The notes under the pieces: generated by a model | What the model was told of the DNA's origin: nothing | The model's database searches: none | What the model saw: the letters and a program-made list of their open reading frames with translations, nothing else | Assembly: GCA_946404845.1 (NCBI GenBank) | Contig: CAMJFD010000002.1 | Span: 1 to 42,876, forward strand | Length of the DNA: 42,876 nucleotides | Origin: an uncultured Butyrivibrio sp. | GTDB lineage: Bacteria; Bacillota; Clostridia; Lachnospirales; Lachnospiraceae | Direction: 5' to 3' | Part shown: positions 1-42,876 of the stretch, piece by piece | Layout: every line of letters begins with the position of its first letter | Position numbering within the stretch: the stretch's first letter is position 1 | Position numbers and translations under genes: made by a program

Positions 1-1
1 T

Positions 2-460
2 AAATATTTTGAAAATATTAAGTATCCAAAAGGAAAAGTACATGAGGATGAATTTACTACTTATAAGCTGTTAGAAAAGGCTGATAAGATAGCGTTTATA
101 GATGTTCCTTTATATTTTTATGTTCAAAGACAGTCCAGCATCATGGGACAAAATTTTAATATAAAAAGATTGCTGGTTATGGATGCACTTGAAGAGAGAA
201 TGAATCATTATATTGATCTGAAAAAATATAGATGGGTAGAAAAGAATCTGTATTTGTACAGAATGTTTTTGATAAAGTACAGCAGGGAAATTGATAAACA
301 GGAAGATATAGATTCAGTAGTACTTGATAGGTATTTTGAATATTATAAAAAAGTTGTTTTAAAGAATATTTTTAAAACAACTATTAGCTTTAAGAAAAAG
401 ATTGGATATATTCTGATGATTTATTTTCCAAAGCAATATATGAAGAATAAGTACAATTGA
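2..460 (+). CDS. GT2 family glycosyltransferase, C-terminal part (truncated by window start)
   Basis: The frame is open from nt 2 (KYFENIKYPKGKVHEDEFTTYKLLEKADKIAFIDVPLYFYVQRQSSIMGQNF...), so the 143..460 ORF is only the tail. ED-x-x-T plus 'LYFYVQRQSSIM' is typical of the GT2 C-terminal half. Confidence 0.8.
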   Translation, partial: KYFENIKYPKGKVHEDEFTTYKLLEKADKIAFIDVPLYFYVQRQSSIMGQNFNIKRLLVMDALEERMNHYIDLKKYRWVEKNLYLYRMFLIKYSREIDKQEDIDSVVLDRYFEYYKKVVLKNIFKTTISFKKKIGYILMIYFPKQYMKNKYN

Positions 461-467
461 GGTTAAA

Positions 468-2009
468 ATGGGCAACAAAAAAAGAATAGCTATCAATATG
501 ATAGCTCAGTTTATTACGTTTTTTATTAATTTAGCAGTTAACTTTTTTCTGACTCCGTATATTACAGCGAATGTCGGAAAAGAAGTCTATGGTTTCGTTA
601 ATCTGGCATTTCAGACAACAGGATACGTAACAATATTTACATCAGCATTAAATGCGATGGTTGGAAGATATATTACTATAAATCTTAGTAAAAAAGATTA
701 TAAGAGTGCAAATATGTATTTTTCATCAGTAATAGTAGCTAATACTATTATATCCCTTGCTCTTGTGGGACCATCTGTATTTGCAATTTTGTTCTTGGAT
801 AAATGGTTGCAGATTCCTGCACAGTATACAACTGATGTAAAGCTGTTGTGGATGTTTATATTCATAGATTTCCTGCTGTCACTATGTACTAACTGTTATG
901 GAGTAGCTACCTATGCAAGTAACAGACTTGATCTGTCAGCAAAGAGAAGTACAGAGAATACATTTATAAGAGCCGTATCACTTTTACTCTTATTCTCATT
1001 CTTTGTACCAAGAGTATGGTATGTTGGTTTTACTAAATTTATCTGTGGTTTCTGGATAATTATTACTAATATCTATTACACAAGGACTCTGGTCCCACAG
1101 CTGAGATTCAATAAAGCAGCTGTTAAGGTAAAAGCCGTATTAGAGCTTATAAAAGTAGGTATCTGGAACTCAGTGCAGCAGTTGTCAACGATTCTGATAA
1201 ATGGCTGTGATATGCTGATAACTAATATATATATTGATGCAGCATCAATGACACTTATGGGATTTGCCAAGACAGTTCCTAATTATTTGATGTCTATCAT
1301 AGGAATAGTATCAGGATCATTTGGTCCACAGATGACTATCCTCTATGGTAAGGGAGATATGGATGAGTTCATCAAATATGTTAAGAGTGCGATAAAGGTA
1401 TGCGGATTTATATGTTCAGTTCCAATTCTTGGATTTATAGCATTTGGAACACATTTCTTCCATTTATGGCTGCCTACACTTACAACTGGAGAAGTACATA
1501 CAGTACAGATTCTGTCCATACTGATACTTGCCCAGACTATATTTGATGTATATATTTATCCTCTTTATACAGTTAATCAGATTACTACAAGACTTAGGGT
1601 TCCAGTACTTGTTTCACTTGGTATTGGTGTAGCTAATATATTTGGATCTATTATATTATGTGTACATACAGATCTTGGGGTATATGCAATTCAGATAGTA
1701 AGTTCAATTTTATTAACTGCAAGAGTATTTTTCTTTGCTCCAATATATGCTGCTTATATCCTGAATCAGAAATGGTGGATTTTCTATGGACCACTTTTCA
1801 GAGGAGCAGCATCATCAGCTGTTACACTTGTGATATTCTATGGAATACTTAATTTTATAAATATCGATTCATGGTTAATACTTGTAATAGCAGCTATAGT
1901 ATGTGGTGTAGTTGGATATACCATTAACTATTTTATAGTTCTCAATAAGGACGAAAGACAGATGGCCAAGGAAATAGTAGCCAAGAAGCTGAAGATAAAA
2001 AAGAAATAA
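468..2009 (+). CDS. Oligosaccharide flippase / polysaccharide biosynthesis export protein (Wzx-like, MOP superfamily)
   Basis: 513 aa, highly hydrophobic multi-TM; N-terminus 'MIAQFITFFINLAVNFFLTPYITANVGKEVYGFVNLAFQTTGY' is typical of Wzx/MATE-type flippases; sits among GT2 genes. Confidence 0.88.
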   Translation: MGNKKRIAINMIAQFITFFINLAVNFFLTPYITANVGKEVYGFVNLAFQTTGYVTIFTSALNAMVGRYITINLSKKDYKSANMYFSSVIVANTIISLALVGPSVFAILFLDKWLQIPAQYTTDVKLLWMFIFIDFLLSLCTNCYGVATYASNRLDLSAKRSTENTFIRAVSLLLLFSFFVPRVWYVGFTKFICGFWIIITNIYYTRTLVPQLRFNKAAVKVKAVLELIKVGIWNSVQQLSTILINGCDMLITNIYIDAASMTLMGFAKTVPNYLMSIIGIVSGSFGPQMTILYGKGDMDEFIKYVKSAIKVCGFICSVPILGFIAFGTHFFHLWLPTLTTGEVHTVQILSILILAQTIFDVYIYPLYTVNQITTRLRVPVLVSLGIGVANIFGSIILCVHTDLGVYAIQIVSSILLTARVFFFAPIYAAYILNQKWWIFYGPLFRGAASSAVTLVIFYGILNFINIDSWLILVIAAIVCGVVGYTINYFIVLNKDERQMAKEIVAKKLKIKKK

Positions 2010-2053
2010 GAAGAAATAGAATATAGCCAGATTGTTACAACTGTGGAGGGGCA

Positions 2054-3055
2054 ATGAACAGAGAGCGAATTCAGATAATAATACCTGTATATAAAGCAGA
2101 AAAATTTATCGACAGATGTCTAAAGAGTATAAGTAATCAGACATATACTGATTATGTAGTATATATGGTAGATGACTGTTCACCGGATAATAGCGCTGAG
2201 ATATGTAATAAGTACTGTGCTCAGGATGAAAGGTTCAAACTGATATCTGCCCCCAAGAATGGTGGAGCAGGTCATGCCAGAAATATTGGACTTGATAGTG
2301 CAGATCTTGAAAACGGATATATTGCATTTATAGACTCTGATGATTATATCCATCCACAGTATCTAGAGCATTTATATAAACTTCTAAAAGATAATGATGC
2401 AGATTTTTCATGGGTTTCTGTTCATAATACTTTTGAAAAAAATGCTCTTGAATTTGAAAATTTAGATTTTGATAAAGAGTATACATATACAATTAGCGGT
2501 CATGATTTATTGCTAAGAGAAGATTTAAGGGTAATGTATCTAATGGTTTGGGGTAAGCTTTTTAAATCAAGTTTGTGGAATGATGTAAGATTTGATGAAA
2601 GCTATAAATATTATGAAGATGGAGCTACAACTTATAAAGTAATATATAAGGCTAAAAATGTTGTTGTATCTGATTTAAAGCTATATAACTATTTTTACTC
2701 AGATAATTCTGCTACCAGAAGTGATGTAAGTAAGATCAGAATTCTGGATGGCATTAGAACAGAAACGGATAAGATAGATTTCTATGAGGCTAAAAATGAA
2801 GAAGACCTTATGAATATGGCATATATTGCATATCTTAATACATTACTTGCGGCTATTAGAAATAGTATCGGTATGGGAGATGATGGCAGGCAGATAAGAA
2901 GAGATGCCAGGATGCAGTATAAAAAAGCTTATTTAAAAGCTTTAAAAAATAATAATATTAGTAAGGGACAAAAAATAAAATATATTGTATATAGATTTTT
3001 TCCGGACTTACAGAGACTTAATATATACCTGAAAGGAAAGCTGCATAGATTTTGA
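2054..3055 (+). CDS. GT2 family glycosyltransferase
   Basis: 'IQIIIPVYKAEKFIDRCLKSISNQTYTDYVVYMVDDCSPDNSAEICNKY' and 'YIAFIDSDDYIHPQYLEHLY' (GT-A/DXD motifs). Confidence 0.92.
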   Translation: MNRERIQIIIPVYKAEKFIDRCLKSISNQTYTDYVVYMVDDCSPDNSAEICNKYCAQDERFKLISAPKNGGAGHARNIGLDSADLENGYIAFIDSDDYIHPQYLEHLYKLLKDNDADFSWVSVHNTFEKNALEFENLDFDKEYTYTISGHDLLLREDLRVMYLMVWGKLFKSSLWNDVRFDESYKYYEDGATTYKVIYKAKNVVVSDLKLYNYFYSDNSATRSDVSKIRILDGIRTETDKIDFYEAKNEEDLMNMAYIAYLNTLLAAIRNSIGMGDDGRQIRRDARMQYKKAYLKALKNNNISKGQKIKYIVYRFFPDLQRLNIYLKGKLHRF

Positions 3056-3068
3056 TAGTGGGGATGAG

Positions 3069-4013
3069 ATGGATAAACTTATATCAGTAATTGTACCAGT
3101 ATATAAAACAGAAAAATACATAAGAAGATGTCTGGATAGTCTGATAAATCAGACTTACAAAAATCTGGAGATAATAGTTGTAGATGATGGTACACCTGAT
3201 GATGCAGGCAGAATCTGTGATGAGTATGCCAAATCAGATACAAGAATGAAAGTTATTCATCAGGACAATGCAGGTCAGTCTGTTGCCAGAAACAATGCTC
3301 TTAAAGTTGCAACAGGTGAGTATTATTGCTTTGTAGATTCAGATGATTATATAGCGCTTAACATGATAGAAAGATTATGTGAACTGCTTGAAATAAATGA
3401 TTCTGATATATCTATGGTTTCCTATAAAACTTTTGAAGGTGATAGGGCAGATAATAATGATATATTGAATGATGATAATAATACAGTATCACTTATGGAT
3501 AATCTGGAAATGATCAAAAACATACATATGGTAAATGATGAACTGTATGTAGTTATGTGGGGCAAATTATTTAAGAGAGAGTTATTTGATAATATTGAAT
3601 TTCCAGCAGGCAGAATATGTGAAGATCTCTATGTTCTGTATCATATATATGATAAAGCAACAAAGACAGTTTATTCAAATGAAAAACTATATTATTATTA
3701 CAGAGGCAATGTTTCAAGCTCTACTTACAGTATTAACCAGAAATTCTATGATGACGTTTTCTGGGTGCTTGAATCAGAAATAGAATATATGGATGTGAAT
3801 CATCCAGAATTAAAGGCATATCCTCGCCGTACGTATATGTACTGGATAGTAGATTTATGTAAGAAAAAAGGCGGATTTGTCGCTATAGGGGAATTAAAAA
3901 AATATTATAAAAGATATAAGACCTTGTACAAAGAAAGTAAAGAAATGAAAAAAGAAAAGTTTTTTACATTTTTTTATTATATGCCAGGCTTGTATGTGAC
4001 ATTAAAAAAGTAA
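3069..4013 (+). CDS. GT2 family glycosyltransferase
   Basis: 'ISVIVPVYKTEKYIRRCLDSLINQTYKNLEIIVVDDGTPDDAGRICDEYA' and 'YYCFVDSDDYIALNMIERL'. Confidence 0.93.
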   Translation: MDKLISVIVPVYKTEKYIRRCLDSLINQTYKNLEIIVVDDGTPDDAGRICDEYAKSDTRMKVIHQDNAGQSVARNNALKVATGEYYCFVDSDDYIALNMIERLCELLEINDSDISMVSYKTFEGDRADNNDILNDDNNTVSLMDNLEMIKNIHMVNDELYVVMWGKLFKRELFDNIEFPAGRICEDLYVLYHIYDKATKTVYSNEKLYYYYRGNVSSSTYSINQKFYDDVFWVLESEIEYMDVNHPELKAYPRRTYMYWIVDLCKKKGGFVAIGELKKYYKRYKTLYKESKEMKKEKFFTFFYYMPGLYVTLKK

Positions 4014-4028
4014 CTTGAAGGGGAGTTT

Positions 4029-5021
4029 ATGAAAGTAAGTGTAATAGTTCCTGTGTATAATCAGGAAAAATATCTAAAAAAGTGCATAGATAGTATTCTG
4101 GATGGAACATACACGGATATAGAATGTATTGTTGTGGATGACGGATCTACTGATAAGAGTCCTGTAATGTGTGATGAATATAAAAGTGATCCAAGGGTTA
4201 GAGTAATCCATAAGACAAATGGAGGACTTACCAGTGCCAGAAAAGCAGGGTTTGAAGCATCTACAGGTGAATATATATGTTTTGTTGATAGTGATGATTA
4301 TGTGGCACCACAGTTCGTAGAAAAATTATATGATGCACTTATTACAAATGGTGCGGATATAAGCGTATGTGGCCATTATAGAGATGATAATGGTAATATT
4401 ATTACAAATACATATGAGATGCCAAACAGAGTCATAGATGATAAAATCATAGAAGAATATGTTCTGCCTATAGTTGGAAAAGTATATGCAGATGGATATG
4501 ATAATTATCCAGGCTATGTGTGGGGCAGATTATATAGACGTGAATGTATAACAGAAAAATGTTTTATATCTGAAAGAGAGGTCTATACTGAAGATGATAT
4601 TTTTCAGATGTATGTTGCAGAAAAGGTCCAAAAGATTGTATTTATAAGCGATAAACTTGTTTATTATCGCGATAATTCAGAGTCACTTACCAGAAGGTAC
4701 AGAAATCATATGTGGGATATGCTCAAGGTAAGACATGGACTTGTAAGTGATTATTGTAAGCAGCATAATATAAATGACAGAGTCAGACTTATGGGTTCGG
4801 CCTTTTATACAATATATGTTTCAGTTACTAATTCATATCTTCTTGGTAATTACAAGGGATGCAGAGATGAACTAAGGCTTATCAGGCAGGACGTTTTTGC
4901 CCAAAAGGCGCTCAGGATGGTAAGAATATCACTGCTACGACCAAGACAGAAAATGTTTTATATTTTGTTCAGATTAAGGTTATACTTATTGGTTTACTAT
5001 TTGAGAAAGCTTATGTTCTGA
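4029..5021 (+). CDS. GT2 family glycosyltransferase
   Basis: 'VSVIVPVYNQEKYLKKCIDSILDGTYTDIECIVVDDGSTDKSPVMCDEYK' and 'YICFVDSDDYVAPQFVEKLY'. Confidence 0.93.
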   Translation: MKVSVIVPVYNQEKYLKKCIDSILDGTYTDIECIVVDDGSTDKSPVMCDEYKSDPRVRVIHKTNGGLTSARKAGFEASTGEYICFVDSDDYVAPQFVEKLYDALITNGADISVCGHYRDDNGNIITNTYEMPNRVIDDKIIEEYVLPIVGKVYADGYDNYPGYVWGRLYRRECITEKCFISEREVYTEDDIFQMYVAEKVQKIVFISDKLVYYRDNSESLTRRYRNHMWDMLKVRHGLVSDYCKQHNINDRVRLMGSAFYTIYVSVTNSYLLGNYKGCRDELRLIRQDVFAQKALRMVRISLLRPRQKMFYILFRLRLYLLVYYLRKLMF

Positions 5022-5056
5022 AATGTAACTGTAGTTTGTCTTAGGATGGGGAAAGT

Positions 5057-6580
5057 TTGAAAATGAGAAAAGCTATTAGTATTCTGATTGCAATTATAAC
5101 TGCAATGTCACTTATGGCTTGTGGTAGCGGAATTGTAAATGATGAAGTAGAAGTTAATAAGGGCAATACAAGTACTGTATATGCCAGCTCTGAAAGTAAA
5201 GCTAAGGCGCTTCTTGAAGATATGGGACGTGGTATTAATATGGGTAATGCACTTGATGTCTGCGACTGGAATTCAAGTGGTGCAACTAAGACGATAGGAT
5301 ATCAGGTTGCAGCTGTATATAGTACAACACCATGGAGTGCATGGGATGCGTCGTCGTATCAATACTTTAGTATTGATGGTACGATTCATTTCACATGGCA
5401 GATAGATTCACTTAATTCTGACAGTGGCAAGAAATGTAATACATTTGCTATTCAGATAGTGTCTCATGATGAGAATGCTCAGAATAAGTCACTTACTTGT
5501 AATATTACAAGTGCCACATTTACATCGAAGGGTGGCCAGAAATATACGCTTACAGATATATTGGGTAGTCATGAGCTGACTATGCAAAATGATGTAACAG
5601 AATATATCAGACAGTCTATGTCTGGTTTTGATGGAATCAGTACTACTGCAGATGTTATAGGTGGAACTCTCGAATTAGATATTGAGCTTGAAGATTATTA
5701 TTATGATTCAGCTACAGAGATTGCCAAACTAGAAACATCATGGGGAAATCCTCAACTAAGCGAAGAAATGATACGAGCTATTAGCGAAAAGGGATTTAAA
5801 ACGGTTAGATTACCAGTTACATACTTTAATTATATGTCCAGTGATGGAACTATAGAAGATGCATACCTGGACAGAGTAGAACAGGTTGTTGACTGGATTC
5901 TTAAATATGATATGTATTGTCTTATAAGCATTCAGCATGACACTGGTAATGATGGATGGATCAAGGCGTCAGCTGATAATTATGCGCAGAATCATGAAAT
6001 TGTTGAATATATGATTAAACAGATAGCTGAGAGATTTAACAGTAAGGGAGATCATCTTATCCTGGAAGGCTTCAATGAAATGGTCAATGATAATAATGAC
6101 TGGGGCAATATACCTATTAGTGATCTTGCTATTATGAACAAATGGAATCAGTTATTTGTAGATACTGTAAGAGCAACTGGCGGTAATAATGCAAACAGAT
6201 ACCTTCTGGTTAATACATATGCTGCACTTCCTTCTACAGAAGTAATTAATGGATTCTCATTACCAAATGATACAGCAGATGACAAACTACTTGTGGGTAT
6301 TCATTGTTATTTTAAATCTGATAAACTAGCAGAACAGTTTGCTGCTATTAAGAGTTTCTCAGATAAATATAATGTTGTAATTGGAGAATGGGCATTCTGG
6401 GTTACAGGAGAAGAGGATAACAGAGCTGCATATGCTACAGAATATCTGCAATATGCAGATGAATATGGTATACCTGCTATATGGTGGGATAATGGTAAGA
6501 CAGCAGAAATGGCATTATTTGACAGAAATAGTCTGACATGGCCTTATGAAGAATTGACACAGGCAATACTGGGTGAATAA
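5057..6580 (+). CDS. GH5-type endoglucanase-like lipoprotein with an inserted ~150 aa domain
   Basis: Lipobox 'MSLMACGSG'; GH5 signatures 'RGINMGNALD', 'GFKTVRLPVTY', 'LILEGFNEM', 'VVIGEWAFW'. Alignment to the paralogue at 8129 shows an extra segment between 'GNALDVCDWN' and 'ETSWGNP'. TTG start at 5057, alternative ATG at 5063. Confidence 0.87.
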   Translation: MKMRKAISILIAIITAMSLMACGSGIVNDEVEVNKGNTSTVYASSESKAKALLEDMGRGINMGNALDVCDWNSSGATKTIGYQVAAVYSTTPWSAWDASSYQYFSIDGTIHFTWQIDSLNSDSGKKCNTFAIQIVSHDENAQNKSLTCNITSATFTSKGGQKYTLTDILGSHELTMQNDVTEYIRQSMSGFDGISTTADVIGGTLELDIELEDYYYDSATEIAKLETSWGNPQLSEEMIRAISEKGFKTVRLPVTYFNYMSSDGTIEDAYLDRVEQVVDWILKYDMYCLISIQHDTGNDGWIKASADNYAQNHEIVEYMIKQIAERFNSKGDHLILEGFNEMVNDNNDWGNIPISDLAIMNKWNQLFVDTVRATGGNNANRYLLVNTYAALPSTEVINGFSLPNDTADDKLLVGIHCYFKSDKLAEQFAAIKSFSDKYNVVIGEWAFWVTGEEDNRAAYATEYLQYADEYGIPAIWWDNGKTAEMALFDRNSLTWPYEELTQAILGE

Positions 6581-6598
6581 AAGTAATATAATTATTCT

Positions 6599-6647
6599 AA
6601 AAGTCATTATACTTGGATTTGATATATCCAAGTATAATGACTTTTTA
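6599..6647. terminator. Bidirectional intrinsic terminator between convergent GH5 and pyruvyltransferase genes
   Basis: Perfect inverted repeat AAAAGTCATTATACTTGGA / TCCAAGTATAATGACTTTTT flanked by A-run and T-run. Confidence 0.88.
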
Positions 6648-6658
6648 ATCTGAATTAT

Positions 6659-7960
6659 TTATTTTAGTATTTTTCTGTATAAATTAAATGAACTGTCTAC
6701 TAAAGTATAGAAAGTTGACTTTTTATCTAAATCACTGGCTATTTTGGAAAGCGATTCAGAATTCTCTATAGTAGGAAGAGTACCTTCGTGATTACTTGGA
6801 AGGTTCACGAATATATTATCCTGATTTATATTTTCAACTAAATCACATTTCTTAAGGAAGTTTTCAAAAGCATCAAATTTAGCAGGATATGTTTTATTGA
6901 ATTCTGTATAATCAAGCTTTTCGTAAATATTCCAAATGTCTTTTTCTTTTTTGAGAGCAGCATCCGTTATAGTTGGTATATTATAATATTCTGCAATTTC
7001 CTGAGTGCGGCAGTCACAGATGTGAACCATTGCAGGAATACCTGACAGAATAGATGTTATATTACCATGAATGCGGGCTCCAAATGAAAATGTATAAGGA
7101 TTTAATTTAAGGAACTTAATCCAGTTCGGAATATCAGCAAACATAAGGAGCTTATTATTGGCAACAAGTTTAAGCCCAAGAAGCCCTTTGTCTTTGATAC
7201 GCATAATATTCTCTTTGGTAGAGTAGCTTGAATTATCAAAATAATCAGGCTGGTACAGATATCTGTAATAATGATCCTGGTCAATATAGATGCTATCAGG
7301 ATAATTATGGAATATATCATGATAGAACCTTGTATTTAAATGATAATTCTGACTATTGATAACAGCCTTAAATTTTGATCTATCTACATTCTGTTTGGTA
7401 ACAGCAAGATTTCTGCCCATCTGGAATAATGATGGACAACCTGCTACAACAGCATCATGGAATCCAAGTTTGTCAAAAAACTCTTTAGTAACATAGCCTC
7501 TTAAACAGAATTCACCGCCAGTTTTATAAACAGTATCAATAAATTCTGCAGACTCCTTACGTATGCGAGTTATAAGCGTATCCATGTTTTCAGGTTTATC
7601 CAGCTGTAGTCCGCAGGATATAACATAAACAGGTATTGATAACTGTTTGAAAAAGGTTGTAAGTTCAACCATATCTTTCATGAATTCCACAGAAAAAATA
7701 TTGGCACATGGCATTAGAACGCCATCATACTTTTCATTTATTTCTGCAGCTGTCATGTCCTTAGTTTTGAATTCATAGGATATATGCGGCGTTGTAATTT
7801 CAGATACAATACCTTCAAACCAGACTTTATTGCCCCAGTTAGGACAGTTACCATTTCTTTCATCTACAAGCTGTTTATATAGTGTAGAATAATCTGTATT
7901 ATCGAATAAACCATATTCTATTTCATTTACATCAACATAAATTAATATACGTCTAACCAT
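6659..7960 (-). CDS. Polysaccharide pyruvyl transferase family protein (CsaB-like)
   Basis: 'FCLRGYVTKEFFDKLGFHDAVVAGCPSLF' and 'FGARIHGNITSILSGIPAMVHICDCRTQEIAEYYNIP' are characteristic of the PS_pyruv_trans family. Confidence 0.85.
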   Translation of the reverse strand: MVRRILIYVDVNEIEYGLFDNTDYSTLYKQLVDERNGNCPNWGNKVWFEGIVSEITTPHISYEFKTKDMTAAEINEKYDGVLMPCANIFSVEFMKDMVELTTFFKQLSIPVYVISCGLQLDKPENMDTLITRIRKESAEFIDTVYKTGGEFCLRGYVTKEFFDKLGFHDAVVAGCPSLFQMGRNLAVTKQNVDRSKFKAVINSQNYHLNTRFYHDIFHNYPDSIYIDQDHYYRYLYQPDYFDNSSYSTKENIMRIKDKGLLGLKLVANNKLLMFADIPNWIKFLKLNPYTFSFGARIHGNITSILSGIPAMVHICDCRTQEIAEYYNIPTITDAALKKEKDIWNIYEKLDYTEFNKTYPAKFDAFENFLKKCDLVENINQDNIFVNLPSNHEGTLPTIENSESLSKIASDLDKKSTFYTLVDSSFNLYRKILK

Positions 7961-8128
7961 ATTTTACCTTTCCAAATACAATACATTTTATCAGAGCAAA
8001 GCGGTAAATTAAAGCGGTAGAGTAAATGTTTCAAAAGTGTAATAATTTAAGGATGATATAATAGAAAAATGTGGTACTAGTGTGATATACTCATTTATCG
8101 ATAACTGCATTCGAGAAAGGATGGAGAG

Positions 8129-9235
8129 TTGAAGGAAACTATCTTTAAAAAAATAGTGTTACTATTTTTTGCAATTGTTATTATTCCATGTATTTACTTA
8201 ATAGTAACTTATATAGGTTTACCACAATTACATATAAAAAAAGACTGTTCAGAGTCAAGAAAATTTGTTCAGTCAATGGGATCAGGAATAAATATTGGAA
8301 ATGCACTTGATTCATGTAACTGGGATTATATGTTTGTAACTGATACAGCTCCTCAGAGCTATGAAACATCATGGGGAAATGTTCGGGTTACAGATGATCT
8401 AATACAGATGATATCTGATAAGGGATTTAAAACAGTGCGAGTCCCTGTTACCTATATGAACCATATTGATGAAATGGGTAATGTGGATGAAGAGTGGCTA
8501 AAAAGAGTAGCAGAGGTTGTAGATATGGTCATAGCAAAGGATATGTACTGTATTATTGATATTCATCATGATACTGGTAATGATGGATGGATAAAAGCTT
8601 CTGAAGATAATTATGAATTAAATCATGAGAGAGTTACCAATATGATACTTCAGATAGCTGAGTATTTTAAAGATTACGATGAACATCTTATTTTGGAATC
8701 ATTTAATGAAATGGTAGATGATGAGACTAAGTGGACAAAGGTCCCATATACATCTCTAAAGGTATTCAATAAATGGAATCAGTTATTTGTAGATACCGTC
8801 AGGAGTACAGGTGGTAATAATTCTGACAGATATATACTTGTTAATACTTATGCGGCAACTTGTAATGACAGAAATATATACTTTTTTGAAATGCCGGATG
8901 ATACTGTAAACGATAGAATATTGGTTGGGGTGCATGGTTATACAAGTTATGATAATATGGATGAGTGCTTTGAAACTATACAGAAATTATATGACAGGGG
9001 CTATGCAGTTGTTATAGGTGAATTTGGTTCAACTGGAAATGCTGATTATGACAGAACTTATTACACCAGAGATTTTAAGAAATATTCTGATAGTATAGGT
9101 GCCTGTCCGATATTATGGGATGATGGAACAGGTGGAAAATCTTTGGATACAGGTGATATTACTAATTTTGCCATTATGAACAGAGTTGAATTATCCTGGT
9201 ATTTTCCAGAAATAGCACAAGCAATTATAGAGTAG
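8129..9235 (+). CDS. GH5-type endoglucanase-like protein, membrane-anchored (TTG start)
   Basis: N-terminal hydrophobic anchor 'IVLLFFAIVIIPCIYLIVTYIGL'; 'SGINIGNALD', 'YETSWGNVRVTDDLIQMISDKGFKTVRVPVTYMNH', 'HLILESFNEMVDD', 'AVVIGEFGSTG'. Confidence 0.87.
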   Translation: MKETIFKKIVLLFFAIVIIPCIYLIVTYIGLPQLHIKKDCSESRKFVQSMGSGINIGNALDSCNWDYMFVTDTAPQSYETSWGNVRVTDDLIQMISDKGFKTVRVPVTYMNHIDEMGNVDEEWLKRVAEVVDMVIAKDMYCIIDIHHDTGNDGWIKASEDNYELNHERVTNMILQIAEYFKDYDEHLILESFNEMVDDETKWTKVPYTSLKVFNKWNQLFVDTVRSTGGNNSDRYILVNTYAATCNDRNIYFFEMPDDTVNDRILVGVHGYTSYDNMDECFETIQKLYDRGYAVVIGEFGSTGNADYDRTYYTRDFKKYSDSIGACPILWDDGTGGKSLDTGDITNFAIMNRVELSWYFPEIAQAIIE

Positions 9236-9259
9236 TCAGATAGGATTTATTAGTAAGTT

Positions 9260-9703
9260 ATGTCAGGTATTAATATAATTAGTTTTATTAGAGATAACGG
9301 AGAAAAAACGGTAACTATAAAGGCATATATGTATTCCTTTTATTACCGTTTTATGGTCATGCATGTACCAATGAATAAGATATATTTACGTCTTGGGCAA
9401 AAGGATCTTGAATCTCCCGTAGAAGAGAGCGAAGAAAATCTTAGAATAGCCAAATTATATGCATTTCATGTAAATAGAATAACAGAACATTTACCTTGGG
9501 ATGCAAAGTGTTTTGTAAGAGCACTTACACTTAAGAAATTACTGGGGCAGAAAAAAATTTCATGTACTATTTATCTTGGAATAAAAAAAGAAAATAATAA
9601 TCTATCTGCACATGCCTGGTTAAGATGTGGACTGTTATATTTATCAGGTGGAACAGGACATGATTATACCACTGTGGGGCGTTATGGAACTGTATTTGAG
9701 TAA
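9260..9703 (+). CDS. Lasso-peptide B2-like transglutaminase-superfamily leader peptidase
   Basis: 147 aa; 'WDAKCFVRALTLKKLLGQKKISCTIYLGIKKENNNLSAHAWLRCG' matches the Cys ... HAW pattern of the lasso B2 family (PF13471). Confidence 0.82.
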   Translation: MSGINIISFIRDNGEKTVTIKAYMYSFYYRFMVMHVPMNKIYLRLGQKDLESPVEESEENLRIAKLYAFHVNRITEHLPWDAKCFVRALTLKKLLGQKKISCTIYLGIKKENNNLSAHAWLRCGLLYLSGGTGHDYTTVGRYGTVFE

Positions 9704-9850
9704 TCAGTATCGTTAAGTAGTTTCTTTATTAAATTTGCATTTTTGAAGTGAAAAATGTATTAAATAAAGTAAATTAAAGTGAGATAGTATTGACGTAATA
9801 AAGTTTAAAAAGTATTATATATATGAATAGAAGATAAATCAAAAAATAGA

Positions 9851-9944
9851 CAAATCGTAGGGTAAACCTGTTGAAAGACAGGGGCACAAAGCTATAGGGT
9901 CTGAAAGTTTGGAATGACGAGTATGATAGCCTGGCCGCAGATTG
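9851..9944 (+). ncRNA. c-di-GMP-I (GEMM) riboswitch aptamer
   Basis: 'AGGGTAAACCTGTTGAAAGACAGGGGCACAAAGCTATAGGG...GAGTATGATAGCC' follows the GEMM-I pattern: GGxAAACC, P2 stem CCTGTT-GAAA-GACAGG (GNRA loop), GGCACAAAGC, then P3 GCTAT/ATAGC. Likely P1 AATC (9853-9856) / GATT (9940-9943). Confidence 0.85.
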
Positions 9945-9953
9945 TTTTGGTCG

Positions 9954-9988
9954 GGCATTACTAGACTATGGTAATGTCTATTTTTTTG
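9954..9988 (+). terminator. Riboswitch expression-platform terminator
   Basis: GGCATTAC (9954-9961) pairs with GTAATGTC (9971-9978), followed by TATTTTTTT; directly downstream of the GEMM aptamer and upstream of the 10044 CDS. Confidence 0.75.
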
Positions 9989-10043
9989 GTCTATTGGAAA
10001 ATATGAAGGGGCTTTAACATTTTCTTATGCAGGAGGACAACGA

Positions 10044-12371
10044 ATGAGAGAGACTAGGCAGTGCTTTAAGAGGAATGTGAAAGGTTTTATTGCGGGAATG
10101 GCATTTATATTTATTGGATTACTATTGATGCCACAGACATCTGTTAACAGTATAGCAGCTACTGATGAGGCTAAGGCTATTGTTAAGGAAGAACTTAAGG
10201 AGATGGTCCTTACTGCAGATGAGACTCACCACGACGTTTTAAAGTATAAGCTAACATGGAAAGAGTTATATGCAATATGGACAGATTTAGAAACGGGAGA
10301 CTGTTATGATGCAGTTAATTGTTATGATACAATTGCCATACAGACAACTAGATCAGGTAATTATATAAGTACAATTTACTTATATATGCAATTTGGATCT
10401 TCTTTTGAAGAGAACTTTGCTACCTTTAATGCCAAGACACAGGAAATCCTTAGTGGTTTACAGTCTGGTATGACAGATGCTGATAAAGCTCTGTATATTC
10501 ATGATGAAATCGACAAAATCACAAGTTATAAAAATATCGGATATGCATCCTATCATGCATGTGGACCACTTGTATATGGTCAGGCGATGTGTGAAGGCTA
10601 TGCAAATGCATATATCTATCTTCTGTCTAAGGCCGGAATTACAGCATACGAAGGCGGAAGCAACAGCATGAATCATGCATGGGTATATGTAAAACTTGAT
10701 GGTGAATTCTACAATGTAGATATTACATGGGATGATACCAGAAGGACTGGATCTACTCTTAATGGAGCATTTGATCATAAATATTTCCTGAGAACAGATT
10801 CAGAATTTACGTCTATGAATCATTACAGTTTCTACTGTATTGGTCATGATGATGTAACAGCTACATCATCTAAGTATAGTAACAGCTTTATACATAGTGT
10901 TGCAGGTTCTCTGTATTACTATGACGGATACTGGTATTATGCAGACGGCTCTTCAGTTAAATGTGCAACACTTACTGATTCTACAGGTAATGAAGTATTT
11001 ACAGCAAGTGGTAATGTGCAGCTTGTAAGTATTACAGATGGAATTATAAGTTATAAGGTAGGCAGCACAGACTACACATACAATCTTGTAATGGGATCAA
11101 ATGAAAAGACAGAAGAAGCTACAGTAGAAGAGCAGACAATAAATGCAAATATCGAAGAGTCTGCAACATCTGATTCTGCTACAACTGAAACTTCAACAAA
11201 TACAGCTGTAACTACTACAGAGACAACTGCTAAATATTATCTTGTAAAAGAAGGCGGAAGTCGTACAAATTATAAAGCAAGTAACTATATTAGCCTTGGT
11301 GCAGGAACTATCAAGGAAGCTGTTAAAATACAAAATGATAGTGATGCTATAGAGGCAAATCTTGGGACAGTACCTGACTATTCATCTTATGTAACAGAAA
11401 ATAATTATATTGAATGGTATTCAATTAAAAAAGAAAATGATGGCTGGCATGTAGATGGACAGATTATGACAAAAGAAACTACTACTGATGATTCTACAGA
11501 AGCTGTTAGTCCGGAAAATGTAAATAATTCATCAGAAGATACTGATACAACTGAGGATGCAGACACTGAAGAAAATGCAGACACTGAAGAAGATGTAGAT
11601 ACTCAGGAAGATACATCCAAGACAGAAGATAGTGAAAAAGAAGATACCACAAGTACAACAACTAATACATCCACAAATACATCAACTAGCACATCAACAA
11701 CTACTACAGGTATTACAGCTAAGTATTATTTGGTAAAAGAAGGTGGAAGTCGTACAAATTATAGTTCAAGCAATTATATAAGACTTGGAAGCGGTACTAT
11801 AAAAGAAGCCATAAGAATTAAGGATAATGAAGAAGCTATACTGGCAATTCTTCTTGATATACCTGATTATTCCAAGTATGTTAAAGATGGATATCATGTT
11901 GAATGGTATTCAGTAAAAAAAGAAGCCGATGGCTGGCATGTAGATGGTGAGATAATAAAAGATGAGATTGTAGAAGAAGTTGAAGAGGAAGAAGTAGAGG
12001 AAGAAGTAGAAGAAGTAGTAGAAACAGTAGTAGAAGCGACAAATGAAACTACAGAGGAAGCTACAGAAGAAAATACAGAAGCGACAGAAACTGAAACTAC
12101 AGAAATTGATTTCTCAACATGTACAGTAGCTAAGTTCTATCTTGCAAAAGGTAGCAGAACTAATTACTCTGCAAGCAATTATATAAGTCTTGGAAATGGC
12201 TATATTGTAGAAGCTGTGAAGATACAAAATGATGAGGAAGCCATCATAGCAAATCTCGCACAGATACCTGATTATTCAAGTTATCTTACAGAGAATCAGC
12301 GAGTAGAATGGTATTCTATCAAAAAAGAAGCTGATGGCTGGCACGTAGACGGCCAGATAGTAAGCGAATAA
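10044..12371 (+). CDS. Secreted transglutaminase-like protein with three C-terminal repeats and Thr/Glu-rich linkers
   Basis: Signal peptide 'GFIAGMAFIFIGLLLMPQTSVNSIAA'; transglutaminase core 'AMCEGYANAYIYLLSKAGITAYEGGSNSMNHAWVYVKLDGEFYNVDITWDD' (C/H/D triad); three 'AK(Y/F)YL..KEGGSRTNYxASNYI.LG.G.I.EA.....WYS.KKE.DGWHVDG' units. Confidence 0.87.
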   Translation: MRETRQCFKRNVKGFIAGMAFIFIGLLLMPQTSVNSIAATDEAKAIVKEELKEMVLTADETHHDVLKYKLTWKELYAIWTDLETGDCYDAVNCYDTIAIQTTRSGNYISTIYLYMQFGSSFEENFATFNAKTQEILSGLQSGMTDADKALYIHDEIDKITSYKNIGYASYHACGPLVYGQAMCEGYANAYIYLLSKAGITAYEGGSNSMNHAWVYVKLDGEFYNVDITWDDTRRTGSTLNGAFDHKYFLRTDSEFTSMNHYSFYCIGHDDVTATSSKYSNSFIHSVAGSLYYYDGYWYYADGSSVKCATLTDSTGNEVFTASGNVQLVSITDGIISYKVGSTDYTYNLVMGSNEKTEEATVEEQTINANIEESATSDSATTETSTNTAVTTTETTAKYYLVKEGGSRTNYKASNYISLGAGTIKEAVKIQNDSDAIEANLGTVPDYSSYVTENNYIEWYSIKKENDGWHVDGQIMTKETTTDDSTEAVSPENVNNSSEDTDTTEDADTEENADTEEDVDTQEDTSKTEDSEKEDTTSTTTNTSTNTSTSTSTTTTGITAKYYLVKEGGSRTNYSSSNYIRLGSGTIKEAIRIKDNEEAILAILLDIPDYSKYVKDGYHVEWYSVKKEADGWHVDGEIIKDEIVEEVEEEEVEEEVEEVVETVVEATNETTEEATEENTEATETETTEIDFSTCTVAKFYLAKGSRTNYSASNYISLGNGYIVEAVKIQNDEEAIIANLAQIPDYSSYLTENQRVEWYSIKKEADGWHVDGQIVSE
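11229..11465 (+). repeat. C-terminal protein repeat unit 1
   Basis: Encodes AKYYLVKEGGSRTNYKASNYISLGAGTIKEAVKIQ...WYSIKKENDGWHVDGQI. Confidence 0.8.
11718..11954 (+). repeat. C-terminal protein repeat unit 2
   Basis: Encodes AKYYLVKEGGSRTNYSSSNYIRLGSGTIKEAIRIK...WYSVKKEADGWHVDGEI. Confidence 0.8.
12129..12359 (+). repeat. C-terminal protein repeat unit 3
   Basis: Encodes AKFYLAKGSRTNYSASNYISLGNGYIVEAVKIQ...WYSIKKEADGWHVDGQI. Confidence 0.8.
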
Positions 12372-12386
12372 TAACTAATGATTTAG

Positions 12387-12423
12387 ATAGCGGAAACCGT
12401 GATAAAATCGCGGGTTCCGCTAT
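12387..12423 (+). terminator. Hairpin after the repeat protein, probable terminator
   Basis: ATAGCGGAAACCGTGAT aaa ATCGCGGGTTCCGCTAT near-perfect inverted repeat; weak T-tract (TATTTG). Confidence 0.55.
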
Positions 12424-12500
12424 TTGACTGTATAAGATTATCATGCTAGAATTACAACGTTTTGAACCGTAATATAAGGCTCAAATCTATTTAATATAAG

Positions 12501-14435
12501 TTGGTTGGAGGGTTTATGTCAGCAATATATGGAGCAATTGATTTTGCAGGTCGTAGTATATCTGATGCAGAAATAGATATTTTAAAAAAGCCTTTTGAAA
12601 GATGCAGAATTGATAAATACACAGATAGAATTGATAGAAACGTATACATGGGATGCGGAAATCAATTCATTACAAAAGAATCAAGATTAGAAAAGCTGCC
12701 ATATTATGATGACAAATCTTTTTTTGATGCAGATATGATTCTGGATAACAGACAGGAAATCGCATTAGCCCTCGGGATAAATAATACAGAAATAGAATCT
12801 CATCCAGATGCAGAGCTGGCCTATAAATATATACAGCTACATGGAGCAGATGGACTTAATGATCTTCTGGGTGCATATGCGTTTGTATATTATAACAGAG
12901 ATAATAACAGACTTATGCTGACAGTAGATGCTGTTGGTAATAGATGTATTTATTATCGAATAGTCGGAACCACCTTTTATTATTCATCACTTATAGAATC
13001 ACTAGAAAATATCGCACCTTCTACTATCAACAACAGATGGATGTCAGACTATATAGCCATGGACTCGCTTATAATGATTGATGAATTGGAAGAGACTCCA
13101 ATAGCAGAAGTTAAGCGAGTTGCACCGGCATATTATGTAACATATGATGGCAACAATATTAATGCAATTCGTTACTGGGATGTTATAAGAGATAAAGGGG
13201 TAAGTAGTCTTAGATATAAGACAGATGATGAGTATAGAGAAGAATTTCGTAAACTGTTTTTTGATGCAGTTAAATGCGTACTTAGATCAGAAGATAAGAC
13301 ATCTATATTATTAAGTGGTGGATATGATTCCACAGCAGTAGCAGCAGTAGCAGCTCCTGAACTTGCAAAGCGTGGTCATAAATTATATTCATATACGTCA
13401 GTTCCACTTAAGGGGCTTGATACAGAGAGCAGAAATGGTGCATCTGTAGACGAATCACAGGATGTTCTTAAGACAAAAGAAATATATCCTAATATTGAAT
13501 GTGATTTTATGGATCTTAAGGATATAAAACTATGGAAAGACAGATCCAATATAATGAAAACACTTGAGATGCCATATAAGTCAATTCAGAATCTGTTATG
13601 GGTAAAACAGGCATATGTAAATTCTATGAATATAAATTCAAGAATATTGCTTATGGGTGAAATGGGTAACACGACAATTTCATATGGCAATTACAAACTG
13701 TATGTATATGATTTATTAAGGCACGGACATATAATTAAGATATTTACTGATACAAGAGCTTTTTGTCATAAAAATGGTTATGATACCAAATATTTTTTGA
13801 AATGCTTTTGGAAAGATGTATTTACCAGGAATGTAGTAAAAAGAGATCAATTATATGGTGATTCTTATGTTAATAAAAAGACTATAGAAAAATATGGAGT
13901 ATTTGAAAGACTCAGTGCTAATGAAAACGGTTATAACAAAGCAGGAAAAAGCTATCTGTCAGAGAGAAAACTTATAAATGAACTGTTTGCATTTAGACAA
14001 ATAGGTGAGCTAAATACTAAGCTGTCTCTTGAAACAGGTGTAATAATGCGAGATCCTACTAAGGATAAAAGAATTGTAGAATTCTGCATGAGGCTGCCAA
14101 TTAAAATATTCCAGAATGGTGCTGAGTGGAGGAGGCTCGTTAGTATATATCTTAAAGATATCATGCCGGAACATGTTCTTAAATCCAGTTTCAAAGGAAT
14201 GCAGAGTGCAGATTTTAAGAGCAGGATGGCTATGGAGATAGAAGACTTTAAAAATGATGCAAAAGAGCTTATAAAAAAAGCAGATAAAAACCCGAATCTT
14301 AAGAAAATAATTGACGTAAAAAGGCTTGAAAATGACATAGAAAACATAAGTGATTTTGGGAAACTAAATTCATTTGAGGTTAATAGATTGGTATATACTA
14401 TAGTATTTGTTGAATACTACTTAAATAAATATTAA
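12501..14435 (+). CDS. Asparagine-synthase-like lasso peptide macrolactam cyclase (C protein)
   Basis: N-terminal Ntn-like domain 'MSAIYGAIDFAGRSIS...LGAYAFVYYNRDNNRLMLTVDAVGNRCIYY' with Ser instead of catalytic Cys2; PP-loop 'SILLSGGYDSTAVAAVAAPELAKRGHKLYSYTSVP'. A RiPP precursor lies immediately downstream. Upstream in-frame start may be at 12516 (MSAIYG). Confidence 0.82.
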   Translation: MVGGFMSAIYGAIDFAGRSISDAEIDILKKPFERCRIDKYTDRIDRNVYMGCGNQFITKESRLEKLPYYDDKSFFDADMILDNRQEIALALGINNTEIESHPDAELAYKYIQLHGADGLNDLLGAYAFVYYNRDNNRLMLTVDAVGNRCIYYRIVGTTFYYSSLIESLENIAPSTINNRWMSDYIAMDSLIMIDELEETPIAEVKRVAPAYYVTYDGNNINAIRYWDVIRDKGVSSLRYKTDDEYREEFRKLFFDAVKCVLRSEDKTSILLSGGYDSTAVAAVAAPELAKRGHKLYSYTSVPLKGLDTESRNGASVDESQDVLKTKEIYPNIECDFMDLKDIKLWKDRSNIMKTLEMPYKSIQNLLWVKQAYVNSMNINSRILLMGEMGNTTISYGNYKLYVYDLLRHGHIIKIFTDTRAFCHKNGYDTKYFLKCFWKDVFTRNVVKRDQLYGDSYVNKKTIEKYGVFERLSANENGYNKAGKSYLSERKLINELFAFRQIGELNTKLSLETGVIMRDPTKDKRIVEFCMRLPIKIFQNGAEWRRLVSIYLKDIMPEHVLKSSFKGMQSADFKSRMAMEIEDFKNDAKELIKKADKNPNLKKIIDVKRLENDIENISDFGKLNSFEVNRLVYTIVFVEYYLNKY

Positions 14436-14527
14436 TTATTACAAATTTGTTGGAATCCTTGATATAGAGAATTAAAAAGGTACAATAAGTATATAAAATA
14501 ATTCTTATGAAAAAGGAGAACATAGGT

Positions 14528-14674
14528 ATGAAGAAGTGGAATGCACCAGAAATGGAAGAACTATTAATCAACGCTACAGCAAATGGTGCTGAGAAGAGTA
14601 ATGATTTTGATGGAGAATGGCAGCAGATTGATGGTAAGTGGTATTTACCAGGTTCTGGAAAGGCTAGTAACTAA
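14528..14674 (+). CDS. Candidate lasso-type RiPP precursor peptide (48 aa; not in the ORF track)
   Basis: RBS AAAAAGGAG upstream; translates MKKWNAPEMEELLINATANGAEKSNDFDGEWQQIDGKWYLPGSGKASN*. Leader 'WNAPEM' resembles the YxxPxL B1-recognition motif; Thr17 lies 10 residues after the Pro; small size; adjacent to the cyclase; followed by its own terminator. Confidence 0.78.
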   Translation: MKKWNAPEMEELLINATANGAEKSNDFDGEWQQIDGKWYLPGSGKASN

Positions 14675-14698
14675 TTATCATTATTGATTAGTAAGTTT

Positions 14699-14730
14699 AA
14701 GGTCGTGTATCTATATGCACGACCTTTTTT
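14699..14730 (+). terminator. Intrinsic terminator after precursor peptide
   Basis: AAGGTCGTG tatctatatg CACGACCTT followed by a T run (TTTTTT). Confidence 0.87.
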
Positions 14731-14753
14731 CAATGTAAAGGATTATATACAGT

Positions 14754-15737
14754 ATGAATGATAAGATATCCGTTATAGTTCCTATGTATAACGTAGAAAA
14801 ATATATAGCCAAATGTCTTGAGTCTGTTATGGGACAGACATATAAGAATATAGAAATCATTGTAATAGATGATGGCTCTACAGATGGAAGCCTTGATATA
14901 TGTAATTCGTATGCACAGAAGGATTCAAGACTAACTGTAGTCCATCAGGATAATAAAGGAGTATCAGCAGCCAGAAATAAGGGGCTTGAGTTGGCTACTG
15001 GAGATTATATAGGTTTTGTTGATTCTGATGATTATCTAGAACCTGAAATGTATAGTATTCTTATGGATCTCATTAAAGAAAATGATGCTGAAATAACAGC
15101 ATGTGCGTATAGGAAAGTATCGCCTGATGGAACATATGATAGGGATTTTGGTGATGATACAATAAACGTATATAAGGGAACAGATATGTTCAGAGCTTAT
15201 GTTACTAATTCTTGCATATCACCAGCAGTTGGGACCAAACTATATAAAAGAGAAATATTTGATGGTATAAGATTCATAGAAGGAATCATATATGAAGACA
15301 AGGATGTTATAAGTAGAACATTTATTAAGTGTCAAAAGGGCGTATTCATAAACAAATCGCTATATAATTACAGAACTAATCCTGACAGTCTTACACATCA
15401 TGACTACACAGATAAGACTATTAGAGATTATGTTCAGACTATAGGTATACAGCTTGATATAGTCCAAAATAATCTTAGTATAAATGATTATATTTTTTCT
15501 GCAGGAACAACATATATGATATTACTAAATATGTATTGTAATATATATAATAAAACTGATTTAAAAGCAACAAGAGATTATATTGCAAATGAAGCCGCTA
15601 AATATGTCAGCTATACAAAAGAGTTCATTAAGATAAGAAATCTTTCTAAAAAAGATGCCAACATGATCAGATTATCATTTATCTCTTTTAAGCTATACAG
15701 ATTTGTTCTTAAGGTAAGGCAGAAACTAGGAATATAA
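14754..15737 (+). CDS. GT2 family glycosyltransferase
   Basis: 'ISVIVPMYNVEKYIAKCLESVMGQTYKNIEIIVIDDGSTDGSLDICNSYA' and 'YIGFVDSDDYLEPEMYSIL'. Confidence 0.92.
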   Translation: MNDKISVIVPMYNVEKYIAKCLESVMGQTYKNIEIIVIDDGSTDGSLDICNSYAQKDSRLTVVHQDNKGVSAARNKGLELATGDYIGFVDSDDYLEPEMYSILMDLIKENDAEITACAYRKVSPDGTYDRDFGDDTINVYKGTDMFRAYVTNSCISPAVGTKLYKREIFDGIRFIEGIIYEDKDVISRTFIKCQKGVFINKSLYNYRTNPDSLTHHDYTDKTIRDYVQTIGIQLDIVQNNLSINDYIFSAGTTYMILLNMYCNIYNKTDLKATRDYIANEAAKYVSYTKEFIKIRNLSKKDANMIRLSFISFKLYRFVLKVRQKLGI

Positions 15738-15784
15738 ATTCTTTCTTATAGCAAAATATTTATGATTAGTATTGGAGTTTATTT

Positions 15785-16702
15785 ATGTATAAATATCGTG
15801 AATTCGGTTTTAATATAGAGTCATTTAAAGAAATATTAGAGGCACCTGTAGCAGATTTTGAAGGCACAGCTGATGTAGTAATACATGAAGAAGTTTTTTC
15901 CGAGGAACATCAAAAACTCTTTGATGGAATGAAAGATGAAATCAATCAGATGACGAGTGTTTCCAAAGATGAGATTATAATTGCTCATAAAGATTACGGT
16001 ATATTTGCATTTAGAAATGGAAACAGTATAGGATGTCAGCTTCTTGATACATGTACTACAGAGAGATTTACTATTTTTATGAACTGTTTTGCCATTGCAC
16101 ATTTGATGATACAGAGGAGAGAAGTGGCTATTCATGGAAGCGGATTAGAATATAAAGGTAAGGGTATTATTATATCTGGAGTCAGCGGAGCGGGCAAATC
16201 ATCTATAGCAGAAGAACTGCTTGGAAGAGGCTGCGGATTTCTGTCAGATGATCTTATTAGAATACTGCCTCAGGATAATGTGAATTATATATGCCCTGCA
16301 AATCCAGAGAGAAAGCTGTGCATAGATACTGCAGAAAAATACAATTATGATGCATCAAAGCTCAGAAGAGTTATAGATGAAGATAGAGAGAAGTATTATC
16401 TTACTGAGAATGACAAATATGTAGATAAACTAATAAAAGCAGAGCTATTCATAATACTTGATGTTGCTGATATTCCTGAAGTTGAGGTTCAGGAGATTAC
16501 AGGCGGAGATAAGATCAAACAGATTATGGAATGCCTGTTTAGGCTTAGTACTTATATCAGATTTGGGCAGGAGCCTGCATTATTTATGAAGATAATGAGT
16601 CTTGCAAATCAGATACATATGTATAGAATAATTAGACCGTCAAATGGTGATACTATTTCTCAGAGAGCGGACATTATTCTTGATACACTTGAGCATATCT
16701 GA
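15785..16702 (+). CDS. HPr kinase/phosphorylase-like protein (lasso K-type), copy 1
   Basis: Walker A 'GVSGAGKSSIAEELLGRGCGFLSDDLIRI' preceded by 'REVAIHGSGLEYKGKGIIIS', typical of HprK-like proteins in RiPP clusters. Confidence 0.78.
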   Translation: MYKYREFGFNIESFKEILEAPVADFEGTADVVIHEEVFSEEHQKLFDGMKDEINQMTSVSKDEIIIAHKDYGIFAFRNGNSIGCQLLDTCTTERFTIFMNCFAIAHLMIQRREVAIHGSGLEYKGKGIIISGVSGAGKSSIAEELLGRGCGFLSDDLIRILPQDNVNYICPANPERKLCIDTAEKYNYDASKLRRVIDEDREKYYLTENDKYVDKLIKAELFIILDVADIPEVEVQEITGGDKIKQIMECLFRLSTYIRFGQEPALFMKIMSLANQIHMYRIIRPSNGDTISQRADIILDTLEHI

Positions 16703-16750
16703 TAACATTATTATGGCTTTGAGGGGATATTTATTCAAAGGATAAAATAT

Positions 16751-18064
16751 ATGCAGGAAGTTAATAGTAATAATTATTGGGATAGCAAATCAATAGAGAT
16801 ATTCTTAGGGCTTATTGGAGCATCTATAAATCCAGATAATATAGATGGCGCAGTTAAGAACCTTGATATAAAAAGCATCGATTGGAAAGAGGTATTTGAG
16901 GCTTCCAGAATAAATGGAACAAATGCATTGATGCTACCTGTAATTCAATATATACAGGAACAATACAATATAATAGATGATGATATTTATGATATGTGGA
17001 AGCTTACAACCAGAGGAATTATGGTATATGAACTTCCTAAATATACAGCAATTCGCAGAATTGTAAATGCGGCAGGAGACAAGAATATTCCTATAGTCTT
17101 TTTTAAGGGCATGATTCTGGCTGATCTGTATCCTAATTATCTCTATAGATCCAGTTGTGATTCAGATATATATGTGGATAAAAAAGATATAAAGGCTTTT
17201 GAGCAGCTGTTGCAAGAGCTTGGATATAAAAAGAAAGTTTCATCATCCAAGGAAGAAGTTCAGGTATATGAAAATAGTGATGCAACACATATGGTAGAAG
17301 CTCATACCTGTCTGTGGGAAGATTATAAGGGACCTAGGATGAATATTCTAGAAGGTCTTGGACTTACAGATGCAGATACATTTATCAATATGAATGCCTG
17401 TGGAATAGATATCACAACACTTGGACATGAGGAGCATCTTATATATCAGCTGTTCCATATAATTAAGCATTTTAGCCTTAATGGAATTGGAGTTAAGTAT
17501 CTGATAGATATAACATTATTTGTTAACAGATATTCGAGTCAAATAGATGCAAGGGACTTTTGGGACAAGATTGACAGACTTGGATATACCAAGTTTGCAG
17601 AATACTTTTTCTATATATGCCATAAATATCTAGGAATGACAGATGATATTTACGCTTATAGAAATCCTGTAATAGGTGATGATATCTTAAACTTTATAGT
17701 TGATCTTATAAGCGTTGGTAACATCAATGAAAGAGAAGCTGGATGGCAGATAATGGGAGCCATGGAAGCGTATTTTACAGGTAATGAGCGCATATCTGAT
17801 TCTAGATTCAAGAGGAAGATGCAGATGATATTTCCATCAGTAAAGGCTCTTCCAAAGGTATATGATTATGCCAAAAAGTATCCGGTATTATTGCCTGTTG
17901 CCTGGTTACACAGGGATATTAAATTTATAATCAAAAAGATAACTCAAAAAGATAATGTTTATGGTGTTACAGAAAAAATTGATGTGGCTGAGAACAGACT
18001 ATATCTCATCAAGCATCTGGGACTTGCAGATGCAATAAAAGATGAATGCAGAGATGATGATTAA
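16751..18064 (+). CDS. Nucleotidyltransferase family protein (PF14907-type, lasso N-type), copy 1
   Basis: 'IPIVFFKGMILADLYPNYLYRSSCDSDIYVDKKDIKAFEQLLQELGY' and 'HEEHLIYQLFHIIKHFSLNGIGVKYLIDITLFVNRY' match this family. Confidence 0.8.
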   Translation: MQEVNSNNYWDSKSIEIFLGLIGASINPDNIDGAVKNLDIKSIDWKEVFEASRINGTNALMLPVIQYIQEQYNIIDDDIYDMWKLTTRGIMVYELPKYTAIRRIVNAAGDKNIPIVFFKGMILADLYPNYLYRSSCDSDIYVDKKDIKAFEQLLQELGYKKKVSSSKEEVQVYENSDATHMVEAHTCLWEDYKGPRMNILEGLGLTDADTFINMNACGIDITTLGHEEHLIYQLFHIIKHFSLNGIGVKYLIDITLFVNRYSSQIDARDFWDKIDRLGYTKFAEYFFYICHKYLGMTDDIYAYRNPVIGDDILNFIVDLISVGNINEREAGWQIMGAMEAYFTGNERISDSRFKRKMQMIFPSVKALPKVYDYAKKYPVLLPVAWLHRDIKFIIKKITQKDNVYGVTEKIDVAENRLYLIKHLGLADAIKDECRDDD

Positions 18065-18067
18065 AAA

Positions 18068-18119
18068 AACTACTCCGACTTAATGCTACGCATTTGAAGT
18101 CGGAGTAGTTCACTTATTT
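18068..18119. terminator. Bidirectional intrinsic terminator between convergent genes
   Basis: 14-bp perfect inverted repeat AACTACTCCGACTT / AAGTCGGAGTAGTT flanked by an A-run on the left and TTATTTTT on the right. Confidence 0.87.
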
Positions 18120-18122
18120 TTG

Positions 18123-19109
18123 CTATTTAATTGAATAATATATTGGCAGCAGAAAACTGTATAGGCTGTATGTAAAGGCATTTACAGACTTCATGAATTT
18201 CGAATTCTTGCCAGTATAGTCTTTATAATATTTGTTCTGTTTCCAATCTGGAAAAGTAGTATTAAGCGTATCCCAGTTAGCTTTAAGTGCTTTGCGCCTG
18301 TCAGCTGAGTCTTTTATTCTGGCCATTCTGCCCATTGAACTGCATAATAGAATTCTGATATACAGAAATTCAAGAGCATCTCTGTATTCTGCAAGAAATC
18401 CTTTCTGCTCATAGAAGTTATATATGTCATTTAATATATCTATAATCTGCATGGTCTTAAGTGTCTGATGGTTATTTATAGAACTTCCACGCTGAACATA
18501 GTGTACATAGGCTCCATCAACATATTCAATCTTATTTAGGAATGGAACTATTTTGCAATAGAAGTTGACATCTTCATAAATAAGCCCTGATGGAAATCTT
18601 ACACCTGTACTTAGAAGCCAGGATGTTTTGTAGATTTTGTTCCATACTACGGAGCGGCCATTCATTATGAGTTCTTTGTTATCAGTAATAACTTCACCAA
18701 TTTCAGTATCTTCTGATGTTTCATAGGTATGATGCAGGTTGCATTCAACTATTTCGGCATTTGTAGATACAGCTTTGTTATACATATTTTCAAACATATC
18801 GGTATCTACATAATCATCTGAATCAAGGAAACCTACATATTCTCCATGAATATGCTCGAAGGCATAATTTCTGGCATCTGAGAGACCTGAATTTGGCTTG
18901 TTTAATATAGTTATTCTGGAATCTTTTGCGGCATATTCTTCCAGAATAGAAAGGCTATTATCTGTTGAACCGTCGTTAACAGCGAGTATTTCTATATCTT
19001 TGAGCGTTTGATTTATAAGAGAATCAAGACATTTAGGCAGATAGTCTGCAACATTATATACAGGAACGATAATGCTTATTTTTACGTTTTCTGTTTTTGT
19101 TTCACTCAT
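18123..19109 (-). CDS. GT2 family glycosyltransferase
   Basis: 'KISIIVPVYNVADYLPKCLDSLINQTLKDIEILAVNDGSTDNSLSILEEYA' and 'YVGFLDSDDYVDTDMFENMY'. Start moved to the internal Met (MSETKTEN) at 19109, preceded by an AGAGGT RBS; ORF-track start is 19157. Confidence 0.9.
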   Translation of the reverse strand: MSETKTENVKISIIVPVYNVADYLPKCLDSLINQTLKDIEILAVNDGSTDNSLSILEEYAAKDSRITILNKPNSGLSDARNYAFEHIHGEYVGFLDSDDYVDTDMFENMYNKAVSTNAEIVECNLHHTYETSEDTEIGEVITDNKELIMNGRSVVWNKIYKTSWLLSTGVRFPSGLIYEDVNFYCKIVPFLNKIEYVDGAYVHYVQRGSSINNHQTLKTMQIIDILNDIYNFYEQKGFLAEYRDALEFLYIRILLCSSMGRMARIKDSADRRKALKANWDTLNTTFPDWKQNKYYKDYTGKNSKFMKSVNAFTYSLYSFLLPIYYSIK

Positions 19110-19238
19110 AAAAAAGACCTCTTTACAAAAATAAAATGCCAGCAGCTTAGCTGACATTTTAATAATTTTAGTTTTTATATTAGATTTATAAAATAATAAA
19201 TATAAATCTATACCACATTATAATGAAAACATATGTGG

Positions 19239-19511
19239 TTATGCAAGTTCCACGAAATTGTTTTGCTGTAACTGATTGATAAAAGCAACAATTCCATTTA
19301 GACAAGTTTCCTCATCTACATCATATATTTTCTGCATTTTATTCAGGATATCTCCAATAGTTGTCTCTGATTGAATACACTCCCAAATATCAACTGCTGT
19401 CCCCTTCAGTAGAAAATACTTGCCTGATTCAAAATCTACTATGACTTTATCGCCAGCCATATCGGTAATATCAAGCTTTTTCAATAATCTTACCTGTGTT
19501 TCCTTATTCAT
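19239..19511 (-). CDS. PqqD family protein (lasso B1-like RiPP recognition element), copy 1
   Basis: 90 aa 'DKVIVDFESGKYFLLKGTAVDIWECIQSETTIGDILNKMQKIYDVDEETCLNGIVAFINQLQQNNFVEL' is a canonical PqqD fold pattern. Confidence 0.87.
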   Translation of the reverse strand: MNKETQVRLLKKLDITDMAGDKVIVDFESGKYFLLKGTAVDIWECIQSETTIGDILNKMQKIYDVDEETCLNGIVAFINQLQQNNFVELA

Positions 19512-19736
19512 ATAACCTCTCCAACTAACTAATTACAAGGGCACAGCAATTAAATTTCATAACCAATACAATAAACGAAAAATTTATACATACTTAGTAA
19601 GCCTTTAAAATAGTGCCTTGTCAAAAACTACGAAATTTATTATAACATAAAGTATTGCTATTACAATGAAAAAAGTTGTATTGAAAATAATTGCGGTTAT
19701 AATATCATTAAATAATATTGAAAAAGGAATTTTGTT

Positions 19737-20999
19737 TTGGAAGTAAATAAGGATATGGTAATTCAGTTTATTGAATTACAGAGAAGAGGCCTTGGTCTTA
19801 AGAAGGCGGAAGTTAATTTTGATAATTGTGACTGGGATATACTTATAAGGCATAGTTACAGAAATAAGACAACAATGCTTATTAATAATGCGGTCAATAA
19901 AGAACGCATGAATTATGATATAGATGAACATACACTTTCAGACTGGAATAATCTATCCAGACAGCTCTTTTTCAGAGGAATAAGGCAACTGTCAAGGTAT
20001 AAAGAGATTATGAAAATGCTACAGGACAATGATATTAAGCCTGTAGTGTTGAAAGGATACGCGCTTGCACAGCTATATCCTGATATAATTCAGAGGTACA
20101 GTAGCGATCTTGATATCAAATTTGAAGAGTCAGATAAAAAAAGAGTGACTCAGTTGTTCAAGAATTTTGGCCTTAAGCATGATATCGACGATAGCAAAGA
20201 AAACGTATATATTTTTTATGATGACAGTATTAGTATAGAAGCTCATTTTACATTATGGGAAGACTATGAAGGGCGTAATATTAATGTCCTTAAAAGAGAA
20301 CATTTAGATGATCCACGGACTATTATACCTGTACATCTTGGAGAGAGTGATATGCCAGATGGTTATTATGGATACACACTTGGAGTTACAGAACATTTGA
20401 TACTTCAGATGTTCCATGTTATCAAGCATTTTATTCTGGAAGGAATAGAAATTAGATATATGGTCGATCTCACACTCTTTATTAACAAATATGCCAGTGA
20501 GATTGATTTTGACAGATTCTGGAGAGTTATGTCAGATATGGAATTTGAAGAATATACTGTAATTTATTTTTCAGAATGTATTAAATTCTTTGACATGACA
20601 GAGAAGGCGTTAAATGGCAAAAAGTTCAGGCTTGCAGATGATGAATACGCTTTTTTGAATGATATGATGATGGTTGGCAAACAGAGCCTTGATGATACAT
20701 CAAGTTTTAGTATGCTTGGAATTCTGGGGCCATATGTAAATGGCGGCAAGAAACCTGCCATTGATAAAAAGGGAAGAGTTTTGGATGCTCTTTTCCCATC
20801 GGCAGAGAATATAGATAAAAAGTACGGATATTGTAAGAAATATCATTGTCTGTTGCCTGTAGCATGGGTTCACAGAGCATTTAGGACGATATTTATGAAG
20901 ATTACGAGGGGGAATAAGGTGTATGGTGCATCAGATAAGATAAAGGGTGCAGAATACAGAATCAGCATGATGCAGAACGCAGGAATGCTCAGAGAATAA
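19737..20999 (+). CDS. Nucleotidyltransferase family protein (PF14907-type, lasso N-type), copy 2
   Basis: 'IKPVVLKGYALAQLYPDIIQRYSSDLDIKFEESDKKRVTQLFKNFGL' and 'TEHLILQMFHVIKHFILEGIEIRYMVDLTLFINKY'; clear paralogue of 16751..18064. TTG start. Confidence 0.8.
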   Translation: MEVNKDMVIQFIELQRRGLGLKKAEVNFDNCDWDILIRHSYRNKTTMLINNAVNKERMNYDIDEHTLSDWNNLSRQLFFRGIRQLSRYKEIMKMLQDNDIKPVVLKGYALAQLYPDIIQRYSSDLDIKFEESDKKRVTQLFKNFGLKHDIDDSKENVYIFYDDSISIEAHFTLWEDYEGRNINVLKREHLDDPRTIIPVHLGESDMPDGYYGYTLGVTEHLILQMFHVIKHFILEGIEIRYMVDLTLFINKYASEIDFDRFWRVMSDMEFEEYTVIYFSECIKFFDMTEKALNGKKFRLADDEYAFLNDMMMVGKQSLDDTSSFSMLGILGPYVNGGKKPAIDKKGRVLDALFPSAENIDKKYGYCKKYHCLLPVAWVHRAFRTIFMKITRGNKVYGASDKIKGAEYRISMMQNAGMLRE

Positions 21000-21026
21000 T
21001 AGATAATCGTAATTGGAGAATTATTA

Positions 21027-22055
21027 GTGGTAGTACCAGTAGTTACAATTATTGTTCCTGTATATAATGCAGGGCAATACCTTGGAAGATGTATAGATAG
21101 CCTTTTGAACCAGACTTACAATAAATCAGACAATCTCGATATCATTGTAATTGATGATGGTTCATCAGATAATACCCAGATGGTCGGAGAAAGCTATGCT
21201 AAGGCGCATAGTAATGTTAATTATTACAGAACTGACCATGTGGGTGTATCATCTGCGAGAAATTACGGGCTTGACCTCGCCAGAGGAAAATATGTAATGT
21301 TCACAGACGGTGATGATTATGCTGAGAGAGAATATGTTGAGAAAATGGTTCATGAACTTGAAGCTGATGACAACATGATAATGTCAGTTTGTAGTTATAA
21401 CCGCATTATATGGAATAGAAGTTATAGCGTTGAACATCTCATACCATCTGGAATCCGAACATCAAGAGATTATCTTGTTGATACTCTTAAGAATCCAGGT
21501 CATCACTATTTTGGGGTTGTATGGAACAAGATATTCAGGATGGATATAATACGTGAGCTTGGGCTTAAGTTCAAGGATTATATTACACTTGGAGAAGATT
21601 TTGTTTTTGGCCTTGAATATCTAAGGCATTCAGGATATGTATCTGTAATAGATGATAAGCTCTATAATTACTGTTATGGTCATTCTGACAGTCTTTCAAG
21701 AGTATTGCAAAAAGAGATTGATGACTGCCGTGATGAAATGAATAACCGCAGACATATTTTTGAGGAATATGTCAAAAGCTTTGAGACTGAAGGTATTTAT
21801 AATAAATACGAAAAAATAATATACAGATATTGGATAGTTTTTTATAACAGGCAGTTATATTCATGTAAGCATGATTATAAGTGGAATAGCGCTGATATAA
21901 ATAATTGGATGAGCGAACTTGAAAATGAGAAGCTCATAATAGAGGCTAAAAAAATAGTATCTCCTTTTTACATAAGGAGACACTATTACTTATTTACTAT
22001 TGATCAGTCATTAAAGAAAAAAATCAAAAAGATAATACATTTATTTAGCAGGTAA
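21027..22055 (+). CDS. GT2 family glycosyltransferase
   Basis: 'VTIIVPVYNAGQYLGRCIDSLLNQTYNKSDNLDIIVIDDGSSDNTQMVGESYA' and 'YVMFTDGDDYAEREYVEKM'. GTG start. Confidence 0.9.
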   Translation: MVVPVVTIIVPVYNAGQYLGRCIDSLLNQTYNKSDNLDIIVIDDGSSDNTQMVGESYAKAHSNVNYYRTDHVGVSSARNYGLDLARGKYVMFTDGDDYAEREYVEKMVHELEADDNMIMSVCSYNRIIWNRSYSVEHLIPSGIRTSRDYLVDTLKNPGHHYFGVVWNKIFRMDIIRELGLKFKDYITLGEDFVFGLEYLRHSGYVSVIDDKLYNYCYGHSDSLSRVLQKEIDDCRDEMNNRRHIFEEYVKSFETEGIYNKYEKIIYRYWIVFYNRQLYSCKHDYKWNSADINNWMSELENEKLIIEAKKIVSPFYIRRHYYLFTIDQSLKKKIKKIIHLFSR

Positions 22056-22848
22056 CAGGGAGCTGTATGATAAATCTGGTGCCCTTATGGTGCTCGGGAT
22101 CAGATTCACAGCTGATTGTTCCGTCATGTATGGAAATGATTTTTTGGCATATAGATAATCCAAGACCTGCACCAGAATTTGAAGTAGGAGTCCTTGAAGT
22201 ATCTACCTTGTAGGAGCGGTCAAATATATGTGCAAGATCTTCATGTGATATGCCTTCTCCGTCGTCAGCAACTGTTATTATTACTTTATTACCAGCTATA
22301 GATGCTGAGAGCGTTATAGATGCGTCTGACGAAGTGTGCTTGAGCGCATTATTGAACAGATTATCAAGAACTCTGTTCATCTGCTGAGGATCTATTGATA
22401 TCAGATAGTCAAAGTTTTCTGGAACATCCAGTATCAGCTTTCGTCCATCATATTTGGAATCAGCTTCACACAAAAAGAAGAAATCTTCCAAAAATGGTCC
22501 GCAAGGAATATCCTCTTTTTTTAACATCTTATCTCCTGAGTTATCAAGTCTGGTTAATAAGAAAATATTGTTGATCATTGTCTGCAATGCATCTGTTCTT
22601 TCGTGAATAAGATGGATTGCCTTTTTTTGTTCTTCAGGTGAAATATCAAGATCAGATTCAAGATATTCAACTGCATTGTGAATAGCAGTAATAGGTGATC
22701 TTAAGTCGTGTGATATATTGGCAAATATTTCATCACGCTCTTTTATAATGCCGGCCATCTTTTGGTTTGCATCAAAAAGAGCATGAGACAGATCCTCTAC
22801 AGAAAGGGAAGGATCTGTATATTCATTTTTGATATTCTTTTCAGACAT
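22045..22848 (-). CDS. Sensor histidine kinase lacking transmembrane/sensor segments
   Basis: H-box 'FANISHDLRSPITAIHNAVEYLES', N-box 'NRVLDNLFNNALKHT', 'VADDGEGIS', 'GAGLGLSICQKII'. Confidence 0.92.
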   Translation of the reverse strand: MSEKNIKNEYTDPSLSVEDLSHALFDANQKMAGIIKERDEIFANISHDLRSPITAIHNAVEYLESDLDISPEEQKKAIHLIHERTDALQTMINNIFLLTRLDNSGDKMLKKEDIPCGPFLEDFFFLCEADSKYDGRKLILDVPENFDYLISIDPQQMNRVLDNLFNNALKHTSSDASITLSASIAGNKVIITVADDGEGISHEDLAHIFDRSYKVDTSRTPTSNSGAGLGLSICQKIISIHDGTISCESDPEHHKGTRFIIQLPVTC

Positions 22849-22874
22849 GTTGTGATTCTCCTGGTAGTAATAAG

Positions 22875-23558
22875 TTAATGAGGTATTATGAACTTATAAC
22901 CTTTTCCATAGTTTGTCTCGATACAGTTATCGAGACCTTTATAATTCTCGAGCTTTTTCCTGAGTCGGCTCGCCATAACCATGATAGAACGTCTGTCAGA
23001 TTCCTGATACACATTCCATATTTTGCGTCCAATTTCTTCAAATGTGATTATCTTATTAGGGTTTGAAACCAGATAATATAATAGCTCGTATTCTCTATTG
23101 GATAGCTGAATTTCTTCGGTCTGATTATAGTAGACCTTATGATTAGGCAGATCCAGTTTGAGCGGAGGATATGAAATTGTATTTGAGTTGGCAGAAGAGG
23201 ATCCTTTCCTGAGCTGTACAATTATTCTTGCAGATAATTCCTTAAGACTATATGGCTTAACGAGATAATCGTCAGCACCAGAGAGAAGACCAGTTACCTT
23301 GTCATCGTCACTATCCTTGCCAGTGAGGAATATAATAGGTGCTTTTGAGAACTTTCTAATCTGAGGAAGTGCTGTAAGACCATCAACATCCGGCATCATG
23401 ATATCTAAGAGGATGCAGTCTGGATGACTACTTTTAAGAGATTCCAGAGCAGGTGCAACGCTTTCAAATATCAGAACTTTATAGCCTTCTTTTTCAAAAT
23501 AGCTCTTATTTAGCTCCAGAACATCTTTATCATCATCAATTAGCATCAGTAGACTCAT
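22875..23558 (-). CDS. OmpR-family response regulator
   Basis: 'MSLLMLIDDDKDVLELNKSYFEKEGYKV', 'DCILLDIMMPDVDGL', 'APIIFLTGKDSDDDKVTGLLSGADDYLVKPY', C-terminal winged helix 'LSNREYELLYYLVSNPNKIITFEEIGRKIW'. Confidence 0.95.
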   Translation of the reverse strand: MSLLMLIDDDKDVLELNKSYFEKEGYKVLIFESVAPALESLKSSHPDCILLDIMMPDVDGLTALPQIRKFSKAPIIFLTGKDSDDDKVTGLLSGADDYLVKPYSLKELSARIIVQLRKGSSSANSNTISYPPLKLDLPNHKVYYNQTEEIQLSNREYELLYYLVSNPNKIITFEEIGRKIWNVYQESDRRSIMVMASRLRKKLENYKGLDNCIETNYGKGYKFIIPH

Positions 23559-23724
23559 ATAATTACATACTCCATTTCAAAATGAATCTTAACAAAAATG
23601 ATATTCTTTACAATACATATTTTAAAAATAAAAAAAATATGATATGGTTTCATCTTGGGTGCGAATATCTTTTGCAGATATGTACCATTATAATACAAGA
23701 ACTATAGACAGGAAAAGTAGGGTT

Positions 23725-25416
23725 ATGAAAACTAAGATAAAAAAATACATCAATAAATACAAGCAGGAAAAGAGCAGAGGACGTAATTATTTCAAGTGGC
23801 TTACGGATTATACAAAGCCATATATGTGGAAAATAATAGCTCTAATGGCTATCAGTATAGCCATGACTTATGTCAGTATTTATTATGCTATTATTTCCCA
23901 GAAACTTGTCGATCTTGCAGGTGAGGGAATTACTGATAAGAGAGTAATTATAATCTATATGTTCCTGATATTTTTCCAGCTGGGTGTTAATGCTGTGACA
24001 GATCTTGCCCTTGCAATGATCAATGAGAGATATTCATTTGGTATTAGAAAACAGGTATATGACAAGCTCCTTAGATCATCATGGCTGGGAACACAGAAGT
24101 TCCATACAGGTGATATGATGACCAGAATGACAAGTGATGCTGGTAATATCGCAAATGGTATGGTCAATGTCATTCCTAACATTATTGTACTTATGGTTCA
24201 GCTCATTTCAGTATTCATAACCTTTTATATTTATTCACCATTCCTTGCAGTATCTGCTCTGTGCCTTACACCTATGGGGCTTCTCGCTGCATATGTTCTG
24301 GGACGTAAGCTCAAGAAATTACAGGAAAATGTACTTAGGACTGAGACAGCATACAGATCATTCATACAGGAGAGTCTTGCTAATATCATGGTTGTAAAGG
24401 CTTTTTCGAATGAAGAGTCTTTTTCTGAGCAGCTTGTAAAACTGCGTGAAGAGAGATTTTTCTGGGTATGGAAAAAAAGTAAGATGAGTACTCTTACCAA
24501 TACTGTAATGATGGCAACTTTTAATATTGGTTCCATGCTGGCTTTTTTATATGCTGCTTACGGTATTTCAAAAGGCGAGATAACATTTGGTACTATGACT
24601 CTTTTCCTTACTCTTTTTAGTAAGATACAGGCGCCTATCATAAGTCTAGCAAGTCAGCTCCCTGGAGTTGTTTCTATATTTGCTTCTGCAGGACGAGTTA
24701 TGGATATTCAGGATATAGCTTATGAGAAGAGACTAGAAGAAGTAACTATGGAGGGTTCTGTTGGTGTTGAAGTAAGAGCGGCATCATTTGCATATGCAGA
24801 AGACAATGTGCTTGAGGACGTTAATTTTGAAATTAAGCCATCAGAATTTGTAGCTATAGTAGGTAAGTCGGGTATAGGTAAGACTACGCTTATAAGGCTA
24901 CTTATGAGTTTTGTGGATGCTAGAAGTGGTGATATTACATACAAGGACAACTATGGACATCAGACACCTGTAAATGCATCTGTAAGATCATTTATTTCAT
25001 ATGTACCACAAGGTAATACACTTTTTTCTGGAACAATTAGAGACAATATTCTTATGGGCAAGATGGATGCTACAGAAGATGAAATAAATGAAGCACTGGA
25101 AATGGCTGTTTGTAATGAATTTATAGGAAGACTTCCTAATGGACTAGATACAGTTATTGGAGAAAAAGGTGTGGGTCTTTCTGAAGGTCAGGCACAGCGT
25201 ATCGCAATAGCAAGAGCGCTTATCAAGAAATCTCCATTTATGATACTTGATGAAGCAACATCAGCACTTGATGAAGATACAGAGCTAGAGCTTTTAAAGA
25301 AGATTGGAAACATGAATCCAAAGCCAACATGCCTTCTAATAACTCACAGACGCAGCATACTACAGTATTGTTCAAGAGAAATCAAGATTTCTGATAAACA
25401 TGTATATGTAAGCTGA
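23725..25416 (+). CDS. ABC transporter, fused permease/ATP-binding exporter (lasso D-type candidate)
   Basis: Six-TM ABC exporter N-domain plus 'VAIVGKSGIGKTTLIRLLM', 'GLSEGQAQRIAIARALIKKSPFMILDEATSALD'. Start moved to ATG 23725 (MKTKIKKYINKYKQ); ORF-track start is 23644. Confidence 0.92.
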   Translation: MKTKIKKYINKYKQEKSRGRNYFKWLTDYTKPYMWKIIALMAISIAMTYVSIYYAIISQKLVDLAGEGITDKRVIIIYMFLIFFQLGVNAVTDLALAMINERYSFGIRKQVYDKLLRSSWLGTQKFHTGDMMTRMTSDAGNIANGMVNVIPNIIVLMVQLISVFITFYIYSPFLAVSALCLTPMGLLAAYVLGRKLKKLQENVLRTETAYRSFIQESLANIMVVKAFSNEESFSEQLVKLREERFFWVWKKSKMSTLTNTVMMATFNIGSMLAFLYAAYGISKGEITFGTMTLFLTLFSKIQAPIISLASQLPGVVSIFASAGRVMDIQDIAYEKRLEEVTMEGSVGVEVRAASFAYAEDNVLEDVNFEIKPSEFVAIVGKSGIGKTTLIRLLMSFVDARSGDITYKDNYGHQTPVNASVRSFISYVPQGNTLFSGTIRDNILMGKMDATEDEINEALEMAVCNEFIGRLPNGLDTVIGEKGVGLSEGQAQRIAIARALIKKSPFMILDEATSALDEDTELELLKKIGNMNPKPTCLLITHRRSILQYCSREIKISDKHVYVS

Positions 25417-25460
25417 TAGATATTGGTAATAGTAAGTTTTGGGTTTGTAAGGATTATTAG

Positions 25461-26366
25461 ATGAACGAAGTATTTAAAATGAGGATTGCAGATATTGTAG
25501 TTGATGTTATTGGTAATCCAGATTATTTGCACGAAAGATACAGAGATTTTGAATGCCCTGAAAATGAAGATGCCAAAGTGAAAATGACCTTTTCTGAAGG
25601 GCCTCTTCCGCATATTCCATTTTCTTTTTCCAGGAAGTGGACTAAAATGGGAATCTTTAGGATTTACAGAAAAGGTAATACCTGGTATCAGTTTTTTCCA
25701 TATCAGAAACACCGCGGCGTAAGGCTTGTTGAAATAAGTGATAATTTTCATGATGTTACATTTTATCTGTGTGACAAGTTAGATAGCAGGTTTGTCAGAG
25801 ATTATGGAAGAGATAAATATCTTGAGAGTATGAAGGGAATACTACTCAATCTGATGCAGGAAGCCTTTTTCAATATGATTTTGTTTGAAGATGGAATGTC
25901 TATTCATTCTGCAAGCCTTATATATAATGACAGGGGTATTATATTCAGTGCACCTTCTGGAACAGGCAAGAGCACCCAGTCCAATATGTGGCATGATATG
26001 TATGGTTATGAGATTCTTGATGGTGATACTACTATTTGTAGGAATATAGATGGAAAGCTTATGATATATGGACTTCCGTGGTGCGGAACATCCAATTTAT
26101 ATGTTAATAAAAGTATCCCTTTAGATACAATTGTATTCCTGTCACAGGATAAGGAAAATCATATAATTGAGCTAAATATGATGCAGCAGATACAGTACCT
26201 GTATGCATCTTCATTTAGCGAGACATGGGATGATGAGATGGCACAGCTTAGAACAAAGGCTGTTGAGCATATATTAAATGGTGCCCAAATAGTGGGATAT
26301 GCATGCAATATGGAAAAAGAAGCAGTAGATACGTTGAGAAACTATATTGATAACAGGCTTGCATAA
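25461..26366 (+). CDS. HPr kinase-like protein (lasso K-type), copy 2
   Basis: 'MSIHSASLIYNDRGIIFSAPSGTGKSTQSNMWHDMYGYEILDGDTTICRNIDGKLMIYGLPWCGTSNLYVNKSIPLDTIVFLSQ' is typical of HprK-like/PEPCK-superfamily proteins in RiPP loci. Confidence 0.78.
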   Translation: MNEVFKMRIADIVVDVIGNPDYLHERYRDFECPENEDAKVKMTFSEGPLPHIPFSFSRKWTKMGIFRIYRKGNTWYQFFPYQKHRGVRLVEISDNFHDVTFYLCDKLDSRFVRDYGRDKYLESMKGILLNLMQEAFFNMILFEDGMSIHSASLIYNDRGIIFSAPSGTGKSTQSNMWHDMYGYEILDGDTTICRNIDGKLMIYGLPWCGTSNLYVNKSIPLDTIVFLSQDKENHIIELNMMQQIQYLYASSFSETWDDEMAQLRTKAVEHILNGAQIVGYACNMEKEAVDTLRNYIDNRLA

Positions 26367-26513
26367 CACTTCAAAATAAAGCGATATAGGAAACTAACCA
26401 AATTGATAGCTTTGTTTGCTTATAATATTTGAAATATGATTGATTTTAAGATAAGGAATTTGCTAATATGAGAAATGCTTGGAATTATATAATTTATAAT
26501 AGGGAGAAATATA

Positions 26514-26774
26514 ATGAAGAAAGTGTATGAGAAACCTGAATTAAACGAATCAATGAATGGTACACTTGAAGGCGTTTATGCATGCTATGGTTATGATTAT
26601 AACTATAGTTGCGGCGGTTATGATTACAATTATAATTGTAATCAGCAGAATGATCAGCCATCTAGTGGAACTACAACTGTAGAACAGTACAATACAAATT
26701 CAGGAAAAGAAAGTTGTTGGAGTTGGAAAATTACATTTAGCGGATGCTGGGGATGGATTATTAGATGGTTCTAA
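26514..26774 (+). CDS. Candidate RiPP precursor with YxxPxL leader, Cys-periodic Tyr-rich repeats and CWxW pair
   Basis: MKKVYEKPELNESMNGTLEGVYACYGYDYNYSCGGYDYNYNCNQQNDQPSSGTTTVEQYNTNSGKESCWSWKITFSGCWGWIIRWF; good RBS (AGGGAGAA); lies between an HprK-like and a PqqD gene. Confidence 0.72.
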   Translation: MKKVYEKPELNESMNGTLEGVYACYGYDYNYSCGGYDYNYNCNQQNDQPSSGTTTVEQYNTNSGKESCWSWKITFSGCWGWIIRWF

Positions 26775-26830
26775 TAGTAATTTGATATAATATAATTACT
26801 ATAGCTAATAAAAATGATGTAAAACCAACA

Positions 26831-26852
26831 GGCGTCGGCGTAAGCTGGCGCC
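26831..26852 (+). other. RNA hairpin between precursor and PqqD genes (processing/attenuation candidate)
   Basis: GGCGTCGGC-GTAA-GCTGGCGCC: 9-bp stem with G-U wobbles and a GNRA tetraloop; no T-run follows. Confidence 0.6.
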
Positions 26853-26878
26853 ATAACTATTTGAGAAAGGTATTTGTT

Positions 26879-27148
26879 ATGAGATTAAATCCAGAATATT
26901 CTGTTTGTGAAGTGTCAGGAAAGTCATTTCTGGTACCAACAGGATCTAAGACTATGGATGTTAATAAGATGATGGACCTTAATGGTTCTGCACTTTTTAT
27001 TATCAATGAACTCAAAAAAACAGAGCTGACTTATGAGCAGCTTCTGACTAAGATGCTGGATGAATATGATGTTGACAGAAGTGTTGCGGCTGCAGATCTT
27101 AGTGAGTTTATAGAAAAAGCAAAAATGGCAGGTATTATCATATCATGA
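26879..27148 (+). CDS. PqqD family protein (B1-like RiPP recognition element), copy 2
   Basis: 'MRLNPEYSVCEVSGKSFLVPTGSKTMDVNKMMDLNGSALFIINELKKTELTYEQLLTKMLDEYDVDRSVAAADLSEFIEKAKMAGII'. Start at ATG 26879 with AGAAAGG RBS preferred over TTG 26861. Confidence 0.87.
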   Translation: MRLNPEYSVCEVSGKSFLVPTGSKTMDVNKMMDLNGSALFIINELKKTELTYEQLLTKMLDEYDVDRSVAAADLSEFIEKAKMAGIIIS

Positions 27149-27612
27149 TGGAACAGTCAGGTAATTATGAGGATATGATACATACAGATGAATGGATGCC
27201 AATTTATCTAAAAGGTCTTGAAAATGGACAGAAGATTAAGATTGGACCATTTGGTTTTAGTATGTATCCGCTTCTGGTAGGTAATAGAGACAGTCTTGTT
27301 CTGACACAGATCGACAGACCGCTTAAGCGCTGCGATATATGTCTGTATAGAAGAGATAATGGAATATATGTTACCCATACAATACATCATATTGATGAAA
27401 ACGGCATATATTTTGTTGGTGAGAGTCAGAGAGGTATTGAGGGACCTTTAAGACAGGATCAGGTGCTGGCTGTTGCAGAGAGCTATATCAGAAGAGGCAT
27501 TGAATATTCGTGTGATAGTCCATCTTATAAGTTATTTCATGAGATTTGGATGTTACTAAGGCCAGCAAGACCATTGCTGATAAAGATATATAGAAAAATA
27601 AGAGGATTTTAG
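27145..27612 (+). CDS. S24/S26-like serine peptidase (signal-peptidase fold) associated with the RiPP module
   Basis: 'KIGPFGFSMYPLLVGNRDSLVL' (catalytic-Ser motif) followed by 'RCDICLYRRDNGIYVTHTIHHIDENGIYFVGESQ'; overlaps the PqqD stop by 4 nt. Confidence 0.78.
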   Translation: MMEQSGNYEDMIHTDEWMPIYLKGLENGQKIKIGPFGFSMYPLLVGNRDSLVLTQIDRPLKRCDICLYRRDNGIYVTHTIHHIDENGIYFVGESQRGIEGPLRQDQVLAVAESYIRRGIEYSCDSPSYKLFHEIWMLLRPARPLLIKIYRKIRGF

Positions 27613-27613
27613 A

Positions 27614-27652
27614 GAAGTAGTGATTTAAATTATCATTGCTTCTTTTTTATTT
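27614..27652 (+). terminator. Intrinsic terminator ending the PqqD-peptidase operon
   Basis: GAAGTAGTGAT ttaaatt ATCATTGCTTC (two G-U wobbles) followed by TTTTTTATTT. Confidence 0.85.
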
Positions 27653-28175
27653 CCTAGTAAATAAAAAATCACTCCGTGCAGGATGAGCACCTTTCGGAAA
27701 TGAAATAATATTTCATTTTATGATTAAAAAACGGAATAAAAATGATAATAATACTAAAAATGATTATTTTATACAAAAAATTTAAATATTAAATGGAATT
27801 CATTAATATGCCTCAATCCCAGTATGTATGGTATTTTGATACGAAATAGTTCAAAAATTCAAACATAAATAAAATATTAATAAAAAATTAAAAAAGAATA
27901 AAAATCCGCTATTTATGAGGGTTTTGAGGGAAATATGACTACTGGTACAGTTTTCTTACATTATAATGCAAAAAAATTTCATTTTATGATTGGTTTTATG
28001 ATTTATTTTTTGATAAAATCTTTTCTGTGCATGATTTTAGGGAAGTTAAGCACGCATTGTATATGAAAAAGGTTATTAGTCATAGAAAGTTTAGAAGAAT
28101 CATATATTTCTGGCTGAATTACCGTTGGATGGATAATTCAGCTATCTGGAAATATAGGGAATGCGGAGGAATAGG

Positions 28176-28637
28176 ATGAAAAAACTTCTAATGGTGGCTT
28201 CTTCTGGTGGACATATGGAGGAACTGACCAGGTTAAAAAAACTGACTGAGAAGTATGAGTGTTGTTGGGTGACAGAAAGAAATAACTTTCAAAAGTATGG
28301 GAAGGTAAATGAGATTCAGTACTATGTATCTCAGATTAACAGAAGGGAAATACTTTTTCCTATTAAGTTTGTTACTCTTTTCATAAGAGCTTTATTTATT
28401 TTGATCAAGGAGAAACCGGATTGTGTAATATCAACAGGGGCGCTGATATCATATCCATTTTGCCGCCTTGCCAAAATGATGGGGAAGAAAGTTATTTTCA
28501 TCGAATCCTTTGCCAGAGTCCAGGATTTATCACTGACTGGAAAATTACTATATAAGCACGTCAACAGGTTCATAGTCCAGTGGCCTGAAGTAAAAGAAAA
28601 ATATGACGATGCTGTTTTAGGGGGCGGTGTATTTTGA
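28176..28637 (+). CDS. Alg14/PssD-like glycosyltransferase subunit (EPS biosynthesis)
   Basis: 'MKKLLMVASSGGHMEELTRLKKLTEKYECCWVTERN' and 'DCVISTGALISYPFCRLAKMMGKKVIFIESFARV'. Start moved to ATG 28176 behind GGAGGA; ORF-track start is 28161. Confidence 0.9.
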   Translation: MKKLLMVASSGGHMEELTRLKKLTEKYECCWVTERNNFQKYGKVNEIQYYVSQINRREILFPIKFVTLFIRALFILIKEKPDCVISTGALISYPFCRLAKMMGKKVIFIESFARVQDLSLTGKLLYKHVNRFIVQWPEVKEKYDDAVLGGGVF

Positions 28638-29221
28638 TTTTTGTTACGGTGGGAACTCAGAAGTTTCAGATGAATAGACTTTTAAAAAAGATGGATGAAT
28701 ATGCCAAAGATCATCCTGATATAAAAGTCGTAGTGCAGTCCGGCCATTCTGATTATGTTCCAAAATATTGTGAGACATATCAGTTTATGGACAGACCAAA
28801 ATTTGAAGAGTGTATTAATAACTGCTCTGTTCTGGTATCACATGGAGGAGTTGGGACTATCATGGAAGGTATCAGAAGACAGAAGCCGGTAGTTGTTGTT
28901 CCAAGACTTAGGGAATTTGGTGAGCATGTGGATGATCATCAGATGGAGGCAGCTATGGCTTTAAAGCATAACAGATGTATTTTGCTATGCATGAATATTG
29001 ATTTTTTGGATTATATTGTAGATAATGCCATGGATTATAAATACAATATTTTCCAGGAGCCAATTCACAGGGTTGAAGACCTCGTTCTTGAATGTATAGA
29101 GGACGATAGCGATGTTCAGCCTAGAAAAGGCTTTTTTGGTTCTATCAAAAATATACTTGGGATGTTCGAAAAAGATGACTCAGAAATAAAACAGAGTCAG
29201 GATAATAAAGCTATTATCTGA
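28634..29221 (+). CDS. Alg13/PssE-like glycosyltransferase subunit (EPS biosynthesis)
   Basis: 'MIFVTVGTQKFQMNRLLKKMDEYAK' and 'VLVSHGGVGTIMEGIRRQKPVVVVPRLREFGEHVDDHQ'. TTG start overlapping the upstream stop. Confidence 0.9.
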   Translation: MIFVTVGTQKFQMNRLLKKMDEYAKDHPDIKVVVQSGHSDYVPKYCETYQFMDRPKFEECINNCSVLVSHGGVGTIMEGIRRQKPVVVVPRLREFGEHVDDHQMEAAMALKHNRCILLCMNIDFLDYIVDNAMDYKYNIFQEPIHRVEDLVLECIEDDSDVQPRKGFFGSIKNILGMFEKDDSEIKQSQDNKAII

Positions 29222-29249
29222 TTTGATAGGACTATGAGGAGAGAAAAAG

Positions 29250-30689
29250 TTGGGTCAGAGAGTTTATAAGAATAGAAGAAGCAGACTTATGGAGCGTTAT
29301 CCACTGGCTGCTATTGATATTGTAAGTATTCTTTTGGCGTTTATTGTTGCATTTGTACTAAGATTTAAGAACGGCTATGAATCTGACATTAGTGAATTGT
29401 CGCTTTATCAGTACATGTGCGTTATGCTGATGTTTTGTTCAATTATGTATTCAATGTTTGTTGAGTGGAATGTTGGTTTTTTTGCTAGAAAATGGAAAGA
29501 GGAACTTATTGAAGTTGTGAAGTATTCATTTGCACTTCTTGTTCTGGGTAGTGTATTTTTGTTTTTAACACATAATGCATATATGTTTTCAAGATCTGTA
29601 ATGCTATACTTTGCTATGTTCAACGTAGTTATTAACTACGGGCTCAGACTCCTATATAAGAGTTGGGAGCTTGAATCCATAGCGAGAAATCCAGATAAGA
29701 GTGACAGAGTCATGGTCATCACGAGTTCTAAATATGCAGATACTCTGATGAATAAAGTCATGCAGAATAAGTCATGGCATTTTAAGATTTGCTCAGTTGC
29801 TATACTTGATAAAAATGAAGTTGGTAAGAAATATCAGGATGTAACTGTTATTGCAAACAAAGACAATTTGTATGATATTGTTCGCCAACAGGCTTTAGAC
29901 GTTGTATTTATATATCTTCCGGAAATGGATCACGTCAGTGCCGGCGAAATGATAAATGAATTCGAGCTGATGGGCATTACATGCAGTTATTGTACTGAAA
30001 TACCAGGCCTTGACAAGAAAAATGAAGTATCCAGCAGCTTTGCGGGATATAGCGTTATATCTTTTTCAAAGCAGTACAGAGATTACAGACTGGTTGCTAT
30101 TAAAAGGGCAATGGATATTGTAGGAGGTCTTGTAGGTCTTATTATTACAGGTATTATTATTCCTTTTGTTGCAATTGCAATCAAGCTTGAATCACCTGGG
30201 CCTGTATTTTTTGCCCAGACAAGAATAGGCAAAAATGGTAGACGTTTTAAGATATACAAATTCAGATCTATGTATATAGATGCTGAGGATAGGAAAAAGG
30301 AACTGGCAGACCAGAATGAAGTTGAAGGCCTTATGTTCAAAATGGAAAATGATCCAAGAGTAACCAAGGTTGGAAAATTTATCAGAAAGTTCAGTATAGA
30401 TGAACTTCCACAGTTCTATAATATCCTTATTGGTGATATGTCACTTGTTGGTACAAGACCACCTACATGTGATGAATTCAGCCAGTACAATAATTATTAC
30501 AGAAGACGCCTTGCAATTACTCCTGGTCTTACTGGAATGTGGCAGGTAAGTGGTAGGAGTGATATTGATAATTTTGACGAAGTTGTAAGACTGGATCTTG
30601 ATTATATTGATAACTGGTCGATTGGACTTGATATCAAGATATTATTTGAGACAGTTGGAGCCGTTATAAATGGAAGAGGCTCTAAATAA
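29250..30689 (+). CDS. Polyprenyl-phosphate sugar-1-phosphate transferase (EPS priming glycosyltransferase)
   Basis: Multi-TM N-terminus plus 'KRAMDIVGGLVGLIITGIIIPFVAIAIKLESPGPVFFAQTRIGKNGRRFKIYKFRSM' and 'FSIDELPQFYNILIGDMSLVGTRPPT...RRRLAITPGLTGMWQVSGRS'. Confidence 0.95.
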   Translation: MGQRVYKNRRSRLMERYPLAAIDIVSILLAFIVAFVLRFKNGYESDISELSLYQYMCVMLMFCSIMYSMFVEWNVGFFARKWKEELIEVVKYSFALLVLGSVFLFLTHNAYMFSRSVMLYFAMFNVVINYGLRLLYKSWELESIARNPDKSDRVMVITSSKYADTLMNKVMQNKSWHFKICSVAILDKNEVGKKYQDVTVIANKDNLYDIVRQQALDVVFIYLPEMDHVSAGEMINEFELMGITCSYCTEIPGLDKKNEVSSSFAGYSVISFSKQYRDYRLVAIKRAMDIVGGLVGLIITGIIIPFVAIAIKLESPGPVFFAQTRIGKNGRRFKIYKFRSMYIDAEDRKKELADQNEVEGLMFKMENDPRVTKVGKFIRKFSIDELPQFYNILIGDMSLVGTRPPTCDEFSQYNNYYRRRLAITPGLTGMWQVSGRSDIDNFDEVVRLDLDYIDNWSIGLDIKILFETVGAVINGRGSK

Positions 30690-30712
30690 CATTAAAATAT
30701 ATGATTTAATCT

Positions 30713-30753
30713 GAGACTATAAACTATTTATAGTCTCTTTTTCTTTTTATTTA
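30713..30753 (+). terminator. Intrinsic terminator after the priming transferase
   Basis: GAGACTATAAA ctat TTTATAGTCTC followed by TTTTTCTTTTT. Confidence 0.87.
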
Positions 30754-30852
30754 AGAAATATAGTATTATAACTGTGTTATAATTATTTTGATAGTTTATA
30801 CTCGGTATATCGGCGATAATTCTATCCATAGGTTATGTAGAAGAGGTTAAAA

Positions 30853-32205
30853 ATGCTTTTTATTAAGACTGATAAATTAAAGCCAGGAATGAGAATTGCA
30901 AGGCCTATATATAACAAACAGGGAGTCCTTTTGTATGATCGTGCTGCTGTAATAAGAGATATGCAGAGCATAGAGAATATAAAAGGTTTTGGCCTTATTG
31001 GCCTTTTTATACTAGAACCTGCAGAACCTGTGCCTCCTATGACGGAGCAGGATATAGAATTTGAGCGATTTCAGACTATGATGACATTCCAGATAAGGGA
31101 TGAGCTTAATGTAATATCTCGTGTTCACAGAACTTCTAATTTTTCAAATATAACTGCAAATATTATCAAGAGTTATGGCTCTATGGATACCAAGCTTACA
31201 TTTACGCAGAGCCTCAGGAGTAAAGAAGACTTCTTGTTCAAGCACAGTCTCAATGTGGCGATTCTGTGCGCAGTTATAGCTCACAGGCTCAAATTAACAG
31301 CTACTGAGCAGAATGAAGTTGTTATGGCAGCTATTGTGCATGATATTGGAAGACTGGATGTACCGCCAGAGATAATAGCTAAGCGTAATCATAATCAGGA
31401 AGAAAGAGATATGATAGCCCACAAAGAAGTGGAAGGCTATAAAATTATAGATGATGCCCTTGTTGCATATCCAAATGTCAGAAAGATCTGTTCACAGTCT
31501 CAGGTAGTTCTGAAACAGTATAAAGATAATGGTTTTGGAGATTCCAATAAGATGTCTATGGCAGCCAAAATACTGACTGTAGCAGGAAATTTTGATTTGG
31601 AGACGGCTGTTCAGCTGGATGTTCCGCCTAATTCAGAAGTTACTGTTATTAAGAGAATGCTGCAAAGGGATGATGTGTTTGATAAAAAGGTAATAGAGGC
31701 ACTTATTTCATCTCTTAATATACTGGTTCCGGGTGTAAGCGTTGAACTTAATAATGGTGAAAAAGCTCTTGTAATAAATGAAAATCTGACAGATTTCCTA
31801 CATCCTATGGTGTTGCTGTTTAAGAATAACAAGCTTGTTGATCTGACTGATAAAAAGAATAATGGAAGTCTTGAAATTGTAGACATCATGAAGACTATGG
31901 ATAATAGATGTGTAATTCGTGATGTCAGCGGTTTTGGCGGAAATCAGCCAAATAACATTAAAGAAATCAAGACAGCTGATACGATGGCGGATGGTGCAGG
32001 TGCAATATTAACAAGTAATGAAGTGGTATTAAAACCAGCTGTTCAAGATGATCAGACTGAAGAAATAAGCGAATCCATTGATGAAATATCACTTGATGAG
32101 ATATCACTGGATGGTTTTGATATTGGAGATGATACATCTGAAGATACGGAATCAGATGATAACGGAAATGATGAGATTTCTCTTGACGATCTCGGACTTA
32201 TGTAG
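30853..32205 (+). CDS. HD-domain (degenerate HD-GYP-like) protein with acidic C-terminal tail
   Basis: 'HSLNVAILCAVIAHRLKLTATEQNEVVMAAIVHDIGRLDVPPEIIAKRN...HKEVEGYKII' but the HHE...GYP segment is replaced by 'CSQSQVVLKQYKDNGFGD'. C-terminal 'DEISLDEISLDGFDIGDD...NDEISLDDLGLM'. Confidence 0.8.
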   Translation: MLFIKTDKLKPGMRIARPIYNKQGVLLYDRAAVIRDMQSIENIKGFGLIGLFILEPAEPVPPMTEQDIEFERFQTMMTFQIRDELNVISRVHRTSNFSNITANIIKSYGSMDTKLTFTQSLRSKEDFLFKHSLNVAILCAVIAHRLKLTATEQNEVVMAAIVHDIGRLDVPPEIIAKRNHNQEERDMIAHKEVEGYKIIDDALVAYPNVRKICSQSQVVLKQYKDNGFGDSNKMSMAAKILTVAGNFDLETAVQLDVPPNSEVTVIKRMLQRDDVFDKKVIEALISSLNILVPGVSVELNNGEKALVINENLTDFLHPMVLLFKNNKLVDLTDKKNNGSLEIVDIMKTMDNRCVIRDVSGFGGNQPNNIKEIKTADTMADGAGAILTSNEVVLKPAVQDDQTEEISESIDEISLDEISLDGFDIGDDTSEDTESDDNGNDEISLDDLGLM

Positions 32206-32270
32206 AGTAGAGAGTCATTATACATTATAGTTACTGTTACATATATATTATAATACAGGGTGGATAGTCT

Positions 32271-33335
32271 ATGTCTAAGATAGAAGAAATACTTATGGAA
32301 GCCAAAAAAGTAGGGGCTTCAGATGTTCATATTACTGTTGGTATACCTCCAAAGATGAGAATAAATGGCAAACTTATTGCCATGGAGCAGTATGGCAAAA
32401 TGTTGCCACCTGATACCCAGGCAATTGCTGACGAAGTAATGAATGATAAGCAGAAAAAGATGCTGGAAGAAAATGGGCAGCATGATATGTCTTTTTCTAT
32501 ATATGGAATAGGACGTTTCAGACTAAATGTATTTAAGCAAAGAGGTTCTATAGCTCTTGCAATCAGAATAGTAGCTACTGAACTACCAGATCCGGCACTA
32601 CTTGGTATACCTGAATCTGTTATGAATCTGTATCAGAAGCAGAGAGGACTCGTTCTTGTGACTGGACCGACAGGTAGTGGTAAGTCAACAACACTTGCGG
32701 CGATACTGGATCTCATTAATAAAAACAGGGAAGCACATGTTATAACACTGGAAGATCCAATTGAATTTCTGTATCAGCATGGAAAATCAATAGTAAACCA
32801 AAGAGAAATAGGACTTGATAGTAATAGCTATGCAAATGCTCTTAGAGCAGCTCTTAGAGAAGATCCTGATGTTATCCTCGTAGGAGAGATGAGAGATCTT
32901 GAAACAATTAGTACAGCCATAACTGCTGCAGAAACAGGACATCTCGTATTATCAACTCTTCATACAATTGGTTCAGCCAATACAGTAGACAGAATTATTG
33001 ATGTTTTTCCGCCGCATCAGCAGCAACAGATAAGAGTACAGCTGGCAGGCGTTCTCGAATGCGTTATATCTCAGCAGCTCATACAGACTCAGGATATGAA
33101 TTCGAGAGTTGCTGCATTTGAAGTAATGCATGTAAACAGTGCGGTTCGTAATATGATAAGAGAAGGTAAGACGCATCAGCTGATAACTATTATGCAGACT
33201 AACCGTAAGATGGGTATGATGGCTATGGATGAGGCTATTCTTGAATTATATAAAGCCAATAAGATTTCAAGAGAAAGTGCCATCAGACATTCTCAGGATC
33301 CGGATACTATGCAGCTCAAGATGATGAGAGGTTAA
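32271..33335 (+). CDS. pilT: Type IV pilus retraction ATPase PilT
   Basis: 'VGASDVHITVGIPPKMRINGKLI', 'GLVLVTGPTGSGKSTTLAAILDLIN', 'AALREDPDVILVGEMRDLETISTAITAAETGHLVLSTLHT'. Confidence 0.95.
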   Translation: MSKIEEILMEAKKVGASDVHITVGIPPKMRINGKLIAMEQYGKMLPPDTQAIADEVMNDKQKKMLEENGQHDMSFSIYGIGRFRLNVFKQRGSIALAIRIVATELPDPALLGIPESVMNLYQKQRGLVLVTGPTGSGKSTTLAAILDLINKNREAHVITLEDPIEFLYQHGKSIVNQREIGLDSNSYANALRAALREDPDVILVGEMRDLETISTAITAAETGHLVLSTLHTIGSANTVDRIIDVFPPHQQQQIRVQLAGVLECVISQQLIQTQDMNSRVAAFEVMHVNSAVRNMIREGKTHQLITIMQTNRKMGMMAMDEAILELYKANKISRESAIRHSQDPDTMQLKMMRG

Positions 33336-33494
33336 TATTTATCAGGAAGGATTTTAGATTTAATTCCTTCCTGATTTTTTGCTTGAAAAAATATATTTGA
33401 TAATGTATTATTGTCGTTGTGTCATTCTGACACAGATTCTATGGGAAATCCCCATAAATCCCCAATTTTATTATTTATTGTAGAAGGAGTAGTA

Positions 33495-35060
33495 ATGTTC
33501 AGTACCGTAATTTCAGGTGCAGTGCATGGAATCACGCCTTACATCATGCATGTTGAGGTAGATGCTTCGGATGGACTTCCGTCATTTAACATGGTCGGAT
33601 ATCTGTCAAGTGAAGTAAGAGAAGCTTCTGACAGAGTCAAGGTTGCTCTTAAGAATTCAGGTTTTAAGATTCCTGCAATGCATGTAACAGTCAATTTATC
33701 CCCGGCAGGGATTAGAAAGGAGGGAGTAGCTCTTGATCTGCCAATAGCAATAGGAATGCTGGCATCACTTTCGGAAATAGATAGTGATTTTCTAAAAGAT
33801 ACGTTATTTCTGGGAGAGCTAGGGCTTGACGGCGAAGTTAAGCCAGTAAGAGGCGTTTTGCCAATAGCCAGATGTGCCAAGGAAAATGGTATCAAAACGC
33901 TGATAATACCATATGATAATGCCAGGGAGGGCGCTGTCGTACAAGGAATAAAGGTGATAGGAGTAAAATCTCTTCCAGAAGTTGTAGCATATATTAGTTG
34001 TGAGAAAGATAAGAGAAATAATCTGATAGAACCAACTGTTGTAGATATAGCCAAGGTATTTGAGACAGATAGTTATAGTAATATGGATGTGGATTTTGCA
34101 GATATAAATGGACAGTCTGCTGTCAAAAGAGCTGTAGAAGTAGCGGCGGCAGGATTTCATCATTTGCTTATGATTGGACCTCCAGGATCTGGTAAAAGTA
34201 TGGTGGCAAAGCGTATACCAACTATTTTGCCTACATTATCTGAAGAAGAGGCGCTTGAAGTATCAACAATATACAGTGTTTCAGGAATGCTTGATACAAA
34301 TGCACCGCTTATAACCAGAAGGCCATTTATGAATCCGCATCATTCTATTACAGAAACTGCACTTACAGGAGGCGGAATGGTCCCAAAACCTGGAGTTATC
34401 AGTAGGGCTCACAGAGGTGTCCTGTTTCTGGATGAGCTTGCTGAATTTAGGGCTTCAACGCTTGATATATTAAGGCAGCCTATAGAAGATAAGAAAATAA
34501 ATATAGCAAGAGCGAATGGTACATTTACTTATCCATCGGATTTTCAGCTGGTATGCGCTACTAATCCGTGTAAATGCGGTTATTATCCGGATATGAATAA
34601 ATGCAGATGTACTGAAAAGGAAATTAAAAGATATCTTAGTCATATTTCAGGTCCTATTCTGGACAGAATTGATATTTGTGTAGAAGCATCAAAGGTTGAT
34701 GTTTCTGATCTAAATAACAATAATTCCCTTAATGAAAGTAGCAAGACTATAAGAGATAGAGTACTAAAAGCAAGGAAGATACAGGAAGAAAGATTTAAAG
34801 GGACAAAGCTTAAATTTAATTCTGATATGTCTCCAAATGACATAAAAAGATATTGCAGCCTTGGAATGAGAGAAAAGGCTTATATAGAGAGAATGTTCTA
34901 TACGATGGATTTAAGTGCAAGGGCATATCACAGAACTATACGTGTAGCCAGAACTATTGCTGATCTGGACGGCTCAGAGAGAATTAAAGAGATACACTTA
35001 ACGGAAGCTGTCTGCTATAGAATGACGGATTCCAAGTATTGGAGTAAATCCAAAACATAA
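33495..35060 (+). CDS. YifB/ComM family Mg-chelatase-like AAA ATPase
   Basis: 'MFSTVISGAVHGITPYIMHVEVDASDGLPSFNMVGYLSSEVREASDRVKVALKNSGF', 'MIGPPGSGKSMVAKRIPTILP', 'NPHHSITETALTGGG'. Start moved to ATG 33495; ORF-track start is 33411. Confidence 0.95.
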   Translation: MFSTVISGAVHGITPYIMHVEVDASDGLPSFNMVGYLSSEVREASDRVKVALKNSGFKIPAMHVTVNLSPAGIRKEGVALDLPIAIGMLASLSEIDSDFLKDTLFLGELGLDGEVKPVRGVLPIARCAKENGIKTLIIPYDNAREGAVVQGIKVIGVKSLPEVVAYISCEKDKRNNLIEPTVVDIAKVFETDSYSNMDVDFADINGQSAVKRAVEVAAAGFHHLLMIGPPGSGKSMVAKRIPTILPTLSEEEALEVSTIYSVSGMLDTNAPLITRRPFMNPHHSITETALTGGGMVPKPGVISRAHRGVLFLDELAEFRASTLDILRQPIEDKKINIARANGTFTYPSDFQLVCATNPCKCGYYPDMNKCRCTEKEIKRYLSHISGPILDRIDICVEASKVDVSDLNNNNSLNESSKTIRDRVLKARKIQEERFKGTKLKFNSDMSPNDIKRYCSLGMREKAYIERMFYTMDLSARAYHRTIRVARTIADLDGSERIKEIHLTEAVCYRMTDSKYWSKSKT

Positions 35061-35090
35061 AACATAAGTAAATGCAGGAGGATATAGAAG

Positions 35091-36221
35091 ATGAGTTGTA
35101 CAGAAGAAGATTTAATTTATTCCAACTGGCTTATGCATACTGATGGTATCGGAAAAAGTACTATTTTCCAATTGCTGGAACAGTATGGGAGCCCAAAAGG
35201 AATATATGAAATACCTGATAAAGACGTGGATTTGGTATTTAAACCAAAGCAGGCAGAGTGGTTTAAACTGGCCAAAAAAGAAATAGATCCTGATATTTGT
35301 TACCGGAAATTAGAACAAAAAGGCATTAATATTTTTCCGGAAATGCATGATTTATTTCCGGAAAAATTAAGGATGATTCCGAATAGACCATTTGCGATAT
35401 ATGTGTTAGGAAAACTGCCAGATCCTGATATTCCGGCTGTATCTATTATAGGAGCCAGGATGTGTTCGGAATATGGTAGATTCATTGCAAGAGAATTTGG
35501 ATCAAGGCTGGCTGCAAGTGGAATACAGATTATAAGTGGAATGGCAAGCGGAGTAGATGGTATAAGTCAAAGAGGAGCTATTGCAGCTGGCGGAAAGTCA
35601 TATGGAGTAGTTGGATGCGGAGCGGATATATGTTATCCGGCTGAAAACAGGGACTTGTATGAAGACCTTATAACTAATGGTGGAATCATATCTGAATATA
35701 AGCCTGGAACTGAGCCTGAAGCAAGACTTTTTCCACTCAGAAACAGAATTATAAGCGGGCTTTCAGATGCAGTAATAGTGGTTGAAGCCAAAAAGAAAAG
35801 TGGTACTGCAATAACAGTTAATATGGCACTTGAACAGGGCAAGGATGTATTTGCGGTTCCTGGAAGAACCACAGACAGATTGAGTGATGGCTGCAATAAC
35901 ATGATAAAAGAAGGGGCATTTATAGCCACATGTGCAGAGGATATTATTGAATTTTTTGGTCTTGGTAGTCTAAATGGAACAAGTAGTAGTAATAGCAGTA
36001 ACAGCCCAAAAGCAGCTAAGCCTTCGCTTAAACTAAATGCTACTGAAACTCTTATTATTCAGATCATTGATATGAATAAAATGTCAATTTCAGAGATTCA
36101 TCAAAGGATGGAAGAGAGTGGTAAGGCTATGGCTGTTCCAGAAGTTATGCAGATAATTATAGATTTATGCGCAAAAGGTGTTCTTATTCAGGAAGGCGGA
36201 TTTTTCAGAAAAAGATTCTAA
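35091..36221 (+). CDS. dprA: DNA-processing protein DprA
   Basis: 'VSIIGARMCSEYGRFIAREFGSRLAASGIQIISGMASGVDGISQRGAIAAGGKSYGVVGCGADICYPAENRDLYEDLI' and 'FPLRNRIISGLSDAVIVVEAKKKSGTAITVNMALEQGKDVFAVPGR'. Confidence 0.95.
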   Translation: MSCTEEDLIYSNWLMHTDGIGKSTIFQLLEQYGSPKGIYEIPDKDVDLVFKPKQAEWFKLAKKEIDPDICYRKLEQKGINIFPEMHDLFPEKLRMIPNRPFAIYVLGKLPDPDIPAVSIIGARMCSEYGRFIAREFGSRLAASGIQIISGMASGVDGISQRGAIAAGGKSYGVVGCGADICYPAENRDLYEDLITNGGIISEYKPGTEPEARLFPLRNRIISGLSDAVIVVEAKKKSGTAITVNMALEQGKDVFAVPGRTTDRLSDGCNNMIKEGAFIATCAEDIIEFFGLGSLNGTSSSNSSNSPKAAKPSLKLNATETLIIQIIDMNKMSISEIHQRMEESGKAMAVPEVMQIIIDLCAKGVLIQEGGFFRKRF

Positions 36222-36324
36222 GGCATATGATTAGTGATGTTCGCTTTATCAAATATGTTTATATGTTGCACGAATTTGCGTGCAATTATTAAAAACTGCT
36301 TAAGGCAGCATATTTGTTGCTCTA

Positions 36325-36423
36325 TTTCCGGAAACAGAGAAAACGATTTCTTATTCGTTTATTATGGGTTTCAACCGATTGCGCAAAACGTTTCCGGAAG
36401 TATTTCCGAAAACGTTTTCCAAT
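36325..36423. promoter_or_regulatory. Cluster of palindromic operator-like sites upstream of the sugar ABC transporter
   Basis: TTTCCGGAAA (36325-36334), CAACCGATTGCGCAAAACGTTTCCGGAAG (from 36372), TTTCCGAAAACGTTTTCC; AAACGTTT cores typical of LacI-family operators. Confidence 0.55.
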
Positions 36424-36533
36424 AACGCATAAAATGGGGGTGGTTGTGAAAAATGTATAAAAAAACTATTTATTAATCGTAAAATGTGACAAATTGACAT
36501 ATCGAAAAAATAGCAATAAACTAAATACATGAA

Positions 36534-36560
36534 CAACCGATTGCGCAAAGTTGCGCAACC
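36534..36560. promoter_or_regulatory. Second operator-like site with tandem palindrome TTGCGCAA-AG-TTGCGCAA
   Basis: 16-nt CAACCGATTGCGCAAA is an exact direct repeat of 36372-36387; followed by another TTGCGCAA palindrome. Confidence 0.6.
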
Positions 36561-36632
36561 AAAATCATTTTTGCCAGGTATTGAACAATGTTTTGTTTGG
36601 TGCAAGGGGCGAATCAAATGGAGGGTAAATAA

Positions 36633-38021
36633 ATGAAAAAGAAGTTAGTATCAGTTTTACTTGCTGCTACAGTAGTTTCATCAATGCTTGCTGGTTGTGG
36701 TTCAAGCGAGAGCACAACAGAGACAGCTACTGAAGAAACAGCAACAGAGGAAACAGCTGAAGAGACAACAGAAGAAAGTGCTGAAAGCACAGAAGAAGCT
36801 TCTGAAGAAACAGCTGAAGAAACAACAGAAGAAGCTGCAGCTGAAGAGGAAGAAGAATTCGTAACTCAGGAAGTTGGCGATGACGGAATCAAGATCTGGG
36901 TTGCAGATAATGTAGTAGATTTTACAAAAGAACAGGTTGCAGCATTCCAGGAAGCAAATCCTGATTATGCAAACTTTACTATCGTTGTTGAGCCAGTTGG
37001 TGAAGGTGATGCAGCTGGAAATATGATCACAGACGTAGAAGCTGGTGCTGATATCTATGCATTCGCACAGGATCAGATTGCTAGACTTGTTACAGCTGGT
37101 GCTCTTGAAGAAGTTGCTCCAGACAACGTAGACGCAGTTAAGTCAGAAAATGATGCAGGTGCAGTTAGTGCTGCAACAGTTGGTGATACACTTTATGCTT
37201 ATCCACTTACATCTGATAACGGATACTTCTTATATTATGATAAGAGTGTTGTTACAGATCCATCTTCTCTTGAAGCTATCGTAGCTGATTGCGAAGCTGC
37301 TGGTAAGAATTTCTATTTCGAAATCAACTCAGGTTGGTATCAGACAGCATTCTTCTTTGCAACAGGTGCAGAGCTCACATATGAGACAGATGATCAGGGT
37401 AACTTCACAGCAGCTAATGTAACATATGCTTCAGATGCAGGTGTTACAGCTCTTAAGGAAATCATTGAACTTCAGAGTTCATCAGCATTCCAGAATGGTT
37501 CTTCTGTAGGTGCTGCTACAAACGTAGGTGCTATCGTTGATGGTACATGGGATGCTCAGGCAGCTCAGGATCTCTTCGGTGACAATTATGCTTGTGCAAA
37601 GCTTCCTGAATTCGAAGGTGCTGACGGACAGACATATCAGATGAGCGGTTTCGGTGGATACAAGCTCCTCGGTGTTAAGCCACAGACAAACGAAGAAAAG
37701 CTTGCAGCTTGTGATGCTCTTGCAGCATACCTTTCAAGTGAAGAAGTTCAGATTGCAAGATATGAAGCAGTAGGCTGGGGCCCATCTAACTTAAATGCTC
37801 AGCAGTCAGATGCAGTACAGGCTGATGAAGCTCTTACAGCTCTTGCTGAACAGTTACAGTACACAATTCCTCAGGGTCAGTACCCAGGAGATTACTGGAC
37901 ACTTGCAACATCACTTGGTGATAGCGTAATCAGTGGTGAGCTTACAGTAGATTCAACAGATGATGATATACTTGCAGCTCTTCAGACATTCCAGGATACA
38001 TGCATTTCATATGCTCAGTAA
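36633..38021 (+). CDS. Carbohydrate ABC transporter substrate-binding lipoprotein (MalE-like)
   Basis: Lipobox 'VVSSMLAGCGSSES', Thr/Glu-rich linker, then 'GIKIWVADNVVDFTKEQVAAFQEANPDYANFTIVVEPVGEGDAAGNMITDVEAGADIYAFAQDQIARLVTAGAL'. Confidence 0.93.
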   Translation: MKKKLVSVLLAATVVSSMLAGCGSSESTTETATEETATEETAEETTEESAESTEEASEETAEETTEEAAAEEEEEFVTQEVGDDGIKIWVADNVVDFTKEQVAAFQEANPDYANFTIVVEPVGEGDAAGNMITDVEAGADIYAFAQDQIARLVTAGALEEVAPDNVDAVKSENDAGAVSAATVGDTLYAYPLTSDNGYFLYYDKSVVTDPSSLEAIVADCEAAGKNFYFEINSGWYQTAFFFATGAELTYETDDQGNFTAANVTYASDAGVTALKEIIELQSSSAFQNGSSVGAATNVGAIVDGTWDAQAAQDLFGDNYACAKLPEFEGADGQTYQMSGFGGYKLLGVKPQTNEEKLAACDALAAYLSSEEVQIARYEAVGWGPSNLNAQQSDAVQADEALTALAEQLQYTIPQGQYPGDYWTLATSLGDSVISGELTVDSTDDDILAALQTFQDTCISYAQ

Positions 38022-38086
38022 TTAGGAATTATTAAGGAAATCAAAATCATAGTTTTTACTTAAAACCTGATGAATAGAAATGATAA

Positions 38087-38124
38087 GGGGCTCGAAATTC
38101 TAACAGGAATTTCGGGCCTCTTTT
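38087..38124 (+). terminator. Hairpin/terminator between substrate-binding protein and permease genes
   Basis: GGGGCTCGAAATTC taacag GAATTTCGGGCCTC followed by TTTT; G-U wobbles only. Confidence 0.72.
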
Positions 38125-38186
38125 AGAAAAAAACAAACTTTTTGCTTATAGTTATGTATTTGAAACATGAAACGGGAGGCCTAGGC

Positions 38187-39584
38187 ATGTCAACTAATGC
38201 TGATAAAAAGAAAAAGAATGCAGTATCTAATTTCTTTGCAGTTGTAGGGAACAATATAAAAGAAATAGGAACAACATTTGCCCAGGGTGATTTTAAAACA
38301 AAATTATCCTTCATAATTTTAGGATTTGGTCAGATTTTAAGAGGCCAGCTATTAAAAGGAATTTCATTCCTTGCTTTAGAAGTATTATTTTTTGTTTATT
38401 TATTTAAATTTGGTTGGAGCTATTTTTCTAAGATTACAACTCTTGGAACAGTGGAAACAACAAAAGCAAACCGTGTAACTGTATATGGTGATAACAGTTT
38501 CCTTATACTTTTATTTGGTATACTTACTATTTTTGCAATAATCGCATTTATAGTAATCTGGAGACTTAATATTAGTGAGAATAGAAGAGAAGAAGAGCTC
38601 CTCAGAGCCGGTAAAAAACTTCCATCAAATAAAGAAGTCTTTGCATCTCTATTCGATAAGAATTTTGATAAGACTTTACTTGCAGTTCCTGTAACAGGTG
38701 TATTCATCTTTACAGTTCTTCCAATTGTGTTCATGATCTGCGTAGCATTTACTAATTATGATAAGCAGCATCAGGCACCAACAAATCTGTTCACATGGGT
38801 TGGACTTGAGAACTTCCAGAACCTGTTCTCATTTGGTGGATCTGGACTTGCACCTACATTCCTGTCAGTACTTGCATGGACTCTTATGTGGTCATTTTTT
38901 GCAACATTTATTGATTATTTCGTAGGACTTGGAGTTGCAATCCTTATTAACAAAAAGGGTATTAAGTTCAAAAAGCTGTGGAGAACAATTCTCGTTATGA
39001 CAATTGCTGTTCCTCAGTTCGTATCTCTTCTGTATGTATCCAAGATGTTTGCTAATGATGGACTTATTAATGGATATCTGATGCAGTGGGGACTTATTGA
39101 TAAGGCAATTCCATTCTGGACAAATCCGGCACTTGCAAGAATTACAATTATTGTTGTTAATATCTGGATTGGTATTCCTTACATGATGCTGATTGCTACA
39201 GGACTTCTGATGAATATCCCAGAGGATCTGTATGAGAGTGCCAAGATCGATGGTGCTACAGGCTGGCAGATGTTCAGAAATATCACACTTCCATATATGT
39301 TATTCGTAACAGGACCATTCCTTCTGACACAGTTCACAGGTAACCTTAATAACTTCAACGTTATCTACCTGTTAACAGGTGGTGCACCACAGTCTATGCA
39401 GCTTGCTGAGAATGCAGGTAGAACAGACCTTCTGGTTACATGGCTGTACAAGATGACAGTTAATGATACTAACTATAAGATGGCAGCGGTAATTGGTATT
39501 ATGGTATTCGTAGTAACAGCTGTAATTTCACTTGTTGTATATAACATGCTTCCATCAGTTAAAGACGAGGAGGGATTCCAGTAA
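38187..39584 (+). CDS. Sugar ABC transporter permease (MalF-like)
   Basis: 'IGIPYMMLIATGLLMNIPEDLYESAKIDGATGWQMFRNITLPYM' EAA-type loop; multi-TM. Start moved to ATG 38187 after GGGAGG; ORF-track start is 38142. Confidence 0.93.
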   Translation: MSTNADKKKKNAVSNFFAVVGNNIKEIGTTFAQGDFKTKLSFIILGFGQILRGQLLKGISFLALEVLFFVYLFKFGWSYFSKITTLGTVETTKANRVTVYGDNSFLILLFGILTIFAIIAFIVIWRLNISENRREEELLRAGKKLPSNKEVFASLFDKNFDKTLLAVPVTGVFIFTVLPIVFMICVAFTNYDKQHQAPTNLFTWVGLENFQNLFSFGGSGLAPTFLSVLAWTLMWSFFATFIDYFVGLGVAILINKKGIKFKKLWRTILVMTIAVPQFVSLLYVSKMFANDGLINGYLMQWGLIDKAIPFWTNPALARITIIVVNIWIGIPYMMLIATGLLMNIPEDLYESAKIDGATGWQMFRNITLPYMLFVTGPFLLTQFTGNLNNFNVIYLLTGGAPQSMQLAENAGRTDLLVTWLYKMTVNDTNYKMAAVIGIMVFVVTAVISLVVYNMLPSVKDEEGFQ

Positions 39585-40450
39585 TGAATAGTAGTTCAAT
39601 GAAAACAAAAAGAGCAATTGGTAATGTTCTTGGTTATATAGTATTGATTTTAATAAGTATAATTTGGTTATTTCCATTCGTAGGACTGGTTCTGCAGAGC
39701 TTTAGATCATATGCAACTGAATATGGCGGAATGGTAGGATACCTTGTTCCTAAGCAGTTTTCTCTTGATAACTACAAATTCCTGTTCTCAGGAGAGACAA
39801 ACTTCCTTAAATGGTATGGAAATACTATCACAATTGCTATATTTGTAGCTATCTTCCAGACAATTATGGTATTGTGTGTTAGTTACGTATTATCTCGTAT
39901 GAGATTTACAGGTAGAACATTCCTGATGAGATTCTGGCTGATACTTGGTATGTTCCCAGGTTTCCTTACAATGATCTGTCTGTATTTCCTCTTAAAGTCA
40001 CTTGGTCTTACTCAGGCAGGTGCAGTACCAGGACTGATTCTTGTATCAGTAGCAAGTTCTGGTATGGGATATTACGTTTGTAAGGGATATTTTGATACAA
40101 TACCAAAAGCTCTTGATGAAGCTGCCAGAATTGATGGAGCTTCCAGAGCTAGAATATTCTTTACTATGATAATACCAATGTCAAAGCCAATTATTATTTA
40201 TACAGCACTTGTTGCATTTATGGCACCATGGTGCGATTACGTATTTGCTTCATATATCGCTTTTGGTCATGATGAGAGCTACAACGTAGCCGTTGCCATG
40301 CAGAGATGGGTTAATACGAATGACTATCAGGGTTACTTTACAAGATTCTGTGCTGGTGGTGTTCTGATTGCAATTCCTGTAACACTCCTGTTCATGTTCC
40401 TGCAGAAATACTATGTTGAAGGTGTAACTGGTGGTGCTGTTAAGGGCTAA
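39584..40450 (+). CDS. Sugar ABC transporter permease (MalG-like)
   Basis: 'YFDTIPKALDEAARIDGASRARIFFTMIIPMSKPIIIYTALVAFMAPWCDYVFA' EAA loop; 'GYFTRFCAGGVLIAIPVTLLFMFLQKYYVEGVTGGAVKG' C-terminus. Confidence 0.94.
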   Translation: MNSSSMKTKRAIGNVLGYIVLILISIIWLFPFVGLVLQSFRSYATEYGGMVGYLVPKQFSLDNYKFLFSGETNFLKWYGNTITIAIFVAIFQTIMVLCVSYVLSRMRFTGRTFLMRFWLILGMFPGFLTMICLYFLLKSLGLTQAGAVPGLILVSVASSGMGYYVCKGYFDTIPKALDEAARIDGASRARIFFTMIIPMSKPIIIYTALVAFMAPWCDYVFASYIAFGHDESYNVAVAMQRWVNTNDYQGYFTRFCAGGVLIAIPVTLLFMFLQKYYVEGVTGGAVKG

Positions 40451-40470
40451 TAGCACGCAAAGGGGCCGAT

Positions 40471-41469
40471 ATGAGGGATAGTAAAATAACTATAAGTGAT
40501 ATTGCGGAAGCGCTTGGAGTATCCAAGACAACGGTTTCCAGAGCAATTTCTGGAAAAGGCAGAATTGGAGAAGATACCAAAGTCAGAATCATGCAATATA
40601 TAGAAGAACATGATTACATACCAAATGTAATAGCTAAGGGACTTGCACAGCAGCGAACATATACTATCGCTGTTGTGTGGCCTGGTGACTATAATGCCGT
40701 TGATCTTCCTTTTTTTCAAAGGTGCATGTTTGGCATGAATGAAATAACATCTGCACTGGGATATGACATTATTGTGTCTATCCTGGTCGGAGATGATCTT
40801 TCCAATTTAAAAAGAATAGTAGAAAACCGTAAGGTTGATGGTGTAATTCTCATGAGAACTATGCTAAATGATATTCCGGCTGCTTATTTGAAGAGTACTA
40901 ATATTCCATTTGTAGCTATTGGAAGTTCAACAGATACGGATATTGTTCAGATAGATAATGATAATTATGAAGCTTGTAAGGAGCTGACATCTATTCTGAT
41001 TGGCAAAGGTATGCGCAGAATGGCTCTTATAGGTGGTTCTACGAATCATATAATTACTAATACCAGATATAAAGGCTTTATGGATGCCTTTAAAGTTGCT
41101 GGTATCGAAGTAGATGAAGATCTGATATATCTTGATATAGACAGTCTGCTCAAAGTAGATGCTATTCTTGAAGATTTATTAAAAAAGAAAATTGATGCTG
41201 TTATCTGCATGGATGATGATATAGCAGGTAAAGTAATTGCTAAATGCAGAAATGGTAACATTAGAATTCCACAGGATTTAAGGATTGCATCTTTTTATTA
41301 TAGTTCACTTCTAGAGAATGCAACTCCTTCTGTTACATCACTTAATTTCAATGACAGAAATCTTGGAGCAGTAGCTGCAAGAACGCTTCTGGAAATTATT
41401 GATGGCAAGACACCAGGTAATCAGATGCTTGGAAATTATGAGGTTATATTGAAGGAAAGTACAAAATGA
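40471..41469 (+). CDS. LacI-family transcriptional regulator
   Basis: HTH 'ITISDIAEALGVSKTTVSRAISGKGRIGEDTKVRIMQYIEEHDYIPNVIAKGLA'; periplasmic-binding-like effector domain. Confidence 0.95.
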   Translation: MRDSKITISDIAEALGVSKTTVSRAISGKGRIGEDTKVRIMQYIEEHDYIPNVIAKGLAQQRTYTIAVVWPGDYNAVDLPFFQRCMFGMNEITSALGYDIIVSILVGDDLSNLKRIVENRKVDGVILMRTMLNDIPAAYLKSTNIPFVAIGSSTDTDIVQIDNDNYEACKELTSILIGKGMRRMALIGGSTNHIITNTRYKGFMDAFKVAGIEVDEDLIYLDIDSLLKVDAILEDLLKKKIDAVICMDDDIAGKVIAKCRNGNIRIPQDLRIASFYYSSLLENATPSVTSLNFNDRNLGAVAARTLLEIIDGKTPGNQMLGNYEVILKESTK

Positions 41470-42876
41470 AGCTAAATAAGAACTCAGTTATTACTTATAC
41501 AAACGAATCGATTATATGTGATGGTAAACCTTGGTTTCCTATCATGGGAGAAATTCACTTCAGCAGATATCCACATGAATATTGGGAAGAGGAACTTTGT
41601 AAGATGAAGTCAGGCGGAGTAGACGTTGTCTCTCTCTATGTTATATGGATTCATCATGAAGAGGAACAGGGAGTATACGATTTTGAAGGCGACAAGGATT
41701 TACATAAATTCCTTGAAACAGTTCAGAAATGTGGTCTCTACTGTATTCTCAGAATTGGACCATGGGCTCATGGAGAAGCGCGTAATGGAGGCTTTCCAGA
41801 CTGGCTGTTAGAAGATTCTAAGAATAAAAAATATGATGTGAGAAGTAACGATCCAGAATATCTTGAACATGTAAGACGTTTCTATACTAAGACTTATGAG
41901 CAGGCAAAAGGCCTTCTGTTAAAAGATGGCGGTCCTGTTATCGGTGTACAGATAGAAAATGAATACGGTCATTGTGGCGGCTTTGGCGGTGAGAAGGGTG
42001 AAGAGCATATGAGAACCCTTCATGATATGGCATTAGAAATAGGATATGATGTTCCTATTTATACTGCAACTGGATGGGGCGGAGCAGTTACAGGTGGAAT
42101 GATGCCTGTAATGGGCGGATATTGTGAAGCTCCTTGGGATCAAAGACTTACTGAAATAGAACCTTCTGGTAACTATATTTTTACTAAAGAGAGAAATGAT
42201 CATAATATTGGCTCTGACCACGGACTTGGTGCTGGAATTACATTTGATATGGATAAGTTCCCATATCTGACTGCAGAACTTGGCGGAGGTCTGCAGGTTA
42301 CAAGACACAGAAGATGTATTGCATCAGGAACTGATACAGGTGCCATGAGTATGGTCAAGCTGGGAAGTGGCGTAACACTTCTGGGATACTATATGTATCA
42401 TGGCGGAACTAATCCAGAGGGTAAGTTCTCTACACTTCAGGAAACAAGAGCAACAGGGTATCCTAATGATCTACCTGTTAAGTCATATGACTTTAATGCT
42501 CCTGTTAAGGAATATGGACAGATGTCAGAGACTTATAGAGAGATTAAGAGACTTGCAATGTTTGCTCATGATTTTGGCTCAGATATTTGTAATATGCCAT
42601 ATGTAGAGCAGCCGGGAAATCCACTTAAGCCTGATAATAATACAGACCTTAGAAGTGCTGTCAGATACAAAAATACTGAATTTAAGGGGAAAACAGTTCC
42701 TTATGGATTCTATTTTATTAATAACTACCAGAGAAGATATGAAATGGCGGAGCACAAGAACTGTGAGCTTATAGCTTATGATGGAGATCAGAAGCTTGCA
42801 TGTTTCCCTAATAGGGATGTTCTTGATAAAGATTATTTCTTCTATACATTTAATATGCCTATAGGTGATGCTCTTG
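41466..42876 (+). CDS. GH35-type beta-galactosidase, N-terminal part (runs off window end; absent from ORF track)
   Basis: ATGA overlap with the LacI stop; 'MKLNKNSVITYTNESIICDGKPWFPIMGEIHFSRYPHEYWEEELCKMKSGGVDVVSLYVIWIHHEEEQGVYDFEG...YCILRIGPWAHGEARNGGFPDWL...GPVIGVQIENEYG' is characteristic of GH35. Confidence 0.9.
   Translation, partial: MKLNKNSVITYTNESIICDGKPWFPIMGEIHFSRYPHEYWEEELCKMKSGGVDVVSLYVIWIHHEEEQGVYDFEGDKDLHKFLETVQKCGLYCILRIGPWAHGEARNGGFPDWLLEDSKNKKYDVRSNDPEYLEHVRRFYTKTYEQAKGLLLKDGGPVIGVQIENEYGHCGGFGGEKGEEHMRTLHDMALEIGYDVPIYTATGWGGAVTGGMMPVMGGYCEAPWDQRLTEIEPSGNYIFTKERNDHNIGSDHGLGAGITFDMDKFPYLTAELGGGLQVTRHRRCIASGTDTGAMSMVKLGSGVTLLGYYMYHGGTNPEGKFSTLQETRATGYPNDLPVKSYDFNAPVKEYGQMSETYREIKRLAMFAHDFGSDICNMPYVEQPGNPLKPDNNTDLRSAVRYKNTEFKGKTVPYGFYFINNYQRRYEMAEHKNCELIAYDGDQKLACFPNRDVLDKDYFFYTFNMPIGDAL

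Follow-up and report, generated by a model that had tools for sequence, protein, structure and literature searches.

Positions 14528-14674 of a 42,876-nucleotide stretch of DNA from an uncultured Butyrivibrio sp., hereafter the window, almost certainly encode, on the evidence of their sequence, the precursor of a lasso peptide, one of the small knotted peptides produced by many gut bacteria. The best overall explanation, held here with considerable confidence, is that this precursor would be cut after N19, closed into a ring between G20 and D28, threaded, tailored and exported, and a vaguely 'lasso-like' ORF thus becomes a precise prediction of a G20-D28 ring in a 29-residue core. The precursor joins a family already predicted in 2020 (PMC7533575), whose ring assignment is sharpened here. 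Less expected, and the chief novelty, is the conserved presence next to it of a secreted transglutaminase-like protein (TG), often behind a c-di-GMP riboswitch.

The ORF translates as MKKWNAPEMEELLINATANGAEKSNDFDGEWQQIDGKWYLPGSGKASN* (48 aa and a stop), reproducing the coordinates, translation and leader letters of the preliminary description, and the translation bears out both its W-x-x-P-x-M motif and its Thr 10 residues past the Pro (P7 to T17). As described, the gene lies directly after the cyclase, which ends at 14435, with a gap of 92 bp. Whole-genome searches recovered relatives in genomes of the same family (E 4e-15 to 2e-13, 57-61% identity), so 14528-14674 is a real gene; a chance ORF is ruled out, as other species carry relatives within their lasso cyclase clusters. 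The claimed ribosome binding site and terminator are both present, the former as a Shine-Dalgarno AAGGAG upstream of the ORF and the latter as a hairpin of 12 pairs followed by a T run, of which 0.1 would be expected in shuffles. The transcript of its own that had been claimed with them is presumed, since promoter-like sites are no more frequent than chance (2 found vs 2.8 expected; best 14459-14486, 10/12).

The window contains a complete split-B lasso cluster (A-B1-B2-C-kinase-NT-exporter; see table), with all three of the B1, B2 and C proteins that mark the lasso class, and this full gene set, together with homologs of the precursor in cyclase clusters, supports the earlier lasso-like reading. 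The PqqD gene that the preliminary description lacked was located as B1. The only PDB relative of B1 is PbaB1 (9x90, E 9e-8), an RRE with a demonstrated preference for WxxP leaders (PMC13381572). The PDB contained no credible relative of B2, whose catalytic C84 and H118 are intact and invariant in 30/30 aligned rows. Homologs of C start at codon 12516 (MSAIYG), giving C an extent of about 12516-14435. Narrower models scored below their curated cutoffs (NF033535, 185 vs 525; NF033536, 66.8 vs 80). The kinase carries the His-Lys-Asp-Asp residues of the HprK-type enzymes of the paeninodin family (H117, K138, D155 and D156). A phage family search and a scan of viral contigs returned nothing.

Table. 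Features of the window and, in the last rows, riboswitch and TG units beside cyclases at other loci (coordinates of the respective locus).
Feature	Position	Strand	Remarks
B2 leader peptidase (Transglut_core3)	9260..9703	+	NF033537 61.7 bits, cutoff 33
c-di-GMP-I riboswitch aptamer	9851..9942	+	RF01051, 53.3 bits, gathering 35
Riboswitch and TG unit	9851-12371
Secreted transglutaminase-like protein (TG)	10044..12371	+	three ~80-aa C-terminal repeats
C macrolactam cyclase (GATase and Asn_synthase)	12501..14435	+	PF00733 50.0 bits, above cutoff
Lasso precursor A	14528..14674	+	48 aa; leader M1-N19 (W4xxP7xM9, T17), predicted core G20-N48 (29 aa), tail GEWQQIDGKWYLPGSGKASN
Predicted ring GAEKSNDFD, residues 20-28	14585..14611	+	conserved G (T+3) and D (T+11); predicted from sequence, not from chemistry
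Intrinsic terminator downstream of precursor gene	14699..14726	+
GT2 glycosyltransferase	14754..15737	+
HprK-like kinase	15785..16702	+	H117, G135/G137-K138-S139 and D155-D156 invariant, 30/30 rows
NTP_transf_5 (PsmN-like) tailoring protein	16751..18064	+
GT2 glycosyltransferase	18123..19157	-	conserved next to B1 in several clusters
B1 / PqqD RiPP recognition element	19239..19511	-	PF05402 65.7 bits
Second NTP_transf_5-like protein (conserved neighbour NT2)	19737..20999	+	likeness to 16751-18064 by eye and conservation
GT2 glycosyltransferase	21027..22055	+
Histidine kinase (22045-22848) and response regulator (22875-23558)	22045..23558	-	from translations; conserved cluster neighbours
MsbA-like ABC exporter (probable D protein)	23644..25416	+
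Riboswitch and TG unit, L051	15266-17914
Riboswitch and TG unit, L053	7030-9675
Riboswitch and TG unit, L056	7807-9935
Riboswitch and TG unit, L076	7342-9467

Precursors 56-64% identical to that of the window were found in lasso cyclase clusters of Falcatimonas sp. MSJ-15 (L051, 3 copies) and Butyrivibrio sp. NC3005 (L072, 3 copies), and further hosts are uncultured Lachnospiraceae (L053/L054), host names being taken from one scan of genome contigs with cyclases as queries; at each of these loci a lasso cyclase gene lies in the same cluster. The NC3005 precursors have been published as predicted lasso precursors (PMC7533575, Table 3), and no laboratory test of the NC3005 or the window cluster was found in the literature searched. 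All three are 62-64% identical to the window precursor and share with it a leader of the type MKWNAPVMEELNINATAN, the G1...D9 spacing and a tail of the form W-x-x-I-N-G-K-W-Y-x-P-G-x-G, and the NC3005 cluster likewise encodes a cyclase (41% identical), B1, B2, kinase, ABC and TG proteins. The window differs in having one precursor copy rather than three, a shorter C-terminus and two additional NTP_transf_5-type proteins. Two of the NC3005 genes, at 11995 and 13293 of L072, have identical 52-aa products and the third differs by few residues, apparently a recent duplication.

The leader has the [Y/W]xxPx[hydrophobic] form of lasso leaders with a Thr near the cut (W4xxP7xM9 and T17, homologs alike); M9 lies outside the listed L/V/I/A/F/Y at the last motif position, yet is hydrophobic. 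The preliminary description had called the motif a variant, a label that does not hold because WxxP is what the leaders of paeninodin-like Bacillota lasso peptides normally carry (PMC13381572), and the B1 relative PbaB1 reads WxxP. With paeninodin and pseudomycoidin of the Bacilli the window cluster also shares the split B1/B2, C and an HprK-type kinase. Unlike paeninodin, the precursor scores below the cutoff of the paeninodin family model NF033524 (17.8 bits vs 27; homologs 15.7 and 17.5), and its core ends in ...GKASN rather than in the Ser that is the kinase substrate, while its homologs end in SDK, SEAK, IAQ, TAH or EES. The spacing from Thr to Asp is 11 here vs 10 in a paeninodin-like sequence from Bacillus cereus KPR-7A (PMC7533575).

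The ring was assigned from precursors lying near cyclases and picked by leader pattern only (M[KR]..[WFY]xx[PALS]...T), so that core residues were free to vary. This gave 71 sequences, 63 of them non-redundant at 70% (an earlier set comprised 55). Asp occurs exactly at T+11 in 46/63, against a best Asp column of <=18 in 2000 within-sequence shuffles, and Gly stands at T+3 in 46/63, while Asp at T+9 is rare (4/63). Within the set with Asp at T+11, the residues at T+3 are narrow in range (G 37, S 4, H 2, and K, Q and N 1 each) and those at T+2 are broad and frequently bulky (Q, G, F, N, Y, H and others). The five closest distinct homologs all retain G20 and D28 but have Asn at the position of D26, and the close family reads TANG...NFD..W..I.GKWYRPG.G. 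D28 is therefore the predicted ring acceptor, given its conservation at T+11 and its invariance where D26 is replaced, and G20 is the likeliest first core residue, with a cut after N19, because T+3 is mostly Gly and sometimes Ser whereas T+2 may be anything. The predicted nine-residue ring G20-D28 (G1-D9), with Thr at -3, has the small first residue and the acid at 7-9 expected of lasso cores, both conserved across the family. Homologs without conserved Gly/Asp spacing had been named beforehand as grounds for refutation; the spacing is strongly conserved. The arithmetic of the core options in the preliminary description (N1/D8, and G1 with D7 or D9) is correct, and the core start that it left ambiguous is now largely settled, the remaining choice being a cut before G20 or before N19.

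A core beginning with G20 would place T17 at -3, and one beginning with N19 would place it at -2. A cut after A18, which would give a ten-residue ring N19-D28, is an unlikely alternative. Lasso rings known to us have 7 to 9 residues, and ten would be larger. Experimentally validated leaders have Thr at -2, with Ile there in one case (PMC10368454), Asn at residue 1 has one precedent in the reported lasso peptide metanodin and is thus chemically possible (PMC12670498), and the W-to-T spacing of 13 fits PbaA with its W-15 (PMC13381572) if the PbaA Thr is at -2, which would place the cut before N19. The residue variation points the other way: T+2 varies widely and many of its residues are bulky (Q, F, Y, H), whereas T+3 is mostly Gly or Ser; furthermore, with the acid at T+10 or T+11, a start at T+3 yields the usual rings of 8 or 9 and a start at T+2 rings of 9 or 10. 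The NC3005 homologs were themselves predicted to be cut before the Gly, with Thr noted at -3 (PMC7533575). If every Thr lay at -2, ten-residue rings would be expected for most of the clade. A rule is broken either way, by Thr at -3 in a whole Bacillota lasso group or by ten-residue rings. The N19-D26 ring (N1-D8), the first option of the preliminary description, combines Thr at -2 with an eight-residue ring in this one sequence, but deserves practically no credence and is ruled out by Asn at the D26 position in 5/5 close homologs with D28 invariant, and by the scarcity of Asp at T+9.

Two groups of cyclase-adjacent precursors depart from the common form. Those at L028:3506, L046:3941, L047:10908, L062:9726 and L071:12123 contain D-G-G-Y-[IL]-G-D-G-x-[IVL]-S-G and have Lys, Gln, His, Asn or Ala at T+3, forming a putative separate subfamily with an unusual first residue. 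At L037:10618, L045:10607, L069:16190 and L070:12132 the common WxxP/TA leader precedes Cys- or Pro-rich cores that lack Asp at T+11, so another product type may share this leader.

For the G20-D28 lasso peptide, the chemical steps, threading and modifications that we infer begin with B1, which would grip the leader motif W4xxP7, although the kinase may act first on the precursor. B2 would cut after N19, and C would activate D28 and join it to the amino group of G20 to give a nine-residue macrolactam (-18 Da) with the tail threaded. The likeliest plugs are W38/Y39, since no other two aromatic residues of the tail are adjacent. A serine close to the C-terminal end (S47 or S43) may receive a phosphate from the kinase and a hexose from the NTP_transf_5 protein, and the ABC protein would export the product. 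The kinase and NTP_transf_5 protein together point to serine phosphorylation and hexosylation by analogy with pseudomycoidin, in which the NTP transferase-like PsmN is needed for hexose addition; PadeK-type kinases use a terminal Ser (PMC9266682), and the core here ends S-N instead. Membership of the lasso class makes an antibacterial role of the product likely.

Threading is beyond what a sequence can demonstrate, and the cluster has an RRE, HprK-like kinase, NTP transferase and MsbA-like exporter in common with those of linear polyphosphorylated peptides (LPP), which often adjoin lasso clusters (PMC13381572). The peptide could therefore be cyclised by C but unthreaded, or linear and solely phosphorylated or glycosylated as in the LPP family. 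This is very improbable: the cluster keeps conserved C and B2 proteins, and the precursor has a conserved acceptor Asp behind a WxxP leader of the lasso type, whereas LPP clusters are without cyclase or B2 and have a YxxP leader and a SipW-like leader peptidase (PMC13381572). The proposal that WQQIDGKWY in the tail binds cell walls as a choline-type repeat, thereby directing the peptide to envelopes, arises from weak matches to Pfam Choline_bind_1 in three family members (E 0.0099, 0.034 and 0.13) and from a PDB choline binding protein at E 2.5. It is extremely doubtful and was rejected, all matches being 9-10 residues long and under the curated cutoff (PF01473, 16.6 bits over 10 residues vs a gathering score of 20.5), with three close homologs giving no match; other tails of the family show only a looser pattern (a turn Gly at about core 17, aromatics at about core 19-21) that suits a lasso loop and plug equally.

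TG lies beside the cyclase in 11 loci, upstream and on the same strand in ten and divergent in L055. In a maximum-likelihood tree of cyclases (39 rows), 11/11 TG loci fall into one 16-row clade (support 99/94) and 0/23 elsewhere; two of the 5 clade members without TG (L054, L059) are on contigs too short to tell. Among 397 genomes of the same family, a cyclase lies close to 5/6 of the strongest matches to the TG N-terminus, a count that includes the TG of the window; the sole exception is in G131 (L077). By these counts TG is a conserved partner of one well-supported cyclase clade. TG follows a c-di-GMP-I riboswitch in the window, in L051 (one TG copy), L053, L056, L057, L058 (two each) and L076, and none was found in L052, L055, L072 and L033. 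Twelve lasso loci without TG were scanned, with such a riboswitch in L063 only, and the window's own genome has seven in all. Terminator-like hairpins, identified by eye, separate TG from C in four loci (window, L053, L056 and L076), so the riboswitch probably governs TG alone, and control of the lasso genes themselves is unsupported.

TG may serve in anchoring, in self-protection by cleavage, or merely be co-inherited with the lasso cluster. A tentative and rather doubtful reading is that, in this Lachnospiraceae clade, the secreted and often c-di-GMP-switched TG works at the cell surface on the lasso peptide or together with it, by anchoring, self-protective cutting or presenting it, with lasso action tied to the sessile state and the leader Thr read at -3. 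The conservation of TG suggests that c-di-GMP signalling and a secreted transglutaminase-like protein are linked to the lasso clusters of rumen and gut bacteria; within the literature searched, no paper joining lasso peptides, c-di-GMP and riboswitches was found.

A second RiPP-like locus lies at 25461-27612 of the window, with an HprK-like protein, an 86-aa ORF at 26514 that is rich in Cys and Tyr and has a YxxP leader (MKKVYEKPELNES...), a PqqD at 26861 and, at 27145, a protein with weak likeness to signal peptidase I. It resembles the LPP family, a frequent neighbour of lasso clusters, and partly matches the LPP leader consensus. Just upstream of B2, positions 5057-9235 encode two secreted proteins resembling GH5 cellulases and a polysaccharide pyruvyl transferase (6659-7960, minus strand), and 28161-30689 holds genes that by eye resemble those for exopolysaccharide synthesis (a glycosyltransferase pair and an undecaprenyl-phosphate sugar transferase). 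The RiPP loci of the window adjoin a polysaccharide region, as described for LPP and lasso loci in Bacilli.

Follow-up and report, generated by a model that had tools for sequence, protein, structure and literature searches.

A probable LPP-type RiPP precursor in a Butyrivibrio exopolysaccharide locus, beside a separate paeninodin-type lasso cluster

Linear polyphosphorylated peptides (LPPs) were described by Popov et al. (Nat Commun, May 2026; PMC13381572) as products of clusters that comprise a SipW-like peptidase, a discrete RRE, an HprK-like kinase, an NTP transferase and an MsbA-like exporter, are found in capsule loci, and often adjoin paeninodin-type lasso clusters. The lppAKBSDN genes of Paenibacillus alginolyticus constitute one LPP system. 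Three activities have been reported, all in Paenibacillus only: polyphosphorylation of Ser3 of the core, in one precursor; RRE-dependent cleavage of the leader by the Ser/His/Asp peptidase; and selectivity of the RREs, those of LPP clusters (Asn33, Asp70) preferring YxxP leaders and those of paeninodin clusters WxxP leaders (PMC13381572). The leader consensus that follows YxxP, VLxHQxIxFETxxS, is given as a sequence logo and is not stated there to be obligatory; the RREs of LPP clusters are spoken of as discrete, and Butyrivibrio, Clostridia and Lachnospiraceae go unmentioned in the main text of that report (PMC13381572).

The window analysed here, a stretch of 42,876 nucleotides from an uncultured Butyrivibrio sp., carries at 26514-26774 a gene that probably encodes an LPP-type RiPP precursor, located in an exopolysaccharide locus beside a separate lasso cluster of the paeninodin type (Table 1). 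The direct basis of this reading is formed by gene content, synteny, leader conservation, RRE determinants, and the folds of the peptidase and the kinase. An initial annotation of the same DNA had proposed a RiPP-type precursor whose leader is paired with a PqqD RRE, an HprK-like kinase and an S24/S26-fold peptidase, a proposal that the present analysis supports; its description of the pathway as undescribed, however, no longer stands, since the LPP pathway was published in May 2026 (PMC13381572).

Table 1. Features of the window, and of related loci, with the basis of each assignment
Feature	Position	Strand	Basis or remark
Lasso leader peptidase B2	9260-9703	+	NF033537, 9e-17, above cut-off
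Lasso macrolactam synthetase (C)	12516-14435	+	Best NCBIfam NF033535, 2.3e-54, below curated cut-off
Conventional lasso precursor, MKKWNAPEMEELLINATAN followed by GAEKSND..., starting MKKWNAPEM (WxxP leader)	14528-14674	+	NF033524, 0.0021
HprK-like kinase no. 1 and NTP_transf_5 protein no. 1, lasso half	15785-18064	+	Domain/family matches
PqqD-like RRE no. 1 (PqqD-1, lasso B1 type)	19239-19511	-	Closest solved structure: lasso RRE PbaB1, 9X90_B, 8.9e-8
NTP_transf_5 protein no. 2 (lppN-like candidate)	19737-20999	+	PF14907, 8e-33; syntenic in 4 relatives
Family 2 glycosyltransferase, possible decorating enzyme	21027-22055	+	Domain match; syntenic
Sensor kinase and response regulator	22045-23558	-	Syntenic in relatives
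MsbA-like ABC exporter (lppD-like)	23713-25416	+	PF00664 and PF00005
HprK-like kinase no. 2 (lppK-like)	25461-26366	+	Weak NCBIfam ScmC/HprK matches; conserved SGTGKST and GD; HprK/PEPCK fold
Probable LPP-type precursor (lppA-like), 86 aa	26514-26774	+	Orthologues in 4 Butyrivibrio genomes
Precursor leader, MKKVYEKPELNESMNGTLEGVYA	26514-26582	+	Alignment of 5 orthologues
Predicted RRE-binding motif Y-x-x-P-x-L (YEKPEL)	26526-26543	+	Translation; leader alignment
Two 9-codon Cys/Tyr repeat units, 27 nt each	26583-26636	+	21/27 identical; absent in orthologues
C68WSW ... C78WGW tail	26715-26756	+	Not conserved in orthologues
PqqD-like RRE no. 2 (PqqD-2, lppB-like)	26879-27148	+	PF05402, 2.7e-13; alignment; PDB profile search
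SipW/SEC11-type serine peptidase fold (lppS-like), S39 and H78	27145-27612	+	Alignment, SEC11A match, AlphaFold2 and fold search
RRE-kinase fusions in related loci	L036:8543-9808, L037:10287-11534, L040:10810-12003, L044:10235-11398, L048:8543-9718		PF05402
Further leader subtypes in related loci	L051:15207-15476, L052:764-1006, L045:7819-8250, L049:5516-5914		
356-372 aa protein in related loci	L058:14026-15096, L062:5386-6504, L064:13683-14753		

The precursor and its cassette

Translation recovers the 86-residue product as stated earlier, with a ribosome-binding site, GGGAG, 7 nt 5' of the ATG, and confirms the leader motif (Y5-E-K-P8-E-L10), the cysteines at 24, 33, 42, 68 and 78, and the CWSW and CWGW elements. 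The near-identical 27-nt repeats of the initial annotation exist, but their similarity had been overstated, the best 23-nt stretch reaching 87%. Two successive 9-residue Cys spacings occur in 0.5% of shuffled cores, which places the pattern above chance inside the window protein; it is seen in none of the four Butyrivibrio orthologues, and is thus a lineage-specific trait of the window precursor and no feature of the family. Both the repeat and the CWxW pair, being missing from the orthologues, were dropped as functional signatures.

A comparison of the whole precursor with 85,462 species genomes detected no relative because the core is too variable, and the peptidase was therefore used as anchor. 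Among the five Butyrivibrio precursors found in this way, leaders share a mean identity of 84% and cores 28%, against 19% for shuffled cores; each core holds 4-5 Cys and consists of C/Y/W/G/P/N to an extent of 45-68%. Y5 and P8 are invariant in 19 aligned leaders. The leader probably ends after A23, a position suggested by the small-residue rule and by conservation, with G20 as an alternative from the spacing to LppA and E19 as another if the precursor were a lasso substrate. If cleavage after A23 is assumed, Ser is present at core position 3 in 0/5 Butyrivibrio cores. The remainder of the LPP leader consensus is not found in the window leader (ELNESMNGTLEGVYAC), where the sole agreement is Glu at Tyr+14.

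The precursor has a YxxP leader, and the genes that surround it correspond to the LPP set and include a SipW-like Ser/His peptidase, a discrete RRE with Asn and Asp, an HprK-like kinase, an NTP transferase and an MsbA-like transporter. The model of kinase no. 2 (pLDDT 91.8) retrieved HprK and PEPCK in fold searches, with modest TM-scores, and its motifs are intact, so that a target should exist. N35 and D73 of PqqD-2, which are equivalent to N33 and D70 of LppB, are kept in all four orthologues; as a single sequence PqqD-2 found no meaningful match among PDB sequences, and the structural assignment required a profile. PqqD-1 has K36 and G73 where LPP RREs have Asn and Asp, and the recognition determinants thus agree with the leaders, N35/D73 going with YEKP and K36/G73 with WNAP.

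The window peptidase alone has no family match. An alignment of 24 members matches the signal peptidases SEC11A and SEC11C, half of the members match Peptidase_S24, and the AlphaFold2 model (pLDDT 88.7) adopts a LexA/UmuD/signal-peptidase fold, with support at the level of fold only, no match falling below an E-value of 0.001. S39 and H78 are invariant in the 24 homologues and are spaced exactly as S29 and H68 of LppS. The acid that follows the catalytic His is GE93 in the Butyrivibrio peptidases and GD in relatives, and E99 is invariant; the third catalytic residue of LppS is D93. It is these RRE determinants and the peptidase spacing, both as in LPP systems, that lead to the interpretation of the window as a pair formed by an LPP-type and a lasso cluster. 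The window cassette contains no radical SAM gene, as had been noted initially, and such a partner was discarded as a candidate; a radical-SAM-like gene (CxxxCxxC) lies between PqqD and precursor in one LPP-type locus only (L035:7151-8335).

The neighbouring lasso cluster and distribution in relatives

The window also holds a separate lasso cluster, overlooked in the initial annotation, whose cyclase, B2 peptidase, conventional lasso precursor and second PqqD lie 7-17 kb upstream of the 26514 precursor. With its WxxP leader, B1, B2, C and HprK, the 14528 cluster is of the paeninodin type; its precursor is close to the predicted lasA of Butyrivibrio NC3005 (PMC7533575), and relative G200 carries the lasso precursor given for B. 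fibrisolvens DSM 3071 in the same survey. Between B2 and cyclase, 10044-12371 encodes a large secreted protein in which a transglutaminase-like domain is combined with Glu/Thr-rich repeats.

The peptidase is present in five of 79 genomes of the genus, the window genome included, and a strong-score leader was found in all five of these against none of the 74 peptidase-negative genomes (Fisher p 4e-8). Leader conservation, whose absence the initial annotation had taken as grounds for abandoning its proposal, is seen in the orthologues, which within these 79 genomes are confined to the peptidase-bearing five. Gene order is common to the five loci, running from NTP transferase through glycosyltransferase, two-component pair, ABC transporter, kinase, precursor, PqqD and peptidase to PssD and PssE, and a lasso set accompanies the cassette in each.

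Lachnospiraceae of other genera also carry this peptidase together with the kinase, the exporter and the NTP transferase, and within 20 kb of these cassettes nothing matched the lasso B2 or the cyclase of the window. These cassettes adjoin one to three small ORFs with leaders of the form Y-x-[KA]-P...EGV[YF]A[AS]SG, the related precursors being 80-160 aa in length; Ser stands two residues after VYA in 14/14 EGVYAASG leaders versus 0/5 Butyrivibrio precursors. A model built from those 14 leaders alone scores the Butyrivibrio leaders weakly, all five ranking 15-22 of 6190 ORFs. In a family sample the peptidase occurs in 12/13 leader-positive genomes and in 30/200 overall (p 2e-10), a co-occurrence that is partly circular, given that most leader seeds came from peptidase loci; at two unseeded loci, in G043 and G025:C33, the pattern of precursors beside kinase and ABC genes is repeated. 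A search of literature text for 'EGVYAASG' returned no mention.

A number of variations were observed in these relatives. Several Lachnospiraceae LPP-type loci encode an HprK-like kinase that begins with a fused RRE domain (PF05402, above cut-off), and near such kinases there are leader subtypes of the forms YxKPxL...FxLSQxIASC and ...ANEYVAAC, in which a small residue or Cys is again preceded by Ala. The closest cassette outside the genus (L034, genome G047) has no detected adjacent precursor, and a lone precursor with a Cys/Pro-rich core, YNKPIISENEELFFEPVLAAYSNPFDPTC..., is located on another contig of that genome (L074:622-867, G047:C8). Three relatives encode a 356-372 aa protein (MELSGEKLNKAA...) 5' of the ABC gene, absent at the window position. 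Genome G146, which is 68% complete, has EGVFMASG-type leaders on contigs C2 and C7 (L076, L078), with no peptidase homologue detected.

Competing readings of the precursor

The possibility that the gene is a chance ORF or a non-expressed relic is hardly credible: promoter-like or terminator-like sites are not above chance and no Pfam or NCBIfam model matches the precursors, but the gene has a ribosome-binding site, and five orthologues in the same place, with leader and frame conserved, already contradict such a reading. It is also improbable that the product is an unmodified small surface or matrix protein, rich in Cys and aromatic residues, for which leader and peptidase would serve as an export signal and which would form disulfides and associate with the capsule without any product of the kinase. 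The location in an exopolysaccharide locus, the low-complexity C/Y/W/G/P/N cores and the protein-like precursors of 80-160 aa in other genera are consistent with such a protein, whereas the kinase, RRE and NTP transferase are syntenic with intact motifs, and the combination of a conserved leader with a diverging core is RiPP-like.

A role as second substrate of the lasso enzymes would involve cleavage between E19 and G20 and a G1-D9 ring (G20 to D28), in a lasso or branched-cyclic product. The remark in the initial annotation that no G1 to D/E 7-9 pattern is present was not quite right, as G20 and D28 form such a pair. With G20 taken as residue 1, D/E is found at 7-9 in four of the five orthologues (p about 0.009 versus shuffled cores), T17 occupies position -3, matching the Thr of the local lasso leaders (NATAN before G), and each of the five genomes has cyclase and B2 in the locus. 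These enzymes, however, lie 12-17 kb upstream, next to another precursor, the regular lasso precursor that adjoins the cyclase; the orthologue in G214 lacks an acceptor, and D at position 8 also occurs in 5/14 EGVYAASG relatives, in loci with no detected cyclase. Because the 26514 leader is YxxP and not WxxP, and because the precursor adjoins a dedicated LPP-type RRE and a serine peptidase, the lasso reading is weaker than the LPP reading, and is considered unlikely.

Proposed pathway and comparison with known systems

In the LPP-type reading, PqqD-2 would bind the YEKPEL leader, reject the WNAP lasso leader and hand the precursor to two enzymes: the HprK-like kinase would phosphorylate the linear core, and the SipW-like Ser/His peptidase would cut off the leader, most likely after VYA23, to yield a 63-residue Cys/aromatic-rich core with an N-terminal Cys. 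The NTP transferase and the glycosyltransferase may decorate this core, the MsbA-like transporter would export the product, and disulfides could then form outside the cell. By analogy with Paenibacillus, we infer that phosphorylation, RRE-dependent cleavage and RRE selectivity take place in Butyrivibrio; the cleavage site, the phosphorylated residue and the extracellular disulfides are likewise predicted. The window system probably works like an LPP system; within the class it is ranked as a divergent variant, since its precursor lacks two features of the studied LPP example. It may tentatively be suggested, although the idea is more doubtful than the class assignment, that in a Lachnospiraceae LPP branch the kinase and its partners act on a Cys/aromatic-rich core at some site that is not Ser3, giving a product chemically unlike linear Ser-polyphosphate (such as a disulfide peptide that bears phosphate or sugar and is tied to exopolysaccharide), or that LPP and lasso enzymes share this precursor.

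With the kinase retained in a natural subtype that lacks the known phosphosite, the question of kinase target and product becomes directly testable. In addition, the rule by which two RREs discriminate between Tyr and Trp leaders is extended to rumen Butyrivibrio, and lasso loci of the kind surveyed in PMC7533575 are seen, in five genomes, to carry a second RiPP alongside.

Among known systems, SynChlorMet (ScmC/ScmD) offers a resemblance only: the best NCBIfam match of kinase no. 2 is ScmC (7.7e-6, far below cut-off) and a PqqD partner is present, but the window cassette shows no radical SAM. Paeninodin-type lasso peptides, including the Butyrivibrio lasA products (PMC7533575), share HprK, NTP transferase and discrete RRE and are represented by the separate cluster in the window; theirs is a WxxP leader with B2 and cyclase, whereas the 26514 precursor sits with another RRE and peptidase and has one orthologue without ring acceptor. 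The EGVYAASG precursors of other Lachnospiraceae have the Y-x-[KA]-P ... EGV[YF]A leader and lie beside the corresponding genes for peptidase, kinase, exporter and NTP transferase, yet differ in their longer, protein-like cores, in the Ser conserved after VYA, and in the fusion of RRE to kinase at several loci. With LPP systems, finally, the window has in common the gene set, the YxxP leader, the RRE residues, the Ser/His peptidase, the polysaccharide locus and the adjoining lasso cluster; it departs from them in a leader that ends in LEGVYA where that of LPPs has FET, in a Cys/aromatic-rich core without Ser3, and in its host, a member of the Lachnospiraceae.
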